Shown here one piece after another: positions 1 through 64,000 of a DNA stretch of 64,000 nucleotides. Both the position numbers and the translations under genes were made by a program. Every line of letters begins with the position of its first letter. Position 1 is the first letter of the stretch. The notes under the pieces are model-generated. The model was given only the letters and a program-made list of their open reading frames with translations, searched no databases and was not told the origin of the DNA. Source of the DNA: Halorubrum salinarum (lineage in GTDB: Archaea; Halobacteriota; Halobacteria; Halobacteriales; Haloferacaceae); the NCBI RefSeq assembly GCF_013267195.1, contig NZ_CP053941.1:2294001-2358000 (forward strand), read 5' to 3'.

Positions 1-11
1 TTCGCTATTCG

Positions 12-485
12 CTATTCCGCGGACGGTTTGAGGCTGCTGATTTCTCTCTCAATCTCTTCGAGTACGCCAACCCGTTCCTTCATTTCATCTTCGTTGCGAT
101 GGTCTTGGATAAAGTCTACGAGGTTATCCAAATTATCTCCTGGCTCATCAACGACTTCCTTCTCAATGAGGCGGGCACCACCAGCGCCGTACCGGCTCAA
201 TACATCAAATTGGTCGTGGGGATCCAGAATAACCTCCGGGTCCTCTGTCACGGCATAGGCTAAGGACGCAGTAATCACCGACAACTGACTATCTTGGCCG
301 ATGTAGTTCCACCTGATGTAGTTGTCCTCACCTGGGTCATCGACCGACCGATCTTTTGCGTACCCAACGCTTGCCGCAAAAACCAGGAACCGAACCCGGG
401 AATCGAAAATCGGTGAGTCGCCATCAGCAAGCTCTTCGAACGCTTCGTTATTTTCGTATTTGAATGTAAGCGTACCTGAGGACAT
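12..485 (-). CDS. Dnd-system-associated small protein (protein 4-like)
   Basis: 157 residues, acidic, no membrane segment. The middle part has a helical SPIFDSRVRFLVFAASVGYA stretch, and the C-terminal 40 residues are charged and helical. Its ATG shares one base with the stop codon of the DndD-like ATPase gene, so the two are translationally coupled. Size, position directly after a DndD-like gene and overall sequence fit the family named DNA phosphorothioation (Dnd) system-associated protein 4. Its biochemical role is not known to me. It is the last gene visible before the window edge, so more operon genes may follow. Family assignment is moderately sure and rests on context as much as sequence. 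Confidence 0.6.
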   Translation of the reverse strand: MSSGTLTFKYENNEAFEELADGDSPIFDSRVRFLVFAASVGYAKDRSVDDPGEDNYIRWNYIGQDSQLSVITASLAYAVTEDPEVILDPHDQFDVLSRYGAGGARLIEKEVVDEPGDNLDNLVDFIQDHRNEDEMKERVGVLEEIEREISSLKPSAE

Positions 486-2500
486 TAATAATCACCTCCA
501 GTCTTTCTGACTAAGTCAGTGTACTCGTAATTCGTGCCGGATTCTTCTCCAGGGTCATGGTAATCCAGGTAGTAACGCTCACCGGCAACATGCTCCATCT
601 CGTTGGCGACTGCTTCGCTCCACTGGGACTGGGTTACCATGACCACGACTTGTTGTGCCATCTCCGGGAGCATCCGGCTCACACGCTCCTGATACGTCGG
701 GTCCAGCGAGCCGAATGGAGAGTCCATTATCATCGGATAGATGCCACCCTTGAAATACGTGGCATCCTCGTCAGATTCGTATCGCTCTCGGGCCAGTGAA
801 ATCAGAGTGGCTATGAAGGAGAGGCTGGCCACCTGCCGCTCTCCCTGCGATTGCGCGACCGGAATCTCCGATGTTTCGCCGACATCTTTTAAGATTTGTA
901 GAGTATAATTGTCTGAAATTTTCGCATAGTAGTTCTTTGCGATGATGTCCTGAAATATTTCGTTCACACGCTCATTAACGTTCTGGCGAACCTCATCCTG
1001 ATACTGCTGGAACAGTGTTGATATCTGGCTTTGTAGGTAAGCCGCCGTTTGTGCTCGTTTTCGAGCTAATTGTGCTTTCTCGTTCTCTTCTTTTGCTTCG
1101 GCGATCTCGTCTTCGAGTGTCTCGCGTTTGTCTTTGAGTTCCTCTATTTCTGAGTCTAAATTACGGATTTTCTCCTCGTACTCTCCGATTTTCCCAAGAA
1201 GATTACTGCGTCTGGACTCAAGTTCCGAAATACTTTCTTGCTCTTCGTCACTCAGCTGAGAGCTGATTTCGTCAAGGCGCTCCTGAATCTCTTGTTTTTT
1301 ATCGGCCTTCTGTGCCCGTCTGCTCAGGTGGCGTTCGATCTCTGAGTATAGCTTTTCCTGGTCACCACCAAGCTCACTCAGCCGACCTACGATCGACATC
1401 GCCGTCTCCTCAATTTCCGTCGAGCCTGCGCGTTCACGCCATCCCTTCACCTCTTCGTAAGGATCTGTTCCCTCTTTAAGCGGGCGGCCACAGATACATT
1501 CCTTCAGGTCAAGCAAGTCATCCACGAAGTGAGTCTTGATATCAGAGGGAATCTCACCTTTCTCCCGCTTCTTTTGAAGCATTTTACCCGTCTCTTCGAC
1601 CGCGGGCATCGCAAATGGTAGGAAGCCACGCTCCGAGATTTCGCGCGCAATATCGTCGTTAATGGCCTCGATATCTGAATTGACATCCGCGAGTTCTTCT
1701 TTCAAATTGTCGCGCTCTATCTGGAGTTCTCGGCTCCCTTCGAGCTGACTCAGTCGATCTTCAATGTCCGAAACCTCATCTTCCGTTTCGGATTTCGACT
1801 TTCGATGGCTTTCCAGCGTATCCTCCTTAGTGGTAATCTGTTGTGTGATCTCCTGTTTTTCACTGATGAGGTTTGATAGTTCTTCACTCCCCTGTTCCTG
1901 AGCAATTTGCTCATACTTTTCAACCGCATGCCCAAGATGCCTCTTAGAGCGCTCTAGAATAGTCAGCCCCATAATATTTCGAATAGCTTCCTGTATCTTC
2001 TCCTGGCCATCGATAGCAGATAATTCGTCGATAGTCTCACCATCGAAGAAGAATATCTCTTTGAGACGTTCAGGCATGATCTGATTGAGCATGGTACCCG
2101 GATTCGATCTGGTTTTCAGATTTCCGTGCTCGTCGGTGAACTCTAGCCGAATCTCGCTCGACTGTTCGACAGCAGAAATACCCTCGCGTTTACCGAATTT
2201 CTTGATGCGCGTTGCCTCGTACTCAGTTCCTTCGTGCTCAAACACAAGTGAGACGCTGACCCTAACACTGTCACCAGAGTTGACCTCTGCGACAGCACGC
2301 TCAGATACGAGTTTACCAGGCTTAGGAAGAGAGATGTTATCATAGAATAACCATGTAAACGCGTTCAGGAGTGTCGTTTTCCCGGAGCCGTTCGATCCGT
2401 GGATAACCGTCACGTTCTGGTCTTGGTCTGTGGAGAAGTGAATCGATTGCTCTCCATAGAACTGGCGGAAGTTCTGTAGCTTGAGGGTTATTAACTCCAT
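485..2500 (-). CDS. DndD-like SMC/Rad50-type ATPase
   Basis: 671 residues. An N-terminal Walker A (GSNGSGKTT, about residues 35-43) follows the LQNFRQFYGEQ opening typical of DndD. A long charged coiled coil fills the middle, broken near residue 335 by a zinc-hook-like CICGRPL. The C-terminal head has an ABC signature (SQGERQ) and a Walker B (MIMDSPFGSLDP). DndD proteins are ATPases of DNA phosphorothioation systems, thought to act on DNA structure during modification. The gene starts one base after the stop of the 51-residue gene and overlaps the next gene. A generic defence SMC ATPase is the alternative; the neighbours favour the Dnd family. Confidence 0.82.
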   Translation of the reverse strand: MELITLKLQNFRQFYGEQSIHFSTDQDQNVTVIHGSNGSGKTTLLNAFTWLFYDNISLPKPGKLVSERAVAEVNSGDSVRVSVSLVFEHEGTEYEATRIKKFGKREGISAVEQSSEIRLEFTDEHGNLKTRSNPGTMLNQIMPERLKEIFFFDGETIDELSAIDGQEKIQEAIRNIMGLTILERSKRHLGHAVEKYEQIAQEQGSEELSNLISEKQEITQQITTKEDTLESHRKSKSETEDEVSDIEDRLSQLEGSRELQIERDNLKEELADVNSDIEAINDDIAREISERGFLPFAMPAVEETGKMLQKKREKGEIPSDIKTHFVDDLLDLKECICGRPLKEGTDPYEEVKGWRERAGSTEIEETAMSIVGRLSELGGDQEKLYSEIERHLSRRAQKADKKQEIQERLDEISSQLSDEEQESISELESRRSNLLGKIGEYEEKIRNLDSEIEELKDKRETLEDEIAEAKEENEKAQLARKRAQTAAYLQSQISTLFQQYQDEVRQNVNERVNEIFQDIIAKNYYAKISDNYTLQILKDVGETSEIPVAQSQGERQVASLSFIATLISLARERYESDEDATYFKGGIYPMIMDSPFGSLDPTYQERVSRMLPEMAQQVVVMVTQSQWSEAVANEMEHVAGERYYLDYHDPGEESGTNYEYTDLVRKTGGDY

Positions 2501-2656
2501 TTATTTAATTTCGTCTTCGATGATGGACTCGATATCATCATTGATGCCGATCGGGTTGCCCATGTGTAGTTTATCTTTCTCCGCCTCAAGGACTCGCCGC
2601 ATCATCCGGGTAACCGTCTCTTCGTCAACGCCGTCTGGCAGGTCCTGACCGCTCAT
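2501..2656 (-). CDS. 51-residue DNA-modification-system small protein
   Basis: Short reading frame from ATG at 2656 to TAA at 2501, missed by length cut-offs. It starts MSGQDLPDGVDEETVTRMMR, is strongly acidic and ends DDIESIIEDEIK. It fills the gap between the helicase stop (2669) and the ATPase start (2500) almost exactly, 12 bases after one and directly touching the other. This is strong positional evidence for a real gene. Small proteins of this kind are annotated next to DndD-like and helicase genes as DNA-modification-system-associated small proteins. It may be a subunit or assembly factor; function is unknown. Confidence 0.72.
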   Translation of the reverse strand: MSGQDLPDGVDEETVTRMMRRVLEAEKDKLHMGNPIGINDDIESIIEDEIK

Positions 2657-2668
2657 TATAAAGAATCA

Positions 2669-4096
2669 TCATACATCAAGTAGGTTAAAATCTTTCTTTA
2701 ACTGACGTATGGATCCGGTGGAAGTCGGAATGCCTGGAATCGATGCGTCCGGGTGATTACGAGCTGATGCGGCAAAGGTACTCACACGCTGGAGCTCTTT
2801 CTGAACGAGATTTCGCTCAAGAGAAAAGAGCGAATCTTCACCTGACTTCCGGACGTCAGTTGGAGGCGCAACGACAAAATCATGAATTATTGCGTGGTCC
2901 TTATCCGCATGAGTCCGAAGAATCCGTCCACGGCGCTGGATAAATTGACGCGGATTGGACGAACTAGCGAGAATGAACGCCGTCTGTGTCGCTGGCACAT
3001 CAACACCCTCATCAAGACATCTTATAGCTACGAGTGCCTGTAGAACACCGGTTTCAAATTCACCTAAGAGACGTTCTCGTTCCGCCTGATCTTCTTCATA
3101 AGTGAATTGGTGAACTCTGAGTCCCAGCTCATTTCCCATGAGCTCAGTGATCGCTTCCAGTTGCCGTCTCGTTTCTTCACCCTCCTCTCCAACATTCCCA
3201 TCACCACTGTAGATGAGTGTATGGTGTAGATCTTCGAGGCCGGTCTTAACGAGTAACTCTCTGAGCTCCGGGATCTTATTGGCCGCAGAACCAACCAGTC
3301 TCGCACGTTTGAACAGTAGCTGCTTGAGCGTTTCATCCGCCTGTGAATCCGCGTCACCGATATCACCGCTCACAGCCGCCATCCGCTTGCCTATCGATCG
3401 TGAAAGCGCGAGATACTCTTCCTGCTCTTCCTCAGTCAGTTCAATGATATGAGGTATGTAGTAGTATTCAGCGAGATAACCGTTTTCGATGGCTTCCTCA
3501 AGTCCGTACTCAAACACAACCCCGTTGGAAAAGTAATTTGTTAGTACCTCTGTCCCTTCCTCATCATACCACCGCTGCGGTGTTGCGGATAAACCCAGTC
3601 GAGCACGGATGTTTTGAGGGAGCGACGATCGAAGATGTGGGGCACCCATATGATGGACTTCGTCTACGATGAGCATCGTGCGAGCCCCGTTGAGCCGGCC
3701 GATAATACTCTGGAAGTGGTCACTGGAGAATGTTTTGTGCGTCGTTATGACAGCGAGTATATCCCTGACACCAGAGTTATATTCAGTGATTTGGCCAGCC
3801 AACGAATCTGTCCAGCGGGTTCGTGACTGATACGCGAGGATTGGCGAAGCGCCGAAGTCATTCAGGTCGGACTTCCACTGGTCCACTAAATGCTGGTACG
3901 GGGCGGCAATGATGAGCGCTAATGAGTCGCCTTGGAGTGACGCGAGCTGGGATGCTGCCAATAAAGAAGTGACTGTTTTGCCTGTTCCCGTCGCCATATT
4001 CAGAATTCCTTGTCCTGAGCTATTCACCCATGCTTGTACGGCTTTATCCTGATATTCACGTGGTTCGAGCCAATCTGGTTTGGACAATGCTGCCAT
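2669..4096 (-). CDS. SF2 helicase, Dnd-restriction type
   Basis: 475 residues with a complete SF2 core: Walker A ATGTGKT (about 35-41), DEVHH Walker B, LSATP motif III, and motif VI QRRGRILR in the second RecA domain. It is compact, with no fused nuclease domain visible. Length and architecture match the helicases annotated as DNA phosphorothioation system restriction enzymes, which serve the restriction side of Dnd-like defence. It is the first gene of a four-gene leftward operon with the 51-residue protein, the DndD-like ATPase and the small associated protein. Any cleavage activity would have to come from a partner or an unrecognised domain. Confidence 0.82.
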   Translation of the reverse strand: MAALSKPDWLEPREYQDKAVQAWVNSSGQGILNMATGTGKTVTSLLAASQLASLQGDSLALIIAAPYQHLVDQWKSDLNDFGASPILAYQSRTRWTDSLAGQITEYNSGVRDILAVITTHKTFSSDHFQSIIGRLNGARTMLIVDEVHHMGAPHLRSSLPQNIRARLGLSATPQRWYDEEGTEVLTNYFSNGVVFEYGLEEAIENGYLAEYYYIPHIIELTEEEQEEYLALSRSIGKRMAAVSGDIGDADSQADETLKQLLFKRARLVGSAANKIPELRELLVKTGLEDLHHTLIYSGDGNVGEEGEETRRQLEAITELMGNELGLRVHQFTYEEDQAERERLLGEFETGVLQALVAIRCLDEGVDVPATQTAFILASSSNPRQFIQRRGRILRTHADKDHAIIHDFVVAPPTDVRKSGEDSLFSLERNLVQKELQRVSTFAASARNHPDASIPGIPTSTGSIRQLKKDFNLLDV

Positions 4097-4451
4097 TCGA
4101 TTGAGAGGTAATGAGTCTCATTGATACTTATAGTGTAGTGTGCTCTCCCTCATCAGGAATATCCGGGGTGTGCCTGTTACAGAACTTGACGAGACCAAAG
4201 CGAACTCAATTACGCGAGAGTACGAAGGCGAAGAAGCCCTTGAGTTCCATGATGGTGTTATCACATCAATCGGGACAGGATATTAGACCTCTGTGATCGA
4301 CTCACGCGCTGTATTCAGTAGGTTCCGAAGAATATGCTACTGGATGAGTATCTAAATGGAGGCACGCAAATATGTTCAGCATAGTGACTTCCATCTAACT
4401 GATGTACACAAACATGTAATAATACAAGTACTTAGAATTTGTTCGGCGTTA
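4097..4451. other. AT-rich intergenic segment with one possible small frame
   Basis: It separates the helicase operon (start 4096) from the end of the Dam-type methyltransferase gene (4452). The helicase promoter should lie in its first bases; on the minus strand an AT-rich run including ACTATAAG sits about 30 bases before the helicase ATG. The rest shows only the weak plus-strand frame listed separately at 4140-4286. Confidence 0.5.
4140..4286 (+). CDS. Possible 48-residue protein or gene fragment
   Basis: A GTG-started frame contains VPVTELDETKANSITREYEG and ends DGVITSIGTGY before TAG. Its amino-acid mix is protein-like and unlike the other frames here. An in-frame stop lies just before the GTG, and no convincing ribosome binding site is seen. 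It could be a real small protein divergent from the helicase operon or the tail of a lost gene. I do not recognise it. Confidence 0.3.
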   Translation: MLSLIRNIRGVPVTELDETKANSITREYEGEEALEFHDGVITSIGTGY

Positions 4452-5318
4452 TTATGTATAATCCTGGAGATTTTGCTGTTGTTGTTGTTCTCGAGGAACG
4501 TTGGTAATAATAACCTCAGCGACATCACCGCGATTGTTCGCATCGCTGTTAACCATTCTAGCGGCATTGACGTAACTAACGGTGAAATCCGAGAGGTGAT
4601 CATACAGTTCCCACACTGGTGGGGAATTCGATATTACAACATAGATATCATCTTTGTCCAGTCTGACTGCAAGATCTCGAAGCCGCTCTTGATCGGATTT
4701 ACTGAATCCATCTGATTGGTATTGAGTGAAGTCAGCGGTTTTTGAGACTGGTTCGTATGGAGGGTCAAAATAAACGAGATCTTTCGATGTAGCACGTTCA
4801 GCAATATATGTAAAATCATCATTGTGGATGTCGATGTCATCCAGAATAACACTCCCAGCACGAATTTGTCGTTTCCGGATAAAATCCGGGTTGCTGTGCT
4901 CCCCAAACGGTACATTGAATCCCCCGGACTGGTTTTCTCTGTAGAGTCCGTTATATCCGGTGCGATTGAGATACAACATAAGACTAGCCTCTTCAATTTC
5001 CTGGTCTACAGACCGCTCATCAAGAGCATGTAACTCATTGAATCGCTCCCGAGCCTCGTAATAATACTCCTCTTCATACGAGTGTCGTTGGTTCTCTTCG
5101 ATAAGTCGCTCTGGGAAATCACGTATAATCTTGTAAAATGTGATAAGACGACGGTTTAGATCGTTTATTGATCCGGTTGTCGGTTCTAGTTCGAAGAAGA
5201 CAGCGCCACCGCCGATAAATGGTTCATGATATTGATCGTATTTAATCGGGAAACGAGAACGAAGATCGGAGAGGAGTTGGCGTTTTCCACCTACCCATTT
5301 GAGAATCGGTTCTGCCAT
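4452..5318 (-). CDS. Dam-type (D12 class) DNA adenine methyltransferase
   Basis: 288 residues from the ATG that begins MAEPILKWVGGKRQL; a longer upstream frame lacks family sequence. It has the SAM-binding motif I FIGGGAVFF and the catalytic DPPY tetrad (YFDPPYEPVS), the order of D12 class N6-adenine methyltransferases, and family-typical length. The C-terminus has a short glutamine run (QQQQQ) from CAA/CAG codons. The gene lies between two other methyltransferase genes and the Dnd-type operon, separated from the latter by 350 bases and divergent from a 66-residue frame. It is either the protective methylase of this module or a solitary one. Confidence 0.92.
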   Translation of the reverse strand: MAEPILKWVGGKRQLLSDLRSRFPIKYDQYHEPFIGGGAVFFELEPTTGSINDLNRRLITFYKIIRDFPERLIEENQRHSYEEEYYYEARERFNELHALDERSVDQEIEEASLMLYLNRTGYNGLYRENQSGGFNVPFGEHSNPDFIRKRQIRAGSVILDDIDIHNDDFTYIAERATSKDLVYFDPPYEPVSKTADFTQYQSDGFSKSDQERLRDLAVRLDKDDIYVVISNSPPVWELYDHLSDFTVSYVNAARMVNSDANNRGDVAEVIITNVPREQQQQQNLQDYT

Positions 5319-5460
5319 TTGCTCACATCTACTCACCGTACCGAATAAATCCAAGGTTCTCCTGATTATTGCGGGCAGTACTGTTACCGGCACGCCTGAG
5401 AGAATAACTGTCTGAATACCCCGCTACTCTTTTGCGGATGCTCACGTATCTTAACGCAAT

Positions 5461-5661
5461 ATGAGCGAATCAACGTACGATACAATGGATATGTACGAAA
5501 AAAAAGCGATGATGCTGGTTGAAAAGTTGATTGAGAAGGGTACCGTCGAGATGCCACCCGACGAGCCAATCTTGGTACATGTACCAACAGGAGCCCAATT
5601 TAATTCAGCGCAGAATCTCGCACATTACCATTCCGGGTGGAAAGCAGGAACGGCTGAGTAA
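5461..5661 (+). CDS. 66-residue hypothetical protein
   Basis: ATG to TAA frame, MSESTYDTMDMYEKKAMMLV onward, with balanced protein-like composition and no membrane segment. It is the only rightward gene-like frame among the leftward methyltransferase genes. It is divergent from the Dam-type gene and ends 8 bases before the end of the converging methyltransferase gene at 5670. A minus-strand frame (5384-5587) overlaps it but is arginine-rich and looks like a shadow. I do not recognise the family. It might be a regulator or inhibitor of the module, which is a guess from position only. Confidence 0.5.
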   Translation: MSESTYDTMDMYEKKAMMLVEKLIEKGTVEMPPDEPILVHVPTGAQFNSAQNLAHYHSGWKAGTAE

Positions 5662-5669
5662 CAGCCGTG

Positions 5670-7214
5670 TTAATCAAATGAGTTCAAACCTGCTTGGTGG
5701 CCCGCTTGCTTCTGTCCCCGATCTTCCATGGGGTTCTCGACTTGAATATTGAGATTCGAGACGAGTGGAGGGCGTGTTTTTGACCAATACTGTAACCAAT
5801 CGTTACTAGCGACGCATTCGATCCAGTCCCCGATTTCCATGTTGGATTCGGCCCAGTTGTGTTTGCCTTGGTAGAGGTACACCTCCTCATCAAGGAGTGT
5901 GGGTGGATCAGTACGTAGTGTATCCAGATATTCGTTGACCGTACTGAACATAGGATCAAAATCAACGCCATAGTAGTCGCCAGATCCCTTGTCTTCTGAA
6001 AGCATACCCTCCATTGCAGCGTCCATTGACACGTCATTGAAATCCTCTGCCGATTCGCAGACGAACACAAGGCTGGCTGCTGGATCTGCGTCCTGATCGA
6101 ATTGAGTGGGGTCGCTGGTAGCTTGAATAAATTCGATCTGCCCATCACGGAGGCTGTTTCTATCGGTTGTGATCAGTTCCTTGTAGAGTTCATAGGCATA
6201 CTTGTGTATGCGTAGGGTGTAGATCCGATCCTGGAGGAGTGCTTGCTCATCCTGGAGTGTTGATTGGACGCTACCAACTTCGCGTAGCGCAGTGGGGCGG
6301 ACGTGATCCTCGTAGTAGTCTATATATTCACTATTAAGCTCGAATCCGAGCGGCTTCCGACCAAGTGCCTCTGCGATAGCGAGGGTTGTACCAATCCCCG
6401 CGAAGGGATCGAAGACAACGTCACCAGGATCAGAGGCGAGGTGGACAATTCGTCGAACAAGCCCCTCCGGGAACGGACTCGGATGGTAGCTGACTTTTGG
6501 CCCCCACTGACCCTGTTTCGGGATCGGGAATTCCCATACGTTGCTCGGAACGATCCCTTTTGGGCTGTATCGTTCTGGGTAGTTCACCCACCATTTTTTG
6601 AATTCGTCGGGGTCAGTGATGCGGATTGCGTCTTTGTTGTATGTGAACTCATCTGTCTTCGAGTACATGGTAATGTGTTCGTAGACGTTCCGCAACCTGC
6701 CCTTCTGATGCCACGGCCGCGTACGAAGTTTATCCCAAATGATGTTATCCTCCATACGCCAAGATTCAGGTAGTGGGTCGTGTACTTCACCACACGTTTG
6801 ACACACGAGTGTCCCGTTACCGCGGTTTCGTTGAAGATGACCGCTACAGTCTGGTTCAAGACACGTTTTGTGATTTTGTAGATTTTCGAGTTCGTCAGCG
6901 ATATCGAACGGTAACCGTACGACTCGGCCATTAGTTTTGTACGTGTCTGTGATTATCCACAGTGTACAGTCGTCAGCGGCGATTTCGTAACACTGCTTGT
7001 ATATTGATCTGATGTCGTCGAGGAATGATTCGTAGTTTTGCTGACCGACCTGTTCATCGTGATCGCCGTAGTCGATCAGATCTGCGTACGGCGGAGAGGT
7101 AATTATGGTATCGACGAGCCCATCGACGTCTTCGAATTCGGCTTCCAACCGTGATTTCAGCTCTCGTGAGTCATGCTGGTAGATACGAAAACGAGAGTCT
7201 GGCTCGTCGCTCAT
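5670..7214 (-). CDS. Beta-class DNA methyltransferase with zinc-ribbon insert
   Basis: 514 residues from ATG at 7214 (MSDEPDSRFRIYQHDSREL); a TTG start at 7280 would add 22 poorly typical residues. The catalytic motif TSPPYADL comes before the SAM motif DPFAGIGTT, the circularly permuted beta-class order. TSPPY is common in N4-cytosine enzymes, although N6-adenine is possible. Between them sits a four-cysteine ribbon (CLEPDC ... CQTCGE). A C-terminal region of about 200 residues with conserved aromatic positions follows. The whole protein is paralogous to the methyltransferase half of the next upstream gene, including the insert and the C-terminal part, so the pair arose by duplication. Confidence 0.88.
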   Translation of the reverse strand: MSDEPDSRFRIYQHDSRELKSRLEAEFEDVDGLVDTIITSPPYADLIDYGDHDEQVGQQNYESFLDDIRSIYKQCYEIAADDCTLWIITDTYKTNGRVVRLPFDIADELENLQNHKTCLEPDCSGHLQRNRGNGTLVCQTCGEVHDPLPESWRMEDNIIWDKLRTRPWHQKGRLRNVYEHITMYSKTDEFTYNKDAIRITDPDEFKKWWVNYPERYSPKGIVPSNVWEFPIPKQGQWGPKVSYHPSPFPEGLVRRIVHLASDPGDVVFDPFAGIGTTLAIAEALGRKPLGFELNSEYIDYYEDHVRPTALREVGSVQSTLQDEQALLQDRIYTLRIHKYAYELYKELITTDRNSLRDGQIEFIQATSDPTQFDQDADPAASLVFVCESAEDFNDVSMDAAMEGMLSEDKGSGDYYGVDFDPMFSTVNEYLDTLRTDPPTLLDEEVYLYQGKHNWAESNMEIGDWIECVASNDWLQYWSKTRPPLVSNLNIQVENPMEDRGQKQAGHQAGLNSFD

Positions 7215-7345
7215 TTGTTCGTCAGTGACGATGGCAGGACCACTGATAAATGAGTTGGTACTCTGTTCTTGAATCCCCAACAGTGATGCCGTCCTCTGAT
7301 TAGAGGATGTAGAAACTATGAGACTACATTCAAATGTTCTTCTGG

Positions 7346-10252
7346 CTAGTCCGATTTAATCACCGACTCGATTGATTTACCGGATGGTTGGGTGAGTTGG
7401 AACTCGTGATTTCCGGACAGCGGTCGAGAAATAGTATCCATCGAGTGTTTTGGATGGTTTACTTCGAGACCGAGGTTGGTAACGATCGGTGGAGTTTCGT
7501 CGTCGGCATATCGTTGCGTCCACTCTGCGCTGTTCTGTGTCATTGATTTCCACTCTGAGAAAGTGGTTTTCTCCGTGTACACGTAGTGCCGCCCGTCTTC
7601 GTACACGAACAAGTCGTCTGGCAGGTGTGTGTACGTACCGTCCGCGACTTCAGTCGTGAATTCGTCGGCCGTTAGCACAATCGGGCGGGCTTTGACGCCG
7701 AATCCGGAGCAAGGTCGCATTGTTGTAACTTCTTCAGCAGTCTCATCATAAGTGAGCGCATCACGAGCTGTTGTTTCCTCATCCACAATTAACACGATAT
7801 CGACTTGTCCGTGCGTATCAGGCGCGACAGATTGGTATCCGAGTTCTCGACTGACTAAGAAGATCGTGTGTACGTCGAGCTGAGCTGGATTGGAAAGACC
7901 GAGTTCCCCGGCGAGTGTCCGAACCAATTCGCGTGCATACTTCGTTTGACGTAACCCGCAAATTAGTCGGTCTAGATCGTCCTGTGTTGTAGTTGGCTCT
8001 GCTCTCTCGTGCTGTGTTTTGAGGTGTTCCTGAAGCTCTGGATACGCGTTACAGTACTTCTCATTGAGTTCTATTCCAATGCCGTTTCGCTCCATGAGCT
8101 CGGCCTGTGCGATAGTGACACCTGATCCTGCAAACGGATCCAACACCACGTCACCTGGATCCGTTGAGAGGGTTAGCATTCGCTCAACAAGCGCAGGTGG
8201 GAACGCGGCCGGATGATCGAACACGTCTACGTCACCCGTAAAGGAACCACGTGTTGGTGGTTCAAATTCCCAGATATTCTCGGGGAGCTTGCCACGTGGG
8301 TGATACCGCTCGGGGAAGTCTGCCCACCACTGTTTGAAATTGTCTGGATGTGATTCGCGGATTCGGTCCATCTTCAGATCAAAATCGGGTTTTTTGCTGA
8401 AACAAAGAATGTATTCGAACACATTCCGGAGCCGTCCTTGCTTAGTGTACGGGAGCGCCTTGTTCTTGTTCCAGACGACGATATCTTGTAGAATCCACGA
8501 ATCGTTATTCTGTATGGAATGACCGCAATGCGGACAATTCGCTTTGCGACCCTCCACCATGTCCACACCTCCTAAGAGAGTACTCTCACAGCTTGGACAT
8601 TCTATACCGTGGTCAAGGTTTTGACAGACTCTGGCGATATCAAACGGGAGCTGAACGATCTCTCGATTCCGCCGAAATGTGTTGACAACGACCCACAGCG
8701 ACCCGTCCTGTTTCGTTAGTTTATATACATCACCGAACACTTCTCGGAGTTCATTGAGGTACTCTACATACGAGCCGTGCTGACCTACTTCGTCGTCGTC
8801 ATCTGAGCCATACTCTTTCAGATCGTAGTATGGCGGAGACGTGACAGTCGTATCTAAGAGTTGTTCGTCAGTCTCTGTAGTATTTTTTTGGTAGGTACGG
8901 AGCTCAGAGACAGCACTCCGAGCATCCGCATTATGGAGCCCGAATACATCTGAATCGCTGTCAATTGTTGTGGACTGACTGCGGATTTCAGTTGTCCCAT
9001 CTTCCTCTGGTGTCGTATCTTCTCCGGATGCCCCGCCGGTTGAAATCCGTTTCCCGTACTCACGCCCTTCAGGAAGAAATTCCTCGGTAGACAGTTCAGA
9101 TTGAATCTCTCTCCATAACTCGCTGTTCGTATCTAGCCGAGTTTTTTTATTATCCGTTGGCACCTCGCTGGTGTCTCCTATCGGTATGATTTGGAGTGTC
9201 CCTCCGAAGTAGTTATACTGGTTATTGCGTGTGAGATCAAACACGTCCTCGAATACGGAAGTCATCAAGACCCGACCGTTTGCGTAAATATCAATACCCT
9301 GTCTGTTCTGACTTGGGCGGTATCTGTACCGGAACTTTTCGCTTTGTGTTAATAAACCCGGGCACTCCTCTTTAGCACGGTCTGTCATCGCGTCAATATC
9401 CAGTGTCCCGGACTCGTACTCTACTCTGTATTGCTCGCCCCTCGGGGTCGTAACCTCAAATTCGTGGCTCTTCTTTTGTGTCTCATCAGAGTACCTTGGC
9501 CAGATTGGAACTACATCGAAACACTCTCTCTCATTTGTTTTGAGGTCGTGATAACTCACTACAATTCGATTGTCCTCACGTGCAGACAGTAACCGTCGAA
9601 AGAGAGTACCTAGTCGCTCACGGACGTATTGGACTTTTTTATCGAGTGAGTCCGCTGACGGCCAAACATCATTATCAAATTGGGCCCTGGCACAAGTAGC
9701 ATGAACACGTGTCCCGTGATCGGCCTGATTTAATTCAGAAATTTTGTCTGGAATTCCGATCTCCCAATCATTCTGACTCCCAGTAGAAATGGGAAGGTCA
9801 CCTGTAATGGGTCCATCAACACGCAAACAGTCGCTCGTTTTCGTCTGTGTTACGAGGGTAAATTGATTCGTGTCATTCTGGAGCTCACGCTGTTTGAGAG
9901 ACTCCTCAAACCATGCGAGGCTGGCTTTGAGACCCCATCCGACATTATTTAGAATGCCATCGGAAATCTCTTTATTTCCTGTTCGAAATACATGGTTTTG
10001 GAGTTGCTCACGAGTAATCCCTGGCCCATTATCTGAGATATAGGTCGTGACTGTATCTTCGCCACGCACAAACGTCAGCGAGATTGTCACCTGTTCATCT
10101 GGGTCTTCAAAGTATGACTCGTCATCTACAGATGCCGCAACTGAATTATCAATAAGTTCTTGTAACGCATCTAAATATGTCTCGTGTTGCTTTGCCATTC
10201 CTGAAGCAAGCATTTCCAGCTCAACAGCAGACTCACATGTCTCACTATTCAT
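7346..10252 (-). CDS. GHKL ATPase-DNA methyltransferase fusion
   Basis: 968 residues from ATG at 10252; a GTG four codons upstream is possible. Residues 1 to about 400 form a GHKL (Hsp90/MutL/MORC-like) ATPase with the Bergerat motifs ELIDN, SDNGPGI and NVGWGLKAS. A linker follows, then a beta-class methyltransferase with TSPPYYDL, a four-cysteine ribbon (CPSC ... CPHCGH) and DPFAGSGVT, and then a C-terminal region like that of its neighbour. GHKL domains clamp or remodel DNA on ATP binding in MutL and MORC proteins. The fusion suggests ATP-gated methylation or methylation-dependent sensing. It is first in the leftward series, 130 bases upstream of its paralogue. Confidence 0.85.
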   Translation of the reverse strand: MNSETCESAVELEMLASGMAKQHETYLDALQELIDNSVAASVDDESYFEDPDEQVTISLTFVRGEDTVTTYISDNGPGITREQLQNHVFRTGNKEISDGILNNVGWGLKASLAWFEESLKQRELQNDTNQFTLVTQTKTSDCLRVDGPITGDLPISTGSQNDWEIGIPDKISELNQADHGTRVHATCARAQFDNDVWPSADSLDKKVQYVRERLGTLFRRLLSAREDNRIVVSYHDLKTNERECFDVVPIWPRYSDETQKKSHEFEVTTPRGEQYRVEYESGTLDIDAMTDRAKEECPGLLTQSEKFRYRYRPSQNRQGIDIYANGRVLMTSVFEDVFDLTRNNQYNYFGGTLQIIPIGDTSEVPTDNKKTRLDTNSELWREIQSELSTEEFLPEGREYGKRISTGGASGEDTTPEEDGTTEIRSQSTTIDSDSDVFGLHNADARSAVSELRTYQKNTTETDEQLLDTTVTSPPYYDLKEYGSDDDDEVGQHGSYVEYLNELREVFGDVYKLTKQDGSLWVVVNTFRRNREIVQLPFDIARVCQNLDHGIECPSCESTLLGGVDMVEGRKANCPHCGHSIQNNDSWILQDIVVWNKNKALPYTKQGRLRNVFEYILCFSKKPDFDLKMDRIRESHPDNFKQWWADFPERYHPRGKLPENIWEFEPPTRGSFTGDVDVFDHPAAFPPALVERMLTLSTDPGDVVLDPFAGSGVTIAQAELMERNGIGIELNEKYCNAYPELQEHLKTQHERAEPTTTQDDLDRLICGLRQTKYARELVRTLAGELGLSNPAQLDVHTIFLVSRELGYQSVAPDTHGQVDIVLIVDEETTARDALTYDETAEEVTTMRPCSGFGVKARPIVLTADEFTTEVADGTYTHLPDDLFVYEDGRHYVYTEKTTFSEWKSMTQNSAEWTQRYADDETPPIVTNLGLEVNHPKHSMDTISRPLSGNHEFQLTQPSGKSIESVIKSD

Positions 10253-10679
10253 GAATCGAAACACACCTCCTGAAATGAATGTTAGATACCATTCTACGTT
10301 CTTGTCGACACCTCTGACTGAGAGATCTTTAATCTATATGATTACAGTTGATTTTTCGGTAGTGTCTGGATAAGCTGGTTCAGTATGAAGGGAACGTTTG
10401 TAACCAACTACCAGCGGTGTTTGGCTTGGCAGTACGTGTTTAAAATATTTATTTACTACTTTTACTTGATAAAAACACGTTCGACGGCATTCAAAAATCA
10501 AAAGAAGCAGCTGAGGTTATTCCTCAGGACCGCCGAACCCGTCTCGGTGGGTCGCATGTTTGGTGTTGCCGGTGGGGATCTCCACCTCACAGTCAGAGCA
10601 ACGAACCTATTACGCGCCGGTCGAGGAGGCGCCAATAATAATATATTTCTAACACTTATTTCGCTGAGCCGCATCTAGT
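10253..10679. other. AT-rich intergenic region with a decayed zinc-finger relic
   Basis: About 430 bases between the GHKL-methyltransferase and the TFB-like gene. The half nearest the methyltransferase should carry its promoter; the AAAGATCTCTC area near 10325 is AT-rich on the minus strand. The other half contains the relic listed at 10517-10606. No intact gene is seen. Confidence 0.45.
10517..10606 (-). pseudogene. Relic of a small C2H2 zinc-finger protein
   Basis: The minus strand reads VRCSDCEVEIPTGNTKHATH, then RDGFGGPEE and a stop. This is a CxxC-x10-HxxxH arrangement typical of a haloarchaeal small zinc finger. Two stop codons stand immediately upstream in the same frame, so no start is available. 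A more decayed copy of the same pattern lies near 11480-11560. Both look like remains of a once-repeated gene. Confidence 0.35.
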
Positions 10680-11405
10680 TTAATTATTCAACTCAGCCAA
10701 ATCCTGATACCGGCTACGTATTGAAATGGTCGAAACATCAGATACTTTTGCGACATCGTTCTGGGTTATTTTGACCCCTTCTTTTTTTGCGGCCCAGTAT
10801 ACAGCCCCAGCTGCTAGGGCGGTAGGAGCTTTGCCGCTGATGACGTTTTTTTCTTCAGCGTTTTCGATCAGTTCGTGGGCAGTCTTACGTATATTTGGCT
10901 CCAGTTCCAGTTCCTCACAGTACCTGTCAATATACTGTCCAACATCAAAAAATGACGATGGATCAAGTCCAAGAGTATTGACAATCTTTTTTGATCTTCT
11001 TAGGAGGTGTTTCTTCGTGACTACTGCTGGACCGATGTCAGCAATAGCTGTTGGACTAATTCCCACACCGTTGATTTTACATGCACAATAGAGAGTTGCT
11101 GCAGCAATTAACTCCGTAACGAACTGCCTCTCACTTGCCTTCAGATATTGCTCGAATAACTCTTCAGCCATCGTGTCAGCCCCTCCTGTGATATTCAGTT
11201 CTGTGGCATACTGCTCTATCTCGCTAGCTGCACACCTAATAATAAATTCATCAGTATGCGCGTCTCGAAAAGTGAATTCTTCTCTAAACCAGCCATCAGT
11301 ATTATGCTTCGTAGTTGTATGTGAATTATCTAATTTATCGGCATCATTGACGTCTTCAAGCAACTCTTCGATTTCTTCACGAAAACCTTCTATCGAGTCT
11401 GTCAT
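10680..11405 (-). CDS. TFB-like cyclin-fold protein lacking zinc ribbon
   Basis: 241 residues. The C-terminal two thirds form cyclin-like helical repeats of the TFB/TFIIB type (LIAAATLYCACKINGVGISP, later LAAGAVYWAAKKEGVKIT with a helix-turn-helix-like end DVAKVSDVSTISIRSRYQDL). The N-terminal 60 residues are acidic and contain no CxxC zinc ribbon, which normal TFB needs to recruit RNA polymerase. It may therefore bind promoters or DNA without initiating transcription normally. A longer paralogue lies at 18914-19933, sharing the LLRRSKxI ... GLDPSxFF ... YxDRYC block. The two flank the giant helicase and membrane protein genes. Confidence 0.75.
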   Translation of the reverse strand: MTDSIEGFREEIEELLEDVNDADKLDNSHTTTKHNTDGWFREEFTFRDAHTDEFIIRCAASEIEQYATELNITGGADTMAEELFEQYLKASERQFVTELIAAATLYCACKINGVGISPTAIADIGPAVVTKKHLLRRSKKIVNTLGLDPSSFFDVGQYIDRYCEELELEPNIRKTAHELIENAEEKNVISGKAPTALAAGAVYWAAKKEGVKITQNDVAKVSDVSTISIRSRYQDLAELNN

Positions 11406-11839
11406 TTATACACACTACTTTCGAAGGTGTTGTTAATTTATCGGAGCTAGAGGCCATAAAGACAGATACTCTGTCTGTAGTCGCACCCCGGTCCCGTAGT
11501 ACCCGTCTCGCTGGGTCGTACGTTCGACATTGCCAGCGAGAAAACATTTACACAGACGGATGAGCGGGGACGAAGCTGGTGGCGATCCACTCACCGCTCT
11601 CTCATACTCCAACGTCAAAATCAGACAGCCGGTGGAGTAGCTTTTCTATGACAAGTGGATATATTCACACTTGCCACAGCCAAGGCGGATCATAGCTGGT
11701 TACCCTACTTTGATCCTAAACAAGTGTTCAATTTAATTTATAAATTTTTGTGCGAAAGTTGTACTAAAACCGGTCCTCGACAAAGGGGGTTGTAACCGTT
11801 GTCAAACGTATATGCGAAGCCGTTCTGACGTTGGTGGTG
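11406..11839. other. Intergenic region with second decayed zinc-finger relic
   Basis: 434 bases between the TFB-like gene and the helicase gene. Around 11480-11560 the minus strand reads CKCFLAGNVERTTQRDGYYG, a degraded match to the relic at 10517-10606 (the GN ... TxRDG core is shared). No intact frame is convincing. The remainder is AT-rich and featureless to my eye. Confidence 0.35.
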
Positions 11840-14800
11840 TCACTCTGATCCAGAATCAGAAAGCTCGTCGAAATCATTCATAATATCGCTAATAATCCCT
11901 TTGTCGGAATTTGTTACAGTGTCGTCGTGATCACTAGCACCTTCCTGGTTTCCGCCTTCAGTGTCTAGCTCGGTCACTGTCGCATCCGTCGCTGTACTTG
12001 TCTCAGGATCTGTTTTAGCAGACTTACTTCGATCTGTGGTGTCTACTTCGGTCGATGAACGAGTGGCAGTGGCTTCCGTTTCATCGAATGCCTGCTCAAT
12101 CGCGGCGGTGTACGTGCCGAAGTACGTGGCGTAGGTGGTGGCGGAGACGTGCCCGTGCTCGTTCATTTCGGTCGTGGTGGGCCGGTGTCCAAGTTTGTGG
12201 GCGATGCGGTGCAGGTCGTCGATGAGTCGGGCTTTGTTATCGATGCCGGCTGAGTCGAGTGCGTTCTGCCAAGATCCGAACACGCGCGTGACGTCATTCA
12301 CGGAATACGCTGTGGTGTCGCTTACGTCACCCGCTTTCAACGGCCGGTCGATCGTCTCGCCGACGCGCTGTATCGCGTCGAGGAGATCGCCCCGGCTCGG
12401 GGTGCCGCTGCTGCTCGATTGACTTCTCCCACTGCTCGAAGCGCTTTTTGCGCCGCTCGTACTGGCGTCTCGGCTACGCTCGGAAGTCGAATTCGTGTCC
12501 GTGCCCGCTTGTGACGGCAGGTTAATATCCGGCGTGTTGCCCGCAGAGCCGGTGTCAGTTGGCGTGGCGTGGAAGTCTTTCGTGCTGCTGAGTTCGTGGC
12601 CGGTTCCGGTGCTTGTCTCCCAACTTTTGTGTCGGGCTTGCTCGATTGTGTAAGTGTCGCCGACGGTCCAGTCGAGTGAGAGGTCGTGCGTGCTCCAGAT
12701 GTCGAGCGGGACTTCGGTGCCGTCTGTGAGTGCGACTTGTAGGCGGGCGTCGCGTTTCGAGCCGGGGTTTTGGTCGCGGTCGAGGACGGTGACGGTGAGT
12801 GTGTCGACGCGACCGTCGGGCAGGATGGGACCGTCCGTGTCCATTTTGGTATCGTCCGGTGTTGGGCGGTCGGCGTCAGGGTATGCAGGGAATTCGTCGA
12901 GGAGTTCGAAGGCCGTGTTGAGTGCGTCGGTGCTGGTGATAGCGACGGGGAGCGGCGTGTTCGATTTGGGTGTGACGGGGACGGCGTGGTCCCAGTCTTC
13001 GATTGCGTCGCCGAGTAAGTGCTGGATGCGGTCGTTGACGGCGGCGAATTCGACGTGGTGGAAGTCAGTGACGCGGTCGCCGTCGCCGTGCGCGTCGCGG
13101 TAGTCGTTGATGCTGAAGTCGTTCCGGTCGCGCTGTTGGGTTCCGTAGTTTGGTGCGCCGTCTGGCCCGTCCTCGCCCCAGTGATCGGCCACGGCTTCGG
13201 CCCATCGCTCCATTGGGGTGGTACCATCGGTGTCGAGTTTGTCCGCGAGTTCGGTTAACAGGTGCTGGAACCGATCGAACGCGACGTACAGTTCAGCAAG
13301 TTCGTTTGAAGGAATCTCAGCGGTGGTACTCGAATCGACTGACTGCGGTTGTTTCTCGGTCGTCGCCGTGGATGTCGTGTCTGTCGAGGTCTCGTCAGTT
13401 GAGACGGCTGCGTCGTCACCGGTCGCATCGGTGTCTGCCAATCCTGCTTCGACGAGTGCAGCGTCCACACTGCCGAATGCGTCATCGTACTCATCTGGGT
13501 GGTGACTGCCGACGGAGTACAGGAGCTTCCGGTCGATCGTATCCCACTCATCTGCGAGATCCTGTAGTTCACCGATGAGTTCGTTCTGCTTATCGGTCAG
13601 TGTCGATTGGGCTGCGATGACTGTCTTCACGGTGTCCGGGTCGGCGACGCCTGCTTCAACGAGTGCGGCGTCCAAACTCCCGAAGACCTCTTCGTACTCG
13701 TCCGGATGGTGACTGCCGACGGAGTACAGGAGCTTCCGGTTGATGTTATCCCAGTCAGTCGCCAACGCCTGTAGTTCACTGATGAGCTTGTCACGCGTGG
13801 AGGTCTCAGTGGGTGTGTCCGTAGCAGGTGCCTCAGTATCCGAGACAGTGGACGACGTACTCGTTGTCTCCGCCGGCTCGCTTGTATTTTGCGTGGTACT
13901 AGCCGAACCAGTTTTCGCGGAGTCAGTGTCAGTGTCGGGTGAAGATGGTGAGGACTGGTCTTGGTCGTGGACGCCGGCGGCGGCGATGGCAGCGTCAAAA
14001 CTGCCGAAGTGCTCGCCGAGTGTGGCTGGGGTGTAGTGGCTGTGCGTGGTGATGTCACTTATTGTCGGCACGCCATCGACGGTGTCGGCGACGCGTTGTA
14101 CGTCATCGATGACGCGTTGGTCCGGATCGATGTCGGCAGCGTGTAGCGCATCGGTCCACGATTCGAACACGTCCATGTAGCGTGCGGGTGCGTACCTGCT
14201 GTGCGTGTCCATGTCCTCAAGAGTCGGGTACCCGGCAAGGACGCCATCAACACGTTGAATTTCAGCACATAGTTCGTCCACGTCTGGTTGTACAGACTCA
14301 GCATGTTCGTCTTCGGAGTCGGTTTCGGTGTCATCAGAGTCACTGTCCTCGTCTGCGTGTGCGGTCAGGACAGTGTGCGTTGCGTCCGGAAGTGTGATTG
14401 TGACCGTGTTGTTCTCACTTGGAAGCTCGCTGGTTTGGTTCTGGTACCCAGCGCGAGACACGAACAGCGACCGGTCACTGCCAGACGTTGGCGGTGTGAT
14501 GGTGACGGTGCCGTCCGCGTCGGTAATGCTCTCGGTGGAGTCAGTGGTTGTTTCGGCGATGACTACAGCGTTCCCGATCGGTGAGTCGTTCGTGTCGGTG
14601 ACTGTGACGGTGATGTCCGTCGGAGTGGTGTCGCTCGTGTCCTCCGACTGGTCCGTGGATTTGGGTTGGGTGACGCTGTCGTGGACGGGCATCGCGCCGG
14701 GGGTGAGTGATTCGGGCTGCCAGTACGTCGTGAGTACGGGCTGGTCGCGCGTGTCGTCGAGTGTCAAGCTGATCTCGTCGATGAGTTCATCTAACAGGGT

Positions 14801-16948
14801 GCGGGCGACGTCGTCGTCGACCATGTCGCTCGTGTCGCGGTTGTCGGCGATGGTGGCGCGTGCGCCGGCGGTTTCGAGTTCGCAGAGGATGTGACTGGTG
14901 GTGTCGGTGACGGCGACGAACCCGGGGTGTTCGCGGAATCGGGACCCGAGTGCGCGGAATTCGGCGGCGCGGCGGAGGAGTCGCCGGCCGTCTTCGCCGG
15001 GGAGACGCGCGTCGGCCTCGCCGGGGATGGTGACGACGTGGTAGAAGTGCGCGTGCTTGTCGCCGGTCGGATTCCGGAGGATCCGGCCGATGCGTTGAAT
15101 GAGTGACGCGTTCACCCCGCCTTTAGCGAGGTTCACGGCGATGCCGGCGTCGGGCAGGTCAACACCGACGCCGAGCACGTCACCGGGCCCGACGAGCACG
15201 CCGGCGTCCGCTTGTTTGAACGCCGCGATCGTGTCGTACGGCGCGGCTTCGTCCTTCGCCGGCGTGTACACGGTGTCCGCGTCGAACCAGTCCGCAAGAT
15301 GTTCAGAGACAGCGTCGGCTTGCGCGTAACTCTGTACGAGGACGACGGCTTTCCGATCCGGAACGTGTTCGGTGAGGAGCTGCCGGATCGTGTTGTGCGG
15401 CGGGTTGAGTTGCCAGCGTTTCGGTCGGCGGGAGAACGCTGCGGTGGCGAACGTGTCGAACGATTCTGACTGATCGCGCGCGTCTTTCCCGTCTTTACTC
15501 TGCGCGAACGACCGGAGGTCCCGGAGCGTCTCGAACGTGTCCGGGACGGTCGCTGGGACGTCACCGGTGAGCTCTTGCGGTGTGAATTTGTGCGTGTCGG
15601 TGTCGTATGCCGGTGTGAGTGTGGTCGTCGAGTCGGCGACCCCGGAGAGCGTGTCTCCAGAGTTGCTTGCGGCGTAACACACGTCCCACCGGAAATCTGC
15701 GATGACGTTCTGCTCGCGGGCTTCGGTGATGCCGAACTCGATGCACTGTGCGAGGTTCGCTTCGAGCGCGTCTTTGACGCCGGAGTCACCGAGCCATTCG
15801 TCGTCTATCGACCCGGACATCGCTAGGACGCTGTCGGCGTTCGTCGTGAGGTCGTCGAACAGGTCGCGCCATCCGCGACTGTCGCGCCGCCCGCTGCTGT
15901 ACCGGTGGGCTTCGTCCAGAATGACGAGGTCGTAGTGGAGCCCGGGGTCCGCTGCGAGGAGTTCCTGTGCGGTGCGGAATTCGATGTCGCCCCACGCGAG
16001 TTCGATGCGGCGGTCACCGTCGCTGTCTGTTTCGGTGCGGCTCCGCGGGATGTTCAGGTGTTCGTCGAATTCGCTTTGCCACTGTTCGAGGAGTAAATCC
16101 TGTCCGGCGACGATAAGCACGGTTGCGCGTCCGGTCGGTGACCGTGTTGCTGCCGGGATGTCAGCCGTATCGGTAGGGTGTAAGTCACCGAACAGGTGTG
16201 CGATGGCGGCGAGGCCGAGCACGGTTTTCCCGGTGGCGGTCGCCATGTTCACGTACCCGGTCGTCCCGTTGGCAACCCAGTTCGTGATGGCGCGTCGCTG
16301 ATGATCCCACAGCGGCGTCACCATTTGCGGTCTATCGAGGTGTGTTAACAGGCTGTCCCCGCCGATGCTGTTTCCGGTGTCTGCGGTGATTGAGTCGATG
16401 AGAATCTCTGCGTAGTTCGTCACAGCCGGGTCGGAGAACAGTTGATACAGCAGGTCAGCGACGGCTTCCGGTTGCTGTAGCGGTTGGCGGGATAACGTCT
16501 CGTCGCCGTGTTGCGTGATGAGTTTCTCGATGAGCGCCTCGGTTGCGCGGTTGAGATCACCGATTTCGCTGTCGTCTAACCCGAGTTTCGTGAGTTCGAC
16601 GCGCAGCTCGTTCAGTCGGAAGGCCAAATCCCCGATATCGCTTGCGTCGTGCTCGCTAATGAGCTGCGGCAGGTCTGACTGTGTCCCTGCAAGCGCTCGC
16701 AACCCGTCAACGTAGTGCGGGCCGCACGCGGTACCGAAGTCCATGCGGCCAATCGTCGCCCCCTGATCGAACGCCGAATCAGTGGTTCCGAGCGCGACCC
16801 CGTACGTGACATCGATCGCGGCCCGGTCGATTTGTGACGGCCAGTCGCCTTGCGTCAACGAGTCTTTGGCGAGCCGCGCGTCGTAGAACTGCTCGTCAAG
16901 ATCCGTGTACGAAGTGCGATCATCGACCTGATTTTTGAACGGATCCAT
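11840..16948 (-). CDS. Giant SF2 helicase with six HNH-associated repeats
   Basis: 1,702 residues from ATG at 16948; GTG at 16975 adds nine. After an N-terminal region comes an SF2 helicase core (Walker A ATATGKT, about 236-242; ILDEAHRYSSG; motif VI QRIGRILR). Next is a carboxypeptidase-regulatory-like beta domain (about 760-830). Six repeats of about 50 residues, each with a FGSxxxAxxxAG-type core, match the homing-endonuclease-associated (HNH) repeat family and probably bind DNA: two at about 14285-13975, two at 13790-13435, two at 12390-12085. An OB-like domain (about 12800-12560) resembles the C-terminus of the next upstream gene. Acidic serine/threonine linkers join the parts. No nuclease catalytic motif is visible. 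Confidence 0.82.
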   Translation of the reverse strand: MDPFKNQVDDRTSYTDLDEQFYDARLAKDSLTQGDWPSQIDRAAIDVTYGVALGTTDSAFDQGATIGRMDFGTACGPHYVDGLRALAGTQSDLPQLISEHDASDIGDLAFRLNELRVELTKLGLDDSEIGDLNRATEALIEKLITQHGDETLSRQPLQQPEAVADLLYQLFSDPAVTNYAEILIDSITADTGNSIGGDSLLTHLDRPQMVTPLWDHQRRAITNWVANGTTGYVNMATATGKTVLGLAAIAHLFGDLHPTDTADIPAATRSPTGRATVLIVAGQDLLLEQWQSEFDEHLNIPRSRTETDSDGDRRIELAWGDIEFRTAQELLAADPGLHYDLVILDEAHRYSSGRRDSRGWRDLFDDLTTNADSVLAMSGSIDDEWLGDSGVKDALEANLAQCIEFGITEAREQNVIADFRWDVCYAASNSGDTLSGVADSTTTLTPAYDTDTHKFTPQELTGDVPATVPDTFETLRDLRSFAQSKDGKDARDQSESFDTFATAAFSRRPKRWQLNPPHNTIRQLLTEHVPDRKAVVLVQSYAQADAVSEHLADWFDADTVYTPAKDEAAPYDTIAAFKQADAGVLVGPGDVLGVGVDLPDAGIAVNLAKGGVNASLIQRIGRILRNPTGDKHAHFYHVVTIPGEADARLPGEDGRRLLRRAAEFRALGSRFREHPGFVAVTDTTSHILCELETAGARATIADNRDTSDMVDDDVARTLLDELIDEISLTLDDTRDQPVLTTYWQPESLTPGAMPVHDSVTQPKSTDQSEDTSDTTPTDITVTVTDTNDSPIGNAVVIAETTTDSTESITDADGTVTITPPTSGSDRSLFVSRAGYQNQTSELPSENNTVTITLPDATHTVLTAHADEDSDSDDTETDSEDEHAESVQPDVDELCAEIQRVDGVLAGYPTLEDMDTHSRYAPARYMDVFESWTDALHAADIDPDQRVIDDVQRVADTVDGVPTISDITTHSHYTPATLGEHFGSFDAAIAAAGVHDQDQSSPSSPDTDTDSAKTGSASTTQNTSEPAETTSTSSTVSDTEAPATDTPTETSTRDKLISELQALATDWDNINRKLLYSVGSHHPDEYEEVFGSLDAALVEAGVADPDTVKTVIAAQSTLTDKQNELIGELQDLADEWDTIDRKLLYSVGSHHPDEYDDAFGSVDAALVEAGLADTDATGDDAAVSTDETSTDTTSTATTEKQPQSVDSSTTAEIPSNELAELYVAFDRFQHLLTELADKLDTDGTTPMERWAEAVADHWGEDGPDGAPNYGTQQRDRNDFSINDYRDAHGDGDRVTDFHHVEFAAVNDRIQHLLGDAIEDWDHAVPVTPKSNTPLPVAITSTDALNTAFELLDEFPAYPDADRPTPDDTKMDTDGPILPDGRVDTLTVTVLDRDQNPGSKRDARLQVALTDGTEVPLDIWSTHDLSLDWTVGDTYTIEQARHKSWETSTGTGHELSSTKDFHATPTDTGSAGNTPDINLPSQAGTDTNSTSERSRDASTSGAKSASSSGRSQSSSSGTPSRGDLLDAIQRVGETIDRPLKAGDVSDTTAYSVNDVTRVFGSWQNALDSAGIDNKARLIDDLHRIAHKLGHRPTTTEMNEHGHVSATTYATYFGTYTAAIEQAFDETEATATRSSTEVDTTDRSKSAKTDPETSTATDATVTELDTEGGNQEGASDHDDTVTNSDKGIISDIMNDFDELSDSGSE

Positions 16949-17015
16949 TATTCGGGGCGATAACTGCTTGTCCACTTGTCATCAACCAGTAAATAAAACA
17001 GTATCGGCGGTGCCG

Positions 17016-18833
17016 CTACCCGGCCGTCACGTCAGCGTCAGGTGCCGAATCGCGCTGCGTGACGGTCACGTCTGGTGTCGTGCTGACGGTTACGCCTGAC
17101 TCACCGTTCACCGTCCACTGCTGGCCGCGCACCTTCTCGAACGCGTACCACGCGCCCGGTTCCCAGTTAAACTCACTGAGATGCCGGTTCCACACGTCGA
17201 GTTGCACTGACTCGCCGTCGCTCGTCTCCGCGCGGAACACGTGTCGGCGGCCGTCTTCCGTCAACTGTTCTCGAATCCGTAACACGACTGGGGCGGTGTG
17301 CTGTGGCGTCTCTTCGATACCGGCTGCGGTCCGCACAACTGAACGCGGCCCCTCCGTGTCACGCACTGCGTCGCTCGATCGTTCCGACGTTGTCGATTTC
17401 TTGTCTTCGCGGTCATCCGTTGCTGTCGCCGGTGAATCTACGGTATCACGGGTCTCCTCACTCGTTGATGACGCCGTTTCACTCCCCGGCTCAGTAGGTG
17501 TGTGCGACGGTGTGGACGCGGATTGCGCCGCGAGATGCTCGGCGACGGCTTCAAATTCAGTGACTTGCTCGCGCAGATGCGCGACGCGCCGCTCTAGTTC
17601 TGGCGCGGTGATGTCATCCGGAAGACGGTCGAGCGCGTTGTTCCCGTCGTCGACGATGGACTGGATGACGTCTTCAGCTTCCTGGAGTTCGGATGTCTCT
17701 TTGAGTGACGAAACTCGCTGTGTCAACGTGTCAATCGTCGCTTCCGCTTGCTGTACCTCCCGTTCATATTCAAGCCGGTCCGTGAGCGCCTCAACCGACG
17801 TAATCCGGCCGTCCAACGCCGCCTTCTCCTCCGTGAACCACTGTTCGTTCGCTGTCTCCCCTATTTGTCGAGCCGACCGATACACAGCATGTGCGTTCTC
17901 ACACGCTTCCAGCCCCGCCTCGATTTCCCCGGTTTCGACTGCCTCCTGCGCGGCTGTGACGTGCTCGTCGCCATCAGTGACGAGCTCGTGATACTGCGCT
18001 TCGGCTTCCGTCGGAACCGCGTCTAACCGGTCTTCAACGTCGTTCACACGCAACCGCAAATCACGGTCACTTGATAGCGTGGTGAGCGCGTCTCGGGTCT
18101 GGCTTACCGCAGCACGCGTTGCTGGAATTCGTTCGTTTGCTTCGCTGACCTCGTCGGTTTCAACTAGTGTTTCGATCCGGTCGCACGTCAGCTCAAGCCC
18201 GGCTACTAACCGGGTTTTTTCACGGTCGGTATGTGCTGTCCCGGTGGATTCGTGAGCCGTTGTTTCGTCATTCGAATCTTCGCTTGGCGACGATGTAGTG
18301 CCATGCGTTTTCGGTGAATCTCCCTTGCGGTCTCCGTACCTCTCTGTAACCGTTGTTGTGAGTCTTGCAGCGAGCGCTGTTCCGATACCATCTACCTCCG
18401 TTAGTTCCGCTTTCGTTGCTGTGAGAATATCTTCAGCATCCTTGTACCCGGCATCGCGCAACGTATCTGCTTTGTGCTCGCCAACTCCGGGGAGCTCTTC
18501 GACGTTTGGTATCCCATCAGCGTCTGGAGTGTCGGATCCGTCACCGGTCGTTGACGTTCCGCTCTCAACGATATTGAGCGCAGTAACAAACAGGACTGTC
18601 GCTATCACAACCGATTGCCACACCGGAAGATCGAATGGCCAGGTTACGAACGATAACAACACGTCACCCCATCCTGACACGACCGGAAGAACAGTTGCTA
18701 AACTATCCAAGATCCAACCAATCGCAGCAACTCCCACGCCCGCAACGTAAATCACCGTACTCATACCTGCCCACACGGCGTTCCGGGTGAACAACGCAAT
18801 TAGAAGCAACAGGATTGCTGCGGTTAGTAGCAT
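17016..18833 (-). CDS. Membrane protein with helix-hairpin-helix, coiled coil and OB domain
   Basis: 605 residues from ATG at 18833. The first 95 residues contain about three hydrophobic segments (MLLTAAILLLLIALF onward). A helix-hairpin-helix pair follows (VEELPGVGEHKADTLRDAGY then LTEVDGIGTALAARL), a non-specific DNA-binding fold. A long acidic coiled coil occupies the middle and an OB-like domain ends the protein. That domain (LDVWNRHLSEFNWEPGAWY) resembles LDIWSTHDLSLDWTVGDTY of the neighbouring giant helicase. The protein could therefore hold DNA or the helicase at the membrane. It lies 67 bases upstream of the helicase gene in the same direction. The precise function is unknown. Confidence 0.72.
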   Translation of the reverse strand: MLLTAAILLLLIALFTRNAVWAGMSTVIYVAGVGVAAIGWILDSLATVLPVVSGWGDVLLSFVTWPFDLPVWQSVVIATVLFVTALNIVESGTSTTGDGSDTPDADGIPNVEELPGVGEHKADTLRDAGYKDAEDILTATKAELTEVDGIGTALAARLTTTVTERYGDRKGDSPKTHGTTSSPSEDSNDETTAHESTGTAHTDREKTRLVAGLELTCDRIETLVETDEVSEANERIPATRAAVSQTRDALTTLSSDRDLRLRVNDVEDRLDAVPTEAEAQYHELVTDGDEHVTAAQEAVETGEIEAGLEACENAHAVYRSARQIGETANEQWFTEEKAALDGRITSVEALTDRLEYEREVQQAEATIDTLTQRVSSLKETSELQEAEDVIQSIVDDGNNALDRLPDDITAPELERRVAHLREQVTEFEAVAEHLAAQSASTPSHTPTEPGSETASSTSEETRDTVDSPATATDDREDKKSTTSERSSDAVRDTEGPRSVVRTAAGIEETPQHTAPVVLRIREQLTEDGRRHVFRAETSDGESVQLDVWNRHLSEFNWEPGAWYAFEKVRGQQWTVNGESGVTVSTTPDVTVTQRDSAPDADVTAG

Positions 18834-18913
18834 ACCCACCACTCACCCGTTATCATCGTGTTATTTCCAGTAGGTAGGGACATGTGTCTGTAGTACTGAA
18901 TCTGACGAGACCG

Positions 18914-19933
18914 TTACTGTACATGAGTCGCTCGGAACTCATCTAACTCTGCCTGTGTAATGACAGACTGTAGACCAGAAGCACGAGATTTAATCGCATC
19001 TGAATCTTCGTCGATATGCTGTGACAGAGTTTTGAGCTTGACATCCCCGTCCGTGAGCTGAGATGCGCGGCGCAGTGCAGCTAATCCCCACAGTGTCGCG
19101 TCGGCGTCGACAGGGTACTGTTCGCTGCGTGCCTCCCGGATAAGGAGTTCAGCTAGTTCCCGCGTAGGATTGTCAACTCCGCTCGCATCTACAACGTGGT
19201 TGATGACGCCAACTGGGTCCGATGGGAGCGAATCTACCTGTCGCAGCTCCGCGCGCTGTTCCTGATACCGGTTTCTGATCGTTACTTCGGAGACGTTCGC
19301 TACACGGCTGAGTTCCTGTTGCGTTCGCTTCTCCCCGACGTCGAGACACGCGTTGTACACGGCGGCAGCGGCCCACCCGGACGGGCTTTTCCCGCTGGAC
19401 AACCCGGACTCTTCGGTGATTTCGATGATTTCCCGTGCACGCTCGTTGACTGCGTCAGTCACGTCAAGCGCGTCGCAGTACCGGTCCACGTAGTGTTCGC
19501 TGCCAAAGAACGCAGACGGATCGAGTCCGACGGTACTCGCAATATCTTTCGAACGGCGAAGCAGTGCTTTCCGCGTGACAACGGTATCGTCAGCAGCGAC
19601 GAAATCAGTCGGATCCAACGGGACTTCCGTGACTTTGACCGCGCAGTACAAGCACGAGGCGGCGACTAATTCGAGCGCGGTCCCGATGAGGTCTCCGCGC
19701 TGGTTACGGTACTGATCGCGCAGGGATTTCGCAAGATCGACGGCCGCCTCGGGAACATCTAACTCAGCCGCTAACTGGTTGATCCGGCCATCTACGATCG
19801 CTGTTTGCCGCTCAGCAGACACCGACTGTCCGAACGTGATGTTCTGTTCAATCTCTGCAGGTGATGTAGAATCGACGTCGCTGAGTACATCTGAGAGAAT
19901 GTCGTCAATCTCTTCGATGAACTCCTCACTCAT
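18914..19933 (-). CDS. Second TFB-like protein, zinc ribbon absent
   Basis: 339 residues. An acidic N-terminus of about 50 residues has no cysteine ribbon. Two TFB-type cyclin repeats follow (LVAASCLYCAVKVTEVPLDP; WAAAAVYNACLDVGEKRTQ with the DNA-reading SRVANVSEVTIRNRYQE). An extra helical region of about 110 residues at the C-terminus is not seen in the shorter paralogue. It is clearly paralogous to 10680-11405. It is read in the same direction as the membrane protein and helicase genes and may control them or act with them. A TFB that has lost its polymerase-recruiting domain could be a repressor or a non-transcriptional DNA-binding subunit. Confidence 0.75.
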   Translation of the reverse strand: MSEEFIEEIDDILSDVLSDVDSTSPAEIEQNITFGQSVSAERQTAIVDGRINQLAAELDVPEAAVDLAKSLRDQYRNQRGDLIGTALELVAASCLYCAVKVTEVPLDPTDFVAADDTVVTRKALLRRSKDIASTVGLDPSAFFGSEHYVDRYCDALDVTDAVNERAREIIEITEESGLSSGKSPSGWAAAAVYNACLDVGEKRTQQELSRVANVSEVTIRNRYQEQRAELRQVDSLPSDPVGVINHVVDASGVDNPTRELAELLIREARSEQYPVDADATLWGLAALRRASQLTDGDVKLKTLSQHIDEDSDAIKSRASGLQSVITQAELDEFRATHVQ

Positions 19934-20067
19934 ATCTGGTATACAAACTGACGCGAATCATAACGCTACCGGCTCACACCCATGTGCTGGTCATTGCCTT
20001 GATCAGATCTACCTCTGTAAGAATGAGTACTAACTGTTCTTTTCACACACAAAAGAGATTCAACGAG

Positions 20068-21306
20068 CTATTGTACACTTCTAATCGAGTGTTCTAACCG
20101 CCACGTGTCGCTCAACACAGCGTCCTTGTCGTCAGTGCCACCGGTGGTGAGGATTCCGAGGTGGTAGAGCTGGTATTTGAATTGGAAGTGGATGCCGGAT
20201 TTGTAGATCGTTGGGTCTCCGAGGACGGACTGGTTAATATCGCCGTCTGCGGTGAGAACGTCGTCGCGGCGATGTTGGGTGAAGAACACTTCGACGGCAA
20301 GTGGCTGGTTGATGCGTGTGGCTTCGAGTGCGACGTCGGCGAGGGTCGCGTCCCGCGTCCCGTCTTGATGGAGGCGTTCGAGTGCGGTGGTGATGAGCTG
20401 CGTGGGTTCGTATTGGATGGCGACTGAACGGGCGAGCTGTGCCCATCGCGGAGCGAGCTCGGTGAATCTCTTTGACCGGCCGGTCCACGTGTCGAATTCG
20501 GCGAGTGCAGCGGTGATACTGCCGTGCTGATCGCGGGCGAAGCGGACGACTTCTGCGCCGAGGTGTGTGAGTGAGTCGCCGGTGGGTTGGTCGTCGACGA
20601 GATTCAACAGGATCGCGCCGCGCCGCCCACCAGAAATAGCGTTGATGACGTTGTCGGCGTACACGGTGTTAGTGTCGCCATCGGCTGCGAGTGCGAGCGC
20701 GTATCCGAGATAGTTTTTCGGGTGATTCACTGGAAAACTCCCGTCGGTGAGTCGGTGCGTGGTGGCTTGGAGTCGCACCGCGTCGATCGTCGTGGAGAAC
20801 TCACCGGCACCAGTAACCCGGGCAGGCTCGACGACACGCGCAGAGTCAGTGTCTTCCACGGCGATGACGCCGACGTTGAGGTTCCTGGCTTGTGCGCGTG
20901 CCGCGTCAGTGATACTGGGGGCTGGTGCGGCGACGTACCCGAGGTTGACCTCTGGGAGATGGGCGTGTGCTTGCGTGATGCCCCGAGCGACGTCTGCGTC
21001 ACCTGGGTTAGTGTTGTGGCCTTTCGCTTCTATCACCGTGACTGGCGTCGTGGCCGCGTCGCCGTTTAGGACATCGGTGGCTGGCATGCCAACGCCGAGT
21101 AAGTCGGGTTCTCCTGCGTGGAGTCGGAGCGTGTTGTACGGTGCGAGACGGTTCCGAATCGTGTCAGGGACGGTCCACCCACCCCATGTGGATTGCGTGA
21201 ACTGTGTTTCCGTGACTGCGTACTGGTCCGGGGTCGTGTCTACGTCAGGGTACAGCGTCTCCTTCGCGGCAGCAAGCACAGTTGGTTCCGCAAGTGAGAC
21301 AGCCAT
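20068..21306 (-). CDS. PD-(D/E)XK-like nuclease-fold protein
   Basis: 412 residues. The N-terminal half has an acidic residue in GEPDLLGVGMPA and a strand ending in VTVIEAKGHN, the D ... ExK pattern of restriction-endonuclease-fold nucleases. After it comes QAHAHLPEVNLGYVAA, a strand and helix that fit the same fold. The second half is mainly helical and includes FQFKYQLYHLGILTT, which looks like a winged helix. It is the first gene of a leftward series with the TFB-like, membrane and helicase genes (gap 134 bases), so it could supply the nuclease activity they lack. No close named family is recognised. Confidence 0.6.
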   Translation of the reverse strand: MAVSLAEPTVLAAAKETLYPDVDTTPDQYAVTETQFTQSTWGGWTVPDTIRNRLAPYNTLRLHAGEPDLLGVGMPATDVLNGDAATTPVTVIEAKGHNTNPGDADVARGITQAHAHLPEVNLGYVAAPAPSITDAARAQARNLNVGVIAVEDTDSARVVEPARVTGAGEFSTTIDAVRLQATTHRLTDGSFPVNHPKNYLGYALALAADGDTNTVYADNVINAISGGRRGAILLNLVDDQPTGDSLTHLGAEVVRFARDQHGSITAALAEFDTWTGRSKRFTELAPRWAQLARSVAIQYEPTQLITTALERLHQDGTRDATLADVALEATRINQPLAVEVFFTQHRRDDVLTADGDINQSVLGDPTIYKSGIHFQFKYQLYHLGILTTGGTDDKDAVLSDTWRLEHSIRSVQ

Positions 21307-21368
21307 TGCTACATCTTCTCTTGGCTCACCAATATAACTGGAGGGTTAGGCGGTCAAGTGAGAACCTT

Positions 21369-21848
21369 CTAATCGTCGTCGGTTTCCGTTTCTTCCCGGC
21401 GCTCAGCCGCTAGTTCCAAGATCTCGTCGAATTCCTCTCGCAGCCAGGCTGTCTTCGGCATCTGTTCGTACTTTTTTACCTCGGCCAATAGTTCGTCGTC
21501 CCCTGTTTGTTTGGCTCTTTCACGAGCCGCTTCGAGATCTACATCGTCATAGAGTTTCATCACGCAGCTGCGAATTGCCTCTGGTGATCGGTCAAACCGC
21601 TCTGCGACAGGTGCCCACGCGCGGTCCAGTTGTGCCTGTTTTGAACTCCGCAACTGACCGTTCTCGTCCCGCTTCGGTGGACACCCCTTCAGCTCTCGGT
21701 ACTCAAGAAGTAGATGCTGTCTGTACGTCGGGCCTATCTCACCTTTTGAGTGAAAATCTGAGTTAACCTCTCTCGCTGCGAGGTAAGTGTGCTTGTCAAG
21801 TGGCGTTTGCTTCCAGAGGACGTATTTTCCAAGTCCCATAATAGCCAT
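21369..21848 (-). CDS. 159-residue hypothetical protein
   Basis: A charged soluble protein without membrane segments or cysteine motifs. The centre (AWAPVAERFDRSPEAIRSCV) resembles a helix-turn-helix of the kind that counts helical turns around an unusual DNA site. The C-terminal 60 residues are a charged helix ending in an acidic tail. It lies 62 bases upstream of the PD-(D/E)XK-like gene in the same direction, so the two may be co-transcribed. I do not recognise the family. A DNA-binding accessory or regulator is possible. Confidence 0.6.
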   Translation of the reverse strand: MAIMGLGKYVLWKQTPLDKHTYLAAREVNSDFHSKGEIGPTYRQHLLLEYRELKGCPPKRDENGQLRSSKQAQLDRAWAPVAERFDRSPEAIRSCVMKLYDDVDLEAARERAKQTGDDELLAEVKKYEQMPKTAWLREEFDEILELAAERREETETDDD

Positions 21849-22145
21849 ATGGAGGGGATTGATAATAAATAAAAATTCCCGTGAAACGATTTACTGAACA
21901 CTCTAAATACTGGGTCCTGACGGATTAAATCGTTCACCAGGAATATGGTTTTATATAGTAGAAAATACCCGGTTCAATCGCTTGTGGAATATCGAGATCT
22001 TGCGTTCCATTTGTCATGTGTTTTGATTATAAGTGAGACAGAGCGTTTGTTGAACCTCATCAAATCGTTACACTGGGCCTGCTTTCGCTTGATAGCCTGA
22101 ACAAGGATATCGTGGTGGTTTTCTCGGCGTTGGATGGACGGATTG
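21849..22145. other. AT-rich intergenic region
   Basis: 297 bases between two leftward genes. It is visibly AT-rich and probably carries the promoter of the 159-residue gene; TTTATTATTAATC-like minus-strand sequence lies just upstream of its ATG. I see no gene, RNA or clear repeat in it. Confidence 0.4.
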
Positions 22146-23057
22146 CTAGTCCATCCGTCCGAGGAGCCGACTCAGCAGGAGCGTACCTGTCTCGTTTAGA
22201 TTAACGGTCTCAAAAACACCCTCAACTGGAATGAACGTGATATTCTCGTCCATCGTTGCTGGCCGAGAACTTGCTGGCGCAAACATGATTACCCGCGCTT
22301 CCTCATCGGTATAGTCACCTAGCTTTTCGATTTTGCGTTCTACCTTTTCAGTCCCTCCTTGCGTGACTTGCGCCCATACGAGGTCGTCACCACTCGCTCC
22401 GATAATATCCACGTCCGAAGTGGTCCCTCCAATTCCAGCAGTTCGATGGTATGAGTCGTCAACAATACGTAGGTACTCTTCACAGACAATTTCTAACTGG
22501 TCGGTAGTGAGAGATCCGACATCATACGGTGGTAACTCGCCACGAATTATCGCACGCAACTGATCCTCTCCTCCGTCCCAATCACAAATCGACCAGAAGG
22601 GAGGCCTCACTCCGTTATCGAAAAGCAGAGGCTGTTCCTGTCTTGTGACGGTGACGCAGTCTTTCACCTGTACGGCTTTATGAACAGTACATTCCTTCGG
22701 CAGGCCTTCAGGGTATTCTATACTACTGCCTGGTTCGACACTCTCGGATCGGAGTATGTCATCTTCGTGAATGAATAGAATATTGATTTCGGATCCCGGT
22801 GGAATAACGCCGACCAGCATCTTGTTTTTGTGGACGCTCCTGTATGCTGCTCCAACGATTGCGCCCCCTGAGGCAACATCGTTTAGTTTCCCGATCTCAG
22901 TCGCTCCGCGGTCTTGGTAATCATCTGGATTTGCGCTCGGGGTGTCCCCCCAGTTAATCGCAATCTGTTCGCTGTCCCAGAGCGACTGAACCCCGCTACC
23001 AAGCTTGTGCCTTGCGAATATGGTCGGTAACGACGTCGTATCTATTTCCGACAACAT
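22146..23057 (-). CDS. Restriction-like protein with possible divergent nuclease fold
   Basis: 303 residues from ATG at 23057 (MLSEIDTTSLPTIFARHKLG); an in-frame start 17 codons upstream gives an unlikely hydrophobic leader. The C-terminal third has GGTTSDVDIIGASGDDLVWA followed by QVTQGG, then a helix and the strand EARVIMFAPAS. D ... QxxxG in this setting resembles nuclease folds of the Mrr/PD-(D/E)XK class, in which glutamine can replace the usual glutamate. The N-terminal two thirds are unrecognised. It stands alone, back to back with the mre11 operon (gap about 310 bases). A DNA-end or modification sensor is another possibility. Confidence 0.5.
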   Translation of the reverse strand: MLSEIDTTSLPTIFARHKLGSGVQSLWDSEQIAINWGDTPSANPDDYQDRGATEIGKLNDVASGGAIVGAAYRSVHKNKMLVGVIPPGSEINILFIHEDDILRSESVEPGSSIEYPEGLPKECTVHKAVQVKDCVTVTRQEQPLLFDNGVRPPFWSICDWDGGEDQLRAIIRGELPPYDVGSLTTDQLEIVCEEYLRIVDDSYHRTAGIGGTTSDVDIIGASGDDLVWAQVTQGGTEKVERKIEKLGDYTDEEARVIMFAPASSRPATMDENITFIPVEGVFETVNLNETGTLLLSRLLGRMD

Positions 23058-23367
23058 GTCTTTCGATATAGAATTCCAAATTACAAATAATCCGATGCTT
23101 AGTTTCAATAAAATATAGTTTGAATATTCTATTGCGATTCTCTAGGGCTGATTGGTTCTGCTATATGATCGACACACCGACCGGGTAAGGAATTCTGACG
23201 AGGTTACATCGCAACTACAGGGGCAAACAGTTCTGTTGAATCGTAATCAGACTGGACGGGAGACTGGATTGAAAGTCTAGTGTGGAGGAATTGTGGGGGC
23301 TCAACTCTACTCTTCGTTTTACTTTCACCCCGCTGAGTGTAGGTTTATTACCCCGCCGGTAAGTGAT
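23058..23367. promoter_or_regulatory. Divergent promoter region with mre11 TATA box
   Basis: 310 bases between the leftward 303-residue gene and the rightward mre11 gene. GTTTATTA at 23343-23350 lies about 20 bases before the mre11 ATG (23368), the spacing of a haloarchaeal TATA box for a leaderless or nearly leaderless transcript. The opposite side is AT-rich (AATATTC, TATATT) and can serve the leftward gene. No other feature is seen. Confidence 0.5.
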
Positions 23368-24774
23368 ATGTGTGTGACGCGATTCCTCCATTTGGCGGAT
23401 ATTCATCTCGGTCGGCAGCAGTACGGCGTACCGCAGCGAGCGACTGATGCGAAACTCTCGTTCCAGCACGCGCTGTCGCAAGTTTCGGCTGAGGATGCCG
23501 ACGCAATACTACTCCCGGGCGACTTGTTCGACAGTCGGGACGTGCGGCCGGAGACGCTCGCCTCGGTAGAAGACGTGCTCGCGGACGTCGAGGTGCCGGT
23601 GATCGTGAGTCCGGGGAATCACGATCAGAACATGAGTCGCCGACGGGATTTGACGTGGCTACAGTATCTGAATAACAAGGGACTGATCACGTTGTTGTCG
23701 GCTGATTTCGCTGATGACCGCGCGTCGTTCGCTCCGACTGACGTGGAGTCTTCGCGGGAGGGTGGCGGCGGGTACGTTGATTTGGAGACGGACGAGGGGA
23801 CGGTTCGCGTGTTCGGTGTTCAGTACCGGGGTGCGTACATGGAACGCCAGATCTCGGCCGTCGTGGACGGGATCGAAGCCGTGAACGCGGCTGAAGGGGA
23901 GCCGGCGGCGACGGTGGTGTTGGCGCATTTCGGTGTGGATGATGCGGTGCCGGATCTGGGTGCGACGGTGTCGGTCGCGTCGTTGACGCCGCTGATGGAC
24001 GCGGTGGATTACGTGGCGCTCGGCCACATTCACAAGCGGTACGAGGTGGAGAACGTGTACAATCCGGGGAGCTTGGAAGCGTTCTCGGTACAGGAGGGGC
24101 GGTGGGACGACGCGCACGGGTACTACGTTGTGGATGCGGCCGACTGGTCGGCGGATCACCGCGTGTCGAAGCGACGGCCGTACGTGACGGTCGAGTTCGA
24201 CGTGTCGGGGTACCGGACGTTCGACGATCTCCGCGCAGCGTTCGAGGACGCGGTGCGTGACGAACAAGGCAGGGTTGAGCGCGTGTGTGGTAAGGTGGAG
24301 TTCCAGGCGGGTGACGGGTCGCGTCGTGATCCGATTGTGAACCTGCGGTTGACGGGGACGCTGTTGCTCGATCACGTCGCGTTCGACGTCGATGCGTTAC
24401 GAGACATCGCAGAGGAGACGCTGGAGGCGTTGTACGTACAGCCGACGGATAACACGGAGCGGAAAGCGATTCAGGAGCTGCTCGGGGATATCGATCGTGA
24501 CGAGGCGTTCGCGGCTGACGGGACGGTGAACACGGACGCGTTACAGGAACGCGTGTTCACGACGCTCGCTGAGGAGTCGCGGTACAGTACCGCCGCAGAC
24601 GACGTTGCGTCGACGCTTGACGAACTGGAGGGACTCGTCACTGAGGACGGTGCCGGTGTCGGTGAGGCGGCGTCGTACTTGCGAGAGCGCCGTCGGGAAT
24701 TGTTCCCGGACGGCGTCGGCGAGCCAGGAGAAACGAACGAAGCGGCCGCCGCTGAAGGAGGTGAGGCGGAGTGA
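23368..24774 (+). CDS. mre11: Mre11-like DNA exonuclease/endonuclease
   Basis: 468 residues from ATG at 23368 (MCVTRFLHLADIHLGRQQYG). All calcineurin-type metallophosphoesterase motifs are present: DIHLG, GDLFD, GNHDQ, LAHFG and ALGHIHKR. A capping domain and a C-terminal region that would bind the Rad50 coiled coil follow. Mre11 with Rad50 processes DNA ends and protein-blocked breaks. The next gene starts at a GTG overlapping this stop (GTGA), so Mre11 and Rad50 are coupled. It lies in an accessory region between restriction-like genes and may be an additional copy to the chromosomal one. That would need the rest of the genome to confirm. Confidence 0.9.
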   Translation: MCVTRFLHLADIHLGRQQYGVPQRATDAKLSFQHALSQVSAEDADAILLPGDLFDSRDVRPETLASVEDVLADVEVPVIVSPGNHDQNMSRRRDLTWLQYLNNKGLITLLSADFADDRASFAPTDVESSREGGGGYVDLETDEGTVRVFGVQYRGAYMERQISAVVDGIEAVNAAEGEPAATVVLAHFGVDDAVPDLGATVSVASLTPLMDAVDYVALGHIHKRYEVENVYNPGSLEAFSVQEGRWDDAHGYYVVDAADWSADHRVSKRRPYVTVEFDVSGYRTFDDLRAAFEDAVRDEQGRVERVCGKVEFQAGDGSRRDPIVNLRLTGTLLLDHVAFDVDALRDIAEETLEALYVQPTDNTERKAIQELLGDIDRDEAFAADGTVNTDALQERVFTTLAEESRYSTAADDVASTLDELEGLVTEDGAGVGEAASYLRERRRELFPDGVGEPGETNEAAAAEGGEAE

Positions 24775-27494
24775 CGGTCGTTATCGAGTCGGTGACGTTA
24801 GAGGATTTCAAGAGTTACGCGGACCGGACGACGATCGAGCTCGGCGACGGCGTCACGGCGATCGTCGGGGAGAACGGGTCGGGGAAAAGCACGGTACAGG
24901 AAGCAATCGGGTTCGCGTTATTCGACACGCACCCGTTCGACAATCAAGACCGCCTCGTGCGAGATGGCGAGAATTCCGGGCACGTCGAAGTGACGTTCCG
25001 GGTCGTCGAGACGGGTGAGGTGTACACAGTGCGGCGCTGGGCCGGGCGGTACAAGTTCGACGTGCTCGATGCGAACGGGGACGCGCTCGGACTGGACACC
25101 GGGTCGGCGATCAAAGAGTGGGTCGCGGAGAAAATCGGCGTAGACGACGCGGACGACCTATCGGAAGTGTGGGAGCGGAGCGTCGGGGTGCCGCAGACGA
25201 ATTTCCTCGCGGACTTCACGCAAAGCGAGAAGGAGCGCGTGGACACGTTCGACCCGTTGTTCGACATCGAGCGGTACCGGGAGGCGTACAAGTCGCTGAG
25301 TGGCCTACAGAGCGAATTCGATGAGGAGATCAGCGAGAAAAGCGAGGAGGTCAGTGAACTCCGTGGCGAACTGAATGACTTGCCGGCCGTCGAATCGGAG
25401 GTCGAGGGGTTAGAAGACGAACTGCGAGAGTACGAAGCAGACATTGCGACGATTGAACACCGTGTGGCGGTGTTACAGTCGAACCGTGCGGCGCTTGAGG
25501 AGGTCGAGTCCGCGCTTGATGAGAAGCGAAGCGAGTTGGAATCACTTGAGGAGACCAAGATCCCTGCCGCAGAGCAGCAACTCGAACAAGCCGAGGAGAC
25601 GCTGGAGGACGCCGAAGCCGCAGTCGAGACGTTGTCCAACGTTGAAGATGAGTACGAGGCACACCGCGAGGCGGAGAGCGAGCGCGAACGGTTGGAAGAG
25701 GAAATCGAAGAGCGTGATGAGTTAGTCGGTGAGCGTGACGAGATTCAGGGGGAGATCGACCGGAAGCGGGCCGAGGCTGAGCAGAAAAAAGAGGACGTTG
25801 AGACCGCGACCAAGGCCGAACAGCGGCTCGAAGAGCTTGAGTCTGATGTCGAGGAGTATCGAGAGTTAGAGGAGGAGGTCTCGGATCTTGAGGATGACGT
25901 CGAACGGATCGCTGCGATCGACGAAGAGATTAGCCAGCACGAAGCCGAGATATCGGACTTGGGAGACGAAATATCGGACCTGGAGGACGAAATCGAGGCG
26001 GCTGAAGCGCAGCGCGATGAAGCCGAGGAACTCGATACGCTGCGTGAGGAGCAGCGTGAGTTGTCCGTTGAGCGGGAGTCGCTGGAAAACGAAGTGGAGG
26101 AGTTGGAAGCGCAAAACGAGGAGCTAAACGATATCGACGTTGGCGATGCGTCGGATGTGCCGTGCCCGACGTGCGATCGACCGATCACGGCGGAGCACCG
26201 TGATTCGGTGATGGAGGAGAACACGGCGCGGATCGAGGAAATCGAGTCGTCGGAATTCCCGGAGATTGACGCTCGGCTTGATGAGCTTAGCGGCGAGATC
26301 GATGACGCGGAGGCCGCGGCCGATGCGGTGTCTGAAATTCCTGGGTACGAATCCGAGATTGCCGACTTGGAGGAGGAGATCGCCAGCATCGAATCGACGA
26401 TCGAGGAGCTGCGGAGCGAGCGGTCCGACCTCGAAGCACGTACAGAGGATCTCCCTGAGAAACAGCGTCGTCTCGAAGAGCTCGACGGTGTCAAGGAGGA
26501 GTATACGAGGGCCAAGACTCGGTACGAGGATAACAAGTCCGCCGAGTCAGAGTTGGAATGTATTCAGGACCGTATTGAGAAGTTAGAAACTGAAGTCGCG
26601 GAGCTTGATGAGGAGATCGCGTCGTACGGCGATCTTGATTCGGAGCTTGAGGCGGTGAAGGAGACGTTAGCAGAGACGAGAGAGGGATATGAAACATACC
26701 TCGCTAAAGAGGATGAGGCGAAGAAACGCGACGAGAGAGCGGAAGCGGTAGAGGAAGCGCGCTCCGAGTTAGAGAGCCTTCAATCGAGAGCAGAGGATGT
26801 CCGGGATGAAATCAATGAGTTGGACTCGGAGTTCGATGAGGAGCGATTAGGGGCGTTGGAGAGCGATATTGACGCGTTCGAAACGGAGAAAGATCGCCTG
26901 TCAGGCAAGCGAGAAACCGTTGAAGAGAATCTGAGTGGCAAGCAGAGCAAGCTGGATGACTTGTACGAGAAACAGTCGGAAAAAGAAGCGCTCGAAGCGG
27001 AGATCACTGAGTTAGAGCGCGACAAGCGGTTCGCTGGGTGGTCGCGGAATACGTTACAGCAGGGGGCGGCGGACCTTCGTGAGTTGATCACGACGGAGAT
27101 CGGGCACCGAGCGAACGAGGTGTTTCAGCAGCTCCGCGGGAATCCGACGGAGACGCTGGTGTGGGATAAGACGTACAATCTCCGTGTCCGCGTGAAGGGG
27201 CAGGACAAGCCGTTCGATTCGCTGTCCGGCGGGGAGAAGATGGCGGCGGCGCTCGCGGTCCGGTTGGCGATTCTTGAACGGTTGGCGAGCGTCGGGATGG
27301 CGTTCCTTGACGAGCCGACGGCGAACCTGGACACGGAGAAGAAGCAGAACCTCGTGAATCAGTTGGAGTCGCTGGAGGGGCTCGGGCAGTTGACTGTGGT
27401 GAGTCACGACCGGACGTTCGAGGCGATGACTGAGCGCGCGGTCGTGCTCGAAAAAGACGAGACCGATGAGGTCACGCGGGTGGTGTCTCAGTAA
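24771..27494 (+). CDS. rad50: Rad50-like SMC ATPase
   Basis: 907 residues, GTG start overlapping the mre11 stop by four bases. Walker A GENGSGKST lies at residues 33-41, followed by about 700 residues of acidic coiled coil. The zinc hook CPTC (C465, C468) sits at its apex. The C-terminal head has the signature LSGGEKMAAALAV and Walker B MAFLDEPTANLD. Length is normal for archaeal Rad50. It partners Mre11 in ATP-controlled DNA end binding and nuclease gating. The stop codon shares a base with the ATG of nurA (TAATG), so all genes of this operon are coupled. Confidence 0.93.
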   Translation: MTVVIESVTLEDFKSYADRTTIELGDGVTAIVGENGSGKSTVQEAIGFALFDTHPFDNQDRLVRDGENSGHVEVTFRVVETGEVYTVRRWAGRYKFDVLDANGDALGLDTGSAIKEWVAEKIGVDDADDLSEVWERSVGVPQTNFLADFTQSEKERVDTFDPLFDIERYREAYKSLSGLQSEFDEEISEKSEEVSELRGELNDLPAVESEVEGLEDELREYEADIATIEHRVAVLQSNRAALEEVESALDEKRSELESLEETKIPAAEQQLEQAEETLEDAEAAVETLSNVEDEYEAHREAESERERLEEEIEERDELVGERDEIQGEIDRKRAEAEQKKEDVETATKAEQRLEELESDVEEYRELEEEVSDLEDDVERIAAIDEEISQHEAEISDLGDEISDLEDEIEAAEAQRDEAEELDTLREEQRELSVERESLENEVEELEAQNEELNDIDVGDASDVPCPTCDRPITAEHRDSVMEENTARIEEIESSEFPEIDARLDELSGEIDDAEAAADAVSEIPGYESEIADLEEEIASIESTIEELRSERSDLEARTEDLPEKQRRLEELDGVKEEYTRAKTRYEDNKSAESELECIQDRIEKLETEVAELDEEIASYGDLDSELEAVKETLAETREGYETYLAKEDEAKKRDERAEAVEEARSELESLQSRAEDVRDEINELDSEFDEERLGALESDIDAFETEKDRLSGKRETVEENLSGKQSKLDDLYEKQSEKEALEAEITELERDKRFAGWSRNTLQQGAADLRELITTEIGHRANEVFQQLRGNPTETLVWDKTYNLRVRVKGQDKPFDSLSGGEKMAAALAVRLAILERLASVGMAFLDEPTANLDTEKKQNLVNQLESLEGLGQLTVVSHDRTFEAMTERAVVLEKDETDEVTRVVSQ

Positions 27495-28723
27495 TGCCGT
27501 TGTACCCTGAACGCGTCGCCGAGCAACTGGAAGCGAACAAGGCGGAGATCCACCGGTTCACCCACGACGACACGCGCGTCGTCGAAGTGTACCGTGATCG
27601 GCTCCGCGACGCGGTGACGGAGTCGCAGGCGGCGGTTCGTGACGCGGTCGGTGATGACCGCGATTCGTACCCGGGTGCGGTCCCGACGCGCGAGTGGGAT
27701 GCGGTGTCGGGCCCGGTCGTGCCGTTCGATGCGTCGGTGCCGTGGGATAATCACGAGGCGGTGAACGAGTTCGCGGCGGACGTGTTGGCCGGCGTGTCAA
27801 CGGTGGCGGCGGACGGGTCGGAGATCGGGCCGACGCGCGAGTTCACCGTCCCGCTCGGCCTGGTGCAGACCGCGTGGTGTCGGAACGGGCACTCACCGTC
27901 CCGCGATTACGAGGAGGACGTCTCAACGCGGCTACTCGTCCCCGCGGACCTGACGGAGGACCGTGATGACGGGCGGCGGTACGTGGACGGGCAGGCACCG
28001 GCGCACGAACGGTACCGCGAGGAGGCGCGGACGATCATCGACTGCATCGAGCGGTTCACGGACGTGACGCCGCCGCCGGTCGTGTTGTACGACGGGCCGC
28101 TCGTCCCGTCGTTCGCCAACACGTTCGCGCCGGATGTCCGCGACGAGTATTACCGTGAGCCGATGGCGATGGTGTTGGCGGCGTCGGAACACCACGGCGT
28201 CCCGGTCGTCGGGTACACGGCCGGGAGCGGCAGCACGAACCTGGCGAAACTGCTGCGCCGGCGGTACCCGGACGTGCTGGGTGACCGGCCGTTTGTCGCG
28301 GACTCCCGGATCCTGGATCCGTTCATCGACCACTGGGGCGACCGGTCGCAGTTATTCAGTAACCGGCAGGACGGCGCGGTTGACGCGTTGACGACGCAGT
28401 ACCGCGGCGAAGAGTACGCGTTCTGGGACGACGTGTTGTTCGCGTACCTCAACGTCCCCGGCGGAGACGCTCTCGATCGCGTCGAGCTTCCGGGGTGGGT
28501 GCTTCAGGACGACCGGGCGGAGTACGTGTTCGACGTCGTGCGGGCGGAAGCCGGGGTCGGCCGCGGGTACCCGGAGATACTTCAGCAGGCGGACGCCAAC
28601 GCGGTGCTTGACACCGGGGCAAAAAACCGGTTCCTGGCGCTCGTACAGGAGTTCGCCGACGAACACGACTTACCGATCGAGTGGGACGCGAAAGCCCTCT
28701 CGAAGGAACGTCGCCGCCGATAA
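27494..28723 (+). CDS. nurA: NurA-like 5'-3' nuclease
   Basis: 409 residues with a NurA-type RNase H-like fold: VAADGSEIGPTREF carries the first catalytic aspartate (about residue 103) and VVLYDGPLVPSF a second (about 199). A conserved GYTAGSGSTNLAKLLRR block and a C-terminal aspartate/histidine-bearing region follow. NurA is a 5'-3' nuclease that forms a complex with the HerA translocase to resect DNA ends after Mre11-Rad50. It lies within the coupled mre11-rad50-nurA-X-herA operon, where the order mirrors the known pathway. Confidence 0.88.
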   Translation: MPLYPERVAEQLEANKAEIHRFTHDDTRVVEVYRDRLRDAVTESQAAVRDAVGDDRDSYPGAVPTREWDAVSGPVVPFDASVPWDNHEAVNEFAADVLAGVSTVAADGSEIGPTREFTVPLGLVQTAWCRNGHSPSRDYEEDVSTRLLVPADLTEDRDDGRRYVDGQAPAHERYREEARTIIDCIERFTDVTPPPVVLYDGPLVPSFANTFAPDVRDEYYREPMAMVLAASEHHGVPVVGYTAGSGSTNLAKLLRRRYPDVLGDRPFVADSRILDPFIDHWGDRSQLFSNRQDGAVDALTTQYRGEEYAFWDDVLFAYLNVPGGDALDRVELPGWVLQDDRAEYVFDVVRAEAGVGRGYPEILQQADANAVLDTGAKNRFLALVQEFADEHDLPIEWDAKALSKERRRR

Positions 28724-28739
28724 CACGATCACACAACTC

Positions 28740-29441
28740 ATGACACAACAACCGAACGCGGACGATTCGACGCCGGCGATCGCAGCGAGCGACACGGCGT
28801 TAGGCAGCATCGTACACTCCAACACGCAGATGGATTACGTCGCGCAGGCGTTCCGAGATGGCGAGCGGGAGGACCCGCCGTCACGCGACGAGTACGAGTT
28901 CGGCCAGCCCGTGTACGCCACGGAAACCGTTCGCGGCACTCCGCACGCCGTGGTAGGTGTCGTGTACGACACGCGGCTCGTGGACCCCGATCAGGGACGG
29001 GACGGCCCGCGGCTTTCCGCTCCGGATCAGGAGATGTTCGTCCCGGGGTACGTGAACGAGAAGCAGACAATGCTCGGGATCGCGCTCCTCGGCACGGCCG
29101 AACTGGATGCCGACCCGCACCAGCACTCGAACGGCGAGGCGGACGGCGATCCGCAGTCGTTCACCGCAGTGTCGCAGTCGATGCCGCGGTGGACGCTGGA
29201 CATCGACGACTTCGTGTACGCGCTCTCGGACGACGGGTTCCGGCAATTCCACACGCACGACGGGACACTGAAGCTAGAGTACTACGAGCGACTGATCGCC
29301 ACGGCCGATCAGTTCGGCCCGGAAGTCGCGTTAGCCATCGTGGACCGGTTACGGCGGCTCACGGACGCCGACGCCGTGTTAGATGTCGTCGAGAAGAAAG
29401 TCCGCTGGCAATCCAGCGAGAGCCGCGGGGTGCTTCGATGA
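28740..29441 (+). CDS. HAS-barrel-like protein between NurA and HerA
   Basis: 233 residues from ATG at 28740. The N-terminal part (LGSIVHSNTQMDYVAQAF, then FGQPVYATETVRGTPHAVVG) looks like the beta barrel called the HAS domain that normally starts HerA proteins. A helical C-terminus (YERLIATADQFGPEVALAIV) follows. The stop overlaps the herA ATG (ATGA). A separate HAS-like protein could modulate assembly of the HerA hexamer or its docking with NurA. Assignment rests on sequence look and position and is moderately sure. Confidence 0.6.
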   Translation: MTQQPNADDSTPAIAASDTALGSIVHSNTQMDYVAQAFRDGEREDPPSRDEYEFGQPVYATETVRGTPHAVVGVVYDTRLVDPDQGRDGPRLSAPDQEMFVPGYVNEKQTMLGIALLGTAELDADPHQHSNGEADGDPQSFTAVSQSMPRWTLDIDDFVYALSDDGFRQFHTHDGTLKLEYYERLIATADQFGPEVALAIVDRLRRLTDADAVLDVVEKKVRWQSSESRGVLR

Positions 29442-31105
29442 CGAGCGACGAACACGGCCTCCCGAGTCCGCCGGCGACGCGCGACGTGTCAGCGCTCACC
29501 GGGACGCCTGTCGGGACGGTCGCGTGCCCCGGAGACGACCCGTCGGAGTTCGAGTTCATCGCACCCGGCGACAAGGGGCTTCGCACCGGAGAATTCGTCG
29601 CGTACAACGCGACGGTCGCCGGCGAGCAGGAAGCGATCCTCGCTCGGGTGACGAACACGGCACAGGAACGCGGGTTACCGGGCGAGTTCCTGGCGAACCC
29701 GAATGTGGATCCGGATGAGGTCGCCGGTGCCCTCGGTGTCCCGACGGAGGACACGGAACTCAGCCGGTTCACGGCGCGAACGATCGGGTACTTCGACGAG
29801 CAGATATCGACGTTCACGAACCCGCGTATCCAACCGCAGCCGGGGACGCGACTCCAGCTCGCTGCCGACGCGTACTTGGAGGCCGTGCTGCCGAGCGCGG
29901 ACTGGGACTCCGGAAGCGGCACGGCGCACCTCGGATGGCTGTTGAATCGACCGCATGGGGCCGCGAACGTACACATCCCGATCGATAAGTTCGCGGCGAC
30001 GCACCTGGCGATCCTCGCATCGACCGGGAGCGGAAAATCCTACACGGCGAGCGTCCTGATCGAGGAGATGATGCGGCCGGCGTCGCGCGCCGCGATGCTG
30101 GTGTTCGACCCGCACGCGGAGTACGACACGCTCCCGGAGATGCGGCGCGACGAACACAGCCACGTGTTCGAAGGCGACGACGGGTACCGGCCCGAGGTGG
30201 AGATCGTCACACCCGACGAGATCACGATCCCGATTCCGGACCTCACGTACAGCGACTTGCTCGCGTTGCTCGACGGGCCGAGCGACCGGATGCGGTACGT
30301 GCTCAACGAAGCCTGGCGAGACCTGACCGACGAGAGCAACCACATCACGCCGCAAGACATCATCAACAAATGCGAGGACATCGAGGGAGAGCGCAGCGGG
30401 ACGGTCGATGCGCTCGCGTGGCGGTTGAACAAGTCTTTGAACCGCGACTTGTTCGTCCCGGCAGCGCGCGACGAACTCACGGACCTCGTCGCCCCTGGGC
30501 AAGTCACGGTTCTCAAACTCAATCGACTGTCGCAGTCCGACCAGCAGATGCTTGCCGCGGCGTTGCTCCGGAAACTGTACGAGGCACGGGAAGCCGCGAC
30601 GCGCGGTGAGGACGACGCGATCGACCACCCCGTTTTCTCGCTGTTCGAGGAGGGCCACCGGTTCGCCCCCGACGGGGACGCTCGGAGTCTCGGGATCCTC
30701 CGCCGGATCCTCTCGGAAGGCCGGAAGTTCGGGTTCGGAGTCGGTATCATCAGTCAACGCCCGTCGAAAATCGACCCGGACGTGTTGTCACAGTGCGGCA
30801 CGCAGATCATCATGCAGATACAGAACCCGAACGACCAGCAGGCGATCCGCACGTCTGTCGAGAGCGCCGGCGAAGACGTACTCGATGAACTCCCCGGACT
30901 CACGCCCGGGCAAGCCGTCGTGGCAGGGGACGCGATGAACACGCCCGTCCTAATGAACGTCCGGGAACGCCACACCGAACACGGTGCCGATAGCCCCGAA
31001 GCGACAAAGGAGTGGAAAACGGCGCACGACCGACTCGAAAACGAACCAGCGGGTGTGACGGACGCATATGACGACGATGGCGATGTCGACGAAACTCCGC
31101 TGTAA
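29438..31105 (+). CDS. herA: HerA-like hexameric DNA translocase
   Basis: 555 residues from ATG at 29438, overlapping the previous stop. An N-terminal HAS barrel (VGTVACPGDDPSEFEFIAPG) precedes a FtsK-HerA ATPase: Walker A STGSGKSYT near residue 195, Walker B MLVFDPHAEYD, catalytic-glutamate region FSLFEEGHRFAPD, and ISQRPSKIDPDVLSQC as sensor motif. HerA pumps DNA into the NurA nuclease. Normal length. It closes the operon; the palindrome-rich non-coding region starts just after it. Standalone HerA-nuclease pairs are also known as antiviral devices, so defence is a reasonable alternative to repair. Confidence 0.92.
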   Translation: MTSDEHGLPSPPATRDVSALTGTPVGTVACPGDDPSEFEFIAPGDKGLRTGEFVAYNATVAGEQEAILARVTNTAQERGLPGEFLANPNVDPDEVAGALGVPTEDTELSRFTARTIGYFDEQISTFTNPRIQPQPGTRLQLAADAYLEAVLPSADWDSGSGTAHLGWLLNRPHGAANVHIPIDKFAATHLAILASTGSGKSYTASVLIEEMMRPASRAAMLVFDPHAEYDTLPEMRRDEHSHVFEGDDGYRPEVEIVTPDEITIPIPDLTYSDLLALLDGPSDRMRYVLNEAWRDLTDESNHITPQDIINKCEDIEGERSGTVDALAWRLNKSLNRDLFVPAARDELTDLVAPGQVTVLKLNRLSQSDQQMLAAALLRKLYEAREAATRGEDDAIDHPVFSLFEEGHRFAPDGDARSLGILRRILSEGRKFGFGVGIISQRPSKIDPDVLSQCGTQIIMQIQNPNDQQAIRTSVESAGEDVLDELPGLTPGQAVVAGDAMNTPVLMNVRERHTEHGADSPEATKEWKTAHDRLENEPAGVTDAYDDDGDVDETPL

Positions 31106-31138
31106 CCACCTGTACAGAATTTGATGGTGACCGTTTCA

Positions 31139-31280
31139 CGCAGTTCCTCCGTAGTCGGGGCCTCCTTGCGGTAGGGCCGCTTCAGCTCCCTGTAGTAAGG
31201 CCCCTTTCAACCCCCCTTGTAGAGGCCCCTTCGACCCTCTTGCGGCAGGACCCCCTTTGCCCCCTTACAGCAGGAACCCC
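31139..31280 (+). repeat. Degenerate tandem array, about six units of 20-26 bases
   Basis: Units such as CCTCCTTGCGGTAGGGCC, CTCCCTGTAGTAAGGCCCC, CCCTTGTAGAGGCCCC and CCTCTTGCGGCAGGACCCC follow each other with a short pyrimidine-rich spacer (TTTCAAC, TTCGAC, TTTGCC). The core reads roughly CYYTGYRGYAGGRCCCC. Spacing is not exact, which argues against CRISPR. Confidence 0.65.
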
Positions 31281-31353
31281 ATCTATGATCACGCGCGTCA
31301 AAACGCGCGCCAATCGCGCCCGCGTGCGCCATCAACGCGCGGGCGCGGTTACC

Positions 31354-31375
31354 ACGCGCGTGAATTCACGCGCGT
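31354..31375. repeat. Perfect 22-base palindrome
   Basis: The 20 central bases CGCGCGTGAATTCACGCGCG read the same on both strands, and one more A/T pair extends it. It stands in the non-coding region after herA, with other CGCG-rich partial palindromes on its left. A protein-binding site or a cruciform is possible. Confidence 0.8.
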
Positions 31376-31460
31376 CAATTATGCGCTAGCGCCCCCGGGG
31401 CCGAGCGCGGCCGGGGGCACACAGCCGAGCGTGCCTGCACCCGGCCGCTCAGACGCCCAC

Positions 31461-31501
31461 ATGTGCGCATCTGCGCTGCGTATGCGCTCATATGCGCACA
31501 T
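31461..31501. repeat. Inverted repeat with ATGCGC motifs
   Basis: ATGTGCGCAT at 31461-31470 is matched by ATGCGCACAT at 31492-31501, with further ATGCGC copies between. It lies upstream of the AT-rich promoter zone of the zinc-ribbon gene and may be an operator for it. Confidence 0.65.
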
Positions 31502-31640
31502 ACGTCCGCGAAATACGGAAATAAGTAAAAGTATCGCAGAAAATTATTTATTATATCCCCGAATCTGTAGTTCTGTGCTTCCCCCGGCTTGGAAGTCACT
31601 GAGGAACCGCCTGCCAACCGCCAGCCGAACACGACAACAC

Positions 31641-32027
31641 ATGTCCGTCACACCGCACCCGACGACGCACCGGCCGCTCACGACCACCCACGCCACGCTG
31701 CGCCTCGATGAACGTTCCCCCGAGACCAGCCACTCCGTTCAGAAGCTCTGGAACGAGGGGATCACCGCAGAGCTCCCGGACAAGGATTTTGACGGCGCTC
31801 GGTACTACCCGCCTGCCGGCGTCGTTACCTGTCGAACTGGCAACGCTATCGTGACCGTCCTTAACGCGGCGGCAACCCGTGTCCGAACGCCTGACGCGGT
31901 CCAGTGCCCAGAGTGTGAGGAACCACACGAGGCTGCGCTGATGGACGCCTGCCCGTGGTGTGGCGTAGAGACGCCCGAGGGCCGAACGACTGGCACGATT
32001 ACCGTGCGGTACACGGAGGACCGATAA
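31641..32027 (+). CDS. Small zinc-ribbon protein
   Basis: 128 residues from ATG at 31641; the longer upstream frame is a non-coding read-through of the repeats. The C-terminal half holds two cysteine pairs (VQCPECEEPHE ... DACPWCGVETP), a zinc ribbon. The N-terminal half (YYPPAGVVTCRTGNAIVTVL) is beta-rich. Its stop shares bases with the next start (TAATG), so it is translated with the OB-like protein. A nucleic-acid-binding role is likely, but the family is not recognised. Confidence 0.68.
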   Translation: MSVTPHPTTHRPLTTTHATLRLDERSPETSHSVQKLWNEGITAELPDKDFDGARYYPPAGVVTCRTGNAIVTVLNAAATRVRTPDAVQCPECEEPHEAALMDACPWCGVETPEGRTTGTITVRYTEDR

Positions 32028-32341
32028 TGGCTGTTCGAGAGGGGCTCACCCAACTCACCGACCTGAGTGGATCCGGTGATAACGTGCTGGTGAAGGCGCT
32101 TGTCACGCACATCCAAGATCTTGACAGTCACAAGCCGTACCAGAAGGGATTGCTACGTGATCGGTCGATGAGCGACGATGAGGTCCGGCCGTTCGTGGTG
32201 TACGACGAAGACCTGCGTTTAGACAAGGGGAAGGTGTACGTCCTCAACGGCACTGATTACGAGTATACAAAGACAGGAGAGATTCAAGTCGTGCTTGGGG
32301 AGGACGCGTACTGCGAAGAGATTACAGACACGACAGAGTAG
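32027..32341 (+). CDS. Small OB-fold-like protein
   Basis: 104 residues from ATG at 32027, overlapping the upstream stop. The pattern LVKALVTHIQDLD ... PFVVYDEDLRLDKGKVYVLN ... YEYTKTGEIQVVLGEDAYCE resembles a five-stranded OB fold as in single-stranded-DNA-binding proteins. Coupled to the zinc-ribbon gene, it may be the second half of a small nucleic-acid-binding pair serving the repeat-rich region or the HerA/NurA operon upstream. Moderate confidence; other small beta barrels are possible. Confidence 0.62.
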   Translation: MAVREGLTQLTDLSGSGDNVLVKALVTHIQDLDSHKPYQKGLLRDRSMSDDEVRPFVVYDEDLRLDKGKVYVLNGTDYEYTKTGEIQVVLGEDAYCEEITDTTE

Positions 32342-32699
32342 CGCACCCAAGACGCACTGAACGGCGCACAGTCAATTCGTGCGCTCGTTCAAATGGTTTC
32401 GAGAGATATCCCCCGCAATGTAGATCAAAACTACTCTCTCGGCGCGTCTCGGATTTTATTGTAACCGCGTTTTTCATACTCGAGATACTGTATGTCCAAC
32501 GACGATCGTTGGTCTGTCGTTACTGACAGCATCCGAGGCCGCGGCATCGGAGTTGGAGCCCGGCGTCCCGTACGAGATGACGAGCTCGTTCAAACGAAGT
32601 AGGAGGCACTAACCCGACCTGCTGTGCTCAGGAACCGTCTCTGACGACTCCGGTAAGCTTCTTTGTCTAACCTGTCGATGAGTCGGTGAGGGCTCTCAA
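32342..32699. other. Intergenic region with a possible 36-residue frame
   Basis: 358 bases between the OB-like gene and the convergent CARF-HEPN gene. It includes the small frame listed at 32492-32602. No other gene, RNA or convincing terminator stem is seen. Confidence 0.4.
32492..32602 (+). CDS. Possible 36-residue peptide
   Basis: ATG to TAG, MSNDDRWSVVTDSIRGRGIG then VGARRPVRDDELVQTK. An AT-rich stretch (ACTGTATG, TTTTCATACTCG) lies just before it and could hold a promoter. Composition is protein-like, but the frame is too short to judge. Confidence 0.3.
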   Translation: MSNDDRWSVVTDSIRGRGIGVGARRPVRDDELVQTK

Positions 32700-33941
32700 T
32701 TACGAGGTGTCTATTAGTTCGGCGATTTCGTTCCAGAATTGGTCATCGTCTAGTCGGTCGCACACGGTTTCGAGCACTGGCTTGACCGTCGCACCTGTTG
32801 GTGTGTTGTCCGGGTCGAATCCGGCGTGAGCGTGTGCGTTGCGGTAGCTGGAGAGTTCTTCCCAGACCTGTAGTGCCTCTGTGTCGGGCGCACTGCTGGC
32901 TTGGTATTGTTTGGCTGTCTCAGTGAGGGTTTTCCGCGTGGTGTGACGAGTGTCAGGTTCCAGCCAGTCGTGCGAGTTTCTGCCGGAGGTGAAGAGGAGT
33001 CGGGTGATGAATAGCTCGCGGGCGCATTCAAGCGCAATCCACTCTCGGCCGGTGTCAACGTAAAACCGGACGAGCGCTTGTTGGCGCCGTAATTCTCCTG
33101 GTGTGAGTTCGATGTCTGTCTTCGCCGCTACGTCGTCCTGCTCGATCATGAATCGTTCGAGTTGGTTCGATAGTGGTGTGAGGAAGGCCCCTTCCGGGCC
33201 GATGAAATCGCGGTCGTCGAGCTCATCGATGATCTCAACTGCGTCGCGTGCTGCGATGCCGGTCTCTAGTGGGAGTCCCGCGTCGAGGTATGATGTGACG
33301 CTGTTGAGCGCTTTTGAGAGTCGGAGTAGTTCGGGGTGGGTGTCGCCTCGCCGGTAGACTCGGTCTCTCTTCGATGTGAGGAGTTGTTGTAGCGGGCCGA
33401 GCGTCCCCTGCGTTCTGAAACTTCGGAGTGCGTGGTGCCACTCCAGTAACGCGGCGAGATACGACAAGTCGAATATCTGCGCGTTCCCACCGTGACCGGC
33501 GTCTTCAGCGTAGTAGATGTTCTCCAAGTCAATTACGTCGAGCGCGTCGAGGTGGACGGCTGTCGTGTAGAACCCGAGCTGAAGCGACCTGTGTGCGTGC
33601 GTGATGTCGAGCACGACGGAGTCTGCTCCGGACCGGGTCAGGGATGCGCCGACGCGGTCAAGGATCTGATCGACATCTGTACGGCCCTCAACGAGCGGGA
33701 CTTCCACTGTCTGAACGGCGATGTTCTGTGTAGCACACGCGTCACGGATCTGGTCGAGGTACGCGGTTTCGTCGCGTATTGTCGCTGTGTGAGCAAGGAG
33801 TACCGTGTCAATTTCAAGCAAATCTGTCAACGCGATCGGCGAGATCGATGCGCGTGTCTCACCATGGTTCTCTAAGCCGAAGGTGGTCTGCTCGTATGGA
33901 CCAACGCCAACAGTTGAAAGAAGGAGTCGGTCGCCTGTCAT
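32700..33941 (-). CDS. CARF-HEPN protein, Csx1/TM1812-like
   Basis: 413 residues. The N-terminal half is a Rossmann-like CARF domain of the TM1812 type; its hallmark is VVLDITHAHRSLQLG (109-123), the loop that contacts cyclic oligoadenylate in this family. The C-terminal half is helical and ends with a HEPN RNase motif RNAHAH (R367 to H372, R-x4-H). Such proteins are cyclic-oligoadenylate-activated ribonucleases of type III CRISPR immunity. There is no CRISPR array, Cas10 or Csm/Cmr gene in this window, so it must work with a distant locus or another nucleotide-signalling source. It is convergent with the small frame and divergent from the HEAT gene. Confidence 0.83.
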   Translation of the reverse strand: MTGDRLLLSTVGVGPYEQTTFGLENHGETRASISPIALTDLLEIDTVLLAHTATIRDETAYLDQIRDACATQNIAVQTVEVPLVEGRTDVDQILDRVGASLTRSGADSVVLDITHAHRSLQLGFYTTAVHLDALDVIDLENIYYAEDAGHGGNAQIFDLSYLAALLEWHHALRSFRTQGTLGPLQQLLTSKRDRVYRRGDTHPELLRLSKALNSVTSYLDAGLPLETGIAARDAVEIIDELDDRDFIGPEGAFLTPLSNQLERFMIEQDDVAAKTDIELTPGELRRQQALVRFYVDTGREWIALECARELFITRLLFTSGRNSHDWLEPDTRHTTRKTLTETAKQYQASSAPDTEALQVWEELSSYRNAHAHAGFDPDNTPTGATVKPVLETVCDRLDDDQFWNEIAELIDTS

Positions 33942-34010
33942 AGGATCCCATTATGCTTATAGAAAATGAATTTACTCATGAACGACTAGTTGTTGGTATG
34001 CGTAGTGCGC

Positions 34011-34063
34011 CGCGGGTGCGAACGCGAGGGAACCGAGCGCGGGTGTGAAGCGAGGGTGAACGA
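34011..34063 (+). repeat. Two-copy 27-base direct repeat before the HEAT gene
   Basis: Two adjacent units starting CGCGGGTGCGAACGCGAGGG and CGCGGGTGTGAAGCGAGGG end directly at the ATG of the HEAT-repeat gene. It is in the leader of that gene, so it may act in translation or as a regulator-binding site. Confidence 0.55.
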
Positions 34064-35263
34064 ATGAAAGATCCATTGGCGGATGCGACGCCAGAGGTGG
34101 GGTATCAGACAGTTGAGTGGGATCTGCTGAAACCGCCTGACGAGCGGGTGATGCCGCTGACGCACACGAACCGGTTGAAACTGTCTGAAATGTCAGTTCG
34201 GCCAGATGGGGATCTGACCGAGTACAGTCTCGTTGACCGGGCAGGGAACACGTACACGAAGTCGGATTTTGACCGGATTCCTGAGACACCTGATCCAGAG
34301 CGGCTCGATGAGGTGTTGACAGCGATTGAGTCGTCAACGGGAAAGCCACACCGATTGGCGCTCGCGCATCTCGCTGAGATAGCAGCAGAAGCGCCGGCTG
34401 CGTGTACTGCGGCTGTCGAACCGATGGTGGGCCTACTGGGTCACAGTCCGCCCGCGGTCCAGGGTGAGGCGCTCAACGTGCTCACAATGGTTTGTGAGTC
34501 CGACCCGGAACTCACTCGATCAGGGGTTGATCCGGCCGTGACGCTACTTGATTCCGCTACACATCCGTTGCTGCGGAGTGAAGCAGTACAGTTCCTCGCT
34601 ACGTTCGCTGCGCACGATCCGACTGCTGTAACGAGTGCTGTACCGGACCTCGCCGCACTTCTCCGGGATGAGTCCACGGACGCGGACGTCGTCGCAAGCA
34701 TCCTGGCTGCGGTTGTGCGAGCCCAGCCTGACGCGTTAGTGGATGTCGTGCCGAAATTGGAGTTGTTCCTAGAGACCGAACCAGAGCGCGCGCACACCCG
34801 GGTACTCACGGTGATCGGGCTGCTCAGCAAGGAGCAACCGGAGATGACTGTCGAAGCGGTGCCGACCGCTGGCGAGTTGTTGTCAGCTGAGGAGATGCCG
34901 CTGCGATCGAATGCGGCTGGAGTGCTCGCTGATATCGCTGGTGAATACCCTACGAAGGTGAAACCGTGGGTTCCAGAGGCGATTGAGCTGATGGATGATT
35001 CCGATGAACAGGTGCGACACAACGCGACCGCGATTCTGGCTCGTGTCGCCGCTGAGCACCCTGACGCCGTGCGCCCAGCTGAAGAGCAACTGCTCGCTGT
35101 ACTTGATGATGACCCGGCCAATACGCGGTTTAACGCGTGCTGGGCGCTTAACCACATTAACGCGAAGCACGCCGTAGACACGTTACGCGAAATCGCAGCG
35201 AAAGACCCCGACGCCGACGTCAGATCAGTCGCCCAACTAGCCCTGGATAATCTCGAAGACTGA
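34064..35263 (+). CDS. HEAT/ARM-repeat scaffold protein
   Basis: 399 residues. A non-repetitive head of about 85 residues is followed by seven to eight helical pairs of about 40 residues, each with A-D-P type turns (AAEAPAACTAAVEPMVGLL; FAAHDPTAVTSAVPDLAALL; VAAEHPDAVRPAEEQLLAVL). These are HEAT-like repeats that make a curved protein- or nucleic-acid-binding surface. No catalytic motif is present. It sits between the CARF-HEPN gene and a decayed stretch. HEAT proteins are common in haloarchaea, so a defence role is inference from location only. Confidence 0.8.
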   Translation: MKDPLADATPEVGYQTVEWDLLKPPDERVMPLTHTNRLKLSEMSVRPDGDLTEYSLVDRAGNTYTKSDFDRIPETPDPERLDEVLTAIESSTGKPHRLALAHLAEIAAEAPAACTAAVEPMVGLLGHSPPAVQGEALNVLTMVCESDPELTRSGVDPAVTLLDSATHPLLRSEAVQFLATFAAHDPTAVTSAVPDLAALLRDESTDADVVASILAAVVRAQPDALVDVVPKLELFLETEPERAHTRVLTVIGLLSKEQPEMTVEAVPTAGELLSAEEMPLRSNAAGVLADIAGEYPTKVKPWVPEAIELMDDSDEQVRHNATAILARVAAEHPDAVRPAEEQLLAVLDDDPANTRFNACWALNHINAKHAVDTLREIAAKDPDADVRSVAQLALDNLED

Positions 35264-35287
35264 ACTGCTAGACTGACTACTTACAAT

Positions 35288-35464
35288 CACGAAAAAAGCG
35301 ATAAGTATGTTTATCTCAATGAGCACGTCGGTGACGAGAAGAACCCGGTAAATCGGAGCGACGCAGTTCGTGCCTTAGTCCGTGAAACGCTAGACTCGCT
35401 GGATGTGATCGATGGAAGGCACGGGCGAGTTGAGACGGCAGAGGTGTATCTCGGTAGCCTGTAG
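35288..35464 (+). pseudogene. Start-less gene fragment
   Basis: In the frame of the HEAT gene but after its stop, the plus strand reads HEKSDKYVYLNEHVGDEKNP, then an uninterrupted DAVRALVRETLDSLDVIDGR and a TAG at 35462-35464. Composition is protein-like, but there is no ATG/GTG near the beginning. It may be a truncated gene, or much less likely the result of a read-through. Confidence 0.4.
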
Positions 35465-35627
35465 TACTGGATCGGGACGAGTCATCGCTGGTGGGAGATG
35501 ACCTGTACGGTGGTACTGTCCGCCTAGCGAGGACGTCAACTTGGACGCTAAATCTCGGGAACGTCGGAGATTACGACATTGACGATTTATTGAATTTGTT
35601 GGATTTGGCGGTCCAGTTTGTCTATTC

Positions 35628-35761
35628 GATCGATATGAGATTCTGGAGTACGTAGATGAGGTCGGGTTAGATATCGAAATGGGTCCTGTCGGTGAGTTTT
35701 CTATCGAACGTACCAATTTTCAATTGCTACGCCCGGGTGCGGTTTTGAATCAGGCGTTGTA
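35628..35761 (+). pseudogene. Second start-less gene fragment
   Basis: The plus strand reads DRYEILEYVDEVGLDIEMGP then VGEFSIERTNFQLLRPGAVL to a TAG. Codons and amino acids look coding, but the upstream part switches frame (LNLLDLAVQFVYS is in another frame). This is a frameshifted remnant, perhaps of the same lost gene as the fragment before it. Confidence 0.4.
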
Positions 35762-35971
35762 GATCTACATTACCCGAATAGAATTCAACATCTGGTTATT
35801 GTAATTATTCTATTTTGAGTGGTGTCAAGATCGTTCCGCTGCCCATTGGTTTTGACCAGATCGTTACACGATTACATTACAGGACTCCGAACTCCGGTCC
35901 CTCGATTTTCGAGAGGTTGTTGTCCATCTCAATGTGTACGAAGGCTGTCAGTGGGGTGTACCGGACGGCAA

Positions 35972-35999
35972 GTTCCGGAGTGATTTTCTACTCCGGAAC
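35972..35999. repeat. Perfect 10-bp inverted repeat with 8-base loop
   Basis: GTTCCGGAGT and ACTCCGGAAC flank GATTTTCT. It is about 110 bases downstream of the 3' end of the leftward 409-residue gene. A terminator-like hairpin or an operator are both possible. Confidence 0.7.
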
Positions 36000-36107
36000 G
36001 GGGTGTGACGCGCGAATTCACGATGTCCGGGTGTCGAAATCAGACCAGTAATAGTACCGTTGTGTACCCCATTTAGGGGAAAGTGGTGGGGGTGTGTGGA
36101 AATCGAG

Positions 36108-37337
36108 CTACCAGTTAACTGAGGTGATCTGATCTCGGCTGAGCTCCGGGGCGTTTGCCCCGAGGGTGTCTTGGTTGAGCCGCCATGTAGTCGTCCAGTC
36201 GGCGACGGCCCAGTCGTGCGCGTCGTTGTCGTACGCGTCCTGGATTCGGTCTCGGCCTGCGGAGATACTGAACTCTGAATTGAACGTACCGTTCGGGAGG
36301 GTACCGAGGCCGTCCCGGTTGTGCCAGTGGTTGAACACTCGGTACGCTGTGCGGCGCGTGTCGAAGACGGCTATCGGTTTGGCTCCTCGCCGGTCTAACT
36401 CTCGTAGCTTTCGGTACGTGGCCCGGTGGAGTTTCCAGTTGTTGTGACCGGTGAGAACTTCCCGGGCGATTGTTCGACCGCGCTGGTCGTTGGCGATCGC
36501 GTCTATCGTGTAGCCGTTCCAGTCGTAGTAGCTTGCGCCGTTCCACCCACGAATGGTGTCGTGGAGTCGGACAAGGCCGACCGTAACGCGATGTGTGAGT
36601 CCTTCGTGTGGGTCGCCGCGCAGGGTCGGATACGCTTCGCTCTCGTTGATGTGGACGCGGGCCTTGTCGTTGAGGTCGTACCAGGCCTGCTTGCGGAACA
36701 GGGTCGTCGGTTTGAGGAAGCCAGTGGTGGTTTCGAACCAGTCGGCATCGGTGAACGCGAGCAGCGTATCACGGCCGAGCCTCGTGTTGTAGTATAGCCG
36801 ATTGAGTTCGGTTTCATCCAGGTCGTGAGTGATGTGTTTGATCGTCGGGCAGCGGTCAGCAAGCAAGTGAACGCCGCACACGACGTCACCGTTCCACAGC
36901 TTCGTAATCCGGCGCAGCAGCGTTCGCCTGTCCTCAGTAATAGGGACGGACGGGTCGAGTGATTTCGAGACTCGTCGCTCCCATCCCTTCGGGAGAACGC
37001 CGCGCGGTCGCGGCGGGTCGAGCGGATCGTAGAAGAAGCGTTTTTCGAACTCTCCCGGGGTGTACCACTGTAATCTCGGGCGGTTGTACGTGTTGATCAT
37101 CAACACGTGGTTATCGAATGCCGTCGCCTTCGGAATCTCAAAGCCGATCGCAGACCAGTCACACTCTTCCTCGTTACGCGGGATAGGGCGACACCGGCTC
37201 AGATCATCATCCGTACGAGCCGGGAACACTTCGAATGCGTAACTCCCACGAGGATCACGTAGTCCAGGCCTCCCATACAGTGGGGCGTCGTTCAGCCAGT
37301 GATCATCATATGCCGCTTCGAACGGGCTCAATCGCAT
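36108..37337 (-). CDS. 409-residue protein of unknown function
   Basis: Start chosen at the ATG 37337 (MRLSPFEAAYDDHWLNDAPL); the longer frame has a hydrophobic leader of nine residues without support. The protein is soluble and rich in tryptophan, tyrosine and arginine. The middle (WYDLNDKARVHINESEAYP; GLTHRVTVGLVRLHDTI) and the C-terminal part (AKPIAVFDTRRTAYRVFNHW) are the best-defined stretches and recall haloarchaeal plasmid and virus proteins with a helix-turn-helix followed by a nuclease-like or replication-relaxation-like fold. I cannot assign a family. It stands alone in the leftward direction between a decayed region and the PLD gene. Confidence 0.6.
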   Translation of the reverse strand: MRLSPFEAAYDDHWLNDAPLYGRPGLRDPRGSYAFEVFPARTDDDLSRCRPIPRNEEECDWSAIGFEIPKATAFDNHVLMINTYNRPRLQWYTPGEFEKRFFYDPLDPPRPRGVLPKGWERRVSKSLDPSVPITEDRRTLLRRITKLWNGDVVCGVHLLADRCPTIKHITHDLDETELNRLYYNTRLGRDTLLAFTDADWFETTTGFLKPTTLFRKQAWYDLNDKARVHINESEAYPTLRGDPHEGLTHRVTVGLVRLHDTIRGWNGASYYDWNGYTIDAIANDQRGRTIAREVLTGHNNWKLHRATYRKLRELDRRGAKPIAVFDTRRTAYRVFNHWHNRDGLGTLPNGTFNSEFSISAGRDRIQDAYDNDAHDWAVADWTTTWRLNQDTLGANAPELSRDQITSVNW

Positions 37338-37506
37338 ATTCAAAACTAGCACCGACAGCGCCAAAATAGATCGCCCTGAAACCGCCTTAGAAATCCTCTA
37401 CTACGCATTCACAGCATGTGATCCCGACTCACAGCACGACCAAATTACGCTGATCGAGTGTCGGCTTCACTGGTGAGCACCGCGTGTTACTATCACTCCG
37501 TGGCTC

Positions 37507-37515
37507 GCTTTTATT
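37507..37515 (+). promoter_or_regulatory. TATA box of the PLD-NTPase gene
   Basis: GCTTTTATT ends 24 bases before the ATG at 37539, the distance expected for a leaderless haloarchaeal transcript. This supports the chosen start over the longer upstream frame. Confidence 0.5.
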
Positions 37516-37538
37516 CGTGTCATCGCGCTGTATTCTCC

Positions 37539-39815
37539 ATGGACGAACTGACGGCAAACATCTCGTTCGACCGGTTCGCGGATATGCCGGAGTTCTACGG
37601 GTCAGGTGCGGCGAAGTACCGGTTGGCGATGGTGAAAAGCCGGGATGATTTCTTGGAGTTGTTCGAAGGCGCGGATCACGTGGACGCGGTGACGTACGCC
37701 GAGACGCCTGAGCTGATGGTACAGATGCTGACCGAGTACGGTATCGGGTCGCTCGACGTGCTGATCGGGAACGCCGACGATTACGCCGACCAGGTGAACG
37801 AAGTGGCGACGGCTCGGTCATTGGTCCAGCTTCGGCAGGACGACCGGCTCGTCGTTCGCTTGAAGAACCGGAAAACGGTTCACTCGAAGATCTACCGGAT
37901 CGTCATGCCGGACGACACGGTGAAACTCGTTCAAGGGTCGGCGAACCTGTCGCGGAACTCGTGGGAGTACCACACGAACCAGATTTCGGTGATGACGACC
38001 GAGCTCGGCACGGAGCTGGACGAGGCGTTCGAACGGTTCATCGATCAGTACCGAGACGGGTACAGCAGCCAGACGCTGCTGGAAGGCCTCGTCGAAGCGC
38101 TCGAAGACGCGGACTCCCCCGAAGAGCGCGAAAACCGGATCGAGTACTGGGTCGGGGCCGGCGATCTTGACGTGAGTGACACGGCCGCGCTGAACCAGGA
38201 CGCCGTCGAGGATCTACAAGCGGTCGCGGACCACGTCACGGCCGTCGTCGAAGACCCTGAGGAGGCCGACGAAACGGTCGCGTTCGTCGAAGATCCGGAC
38301 GCCGCTGATCGAACCGTCGTCGAACCAGAAGCGGCCGGAAGCGAGGAGTCAAGCGACGCTGCCGACGAGGATGCGGAACCGGACGTTGGGCTCGTCGAAT
38401 CGGAGCACGAAACGGGGCTGACGGACACGCTCGATCGCCCTCGTGTCAGGACGCCCGATGAGCGGATCCGGATGGGGACGAGTAAGGTCGATAAGGACAC
38501 CGCGGACGAGTTCGGGGCGAGTCTCCGCGATCGCGGCGCGACGATCGAGGATCACAGCATCACCGCGCCGCTCAGCGCGTACAACACGCAGGTGAAGGAA
38601 TCGACGGCGATCCCGACGATGACGGTGCTGCCGGACGCGGAGCAAGTCGTGATCGGCGAGCAAGACGAGATGATCTTCGTCGCCACCGAGGAACCGACGC
38701 CGGCGGTGTTGGATCACTGCCTCGAAACGATCGAAGACTACATCGAGACCGTCGAAAACCACGGGCACACGCAGTCCGAGACGGCGGTGATGGCGCAGAT
38801 GTACGAGGCGTTCCTCTACGGGTTCTGGGCCCCGTTCGCAAACCAGTACGCCGAGGCGTTATCATCGCCGTCACGCACTCTCGATAACGTCCTCCAGCAC
38901 CTGTACATCGAAGGGAAAAGCGACGCCGGGAAGGACAAACTCACCGAGTACATCCTCCGACTGATATCGGACAACACCGTTATTTCCGGAGTGGACGCCG
39001 ACGACGTCGGCGTCAAAGAGATCCGCGGGATTCGGGAGTGGAACACGAGTTTCCCGTACGCGATCATCGACGCGGAGAAAGAGAAGATACAGCGGTGGAG
39101 TCCGATCCGGAACTACTGGGGCGACTGGACGCCGACGAGCGTCGATCAGCCGTGCCTGATTTTCACGACGAACGACGCGCTCCCGAAATCTGAGTTCCGG
39201 AACCGGATGAAGATCCTCAGCATGGACGTGTCGTTCCCGTCGAACCCGGAAGACCCGGGGTTCCGCGCGGCGCAAGACGACCTCGCGGAGGTGCTCGAAC
39301 GGCAGAACCCGATCTTCAGTTACGTCGCGCGACGGATGCTCACCGACAAACCCTGGACTGACGGGAACGGAACGATCGAAGACGTTCGCCGTATCGTTCG
39401 GGAGTTCTACGAGGAAGCCGGCCGAAAGCAGCCGGAGTACTTCCCCGCCGACGAGCCGGCCGAGAAAACGTACGACACGGGGCGGCTCAAATGGCAGCGC
39501 GACATTCAGGGCGGCCGCGTCACCTTCGAATCGGAGCCCGACGCGATCACGGCTGATTTCGACCGCGAAGAGTACGAGGTGTACGACTACGAGAAACGTC
39601 TCCCTAAGCGGTTCATGTCCGAGAAGTCCTCAACGAGCGTGTACATCGGCGCACCCGATGAATTCGCCGAGTGGATCGGGTACCCGGTCGAAGAGCTCCT
39701 CGGAGATCCCGCTGAGACCGAGACGCGGCCAGATAATCGACAAGAAAACGAAACCGAGGACGGTGACGCTGACGAGTCAAGCGGCTTCCTCTCCCGGCTT
39801 CTGGGCAGGTCATAG
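37539..39815 (+). CDS. PLD-domain/P-loop NTPase fusion protein
   Basis: 758 residues. The N-terminal 200 residues are a single phospholipase-D-type nuclease domain with HSKIYRI (H115, K117) and GSANLSRNSW (G133 to N136). PLD enzymes need two such motifs, so it should act as a dimer. An acidic linker (about 215-320) follows. The C-terminal part has a Walker A-like GKSDAGKDKL (about 459), a Walker B-like YAIIDAEKE (about 507) and a sensor-like IFTTND, similar to an AAA+ or SF3 NTPase. A stretch of acidic residues ends it. The layout suggests an NTP-driven nuclease for defence. Leaderless start supported by a TATA box. Confidence 0.7.
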   Translation: MDELTANISFDRFADMPEFYGSGAAKYRLAMVKSRDDFLELFEGADHVDAVTYAETPELMVQMLTEYGIGSLDVLIGNADDYADQVNEVATARSLVQLRQDDRLVVRLKNRKTVHSKIYRIVMPDDTVKLVQGSANLSRNSWEYHTNQISVMTTELGTELDEAFERFIDQYRDGYSSQTLLEGLVEALEDADSPEERENRIEYWVGAGDLDVSDTAALNQDAVEDLQAVADHVTAVVEDPEEADETVAFVEDPDAADRTVVEPEAAGSEESSDAADEDAEPDVGLVESEHETGLTDTLDRPRVRTPDERIRMGTSKVDKDTADEFGASLRDRGATIEDHSITAPLSAYNTQVKESTAIPTMTVLPDAEQVVIGEQDEMIFVATEEPTPAVLDHCLETIEDYIETVENHGHTQSETAVMAQMYEAFLYGFWAPFANQYAEALSSPSRTLDNVLQHLYIEGKSDAGKDKLTEYILRLISDNTVISGVDADDVGVKEIRGIREWNTSFPYAIIDAEKEKIQRWSPIRNYWGDWTPTSVDQPCLIFTTNDALPKSEFRNRMKILSMDVSFPSNPEDPGFRAAQDDLAEVLERQNPIFSYVARRMLTDKPWTDGNGTIEDVRRIVREFYEEAGRKQPEYFPADEPAEKTYDTGRLKWQRDIQGGRVTFESEPDAITADFDREEYEVYDYEKRLPKRFMSEKSSTSVYIGAPDEFAEWIGYPVEELLGDPAETETRPDNRQENETEDGDADESSGFLSRLLGRS

Positions 39816-40082
39816 CGAGCACCCCGTAGAAGTGTTTCTGGCATTCTCCGTCAGAGCATCTCAAAACTCGCTACGATTCACGCCGACGGTTCTCTGACCG
39901 GTAACCGTTGTGCCTCATATTGATTCTATAATCGGAACGACATAGCAGAAATCATGATTTCTGAAATCACGATTTCCGAAATCGCTATTTCGGAATTCGT
40001 GAGTTCCATTTGCGTAGACGGATTGCTTTGGAAGTTTCAATAGAGCCTTTATTAGGCGACTGACACAATTGGCGTGCGTTCA
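39816..40082. promoter_or_regulatory. Leader of the Mrr gene with TTTCNGAAA array
   Basis: 267 bases before the Mrr-like gene. It contains the 15-base array at 39945-40007 and a TATA-like CTTTATTA at 40047-40054, 28 bases before the ATG at 40083. The array ends about 40 bases upstream of the TATA box, a good place for an activator or repressor site. Confidence 0.5.
39945..40007. repeat. Array of 15-base TTTCNGAAA palindromic units
   Basis: Three full units, ATGATTTCTGAAATC, ACGATTTCCGAAATC and GCTATTTCGGAATTC (39954-39998), are flanked by partial copies (GCAGAAATC and GTGAGTTCC). Each contains a palindrome of the form TTTCNGAAA. Exact 15-base spacing, about 1.5 DNA turns, suggests alternating faces of a helix contacted by a repeated regulator. 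Confidence 0.75.
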
Positions 40083-41447
40083 ATGCCGGTCTTGGATGAC
40101 CTCTCCGGATTCGAGTTCGAAGACGTGATGGAGGACGTCTTTCGGAACCTCGGGTACGAGAACGTCCGGCAGGCGGAACGCACGGCCGACGAGGGGCGCG
40201 ACGTTTTGATGGAAGGGGTCGTCGACGGGACGCGGCGCGGGGTCGTCGTCGAGTGTAAGCACACGGGGACGGTCGGGCGGCCGGTGGTCCAGAAGTTACA
40301 CTCGGCGATTGCGACGTTCGAGTTCGACGGGCCGAAACGCGGGATGGTGGCGACGACCGGTCGGTTCACCGGCCCGGCCGTCGAGTACGCCGAGCGACTC
40401 CGGCGGAACGACGACCCGTACCCGATCGAGCTGATCGACGGCGAGGATCTACGCGAGATCGCGGACGACATCGGGCTGGACCTGTACAACGGGCGGATCG
40501 AAATCCTGTGCGATGAGACGCTCAGACCGCACGACCCAGCGATGTCGGTGACGGCACCCGTCGAAGAAGTGTTCCAGAACATCGACAACATCGAGTCGGC
40601 GGACCTTCCCGCGCCGCACTCTCACGTCACGTTCCGCCCGGTCGTCGCCGTGACGGCGGACACGAACGCGGTGTTCGAGACATCCGTCGGCGTGATCCAC
40701 CAGGTCAACGACCGGTCCCGGTTCGTCGTCCACGCCGAACGCGGCCACCCGGAAACCGCGTCCGGTGACGTCTCGAAGCTGGTAATAGAGAACCTCCACG
40801 CGACCGTCGATCTCGATGCGGGCCGGTTCGAAGATCGGTTCGACGCGGTCGAGGAGCGACGGTTCGGGCAGACGCAGACCGAGTACAAGGACTGGGCCGT
40901 CGACCGACTCCGGGACCACCACACGACGACGGTCTCCTACACGGGAGACAACAACGTCACGTACACGAAAACGTGCGAGCCGAAGCGCTCTGATATTTCA
41001 GTCCACTCGATCGAACCAGTGTACGTGCCGCAGGTTCGGCACACGACTGAATTAGGGGAGTACACGTATCCGTACGAGTACTTCGCGGCGGGGCCGTCGC
41101 GCGTGACGAGCGAGGACGGGATTCACCGATGCGTCCACTGCGACACGGCCGGGACCGACGCGACCTACACGTACTGCGCGAACTGCGGGAGCATCAACTG
41201 CGACTCGCACATCAGAACGGAGCGCCTAGAGGGGACGCCCGTCTGTACCGGGTGCGCGGTGACTGAACGGTTCGCGTTCAAAACGAAGTATTTCTACGAC
41301 GCGGAGAACCGGGACGCGTTCCGTGAGGAGTACGACGCCATGCCGTTCTACGAGAAAGCGCAGGAGAACACGGCGCTCGCCGTCGGCGCGACGGCCGTCG
41401 CCGTCCTCGTCGTGCTTGGAGCCCTCCTCAGTATCGGTGGTCTCTGA
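40083..41447 (+). CDS. Mrr-type endonuclease with zinc ribbon and C-terminal membrane anchor
   Basis: 454 residues from ATG at 40083. The N-terminal domain has DEGRDVLMEG (D40) and VVVECKHTG (E57, K59), the D ... ExK pattern of Mrr-family nucleases, which often cut modified DNA. The middle is unassigned. Near the C-terminus a cysteine-rich double ribbon (CVHCDTAG ... YCANCGS ... CTGC) precedes one hydrophobic helix (TALAVGATAVAVLVVLGALL). The protein would be held at the membrane with its nuclease in the cytoplasm, where incoming DNA enters. It is the accessory gene closest to tRNA-Val. Confidence 0.8.
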   Translation: MPVLDDLSGFEFEDVMEDVFRNLGYENVRQAERTADEGRDVLMEGVVDGTRRGVVVECKHTGTVGRPVVQKLHSAIATFEFDGPKRGMVATTGRFTGPAVEYAERLRRNDDPYPIELIDGEDLREIADDIGLDLYNGRIEILCDETLRPHDPAMSVTAPVEEVFQNIDNIESADLPAPHSHVTFRPVVAVTADTNAVFETSVGVIHQVNDRSRFVVHAERGHPETASGDVSKLVIENLHATVDLDAGRFEDRFDAVEERRFGQTQTEYKDWAVDRLRDHHTTTVSYTGDNNVTYTKTCEPKRSDISVHSIEPVYVPQVRHTTELGEYTYPYEYFAAGPSRVTSEDGIHRCVHCDTAGTDATYTYCANCGSINCDSHIRTERLEGTPVCTGCAVTERFAFKTKYFYDAENRDAFREEYDAMPFYEKAQENTALAVGATAVAVLVVLGALLSIGGL

Positions 41448-41737
41448 CAGATCTCCCCTATCGCGTTCGCTTTCGAGGTTAACCGGTGCCGGTCAGCGGA
41501 ATCTCTTCAGAGTGAGCGTCTTGCCCGGCGCGCGCGGAGGTCCGCGACGCCACCAGATACTTATACATCGATCCGAGTCATATAACCGGATTCCCGGACG
41601 GAGGCGACCAGCATACGCCGACCGGTTGAGTTAGGAAGTTTCCGACCCCCCGAAAACGCGGCACAAAATCACGATTCGGGAGCTAGCGAGTCTGAAGGTG
41701 AAGAAATCACACGGTTACAGTCCGTGCGTACTACGTA
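41448..41737. other. Intergenic stretch between the Mrr gene and tRNA-Val
   Basis: 290 bases. This is the probable right border zone of the accessory region, since integrating elements commonly use tRNA 3' ends and this tRNA's 3' end faces left. I find no integrase gene, no second tRNA fragment and no clear repeat in it. Confidence 0.4.
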
Positions 41738-41812
41738 TGGGTTGGGGCGGATTCGAACCGCCGGCCTGCTCCGTGTGAAGGAGCCGTCATAACCTGGCTA
41801 GACCACCAACCC
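41738..41812 (-). tRNA. tRNA-Val (anticodon CAC)
   Basis: A complete cloverleaf on the minus strand: acceptor arms GGGTTGG/CCAACCC, anticodon stem GCTCC/GGAGC with the loop TTCACAC (anticodon CAC), T arm GGCGGTTCGAATCCGCC, discriminator A. No intron and no encoded CCA. A TATA-like ACTCTTAAGTC (41838-41848, plus-strand GACTTAAGAGT region) lies about 30 bases upstream of its 5' end. It marks the boundary between accessory and backbone DNA. Confidence 0.93.
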
Positions 41813-41895
41813 GCTCGTGTCGAGGTATCCGACGTCCGGACTTAAGAGTTACTTTACGCCGAAGCTTCATTTCGCGGCCGCCCGGATCCCCCGTC

Positions 41896-42423
41896 GTGAC
41901 CCACGAACTCCGCTTCCTCGAACGCCTCCGCCAGAACGTCGCGAGTCTCCTCCACGCGCCGCTGTCGCTCGTCGGCCTCTACGCCGAGCGGGAGACGCCA
42001 CGAGAGCAGTACGCGCTCACGCTCCGCGAGCCGTACCCGGTCGTCGAGGCGCGGCTCCACCGGCTCGGGTTCGTGCGCAACCTCGTCTCCTCGCTCAAGT
42101 ACCGCGACTACGAGACGCCCCCGCAGACGACCGTGGCCAGTTGGGTCCGGTACCCGGAGGGGGCGCTCGAAAGCGACGACCAGCTTCACCTCGCGCTGTA
42201 CGCCGGCGCCGACCGCTCGACGACCGACGTGTACGCTCACTGGGAGCCGTCGTGGATCCGGCACCCCATCCGCCACTACCGCGCGACGGACGTCGACGCA
42301 GAGGAGGGGATCCGACGAGTGCGGTCGCTGTTCGAGGCGGCCGGTGTCGAGTACGCGGTGCTGCCCGCCGAACAGCGGATCGGCGTCGACGCGGCCGCGA
42401 CGGCCGGGCCGCCGCTGAAGTAG
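41896..42423 (+). CDS. Conserved haloarchaeal protein, 175 residues
   Basis: GTG start (CCGTCGTGACCCACG) gives MTHELRFLERLRQNVASLLH. It is a mixed alpha/beta soluble protein with basic and aromatic residues (EPSWIRHPIRHYRATDVDAE) and no recognised catalytic motif. Composition and codon use are of the GC-rich backbone. It looks like a conserved haloarchaeal hypothetical; no function is offered. Confidence 0.65.
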   Translation: MTHELRFLERLRQNVASLLHAPLSLVGLYAERETPREQYALTLREPYPVVEARLHRLGFVRNLVSSLKYRDYETPPQTTVASWVRYPEGALESDDQLHLALYAGADRSTTDVYAHWEPSWIRHPIRHYRATDVDAEEGIRRVRSLFEAAGVEYAVLPAEQRIGVDAAATAGPPLK

Positions 42424-42457
42424 GTCGGCGTCCGCGATCGCGCCGAGAGGAGCGCCG

Positions 42458-42730
42458 TTACTCCGCGGCGGTGTCCTTGCCGCGGTACTCCGCGACGCGC
42501 TTCCGAGCGGACGCGACCGCCTCGCGGGCCTCGCCCTCGGCGCGCTCTTCGAGCTCCTTCAGGTCCGCCTGGAGCTTGTCCAGCCGCGAGGGCTCCGGCT
42601 CCTCGTCCTCCCGGCCGACGAGCTCTTTCACCCGTTCCTCGACGGGCGCTAACTCCTCTTTCACGCCCGCCTTCGCGTGTTCCGCTGCTCGACCGAGGTA
42701 GTACCGTGCGTCTTCGAAGTGCTTGCTCAT
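42458..42730 (-). CDS. Small charged helical protein (DUF7553-like)
   Basis: 90 residues, MSKHFEDARYYLGRAAEHAK onward, almost wholly helical and charged, with a coiled-coil-like second half (LDKLQADLKELEERAEGEAR). This is the look of a widespread small haloarchaeal family of unknown function (DUF7553-like; name from memory). It is convergent with the 175-residue gene. Start chosen at the only ATG with family-typical sequence. Confidence 0.65.
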   Translation of the reverse strand: MSKHFEDARYYLGRAAEHAKAGVKEELAPVEERVKELVGREDEEPEPSRLDKLQADLKELEERAEGEAREAVASARKRVAEYRGKDTAAE

Positions 42731-42812
42731 ATCTGTCCTTTGGTGAAGGGCAGATATAATCTTTGTGGCGACGGACTGAGGACAGTATTCGTCGCGGCGC
42801 GTCGTCCATCCC

Positions 42813-42872
42813 GAACGCCGAGCCCAACTCGGGAACGCCGAGCCCGACTCGGGAACGCCGAGACCGCTCCGG
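42813..42872 (+). repeat. Three tandem copies of a 20-base unit
   Basis: Units GAACGCCGAGCCCAACTCGG, GAACGCCGAGCCCGACTCGG and GAACGCCGAGACCGCTCCGG follow directly. They lie between the end of the hydrolase gene (42876) and the start of the small helical gene. Two differ by one base, so the array is recent. Confidence 0.85.
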
Positions 42873-42875
42873 GGA

Positions 42876-43832
42876 CTACTCTCGCGCGCCCGGCGGCAGC
42901 GGGTCGGCGTGGTCCGCGATCGCCTCAGCGACGCGGTGGGGGTGTTCGTGGACGACCCAGTGGCTCGCCTCGTCGATCACGAGCAGCCGGCCGTCGGCGC
43001 AGTGCTCGACGCTCTCGTTGGCAAGTCGGCGCGCGAGGAACCGATCCTGTGCGCCCCAGACGACCAGCGTCGGCACCGTCACCTCCGTCGTCGCCGGCTC
43101 GGGACGGTCGCGGACGATCGCGCGGTACCAGTTCACCATCGCCTCGAAGGCGCCGTCCCGGTCCCACGCGCGGCGATAGCGCCGCAGGTCCTCGTCGGTG
43201 AATGTGCCCGGCGCGCTCGTGTCGCGTAACGCGTTCGTCGCGAGCCGCCAGTTCCCGGCGCTGGCGATCGCTTCGGGCAGCTTGGGGAACTGGAACGCGA
43301 GCACGTACCAGCTCTTGAGCCGCTGGTCCCACGAGGTGCGGAGCGCCCGCTCGAAGACGGTCGGGTGCGGGACGTTGACGGCGACCAGCTCGGAGACGCG
43401 GTCCTCGTGGTGGAGCGCGAGCCACCACGCCACCGCCGCGCCCCAGTCGTGTCCCGCGACCGCCGCCCTCTGCCGGTCGTACGCGTCGATCAGCCCGACC
43501 ACGTCGCGCGCGAGTTCGTCGATCCGGTAGTCGCGCACGGCCGAGGGCTTCCCGGAGCAGTTGTAGCCGCGCTGGTCCGGGACGACGACGCGGTAGCCCG
43601 CGTTCGCGAGCGACGCGATCGCGTCGTGCCAGCCGTACCAGAACTCGGGGAAGCCGTGGAGCAGGACCAGCAGTTTCCCGTCTTCCGGGCCCGCCTCGAC
43701 GACGTGGAGCGGCACGCCGTTCGTCTCGACCGCGCGGGATCGCCCCGGAACCGACTCGGGAATCTCGTCGTCGGGGACCGACTCCGGCAGCGCCGCGTCG
43801 TCGACCGGCCGGCCGGTTGGCGTCTCGTCCAT
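42876..43832 (-). CDS. Alpha/beta hydrolase, epoxide-hydrolase-like
   Basis: 318 residues from ATG at 43832; a TTG nine codons earlier is possible. The oxyanion-hole motif HGFPEFWYGW, the nucleophile elbow GHDWGAA (aspartate nucleophile), the acid region VWGAQDRFL and the histidine SHWVVHE are all present, as in epoxide hydrolases and haloalkane dehalogenases. Cap-domain tryptophans and tyrosines between them fit. Likely soluble. The substrate is unknown. It is divergent from the sulfatase-like gene downstream. Confidence 0.88.
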   Translation of the reverse strand: MDETPTGRPVDDAALPESVPDDEIPESVPGRSRAVETNGVPLHVVEAGPEDGKLLVLLHGFPEFWYGWHDAIASLANAGYRVVVPDQRGYNCSGKPSAVRDYRIDELARDVVGLIDAYDRQRAAVAGHDWGAAVAWWLALHHEDRVSELVAVNVPHPTVFERALRTSWDQRLKSWYVLAFQFPKLPEAIASAGNWRLATNALRDTSAPGTFTDEDLRRYRRAWDRDGAFEAMVNWYRAIVRDRPEPATTEVTVPTLVVWGAQDRFLARRLANESVEHCADGRLLVIDEASHWVVHEHPHRVAEAIADHADPLPPGARE

Positions 43833-43990
43833 GTCGACACGGTGTGTCGGCACCGGCAAATAGGTACGCTCGACGGGAGATGCGCGGGATCGAAATCCTC
43901 AAGCCGCTGGCTACCGCCGTTCCACGTATATTCGCGGATCCCGAAGTCCGCCGCGGTGAGCGCGTTCTCCGGGGATTCGCATCGTACCCT

Positions 43991-45514
43991 ATGACATCTG
44001 ACTCGTCGACCCCTTCAGCCGCGGACGCGGACGCGTCGACCGACGACGCGCCCGTCTCCAACGTCGTTCTCGTCACCGTGGACTCGCTCCGCGCGGACGC
44101 CGTCTCCCCGTACGACGCCGAGCGCCGCTCGCCGGTGATCGACGACCTCGCCGACGGCGGGACGGTGTTCGACCGCGCGTTCGCGACCGGCAACTGGACG
44201 CCGTTCTCGTTCCCCGCCATCCTCGCCTCCGAGCCGGTGTTCGCGCGGACGGGCGACATCGGCGTCGACGAGTCGGTGACGCTCGCGGAGGCGCTCTCCG
44301 ACGCCGGGATCGCGACCGGCGGGTTCAACGCCGCGAACGGGTTCCTCACCGAGCACTGGGGGTACCCCGACGGGTTCGACGAGTTCGAGCCGTTCGTCAC
44401 GAGCGTCGGCTCCAGCGTCTACAGCCGATACCTCGCCGCGCACCCGACCGTCGAGGCGTGGATCCAGCTCGCCACCTCGCCGATCCGCCGGCTCGGCTCG
44501 AAGCTCCGCGGCGACAGCGACGACCGCCCGTTCCTCGACGCCTCGCGCATGTTCGACGTCGAGGACGCCGCGACCGCGTTCGTCGACGACACCGACGAGC
44601 CGTTCTTCCTGTGGGTCCACTACATGGACACGCACACCCCGTACGTGCCCGCGCCGCGGTACATCCGTGAGGTGTCGGACGGCATCGTCGGTACCCACCA
44701 GATGCTCCACGCGCACGCCCGGACGAGCCTCGGCCTCGAAGTCGGCGAACGGACCCTCAACGAGCTGCGGACCCTGTACCAGGCGACGGTGCGGCAGGTC
44801 GACGCCAGCGTCGGCCGGCTGCTCGACGCCCTGGACGCGGCCGGCGTCCGCGACGACACGGCGGTCCTGCTCGCCGGCGACCACGGCGAGGAGTTCCAGG
44901 AACACGGCCACCTCGCGCACTACCCGAAGCTGTACGACGAGCTGATCCACGTCCCGTTCGTGGCCGACGTCCCCGGGCTCGACCGCGGGCGGGTCGACGG
45001 CCGGGTCGGGCTGGACGCCATCCCGCCCACCGTGGCCGACCTCCTCGGCGTCGACGCGCCCGACGACTGGCACGGCGAGTCGCTCCTCCCGGCGCTGCGC
45101 GGCGACGGGGCGCCCTCGGAGACAGACGAGGAGTCGGCCGCCGACCCGGTCGTCTCGGTGACCGTCCGCGGCGAGGACGTGACCCAGCAGCCGATCCCCC
45201 GATCGCTGTCCGACGGCGACCTGTTCGTCAGCGCGCGCGACGACGACTGGACGTACATCGAGAACGTCGACGCCGGCGAGCGAGAGCTGTACCACCGCCC
45301 CTCCGACCCGACCCAGCAGACGAACCTCGCGGTCGACCCCGACGCGGAGGCGCAGGCGGTCATCGAGCGGTTCGCGCCCGTCGTCGACGCCCACGCGGAA
45401 CTGCTCCGCGAGCGCGGCGCGGCGGCGGCCGCCGCGGCCGCCGAGCGCGGCGAGGACGAGGGGGAGGTCGACGAGGACCTCGAAGCCCGCCTCGAAGCGC
45501 TCGGGTACAAATGA
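43991..45514 (+). CDS. Sulfatase/alkaline-phosphatase-superfamily protein
   Basis: 507 residues from ATG at 43991. VVLVTVDSLRADAVSP gives the metal-binding aspartates, ATGNWTPFSFPAILAS the region of the catalytic nucleophile, WVHYMDTHTPYVP and LLAGDHGEEFQEHGHLAH the typical HxD/DHG motifs. No CxPxR sulfatase signature is seen at the nucleophile (a threonine/serine region instead), so it may be a phosphotransferase or phosphodiesterase of the same superfamily. It overlaps the GtrA-like gene by four bases (ATGA), suggesting a cell-envelope polysaccharide or lipid task. Confidence 0.82.
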   Translation: MTSDSSTPSAADADASTDDAPVSNVVLVTVDSLRADAVSPYDAERRSPVIDDLADGGTVFDRAFATGNWTPFSFPAILASEPVFARTGDIGVDESVTLAEALSDAGIATGGFNAANGFLTEHWGYPDGFDEFEPFVTSVGSSVYSRYLAAHPTVEAWIQLATSPIRRLGSKLRGDSDDRPFLDASRMFDVEDAATAFVDDTDEPFFLWVHYMDTHTPYVPAPRYIREVSDGIVGTHQMLHAHARTSLGLEVGERTLNELRTLYQATVRQVDASVGRLLDALDAAGVRDDTAVLLAGDHGEEFQEHGHLAHYPKLYDELIHVPFVADVPGLDRGRVDGRVGLDAIPPTVADLLGVDAPDDWHGESLLPALRGDGAPSETDEESAADPVVSVTVRGEDVTQQPIPRSLSDGDLFVSARDDDWTYIENVDAGERELYHRPSDPTQQTNLAVDPDAEAQAVIERFAPVVDAHAELLRERGAAAAAAAAERGEDEGEVDEDLEARLEALGYK

Positions 45515-45933
45515 TCCGAGCGGTCCTGCGCGACCTCGCGAGCGGGCCGATCGCGGTCCAGATGCGGCGGTTCGTCGTCGTCGGCGCGCTCACCGCAGGG
45601 CTCCAGTTAGCGCTGCTCTGGCTGTTCGTCGACGCCGCGGGACTGAACTACCTCGTCGGCGCGACCATCGCCATCGAGATCACGATCGTCTGCTCGTACG
45701 TCCTCAACAACGCGTGGACGTTCCGTGCGAGCCGCAACACGGGCGTCTCCGAGTACCTCACCGGACTGCTGAAGACGAACCTGGTCCGCGGCACCGCGAT
45801 CCCGATCCAGCTCGGCGTCCTCGCCGCGCTCGTCGAGTGGGGCGGCGTGATGTACCTCGTCGCGAACGTGGTCGCGATCATCATCAGCGGCCTCTACCGC
45901 TTCGTGCTCGACGCGCAGTGGACGTGGGGGTAG
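45511..45933 (+). CDS. GtrA-family membrane protein
   Basis: 140 residues with four hydrophobic segments and a GtrA signature (RRFVVVGALTAGLQLALLW; SYVLNNAWTFRASRN). GtrA proteins help move polyprenyl-linked sugars across the membrane. Coupled by ATGA overlap to the upstream sulfatase-like gene. Confidence 0.85.
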   Translation: MIRAVLRDLASGPIAVQMRRFVVVGALTAGLQLALLWLFVDAAGLNYLVGATIAIEITIVCSYVLNNAWTFRASRNTGVSEYLTGLLKTNLVRGTAIPIQLGVLAALVEWGGVMYLVANVVAIIISGLYRFVLDAQWTWG

Positions 45934-45985
45934 CCCCGGGGTCGATCACCGTCGGACCGCTCGGCCGACGAGCGCGCCGCGCGCC

Positions 45986-46687
45986 TCAGAACGGGAGTCG
46001 CGGCTCGACCCGTTCGACGAGGTCCCGGACCGCCTCCTGCTTGTAGTAGCCGACCGCGGACGCGGCGACGACCAGCCCCACCAGCGCCATCGCCGAGAGG
46101 AACCGCCCGCTGGCGAGCTCCCCGCCGGCGTACACCGTCAGCACGTACGCCGGGAGCCGCCCCACGGCGATGACGCCCATGAACGTCGGCAGCGACCACT
46201 TGGTGAGGCCGCTCAGGAAGCAGATGGCGTCGTCCGGGAGGCCGGGGATGATGACGAACGCGAACAGCCCGGGGACGCCCACGGTGTCGACGAACCCGTC
46301 GAACCGCTCGATCACGTCCTCGTGGATGACGTTCTCGACGAAGGAGCGACCGTACCGCTTCGAGAGCGAGAAGGCGACCGCGCTGCCGATGAGCACGCCG
46401 GTGAGGCTGTACACGGTACCCCACAGCGAGCCGAAGAGGAAGCCCGCGACGAGGGCGACGACCTGACCCGGAATCGGGGCGACGACGACTTGGAGGGCCT
46501 GGAGACCGATGAACACGATGGGGGCGAAGACGCCGAACTGGTCGAGCCACGTCCGGAGGGCCTCGGCGTTGGTGAGGAAGCCGGCGTAGCGGCTCACGAG
46601 GACGTAGAGCCCGACCGCGAGGACCGCGACGCCGACCGCGGCCGCGATCCCCCGCCGGCGGTCCGCCCGCGAGGAGAAGAGTTTCAT
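45986..46687 (-). CDS. TVP38/TMEM64 (DedA-like, VTT) membrane protein
   Basis: 233 residues, about six hydrophobic segments. The central block LQVVVAPIPGQVVALVAGFL with FGSLWGTVYSLTGVLIGSAV, then FVIIPGLPDDAICFLSGLT, is the VTT domain with its re-entrant loop. Such proteins affect membrane lipid homeostasis. Convergent with the gtrA-like gene. Confidence 0.88.
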   Translation of the reverse strand: MKLFSSRADRRRGIAAAVGVAVLAVGLYVLVSRYAGFLTNAEALRTWLDQFGVFAPIVFIGLQALQVVVAPIPGQVVALVAGFLFGSLWGTVYSLTGVLIGSAVAFSLSKRYGRSFVENVIHEDVIERFDGFVDTVGVPGLFAFVIIPGLPDDAICFLSGLTKWSLPTFMGVIAVGRLPAYVLTVYAGGELASGRFLSAMALVGLVVAASAVGYYKQEAVRDLVERVEPRLPF

Positions 46688-46792
46688 TCGTGTCGTAGCG
46701 GGCGACAGAGGGACTTGAACCTTACCAACGTCGGAATCGGATCTCGGTCGTCGCCCCCTGGGAACGTCGGCGGGCCCGACCCCGGGCCCGCC

Positions 46793-47566
46793 TCACGCCA
46801 GCGGCTCCGCGCTCCAGTACGCCATCCGCATCGGGATCCCCTCGGCGTCGCGGTAGTCGGCGTCGCCCGGGAGGAACCGGAGTTCGTCGGCCGGGCGGCG
46901 CGCGACGACGGCGAGCGCGAGCGCGTCGACCGCGTCGTCGACGGTCGCGTCCGCGGTCTCCGCGAGGTCGGGCGCGTCGTCGGCCAGCCCCCGACAGACA
47001 TCCCCGAGCGCGGCGCCCGGCTCGTCGAGGTGGTCGGCGAGCGCGTCCAGCCGCTCGCCGACGCCCGGCGCACCGGTCTTCGAGTGGTCGAGCGACCGTC
47101 CGGCGAGCCCGCGGAAGCACACCTCCGGGTGCGCCTCTATCACCGCCTCGCGCGCCGCCTCGTCCCCTCGGAGGAACGCGTCGACCTCGCCGACCGCCGG
47201 CGCGATGTGGTACGACTGCCGGCTCAGTCCCTTGTCGAGGTCCCGTCGGTTCCGCTCGCTCACGGTATCGTAATCGGCCCCGTCCATCGCCGCCTCGCAC
47301 GCGCCCCGCGACGGGACCGGGAACACGCTGCTCGGTCGGCCGCTGGCCGACCGCGCGGCCGCGTCGACGGCCTCCCGGGCCGCCAGCGTCTCCGCGTCGT
47401 CCGGGAGCCCGATCGGCACGTCGACCAGGATCCGATCGACGCCGTCCGCCCACAGCGCTTCGAGGTCGCGTTCGAGGCGCGCGTCCGGCTCGCCGTCCCC
47501 GTCGATCACGACCGCGAGCCACGCGCCGCCCGCCCAGTCGACGCCCGCGACGGTGTCGGTTGGCAT
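46793..47566 (-). CDS. DUF429-family protein
   Basis: 257 residues from ATG at 47566 (MPTDTVAGVDWAGGAWLAVV); an extra ten residues from a further start are possible. RNase H-like fold with GVDWAG, DVPIGLPDD, and EAHPEVCFRGLAG, all family-typical. Catalytic function is not established. The region 46688-46792 to its left is a short gap without features. Confidence 0.85.
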   Translation of the reverse strand: MPTDTVAGVDWAGGAWLAVVIDGDGEPDARLERDLEALWADGVDRILVDVPIGLPDDAETLAAREAVDAAARSASGRPSSVFPVPSRGACEAAMDGADYDTVSERNRRDLDKGLSRQSYHIAPAVGEVDAFLRGDEAAREAVIEAHPEVCFRGLAGRSLDHSKTGAPGVGERLDALADHLDEPGAALGDVCRGLADDAPDLAETADATVDDAVDALALAVVARRPADELRFLPGDADYRDAEGIPMRMAYWSAEPLA

Positions 47567-47658
47567 TACCGATCGGTTCCGGCTCGGGACACTCAATCGA
47601 TTCGGTGCGTCGGAACCCGAGCGCCGCGGCTCGTCGGGGCGAACGGATGCGGGAGAAG

Positions 47659-47731
47659 TGGGCCGGCACGAATTTGAATCGTGGTTACGGCCACCCGAAG
47701 GCCGAAGGATACCAAGCTACCCCACCGGCCC
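47659..47731 (-). tRNA. tRNA-Pro (anticodon CGG)
   Basis: Minus-strand cloverleaf: acceptor GGGCCGG/CCGGCCC, anticodon stem CGGCC/GGCCG with loop TTCGGGT (anticodon CGG), T loop TTCAAAT, discriminator A. A TATA-like GATTAAAAG (47756-47764) lies about 28 bases upstream. No intron. Confidence 0.92.
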
Positions 47732-48109
47732 GCACTCGACAGAAGGCCGCTCGTTCTTTTAATCCTTCCGAAAGGGGGGCGATCAGCGAGGTTCTGATGG
47801 AACGCGAATCGGCGAGGAGCAAGCAAATTGGTGGCAGCCGCGGACACCTCCAAAGCCCCAGCCGCGAGGCCGCAGTACGCTCGTTGCGCGCTTCAGTCTC
47901 TCACTCCGTTCGCTCCTTCCAGTGCTTCCATCGCCTACTGCGGCCTCGCGGCTGCCCCTTTGAGTCCTGCCCAAGACAGCACCGCACCTCACGCCTCCCC
48001 AGCCTCGCGGTTCGCGCTCTCCGAGCGCTCACCGGCTCCCTCGCGCGTGCTCCTCGCGGCCGCCGCAGGCGGCCACTCGCAGGCACGCGCCACCGCACCG
48101 CGCCATGCC
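47732..48109. other. Non-coding region with large inverted repeat
   Basis: 378 bases between tRNA-Pro and the CHY zinc finger gene. Apart from the tRNA promoter it contains the long inverted repeat at 47860-47953. A plus-strand alanine/serine-rich frame runs through it (47828-48115), but its composition is that of a GC-rich non-coding element. Confidence 0.55.
47860..47953. repeat. 18-bp perfect inverted repeat, likely dispersed element
   Basis: AGCCGCGAGGCCGCAGTA (47860-47877) and TACTGCGGCCTCGCGGCT (47936-47953) are exact inverse copies. The outer CAAAG/CTTTG pairs extend the match after a short mismatch. The 58-base interior is CT-rich. I recall similar GC-rich elements scattered in related haloarchaea, but this needs a search. 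Confidence 0.8.
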
Positions 48110-48526
48110 TTATAAATCGTCATTGTCGTCCCCGTCGTCCGACTCCGACATCTCGAAGTACCGGTCGCGGTGCTTCCGACAGCCCGGGTTGAACGCGGCG
48201 CTACACGACGGGCACGTGTCGTCGTCAGCATCGAGGTACTCGCGGGCCGTGAGCGTCGTCCCGCAGGCGCCGCACAGCACCGCCGGCTCGTCGAAGCGGT
48301 CGCGGGGCCACGGGACCGCCTCGTGGTCGGCGGCCGCGTCGTGGCAGGCGTCGCAGGGGTAGTACGTCTCACAGCAGCCGAACCGGAGCGCGATCACGTC
48401 CACGGGGTCGTCCCAGTGCGCGCAGCGCGTCTCGGGGTCGACGGCGACGCCGCGGAGGGAGACCGCGAAGCGCGCGTCGGTGTCTGGCGCGGTCGTCGTC
48501 TCGCGGTCAGTACTCGGCGTAGCCAT
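48110..48526 (-). CDS. CHY-type zinc finger protein
   Basis: 138 residues. Metal-binding motif series C-A-H, CCETYYPCDACH, CGACGTTL, CPSCSAAFNPGCRKH fits the CHY zinc finger family. N- and C-termini are acidic. Its ATG lies inside the last codons of trmY (20-base overlap), so the two are read as a unit. CHY fingers are linked to protein import and RNA-related roles in eukaryotes; the archaeal function is unclear. Confidence 0.85.
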   Translation of the reverse strand: MATPSTDRETTTAPDTDARFAVSLRGVAVDPETRCAHWDDPVDVIALRFGCCETYYPCDACHDAAADHEAVPWPRDRFDEPAVLCGACGTTLTAREYLDADDDTCPSCSAAFNPGCRKHRDRYFEMSESDDGDDNDDL

Positions 48527-49121
48527 CGGTGTCGAGCCAGTTGTGGACCACGGTGACGGCGTGGTCGGCGTGGAGCAGTTCGGGGCCGACGCGCAGCCGC
48601 CGCTCGGCGCGCTCGGCGACCGCCTCGGCCTCCTCGGGCGCGAAGTCGTGGTGGTCGGAAAGCACGAACACGGGGTCCTCCGGAGGCTCGGCGTCGACGA
48701 GCGGGTCGCCGTCCTCGTGGAGCTGAACGAGCGTCCCGTCGGGGCCGCGCCCGCCGTCGCCGACGAGCCGGTCGAGGGTCGCGTCGAGCCCCATCCGGCG
48801 GATCTCGACGCCCGGCGACACGTCCGCGGGCATGTGCCCGATCGCGTCCGCCTTCGCGTCGAGCGCGTCGCGGATCCGCGCGGCGACGTTGCGCTCGTCG
48901 GGGTGGAGGTGGCGGACCGTGTCGGCGTCGACGGTGACGGTGAACTCGTCGGCGATCACGAGGTGGACCCGGACCGACTCGCGGATCCCGTGCGAGAGGA
49001 ACAGGCCGGCGCTCACGCATCGACAGAGGAGGTCGAGCCGGCCGGCCCCGGGGATGTCGGACAGCGAGATCGCGTCGGGGTCGGTGGGCACGTCGCGGCC
49101 GATGACGACGAACTGGCGCAT
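48507..49121 (-). CDS. trmY: tRNA (pseudouridine-54 N1) methyltransferase TrmY
   Basis: 204 residues from ATG at 49121 (MRQFVVIGRDVPTDPDAISL). SPOUT-type fold, with VFVLSDHHDFAPEEAEAVAE as the knotted SAM-binding end region. TrmY makes N1-methylpseudouridine at position 54 of archaeal tRNAs. Length and sequence fit well. It is coupled to the CHY finger gene. Divergent from the 46-residue zinc gene. Confidence 0.9.
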   Translation of the reverse strand: MRQFVVIGRDVPTDPDAISLSDIPGAGRLDLLCRCVSAGLFLSHGIRESVRVHLVIADEFTVTVDADTVRHLHPDERNVAARIRDALDAKADAIGHMPADVSPGVEIRRMGLDATLDRLVGDGGRGPDGTLVQLHEDGDPLVDAEPPEDPVFVLSDHHDFAPEEAEAVAERAERRLRVGPELLHADHAVTVVHNWLDTDGYAEY

Positions 49122-49171
49122 GTCCGGGGCTCGCCCCCGACCCTCATAAGCCGTGCGACCCAACCGCCGCC

Positions 49172-49312
49172 GTGAGCCTCACCGGACTCTGCCAGGTCTG
49201 CGAGGCGGCGACCGCGAGCCGGACCTGCGACCGCTGCGGGCGCGCCGTCTGCGACGACCACTGGGACGAGACCGCCCGCGCCTGCTCGGGCTGTGCCGCC
49301 GGGCGAGGGTAG
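49172..49312 (+). CDS. 46-residue HIT-like zinc finger protein
   Basis: GTG start, MSLTGLCQVCEAATASRTCD, then CGRAVCDDHWDETARACSGC. The cysteines form pairs CxxC ... CxxC ... CxxxH ... CxxC, a HIT-type or double zinc finger. Short but with a very clear pattern, and divergent from trmY. Confidence 0.65.
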   Translation: MSLTGLCQVCEAATASRTCDRCGRAVCDDHWDETARACSGCAAGRG

Positions 49313-49357
49313 CGACGCCCGAGCCGACGCCCGCCGGAACGCCTCGCAGTCGGCGAC

Positions 49358-50188
49358 CTATCGGTGGCGGTTCAGCCGCTTCTTGAGTCGCTTGGCCGCG
49401 TCGCCCGCGGCGCCGAAGTACGTCGCCTCGTCGTCGGGGCGGCTCGACTCCTCGCCGGCGAAGATGATGCCGCGCGAGGAGTTCACGAGCCCGACGTCGA
49501 CAGGGAGGTCGGGCCGGGACGCGAGCCCGTGTTCGACCGCGGCCTCCGCGTCGCCGCCCTGCGCGCCGACGCCGGGCACGAGGAACGGGATCTCGGGCAC
49601 GATCTCGCGGACCGTCTCCAGCTCGTCGGGCGTCGTCGCGCCCACGACCAGGCCGACGTTGCCGTTCGCGTTCCAGGTGTCCGCGAGCGCGGCGACGCGC
49701 TCGTAGATCGGCTCGCCGGAGGCGAGTTCGAGGTCCTGGAGGTCGGTCCCGCCGGGGTTCGACGTGCGACAGAGCGCGAACACGCCCTTGTCCGCGCGGT
49801 CGAGGAACGGCTGGAGCGAGTCCCGGCCCAGGTACGGGTTCACCGTGATCGCGTCGACGTGGTCGAGGATCCCGGCGTACTGACGCGCGGTGTTCCCGAT
49901 GTCGCCGCGCTTGGCGTCGAGCAGGACGGGGACGCCCTTACCCTCGGCGTACGCCGCGGTCTCGCGGAGCGCGCGCCAGCCGTCCGGGTCCTCGTAGAAG
50001 GCCGCGTTCGGCTTGTAGCAGGCGGCGTGCTCGTGGGTCGCGTCGATGATCCGGCGGTTGAACGCCCACCGCGGGAGGTCGGCGTCGGTCACGGTCTCGG
50101 GGAGTCGGCTCGGGTCGGGGTCGAGCCCGACCGACACGACGCTGTCGACCGCCTCGATCCGGTCCGCGAGCGTCTCGAAGAAGCCCAT
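49358..50188 (-). CDS. pyrF: Orotidine-5'-phosphate decarboxylase
   Basis: 276 residues. VSVGLDPDPSRLPE, the catalytic LLDAKRGDIGNTARQYA (lysine and aspartates), TVNPYLGRDSLQPF and VPGVGAQGGD mark a type 2 (long) OMP decarboxylase, which makes UMP in the last step of pyrimidine synthesis. Ends KKRLNRHR. A leftward single gene. Confidence 0.95.
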   Translation of the reverse strand: MGFFETLADRIEAVDSVVSVGLDPDPSRLPETVTDADLPRWAFNRRIIDATHEHAACYKPNAAFYEDPDGWRALRETAAYAEGKGVPVLLDAKRGDIGNTARQYAGILDHVDAITVNPYLGRDSLQPFLDRADKGVFALCRTSNPGGTDLQDLELASGEPIYERVAALADTWNANGNVGLVVGATTPDELETVREIVPEIPFLVPGVGAQGGDAEAAVEHGLASRPDLPVDVGLVNSSRGIIFAGEESSRPDDEATYFGAAGDAAKRLKKRLNRHR

Positions 50189-50348
50189 ACGCGCCCTGCG
50201 TCGGCGGGCGCACTAACCGTTGTGTTCCGCGGCCGCGCCCCGAGGACCGCGGGCGAGCGTCCCCGCCGGCCGAGCCGGCGTATGTGCCGACCCGGGGGCG
50301 CCGTAATAACAGGATACACCAGTCGGCCCCTCGTCGGTCGCCACACGC

Positions 50349-51635
50349 ATGGCCGGTCGCACGGGCGGTGGGCTCCGGACGGCGGTCTCCGGACCCATCC
50401 TCAAGTACTACGTCTACAAGGCGACGAAGTCGGTCGAGTTCTACCGGCCGATCATGTACCTCTTCTTCCTGGCGCAGGGGCTCTCGTTCACGCAGATTGC
50501 CGTCCTGGAGGCGCTGTATAACCTGACGACCGTGTTCGGCGAGATCCCGACCGGGTACGTCGGCGACCGCGTCGGGCGGCGCAACAGCCTCCTCATCGGG
50601 ACGGCGCTCATCTCGGCGACGCTCCTCGGCATCGGCCTGTCGGACTCGTTCCTCCCGCTCGCGGGGCTGTACGTCTGCTGGTCGCTGGGCTACAACTTCC
50701 GCTCCGGAAGCGAGGACGCGTGGCTCTACGACACGCTCACCGACGACCTCTCCGAGGACGAGTTCGCGCACGTCCGGGGGCGCGGCGAGTCCGCGGCGCT
50801 GGCCGTCGGCGCCGTCGCGGCGGTCCTCGGCGGGTACCTCGGCCGCGTCGACCTCTCGTACCCGTGGTTCGTCGCGGCCGGCGTGACGAGCCTCGGCGTC
50901 GCGGTGCTCCTCACCCTCGACGAACCGGAGACGTACAAGGAGACCGACGCGGACGACCTGACCCTCCGCCGGACCGTCGGCATCGTGCGGGAGGTCCTCT
51001 CGCGCCGTCGGATGCGCTCGTTCCTGCTGTACTACTACGTCCTGTACGCCGCCATCACGTACCTCGCGTTCGTCTTCCTCCAGCCGGTGTTCGAGACCGT
51101 CGTCCTCGACCTCGGGGTCGCGCGGTCGCGGGTCGAACCCCTCCTCGGGTGGTTCTACGCGGCGTACAGCCTCGTCGGCGCGGTCCTCACCTACTACACG
51201 GGGGCGATACGGGACCGGATCGGGCTGCGGACGTGGTTCCTCGCGCTCCCGTTCGCCGTCGGCGGCGCGCTGCTCGGGATGTACTTCGTCCCGGTGCTCG
51301 CGCTCCCGACCTTCCTCCTGATTCGGGGGGTGTCGGACGTCACGCGGTCGTTCGCCGGGCAGTACGTCAACGACCGCGCGGAGACGCTGGGTCGCGCCAC
51401 CGTCCTGAGCGCGATGGCGATGGTGAGCGGGCTCGCGGTCGTCCCGTTCCAGCTCGGCAGCGGCGTCGTCTCCGACGCCGTCTCGCCGCTGTTCGCGCTC
51501 GGCGTCGGCGGCGGCGTCCTCGTCGTCGGGGCGACGGCCATCCTCCTCTGGCGGGTCCCGATCGGCGACGAGCCGACCGACGGCTCGGGTGGTGAACGCC
51601 CGGACGGCTCGGGTGACGAACGCCCGGACGACTGA
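50349..51635 (+). CDS. Major facilitator superfamily transporter
   Basis: 428 residues, about 12 hydrophobic segments. The loop after segment two, GYVGDRVGRRNSLLIG, is the MFS motif A. The C-terminus carries an in-frame duplication (DGSGGERPDGSGDERPDD) from a 24-base tandem repeat. Substrate unknown. Confidence 0.88.
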   Translation: MAGRTGGGLRTAVSGPILKYYVYKATKSVEFYRPIMYLFFLAQGLSFTQIAVLEALYNLTTVFGEIPTGYVGDRVGRRNSLLIGTALISATLLGIGLSDSFLPLAGLYVCWSLGYNFRSGSEDAWLYDTLTDDLSEDEFAHVRGRGESAALAVGAVAAVLGGYLGRVDLSYPWFVAAGVTSLGVAVLLTLDEPETYKETDADDLTLRRTVGIVREVLSRRRMRSFLLYYYVLYAAITYLAFVFLQPVFETVVLDLGVARSRVEPLLGWFYAAYSLVGAVLTYYTGAIRDRIGLRTWFLALPFAVGGALLGMYFVPVLALPTFLLIRGVSDVTRSFAGQYVNDRAETLGRATVLSAMAMVSGLAVVPFQLGSGVVSDAVSPLFALGVGGGVLVVGATAILLWRVPIGDEPTDGSGGERPDGSGDERPDD

Positions 51636-51660
51636 GGCGCTCGCTCGGCGCCGCCGCCCG

Positions 51661-52965
51661 CTAGCAGGAGCAGTAGTACTCGCGGTCGACGAACTCCGTC
51701 TCGAACAGCTTCGCCGCCGGGCCCGGGTCGGAAGGCCGGTACACGCCCGTCGTCGGGCCCCCCTCGCGCTCGAACGCGCCGGAGACGAGCCGGCGCCAGT
51801 CGGCCGCCGACAGCTGGTCCCAGAAGGCGTCGTCGCCCGCCAGAAGCGAGAGGTAGTCGCGGAGGTACACCCACCGCGTCGGCTCGACGCCGTCGGACTC
51901 GTAGCTCGCGTCGGTGACCGCGGCGTAGGCGGCCATCGGGAGGTTCGCGCCCGCGGCGACCGGCATCGAGATCCACTTCCACGGGCGGGTGTTGACGTCG
52001 AGCAGCAGGAACTCCTCGCGGTCGGCGTCGTAGACGAACTCCGACTCGCTGATCCCGTGGTACCCGGCGTCGTCGAGGACGGCGAGCGCGCGCTCCTCGA
52101 TGGCGGGCTCGTCGGCCGTCTCGACCAGACAGGAGGTGCCGAAGTTGCGCGGGTACCGGACCGCGGCGTTGCCGACGACGGCGAGCGCGTCGTCGCTCCC
52201 GGACGGCGGGACGTAGGAGGCCAGCGAGTGGTCGCGACCCGTCGCGATGTCGACGCGCTTCTGGGCCATCACGGCGATCCCCTCCTCGCTCGCGGCCGCG
52301 ACGACGTCCGCGAACTCCCCGCGGTCCGCGACCTCGATCACGTTGGTGCCGAACGCCTCCTCGAAGTCGCGCTTGAGCTCGGGTTTCACCACCAGCGGGA
52401 ACCCGAGCGCCTCGGCCGCCTCCCTGACCGTCGCGTCGGGGTCGCGCGTCGCCGCCGCCGCGGTCTCCTCCAGCCGGTACGTCTCCGGGTAGGGCACGCC
52501 GAGCGCCTCGCAGGTCGCGTACAGCTCCGACTTGTTCAACACGTCGTCGAGCGTCTCGCTGCCGGCGAACGGGAGCCGGACGCCGTCGGGGTCGGCCTCG
52601 GCGTACGACAGCGCCCACTCGTCCATACAGCCGAACGCGACCGCCTCGGTGCCCGCGGCGTCGACGACCGCCTCCACGTCCTCGCGGAACCCGTCGAGGT
52701 CGTCGAGCGGGTACGTCACCGCCCCCGCGTAGTCGACCGCGTCGGACGGCGGCGCGAGCCCGTCGTGCGCGACCGTCCCGGCGTCCGTCCCCGCGTCGCC
52801 GCCCGCCCGGTCGAGCGCGATCACGGGCACGCCGTGGGCGTCGAGCGCGCGGGCGACCCCGAGCCCGGTGATGTGCGCGTTGCTGACGAGCGCCGGCGGC
52901 CGGTCGAACTCGGCGTCCGCGAGCGCGTCGATCAGTCCCTCCGTGGACCGGAACGTGTCTGCCAT
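51661..52965 (-). CDS. ATP-grasp carboxylate-amine ligase-like protein
   Basis: 434 residues from ATG at 52965 (MADTFRSTEGLIDALADAEF). ATP-grasp elements: FPLVVKPELKRDFEEAFG, YVPPSGSDDALAVVG, ALAVLDDAGYHGISESEFVY and LLDVNTRPWKW (Mg-binding glutamate/asparagine). The N-terminal Rossmann-like part is typical of ligases making peptide or pseudo-peptide bonds. It ends in a cysteine pair (YYCSC). Substrate unknown; convergent with the MFS gene. Confidence 0.82.
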   Translation of the reverse strand: MADTFRSTEGLIDALADAEFDRPPALVSNAHITGLGVARALDAHGVPVIALDRAGGDAGTDAGTVAHDGLAPPSDAVDYAGAVTYPLDDLDGFREDVEAVVDAAGTEAVAFGCMDEWALSYAEADPDGVRLPFAGSETLDDVLNKSELYATCEALGVPYPETYRLEETAAAATRDPDATVREAAEALGFPLVVKPELKRDFEEAFGTNVIEVADRGEFADVVAAASEEGIAVMAQKRVDIATGRDHSLASYVPPSGSDDALAVVGNAAVRYPRNFGTSCLVETADEPAIEERALAVLDDAGYHGISESEFVYDADREEFLLLDVNTRPWKWISMPVAAGANLPMAAYAAVTDASYESDGVEPTRWVYLRDYLSLLAGDDAFWDQLSAADWRRLVSGAFEREGGPTTGVYRPSDPGPAAKLFETEFVDREYYCSC

Positions 52966-53117
52966 ACCCCGCCTCGTCGGCGGACGCACAAAAGGGTCCC
53001 ACGTACCGGCCCGGAGTGCCCGTATCGAGGACGGAGCGGGGAACGGTCCGCGTCGGCGGTCGCAGTTCGCGCGGGCGACGCGAGCGGCTTTTCAGGGCGC
53101 GTCGCCTCCGGATCGGT

Positions 53118-53669
53118 ATGACCGAAACCGAGGACGACGCCGAGCGCGTCGACGACGCCGACGACGCCGCCCCGGCCGACGAACTCCCCGACCGGGTCCG
53201 GCGCGCGTTCGCGGACCACGGCTCGTTCGAGCGCGAGGGCGACGCCTGGGTCTCGACGACCACCGCGTTCGACGGGCGCGTCCGCGCCGAGCCGGCGGCC
53301 GAGGGACGGATCGGGTTCGCGGTCACCGTCCGCGTGCCGACGCTGTCGGCCGTTACCGCCGACGAGGTGGCCGACGTGGTCGAGGACGGCTGGGCCGACA
53401 CGTTCGAGCGCCGCGCGGTCGACGTGGGCGGCGTCACCCGGATGAACCGCGAGTTCGACCCCGTCGTCGAGCGCGAGGGCGACGAGATAGCGGTCACTTA
53501 CGAGTTCGTCGACATCAACGAGCGTCGCGGCGTCGACGACGCGGGCGCGCTGATCGACTTCGTCGAGGGGACGTACGTCCAGGGCGTCATCCCGGGCTAC
53601 GAGTACACGGCGCCCGTCTCCGACCTGCTCTCGGCCGCGCGGCAGCAGGGCGGCGGCGGTCCCATCTGA
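53118..53669 (+). CDS. Conserved haloarchaeal protein (DUF5813-like)
   Basis: 183 residues from ATG at 53118. Acidic N-terminus, then a beta-rich core (WVSTTTAFDGRVRAEPAAEG; RIGFAVTVRVPTLSAVTADE). It resembles the haloarchaeal DUF5813 family (recognised from memory). Function unknown; followed by a small membrane protein gene. Confidence 0.7.
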   Translation: MTETEDDAERVDDADDAAPADELPDRVRRAFADHGSFEREGDAWVSTTTAFDGRVRAEPAAEGRIGFAVTVRVPTLSAVTADEVADVVEDGWADTFERRAVDVGGVTRMNREFDPVVEREGDEIAVTYEFVDINERRGVDDAGALIDFVEGTYVQGVIPGYEYTAPVSDLLSAARQQGGGGPI

Positions 53670-53708
53670 GGCCGATAGGGGGAAGTGTCGGCGGCCCGTA
53701 CGGCAACC

Positions 53709-54032
53709 ATGCTCGCGCTGTTCGGGTTCGGCAGCCTCCTCGCCTTGGTGGCGTTCCACACGTTCCTCGCCGGGGTCGCGACCCGGTTCTTTCGGATTCA
53801 GCTCTCCACGTCGTGGGGGTCGGTCCTCTACACGCTCGTGTTGACCCCCCTGCTCCTGCTCGTCTCCACGCTCGTGTTCACCGGCGCGCTCGGCGTGGGG
53901 ACCGGGATCGACGTTGGGAGTTCGACGATCCTGCTGGCGCTCCTGATCGCGCTCCCGCTGGCGCTCGGGATCGCCATCGACTACCTCTACGTCCCGTCGC
54001 CGGACGACTACGAGCTGCCGGACACGCGCTGA
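53709..54032 (+). CDS. Small membrane protein, 107 residues
   Basis: From ATG at 53709. Three hydrophobic segments (MLALFGFGSLLALVAFHTFL; YTLVLTPLLLLVSTLVF; ILLALLIALPLALGIAI) and a short polar tail. Conserved-looking haloarchaeal membrane protein without recognised function; 39 bases after the DUF5813-like gene. Confidence 0.65.
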   Translation: MLALFGFGSLLALVAFHTFLAGVATRFFRIQLSTSWGSVLYTLVLTPLLLLVSTLVFTGALGVGTGIDVGSSTILLALLIALPLALGIAIDYLYVPSPDDYELPDTR

Positions 54033-54066
54033 CGGCGACAGCCGTCGCCCGCGACCCTCCCGGCGG

Positions 54067-54660
54067 TCAGCGGTCGACCAGGCCGGCCACTATCTCCTCG
54101 ACCCGAGCGACCACGTCCTCCGGCGCGCGCGTCGCGTCGACGCGATGAAACCGGCCGGGGTCGGCGTCGATCAGCCGCTCGTAGTTGTCGCGCACGGCGG
54201 CGAGGTAGCCGTCGCGCTCGAACTTGTCGGTCCGGCCCGCCCGCTCGGCCGCGGTCTTCGGGTCCAAGTCGAGGTAGATCGTCGCGTCCGGCGGGCGCGA
54301 GAAGGCGGCGTGGATCCCTCGGACGTACTCCAGCGGCCGCTCGATCCCGGCGTCCGAGCGCGCGAGCGTCGCTCCCTGATAGGCGAACCGCGAGTCTGAG
54401 TACCGGTCGGCGATCACGAGGCCGCCGTCCGCCAGCGCCGGTCGCACCGTCTCCGAGAGGTGGTTCGCGTGGTCGGCGGTGTACAGGAACAGCTCCGCGA
54501 GCGGGTCGGCGTCCGGGTCGCCCATCGAGCGCCCGACCGCCTCGCCGTACCAGCTGTCGGTGGGCTCGCGGGTGAACGTCGCGTCGGGGTACACGTCCTG
54601 GAGCGCCTCCCAGACCGTCGTCTTACCGCTGCCGTCGAGCCCCTCCAGCGTGATCAGCAT
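54067..54660 (-). CDS. tmk: Thymidylate kinase
   Basis: 197 residues from ATG at 54660 ([20 protein letters not shown]). P-loop GLDGSGKT, the DR-motif region [14 protein letters not shown], and [19 protein letters not shown] (lid) are family-typical. It phosphorylates dTMP to dTDP. Convergent with the small membrane protein gene. Confidence 0.94.
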
Positions 54661-54826
54661 GGTGGCGTTCCGACGCGGCGAGGAATAAACGGCGCGGGTC
54701 CGGACCGTACGGGCGGGCCCGCTCACCGGTTGCGACCCCGGTCCGACCGCCCCTTTTTGTGACCCCTTCCCGAACGACCGCCATGGTCGTCGACTCCTCG
54801 GTCGCCCGCGCGCTCGGAGGGGACGG

Positions 54827-56215
54827 ATGGTAGCGGTCGCCGTCTCGGTCTCTCGCGTGGCGGCGGCCCTCGCGCTGGTCGCGTTGAACGGCTTCTTCGT
54901 CGCCTCGGAGTTCGCGTTCGTCAGGATCCGGGCCACCTCGGTCGAACAGCTGGCCGAGGAGGGGAAGGCTGGCGCGGAGACGCTCCAGGAGGTGATGGGC
55001 AACCTCGACGACTACCTCGCGGCGACCCAGCTCGGGATCACGCTCGCGTCGCTCGGCCTCGGGTGGATCGGCGAGCCCGCGGTCGCGGCGCTGATCGAGC
55101 CCGTCCTCGGGCCGCTCCTGCCCGAGGGACTGGTCCACCTCGTCGCGTTCGCGATCGGGTTCTCGTTCATCACGTTCCTCCACGTCGTCTTCGGGGAACT
55201 GGCGCCGAAGACCATCGCCATCGCGCAGGCGGAGCGGATCTCGCTGCTGCTCGCGCCGCCGATGAAGCTCGCGTACCTGGTCTTCTCGCCCGGCATCGCG
55301 GTGTTCAACGGGACCGCGAACGCCTTCACGAGCCTGATCGGCGTGCCGCCCGCCTCGGAGAGCGACGAGACGCTCGAAGAGCGGGAGATCCGCCGCGTGC
55401 TGGCCCGCGCCGGCGAGGCCGGCCACGTCGACGAGTCCGAGGTCGCGATGATCGAGGGCGTGTTCGACCTCGACGACACCGCGGCCCGCGAGCTGATGGT
55501 CCCCCGCCCCGACGTGGTCTCGCTGCCCGCGGACGCGTCGCTCTCGGCGGTCCGCGAGACGGTCCTCGACGCCGGCCACACCAGGTACCCGGTCGTCGAG
55601 CGGGACGACGCCGACCGCGTCGTCGGCTTCGTCGACGCGAAGGACGTGCTGCGCGCGACCGCGGCGGGCGACGACGGCGCCACCGCGAGTGACCTGGCAC
55701 GGGAGATACTCGTCGTCCCCGAGACGACGAGCGCGAGCGACCTCCTCGTCCAGTTCCGCGACGAGCGCCGACAGATGGCGGCGGTGATCGACGAGTGGGG
55801 CGCCTTCGAAGGGATCGCCACCGTCGAGGACGTCGCCGAGGCGCTCGTCGGCGACCTCCGCGACGAGTTCGACGTGGCCGAGCGCCGCCGGACCATCCGC
55901 CGGACCGGCGACCGGACGCACGAGGCCGACGGCTCCGTCGCGCTCGCCGACGTCAACGACGCGCTCGGCACCGACCTCAGCGGCGACGGCTACGAGACGC
56001 TCGGCGGGTTCGTCCTCGACCGGATCGGGCGCTCGCCCGAGGTGGGCGACGTCGCGGAGACGGACGCGTACGCCTTCGAGGTGACCGCCGTCGACGGCGC
56101 GCGGATCTCGACGGTGCGCGTCACGCGGCGCGACGACCCGGCGGGGTCGGCGGACGAGGGCGACGACGGGCAGTCGTCGGGCGGCGGGGACTCGACGGGC
56201 GGCGACGCGGCGTAA
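54827..56215 (+). CDS. CNNM/HlyC-CorC family membrane protein
   Basis: 462 residues. N-terminal DUF21/CNNM transmembrane domain ([20 protein letters not shown]), then a CBS pair ([40 protein letters not shown]) and a CorC/HlyC C-terminal domain ([20 protein letters not shown]). Family members transport or regulate divalent cations such as magnesium. An acidic glycine/serine tail ends it. Confidence 0.92.
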
Positions 56216-56315
56216 CGGCGCGGCGGTCTCGAGGACCCCTGAGCGGTCCCGCCTCCCCCACGCCGACGCGGCGCCGACGCGAGCGTTTTTCACCCGCGGG
56301 CGCGACCGGGCGGGT

Positions 56316-57179
56316 ATGTTCGACCGGATCTGCGTCCCCACCGACGGCAGCGACGCGGCCGCGGCGGCGTTCGACCATGTCCTGGCGATCGCCGCCGACC
56401 ACGGCGCGACCGTCCACGTCCTCCACGTCGCGGACACGACCCGCGACAGCGTGACGCGCATCGGCGGCGACGTGGTCGACGTGCTGGAGACGGAGGGCGA
56501 GTCGATCGTCGAGGCGGCGGCCGCGCGCGCCGCGGAGCGCGGCGTCGACGCGGAGACGGCCGTCGAGCAGGGGGGCGTCCCCGAGACGGTCGTCGACTAC
56601 GCGGACCGGACCGACGCCGACCTCGTCGCGATGTCCACGCGCGGGCGGCAGGGGGTCGAACGCCTCGTCGGCAGCACCACGGAGCGTGTCGTCCGGCGGT
56701 CGCCGGTGCCGGTGCTGGCCCTCCGGCCGGGCGACGAGGCCGTCCCGTACCCGTACGAGGACGTGCTGGTGCCGACCGACGGGAGCCCGGCCGCGACCGC
56801 CGCGCTCGACCGCGCGCTCCCGGTCGCCGAACGGGCGGGGGCGACGGTCCACGTCCTCTCGGTCGTCGACACCGGCGGCATCGGCGTCGGGGACCACGTC
56901 GAGGTCGACGTGCTCTCGGAGTACGCCGACGACGCGGTCGCCGCGGGCGTCGAGCGCGTCGAGGCGGCCGGGCTGGAGGCGGTCGGCGCCGTCGAGGTTG
57001 CCTCCTCGCCCCCCCGGGGGATCCTGTCGTACGTCGACGACCCCGGCGTCGACCTCGTGGCGATGGGGACGCACGGGCGGACCGGCGTGGGCCGGTACCT
57101 GCTGGGCAGCGTCGCCGAGCGTACCCTCCGCAGCGCCCCCGTTCCGGTGCTGACGGTCCCGGTCCGGGACGAGGAGTGA
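56316..57179 (+). CDS. Tandem universal stress protein
   Basis: 287 residues in two UspA repeats. Each begins with a PTDGS core ([40 protein letters not shown]) and carries the ATP-binding GRxG-type ending ([40 protein letters not shown]). Role in stress tolerance is inferred from the family. About 100 bases after the CorC-type gene. Confidence 0.93.
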
Positions 57180-57287
57180 CCGCGGTCGACCGAGTCAACC
57201 CCCTCGCCGCGGCGCTCTCCGCCCCGGATCCCGCCGGCGTCCGCGAGCGTCTGACGCCGCGGTAGGTTTACGGGCCTTCCACGCCTC

Positions 57288-58193
57288 ATGGCTCGCATGA
57301 AAGTGTTGGTAGCCGGGGGGACCGGATTCATCGGGTCGTACCTCTGTCGCTCGCTCGCCGACGACGGCCACGCCGTGACCGCGCTCTCCCGATCGCCCGA
57401 GGAGGCGCCGGAGGGCGTGACGGGCGTCAGCGGCGACGTGACCGACTACGACTCCATCGCGTCGGCCGTCGAGGGGCACGACGCGGTCGTGAACCTGGTC
57501 GCGCTCTCGCCGCTGTTCGAGCCCGACGGCGGCAACCGAATGCACGACCGGATCCACCGCGGCGGGACCGAGAACCTCGTCCGCGCGGCGGAGGACGGCG
57601 GCGTCGACGGGTTCGTCCAGCTCAGCGCGCTCGGGGCGGACCCGAACGGCGACACCGCCTACATCCGGGCGAAGGGCGAGGCGGAGGAAATCGTCCGCGA
57701 CAGCGACCTCGACTGGACGATCTTCCGCCCCTCGGTCGTCTTCGGCGAGGGCGGCGAGTTCGTCTCCTTCACCAAGCGGCTGAAGGGGATGTTCGCGCCG
57801 GGGGTCCCGCTGTACCCGCTCCCCGGCGGCGGGAAGACGCGGTTCCAGCCCATCCACGTCGAGGACCTCGTGCCGATGATCGCCGCCGCGGTGACGGACG
57901 ACGAGCACGCCGGCGAGACCTACGAGATCGGCGGCCCGGAGGTGCTCACGCTCCGGCAGGTGACGGACCTCGTCTACGAGGCGGAACGGAAGGGCGTCAC
58001 CATCGTCCCGCTGCCGATGCCGCTCGCGAAGGTCGGCCTCTCGGTGCTCGGGGCGGTGCCCGGCTTCCCGATGGGGCCGGACCAGTACCGGTCGCTGAAG
58101 TTCGACAACACGACCGCCGACAACGACGTCGGCGCGTTCGGCGTCGACCAGACGGACCTGACGACGCTCGGCGAACACCTCGGGATCCGATGA
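57288..58193 (+). CDS. NAD(P)-binding protein, NDUFA9-like
   Basis: 301 residues. Rossmann motif VAGGTGFIGSYLCRSL, then VQLSALGADPNGDTAYIRAK (active-site-like Y-R-x-K), RPSVVFGEGGEFVSF and FQPIHVEDLVPMIA. This is the atypical SDR group related to the complex I NDUFA9 subunit. ATG at 57288 or 57297 are both plausible starts. The protein could act in lipid or quinone-related metabolism; substrate unknown. Confidence 0.85.
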   Translation: MARMKVLVAGGTGFIGSYLCRSLADDGHAVTALSRSPEEAPEGVTGVSGDVTDYDSIASAVEGHDAVVNLVALSPLFEPDGGNRMHDRIHRGGTENLVRAAEDGGVDGFVQLSALGADPNGDTAYIRAKGEAEEIVRDSDLDWTIFRPSVVFGEGGEFVSFTKRLKGMFAPGVPLYPLPGGGKTRFQPIHVEDLVPMIAAAVTDDEHAGETYEIGGPEVLTLRQVTDLVYEAERKGVTIVPLPMPLAKVGLSVLGAVPGFPMGPDQYRSLKFDNTTADNDVGAFGVDQTDLTTLGEHLGIR

Positions 58194-58250
58194 CCGGGGC
58201 ACCGAACGTGTCAACTGTCCTAATCTCAACGCTGGTAACGGCAACCGAAG

Positions 58251-58259
58251 GCTTATATA
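58251..58259 (+). promoter_or_regulatory. TATA box of cetZ
   Basis: GCTTATATA lies about 45 bases before the cetZ ATG, preceded by a purine-rich BRE-like CGAAG. It implies a leader of about 20 bases, in which GGAGG at 58291-58295 gives a Shine-Dalgarno site eight bases before the ATG. Confidence 0.7.
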
Positions 58260-58302
58260 CGAGATCGCGTTCTGTTCAGTTCAAACGCGGAGGGAGCACA
58301 CG

Positions 58303-59481
58303 ATGAAACTCGCAATGATCGGATTCGGACAGGCGGGGGGCAAAGTCGTTGACAAGTTCTTGGAGTACGATAAGCGGACGGGCTCCGAGATCGTTCGAGC
58401 CGCCGCGGCCGTCAACACGGCGAAGGCGGACCTCATGGGGCTCGAACACATCGCCGAAGACCAGCGCGTCCTCATCGGCCAGTCGCGCGTGAAGGGCCAC
58501 GGCGTCGGCGCGGACAACGAACTGGGCGCGGAGATCGCCGAGGAGGACATCGACGAGGTCCAGGGGGCCATCGACTCGATCCCGGTCCACGAGGTCGACG
58601 CCTTCCTCGTCGTCGCCGGCCTCGGCGGCGGGACCGGCTCCGGCGGCGCGCCGGTGCTCGCGAAGCACCTCAAGCGGATCTACACCGAGCCCGTTTACGG
58701 GCTCGGCATCCTGCCGGGCAGCGACGAGGGGGGCATCTACACCCTCAACGCGGCCCGCTCGTTCCAGACGTTCGTCCGCGAGGTGGACAACCTGATGGTG
58801 TTCGACAACGACGCCTGGCGGAAGACGGGCGAGTCCGTCCAGGGCGGCTACGAGGAGATCAACGAGGAGATCGTCCGGCGGTTCGGCATCCTCTTCGGCG
58901 CCGGCGAGATCCAGCAGGGCCAGGAGGTCGCCGAGAGCGTCGTCGACTCCTCGGAGATCATCAACACGCTCTCCGGCGGCGGCGTTTCCACGGTCGGCTA
59001 CGCGGAGGAGGAGGTCGAGGAGCGCTCCTCGGGCGGCCTGCTCTCGCGGCTCCGGGACGACGGCAACGACGAGGAGCTCGACAGCGCCCACACCACCAAC
59101 CGGATCACCAGCCTCGTCCGGAAGGCGGCGCTCGGTCGGCTCACGCTCCCCTGTGAGATCGAGGGCGCGGAGCGCGCGCTGCTCGTGCTCGCCGGCCCGC
59201 CGGAGTACCTCAACCGGAAGGGCATCGAGCGCGGCCGCAAGTGGCTCGAAGAGCAGACCGGCTCAATGGAGGTCCGGGGCGGGGACTACCCGTACCGCGG
59301 CGCCGGCTTCGTCGCGACGGTGATCCTGCTCGCGGGCGTCACGAACGTCCCGCGGATCAAGGAGCTTCAGCAGGTCGCCATCGAGGCGCAGGACAACCTC
59401 GACGAGATCCGCGAGGAGAGCGACGACAACCTCGACGAGCTCGTCAACGACGACAGCGACGAGCTGGAATCCCTGTTCTAA
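58303..59481 (+). CDS. cetZ: CetZ tubulin-like cytoskeletal GTPase
   Basis: 392 residues. Glycine-rich [20 protein letters not shown] at the N-terminus and the tubulin signature [12 protein letters not shown], followed by [14 protein letters not shown], are those of CetZ rather than FtsZ. An acidic C-terminal tail ([10 protein letters not shown]) follows. CetZ proteins control haloarchaeal cell shape and motility. Good promoter and ribosome site upstream. The cofC gene follows after 17 bases. Confidence 0.93.
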
Positions 59482-59498
59482 GACCTCCCGCCGCCGCG

Positions 59499-60155
59499 AT
59501 GGAGGTCATCGTTCCCTTCTCGACCGACCGCCCGAAGTCGCGACTCTCCGACGCCCTCTCCCCCGACGAGCGCTCGGCGTTCGCCCGCGCGATGCTCGAC
59601 GACGTGCTGGACGCCGTCGCCGCCGCCGGCGGCGAGCCGCGCGTCCTCGCCACCGACGCGGTCGACGTGGACCGCCCGGTCACCGTCGACGACCGCCCGC
59701 TGACCGCGGCCGTGAACGCGGCGCTCGACGCGCGGCTGGGGGCCGACGGCGACGAGCGCGACGCCGACGGTCCCCCCGAGCCGGTCGCCGTCGTGATGGC
59801 GGACCTCGCGCTCGCGACCCCCGACGCGGTCGAGCGCCTGTTCGCGGCCGGGCGCGACGCGGACGTGGCCGTCGCGCCGGGCCGCGGCGGCGGGACGAAC
59901 GCCTTCGTCGCCTCCCACCCCGAGTTCCGGGTGGACTACCACGGCGCCTCCTACCTCGACCACCGCGACATCGCGGCCGAGGTCGGGGCGTCGTTCGCCG
60001 CGGTCGACTCCCACCGCCTCGGGACCGACGTCGACGAGCCGGACGACCTCGCCGAGGTGCTGATCCACGGCGAGGGCCGCGCGGCGGCGTGGCTCCGCGA
60101 GGCCGGCTTCGCGCTCGACGCGTCCGAGGGCCGCGTCGCGGTCGTTCGAGAGTGA
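59499..60155 (+). CDS. cofC: 2-phospho-L-lactate guanylyltransferase CofC
   Basis: 218 residues from ATG at 59499. [20 protein letters not shown] is the nucleotide-binding start, [16 protein letters not shown] carries the metal-binding aspartate, and [15 protein letters not shown] is typical. CofC activates phospholactate for coenzyme F420 synthesis. Seventeen bases after cetZ and upstream of cofG, so F420 genes cluster here. Confidence 0.9.
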
Positions 60156-60288
60156 CCGAGACGGGGTCGCCCGAGCCTTTCCCTCCGCCCGTTGCCGCGG
60201 TCGTCCCCTCCGCCCGTCGCCGGGCGTAACCGGTTCCGGTGTCGCCGGGGGTTCCGCAACCGCGATTCTTTTTAAACGCCGACCGCGA

Positions 60289-61461
<1,173 letters not shown>

Positions 61462-61526
61462 CGGGCCGCCGCGCCGGGCGATCGCCCCCTCCCGCCGGAG
61501 ATAAACAACCGCGCTGCCAGTAGCTT

Positions 61527-61535
61527 CTTTATATA
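61527..61535 (+). promoter_or_regulatory. TATA box of mscS
   Basis: CTTTATATA ends about 20 bases before the ATG at 61556. This spacing points to a leaderless transcript beginning at that ATG rather than the GTG two codons upstream. Confidence 0.6.
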
Positions 61536-61555
61536 GTCTTGCGAACGGGGTGACG

Positions 61556-62413
61556 ATGCTCCCCTTACAGCTCGACGCGATCGCGAACGCGGTCGACGTG
61601 GCGGCGATCGCCGTGACGGTGGCCAGGTTCGTCGCCGGCTTCGTCGCCGTGTTGTTGCTCGGAAAGCTCGTCCTCATCCCGGGGCTGCGACGGGTCGTCA
61701 GGGCGCGCGGGTTCGACGAGGCGGTGTTGAGCCTCGGCACGAACGTCCTCAACGCCGTCGTCTGGGTGGCCGCGATCGCGATCGGCTTCGCCGTCGCCGG
61801 CTACGGGAGCTTCCTCTCGGCGTTCGCGGTGTTCGGCGGCGCCATCGCGCTCGCGGTCGGCTTCGCCGCGCAGGAGCTCCTCGGGAACTTCGTCGCCGGC
61901 GTGTTCATCCTCAAGGACAAGCCGTTCGAGGTCGGCGACTGGATCGAGTGGGACGGCAACTCGGGCCGCGTCGAGGAGATCGACCTCCGGGTCTCGCGGG
62001 TCCGGACGTTCGATAACGAACTGGTGACGGTGCCGAACGGCGACCTCGCGAACAGCGCGGTCACCAACCCCGTCGCCTACGACACGCTCAGACAGAAGTT
62101 CGTCTTCGGGATCGGCTACGACGACGACATCGACGAGGCGACCGACATCATCGTCGAGGAGGCCGAGGCCCACGAGGAGATCCTCGACGACCCCGGCGTC
62201 TCGGTCCGGCTCGTCGAGCTCGGCGACTCCGCCGTCGGGCTCCAGTCGCGCTGGTGGATCGCCGACCCCGACCGCGGCGACTTCGTCCGCGTGCGCTCCG
62301 AGTACGTCACCGCGGTGAAGGAGGCGTTCGACGACGCCGGCATCGACATGCCGTACGTCCACCGCCAGCTAACCGGCAGCGTCGAAGTGATCGAAGAGGT
62401 CGCCGACGAGTAA
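61556..62413 (+). CDS. mscS: Small-conductance mechanosensitive channel MscS-like
   Basis: 285 residues from ATG at 61556. Three hydrophobic segments, then the pore helix ALAVGFAAQELLGNFVAGVF, the beta domain VGDWIEWDGNSGRVEEIDLR and LVTVPNGDLANSAVTN, and the alpha/beta end domain. The channel opens under osmotic downshock. Convergent with the MATE gene, one base apart. Confidence 0.92.
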   Translation: MLPLQLDAIANAVDVAAIAVTVARFVAGFVAVLLLGKLVLIPGLRRVVRARGFDEAVLSLGTNVLNAVVWVAAIAIGFAVAGYGSFLSAFAVFGGAIALAVGFAAQELLGNFVAGVFILKDKPFEVGDWIEWDGNSGRVEEIDLRVSRVRTFDNELVTVPNGDLANSAVTNPVAYDTLRQKFVFGIGYDDDIDEATDIIVEEAEAHEEILDDPGVSVRLVELGDSAVGLQSRWWIADPDRGDFVRVRSEYVTAVKEAFDDAGIDMPYVHRQLTGSVEVIEEVADE

Positions 62414-62414
62414 C

Positions 62415-63866
62415 TCACCCGACCTCCTCTTCCGCTTCGCCCGCGTCGGGCCGGTACTGCCGGCTGACCGCCTGCCAGCGGTTCGAGCGGAACCGGTAGC
62501 CGTTCAGTCCGGCCGGCACCAGCTTCTCCGCCACCAGCGCCGCGTAGAGCCCGCCGACGCCGAGCGGCGTGACGAGGCCGACCAGCGCGACCGGGAGCGC
62601 GAACGCGTACAGGCCGACCATCGACGCGAGGAAGGGCCAGCGCGTGTCGCCCGCGCCGCGCAGCGACCCCGTTATCGAGCCGTCCACGCCGAGCGGCACC
62701 GCGCTCACCGCGGCGGCGACGACGAACGCGGCGGTGGCGCTCACCGCGGCCGGGTCGTCGACGAACACGCCGGCGATCGGCGTCGCGGCGGCGATCACCG
62801 CGGCCGACGCGAGGACGTAGACGACCGCCGACAGGGAGATCACGTCGCGGCCGTACGCCGTGGCGAGCGCCTCCTCGCCGGCGCCGAGCCGCTGGCCGAC
62901 GAGCGTGCTTGCGGCGATGGAGAATCCCCAACTGAAGCTGCCGAGCAGCGCCCTGACGCGGCGGCCGACCTCCAGGGCGGCGACGGTCGCCTGGCCGAAC
63001 GACGACGCGACCCACAGGAGCGGGAAGACGACGACCCCCTCGGCGACGCGGCGCGCGATCAGTGGCGCGGAGACCCGGAGCAGCTGGCGCGTCAGCCCGG
63101 CGTCGAACCACGGGCCCGAGCGCCCGACCGGGACGGGGGAGGCGCCGCGGCCGAGGTACGACCGCCCGGTCATCCCCCACGCGAGGACGAGCCCGACGGC
63201 GGCGATGGAGACCGCGGTGCCGAGCCCCGCGCCGAACACGCCCAGCCCGGCCCCGAGGACGAGCCAGACCGTGAGGACGACGTTCAGTATCGCACCGCCG
63301 GCGCGCGCGACCATGGGAGTGCGGGTGTCGCCGACGCCGGCGTACGTCCGGCTGGCGATCATGTTGAAGAACTCGAAGGCGAGCGCGGGCGCCGTGACCG
63401 CGAGGTAGGTCGTCCCGGCCGACAGCGCGGCGCCGTCGCCGCCGACGAGCGCGATCAGCCGCTCCGCGCCGAGGACGTACCCCGCGACGATGGGCGCGAC
63501 CAGCAGCGCGGCCACGATCAGCGACTGCTTGACCACGAGGCCGGCGCGCCCGCGCTCCTCGCCGCCGTAGTTCTGCGAGACGAGCGAGACGGTGCCGCCC
63601 GCGAGCCCGATGGAGACGAACTTCGCCAGCTGCCAGTACGCGAACGCGAACCCCATGCCCGCGACCGCGGACACCCCGACCGCGTACCCGATCACCGCGA
63701 GGTCCACGGTGTTTTTCGACATGATCGCGAACCCCGTCACGATCCGGGGCCACGCCAACCCCATCGTCTCGTCCAGCCGCGAGCGGTCGATGACGCCGGC
63801 CCGGTCGAGCGCGCCCGCGACCGCCTCGGCGACGCGCGCGGCGCCGTTCCGGAGCCGGGATAGCAT
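62415..63866 (-). CDS. MATE-family efflux transporter
   Basis: 483 residues with about 12 hydrophobic segments in two similar halves. SLVSQNYGGEERGRAG and TLVGQRLGAGEEALAT are the paired MATE repeats (loops with NYG/RLG). Family members export drugs or metabolites by sodium or proton antiport. Ends in a basic-acidic tail. Confidence 0.92.
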   Translation of the reverse strand: MLSRLRNGAARVAEAVAGALDRAGVIDRSRLDETMGLAWPRIVTGFAIMSKNTVDLAVIGYAVGVSAVAGMGFAFAYWQLAKFVSIGLAGGTVSLVSQNYGGEERGRAGLVVKQSLIVAALLVAPIVAGYVLGAERLIALVGGDGAALSAGTTYLAVTAPALAFEFFNMIASRTYAGVGDTRTPMVARAGGAILNVVLTVWLVLGAGLGVFGAGLGTAVSIAAVGLVLAWGMTGRSYLGRGASPVPVGRSGPWFDAGLTRQLLRVSAPLIARRVAEGVVVFPLLWVASSFGQATVAALEVGRRVRALLGSFSWGFSIAASTLVGQRLGAGEEALATAYGRDVISLSAVVYVLASAAVIAAATPIAGVFVDDPAAVSATAAFVVAAAVSAVPLGVDGSITGSLRGAGDTRWPFLASMVGLYAFALPVALVGLVTPLGVGGLYAALVAEKLVPAGLNGYRFRSNRWQAVSRQYRPDAGEAEEEVG

Positions 63867-63981
63867 TGGACTCCCGTACGGGTCGCGCCGGCTTGTGTCT
63901 GTCCGTCACGGCCCGCGACCGGGCCGGGCGGCCGCGGTCGGAGCGCAACCGTTTTGACGCGACCACCGGACTGTACCACAC

Positions 63982-64000
63982 GTGAATATCAACGAGTGGC
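63982..64000 (+). CDS. Start of a gene cut by the window edge
   Basis: A GTG-started frame reading MNINEW runs to the edge. It is divergent from the MATE gene, and a plausible coding start for a backbone gene. Only six codons are visible, so no product can be given. Confidence 0.35.

Follow-up and report, generated by a model that had tools for sequence, protein, structure and literature searches.

A GHKL-S5 ATPase fused to a beta-class DNA methyltransferase in haloarchaeal Pbe-type defence loci

Closest described systems

The systems that come closest to the locus considered here are the PbeABCD/CxC-ABC-ATPase-DndE systems with methylases (PMC6459918; PMC10853773), which share with it a PbeA helicase, a small PbeB, a CxC-type PbeC and a DndE-like PbeD, and in which methyltransferases are likewise found in place of phosphorothioation genes. 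Pbe antiviral activity requires a mark on the host DNA, and solitary pbeAC genes lie near methyltransferases in 155 of 320 cases (PMC6459918); CxC systems with cytosine methylases have also been catalogued (PMC10853773). The main text of neither paper mentions GHKL proteins. The present locus, situated in a 64,000-nucleotide stretch of the Halorubrum salinarum genome that was analysed as a whole (hereafter the window; NZ_CP053941.1, 2,294,001 to 2,358,000), differs from these systems in that a GHKL-S5 ATPase is joined to the N-terminus of one methyltransferase, PbeA is without the HKD nuclease, and McrB/McrC-like genes follow.

The MORC and paraMORC1-5 proteins of restriction-modification (R-M) systems, as presented in the accessible part of PMC2292703, also combine a GHKL and S5 module with SF2 helicase and methylase neighbours, and some are fused to nuclease or TIR domains; a fusion to a DNA methyltransferase, as in the window, does not appear among the architectures in that part of the paper. 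In VcSduA, a GHKL-Shedu nuclease (PMC12137116), an N-terminal GHKL ATPase controls a C-terminal DNA-acting enzyme within a single defence protein, this enzyme being a PD-(D/E)XK nuclease rather than a methyltransferase. Type III R-M systems (Mod + Res) similarly bring a beta-class methyltransferase together with a ResIII-type helicase, whereas the window has a GHKL module, a type II-like methyltransferase, and PbeC and PbeD, which lie outside type III systems.

GHKL ATPases have long been predicted to act with methylases in restriction and, as MORC and SMCHD1, with methylated chromatin. With GHKL and methyltransferase covalently joined, the coupling of ATP to methylation becomes testable on one purified protein, which makes the fusion more interesting than a routine R-M gene. 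No description of a GHKL-methyltransferase fusion was found in the openly searchable literature, and the architecture is apparently undescribed. The original prediction, that no known defence family has exactly this layout, thus appears to hold for the fusion itself but not for its surroundings, as CxC/PbeABCD systems with methylases (PMC6459918; PMC10853773) and GHKL proteins in R-M operons (PMC2292703) had already been described.

Architecture of the fusion gene

The plus strand of positions 7346-10252 is full of stops, and the minus strand holds one open frame (7346-10264), in agreement with the single open frame that had been predicted with no strand given. The likely start is the ATG at 10252, as relatives start at the same methionine and a GGAGG lies just upstream. 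The gene is laid out as follows:

7346-10252, minus strand: GHKL-S5 ATPase/beta-class DNA methyltransferase fusion, 968 aa (ATG 10252, stop 7346)
residues 1-400 approximately (9053-10252, minus strand): GHKL-S5 module
residues 401-436 approximately: variable linker
residues 437-750 approximately: methyltransferase, with a C4 zinc-ribbon insert at Cys 552/555/573/576
residues 751-935 approximately: C-terminal domain, common to the neighbouring methyltransferase (MT2)

Profile searches recognise both halves above the Pfam gathering thresholds, namely HATPase_c_3 (1e-6) and HATPase_c (3e-6) at residues 32-120 and N6_N4_Mtase (PF01555, 1.6e-45) at residues 471-740, and the motif set of the protein lies far beyond chance. 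Two of the fusion proteins carry the bare RefSeq label 'DNA methyltransferase'.

As predicted, the Bergerat-fold motifs are all there; they read N-box QELIDN, G1 DNGPGI, G2 NNVGWGLKAS and G3 HGT, and the motifs beyond those originally listed include the S5-domain lysine (EVPTDNKK). Motifs and lysine are invariant in the 11 fusions found (see below), which implies selection for ATP use. An AlphaFold model of the N-terminal half, built from 18 homologues, reached a pLDDT of 81.9 and a pTM of 0.85, and a Foldseek search of the PDB with this model retrieved the ATP-bound SMCHD1 ATPase module (1e-13) together with Hsp90, topoisomerase VI B (TopoVIB), MORC3/MORC4, TRAP1 and GyrB, all with a probability of 1.00. 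The TM-scores against these structures are moderate (about 0.5), so that the fold and the module are clear and the family is divergent. By its motifs and predicted fold, the N-terminal 400-residue part is a true GHKL-S5 ATPase module, and the suggestion that this half might not be a GHKL fold at all is contradicted by the model and its PDB matches.

A profile of the N-terminal half detects Bergerat cores in some 150 further haloarchaeal genomes, for the most part at E-values of 1e-5 to 1e-8, and the one such protein that was inspected is a histidine kinase. Among the sampled Halobacteriota other than Halobacteria, the fusion's GHKL subfamily was not encountered. Outside haloarchaea only distant GHKL proteins (22-25%) turned up, on lactobacillus plasmids and one phage-like contig, and none of these was seen fused to a methyltransferase.

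The C-terminal half carries TSPPY (motif IV), the C4 zinc-ribbon insert and DPFAGSG (motif I), in that order, and since motif IV precedes motif I it is, on sequence grounds, a beta-class DNA methyltransferase; from the TSPPY motif alone, it is probably an m4C enzyme. The fusion motifs are kept in all 11 homologous fusions with the exception of motif I, so that of the two predicted methyltransferase motifs TSPPY recurs in 11/11 and DPFAGSG in 10/11. A first model of the full-length fusion (8 sequences) had a pLDDT of 49.5 and was used neither for the methyltransferase half nor for domain packing.

Recurrence of the fusion and its Pbe neighbourhood

The fused frame recurs in 11 haloarchaeal loci (the window and ten other genomes), in searches that reached near relatives and included a scan of genome contigs with two peptide patterns. 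Within the genus these are the window genome, H. xinjiangense, H. halodurans, H. aidingense and two further genomes (G206, G372); the others are Halobaculum rubrum (plasmid), Halorhabdus amylolytica, Halosimplex pelagicum, a Haloquadratum MAG and Halococcus dombrowskii (plasmid). The copy in the Haloquadratum MAG is cut by a contig end, and in the 10 other loci the gene is uninterrupted, i.e. relatives do have it free of frameshifts. The fusion thus spans several genera, on chromosomes as well as plasmids, and is never split within its clade; viral contigs, scanned with both alignments, gave no fusion. When the window gene is compared with its H. xinjiangense counterpart (90% identical), most changes in both halves fall at third codon positions (146 vs 23 and 10 at the other positions, and 106 vs 22 and 8), a pattern by which both halves are under purifying selection. 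A misassembly or frameshift joining two neighbouring genes is ruled out by the recurrence of the fused frame, and for an artefact in the wider sense, including an N-terminal half that is not GHKL, nothing was found in favour; with the frame uncut in all loci but one and the GHKL fold modelled with good confidence, the chance of it is practically nil.

The fusion heads a series of genes on the same strand that contains a complete pbeABCD set; its members are listed here in order:

5670-7214, minus strand: MT2, a second beta-class N4/N6 methyltransferase (likely ATG 7214; longest ORF from 7280)
4452-5318, minus strand: Dam/D12-class adenine methyltransferase (TIGR00571; likely ATG 5318, longest ORF from 5393)
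2669-4096, minus strand: PbeA-type SF2 helicase (TIGR04095); most relatives have an N-terminal HKD/PLD nuclease that is absent here
2501-2656, minus strand: PbeB candidate, an acidic protein of 51 aa encoded between pbeA and pbeC and conserved at 13 further PbeA loci
485-2500, minus strand: PbeC, coiled-coil ABC ATPase, DndD-like, with the CxC motif CICGR
12-485, minus strand: PbeD, DndE-like clade-2 protein (PMC10853773), with a weak match to TIGR04062 (dnd_assoc_4)

MT2 and the C-terminal half of the fusion are paralogues, at 34% identity. Past the window edge, PbeD is followed by a McrB-like AAA protein, a McrC-like protein and then RAMP-like CRISPR genes. The RAMP-like proteins lie left of the window, beside the McrBC-like genes (L003:10954-14399, minus strand), and their sequences, with one weak Cmr3 match, suggest a CRISPR effector module.

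Membership in the Pbe family can be followed gene by gene. PbeA is matched by the PADLOC PbeA profile (2.6e-165) and by TIGR04095 (1e-168), the latter with 562 bits against a 600-bit cut-off that no haloarchaeal genome of the sample passes. PbeC is matched by PADLOC PbeC (1.4e-269) and has the CICGR motif, the 51-aa ORF at 2501-2656 takes the position of PbeB, and PbeD is matched by dnd_assoc_4 (1.9e-9, below its cut-off), adjoins PbeC and is homologous across Pbe loci. The HKD domain is carried by the vast majority, not all, of PbeA proteins (PMC10853773); the window PbeA (475 aa) starts at profile position 247, and there is neither an HKD/PLD nuclease on it nor an HKD remnant upstream. HKD-less PbeA proteins (about 470-565 aa) are a common natural type in haloarchaea, seen in the window (2669-4096) and in 18 other loci; dndC is present in one of 18 neighbourhoods fetched, and McrB/McrC adjoin in two (L121, L123).

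No match to dndC (DndC sulfurtransferase) was found in the window's genome, so that the locus is not a DndCDEA-PbeABCD phosphorothioate system, and the methyltransferases occupy the place that phosphorothioation genes have in canonical Dnd-Pbe systems. Phosphorothioation was rejected as the mark on the same ground.

Beside the fusion, MT2, PbeA and PbeC are found in 11/11 loci, D12 in 8/11 and McrBC in 4/11. Of the genomes in one class sample, the PbeA-positive ones have the fusion in 8/64 cases and the PbeA-negative ones in 0/318 (Fisher p=4e-7). As the fusion gene always sits with PbeA/PbeC (11/11 loci), its assignment to a defence family, as had been predicted, is well supported. The island is also rich in unrelated defence and regulatory genes, as would suit a stand-alone epigenetic regulator that is a mere passenger there, but PbeA/PbeC and MT2 adjoin in every fusion locus, even when the Pbe module belongs to another clade, and such a regulator is highly improbable. 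Comparison of the window with H. xinjiangense gives 82-90% identity for the three methyltransferases, against only 39% for PbeA and 27% for PbeC, so that a conserved modification module has come to be paired with a different restriction module. In their respective trees, the fusion's methyltransferase part and MT2 fall into matching groups, which means that the two are inherited together. The fusion loci thus show a methyltransferase trio paired with different Pbe modules, and they lend support to the proposal that base methylation may stand in for phosphorothioation in Pbe systems.

The G+C content of the window is about 45-66% at positions 1-42000 and about 72% at 42000-64000, which fits an acquired defence island, and the island adjoins Mre11/Rad50, NurA- and HerA-like genes at 23293-31105 (named from sequence only). 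TFB (TFIIB) paralogues are found in this low-GC region at 10680-11405 and 18914-19933 (minus strand), of which the former lies immediately upstream of the fusion gene and may act as a dedicated transcription factor. Sigma-70 promoters and terminators were no more frequent than in shuffled sequence, in scans ill suited to archaea. A 1711-aa protein encoded at 11840-16975 (minus strand) combines a PbeA-like SF2 helicase with a CarboxypepD_reg domain and five copies of HNH_repeat (PF18780), a unit also found in proteins of four fusion loci.

Proposed role and alternative readings

The fusion is proposed to be the subunit that recognises and modifies DNA in a PbeABCD (CxC-ABC/DndE) defence system based on methylation, with the GHKL-S5 module as an ATP-driven dimer clamp, a reading given slightly better than even odds (about 0.55). 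GHKL-S5 modules of MutL, TopoVIB, MORC and Hsp90 dimerise upon ATP binding. In the fusion, the GHKL-S5 module would dimerise in the manner of MutL, MORC and TopoVIB once ATP is bound and close around DNA; this clamp would tether the methyltransferase to the DNA, making recognition ATP-dependent. On host DNA, the fusion and MT2 would set m4C marks, perhaps with each enzyme acting on a different strand of an asymmetric site. Where an invader site is unmarked, the clamp in its closed state would recruit or license PbeA (an SF2 translocase) and a scanning pair of PbeC and PbeD, and the invader DNA would be blocked. As the window PbeA is without its HKD nuclease and McrBC follows, McrBC may supply the missing cleavage, a role that would be optional given that McrBC is near only 4/11 fusion loci.

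A stricter version, in which ATP-gated methylation and Pbe licensing proceed only from an ATP-closed dimer of the MutL/MORC/SMCHD1 type around DNA, is tentative and somewhat doubtful. Were it true, the fusion would be (i) an ATP-gated modification enzyme and (ii) a single protein that links the reading of methylation with GHKL clamping, as has been proposed for eukaryotic MORC. The initial idea of an 'ATP-gated methyltransferase or modification sensor' is a plausible hypothesis.

If the sensor part of that idea were the whole of it, the fusion would work like the recognition subunit of type III (Mod) or type I (HsdM/S) systems: the methyltransferase fold would read the mark, the GHKL clamp would pass the 'unmarked' state to PbeA (a ResIII-type helicase), and MT2 and the D12 enzyme would do most of the host marking. 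PbeA is indeed of the ResIII/SF2 class, and in the accessible part of PMC2292703 the GHKL-S5 proteins of R-M operons usually occur with SF2 helicases and are proposed to loop DNA from the recognition to the cleavage site. GHKL genes also adjoin Pbe genes where there is no fusion to a methyltransferase, so that their job may concern restriction more than methylation. Still, all catalytic methyltransferase motifs are kept in the fusion, and type III Mod is a far worse match to it than type II (MTase_III 6.9e-12 vs MTase_II 8.3e-41), all of which leaves a pure sensor possible yet unlikely.

The modularity of these loci was compared in 38 further haloarchaeal Pbe loci. A separate GHKL gene (824-876 aa) and a 454-aa N6/N4 methyltransferase flank PbeA-C-D in four of them (L139, L142, L146, L147), and in another (L121) the order is GHKL-D12-McrB-McrC-PbeA-PbeC-PbeD, all as separate co-directional genes. 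GHKL and methyltransferase are hence recurrent Pbe partners that form one polypeptide in the window's lineage. Locus L141 has two unfused methyltransferases without GHKL, one nearer the fused type (38% vs 30%) and the other nearer MT2, so GHKL is not required by every member; long branches make the placing of these two in trees unreliable, and an origin of the fusion from such a pair is a suggestion. In four genomes (G204, G268, G351, G372), McrB/McrC have as neighbour a standalone GHKL relative of about 40% identity, which has an acidic linker and a C-terminus that is nuclease-like. These relatives, and the existence of a comparable unfused methyltransferase in L141, would suit a passive fusion, in which GHKL-S5 is a dimerisation or structural domain, or one tied to a McrBC-type partner, with no control over methylation; the invariant Bergerat motifs and S5 lysine, with the selection for ATP use that they imply, and the lack of any split within the clade make this quite unlikely.

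Other unusual proteins were met in the same survey. In one of 659 aa (L145:2072-4051, minus strand), the DNA-wrapping propeller of the GyrA C-terminus (PF03989, 3.9e-62) is linked to a cytidine-deaminase domain (PF00383, HAIE...PCNRC); its cluster recurs in L123, L148 and L150, within Pbe loci that have a methyltransferase or close to such loci (the deaminase part itself being verified in L145), and from its domains it is possibly a DNA-wrapping deaminase effector. In L127, L129, L135 and L136, a cassette adjoining the Pbe genes encodes two TGT-type proteins, one a divergent family member (413 aa, PF01702) and the other TGT-like (673 aa), along with a 157-aa protein and a GHKL protein (517 aa, BbrUII/HgiDII-like); it might stand for DNA modification of the deazaguanine type, with the GHKL protein as the restriction partner.
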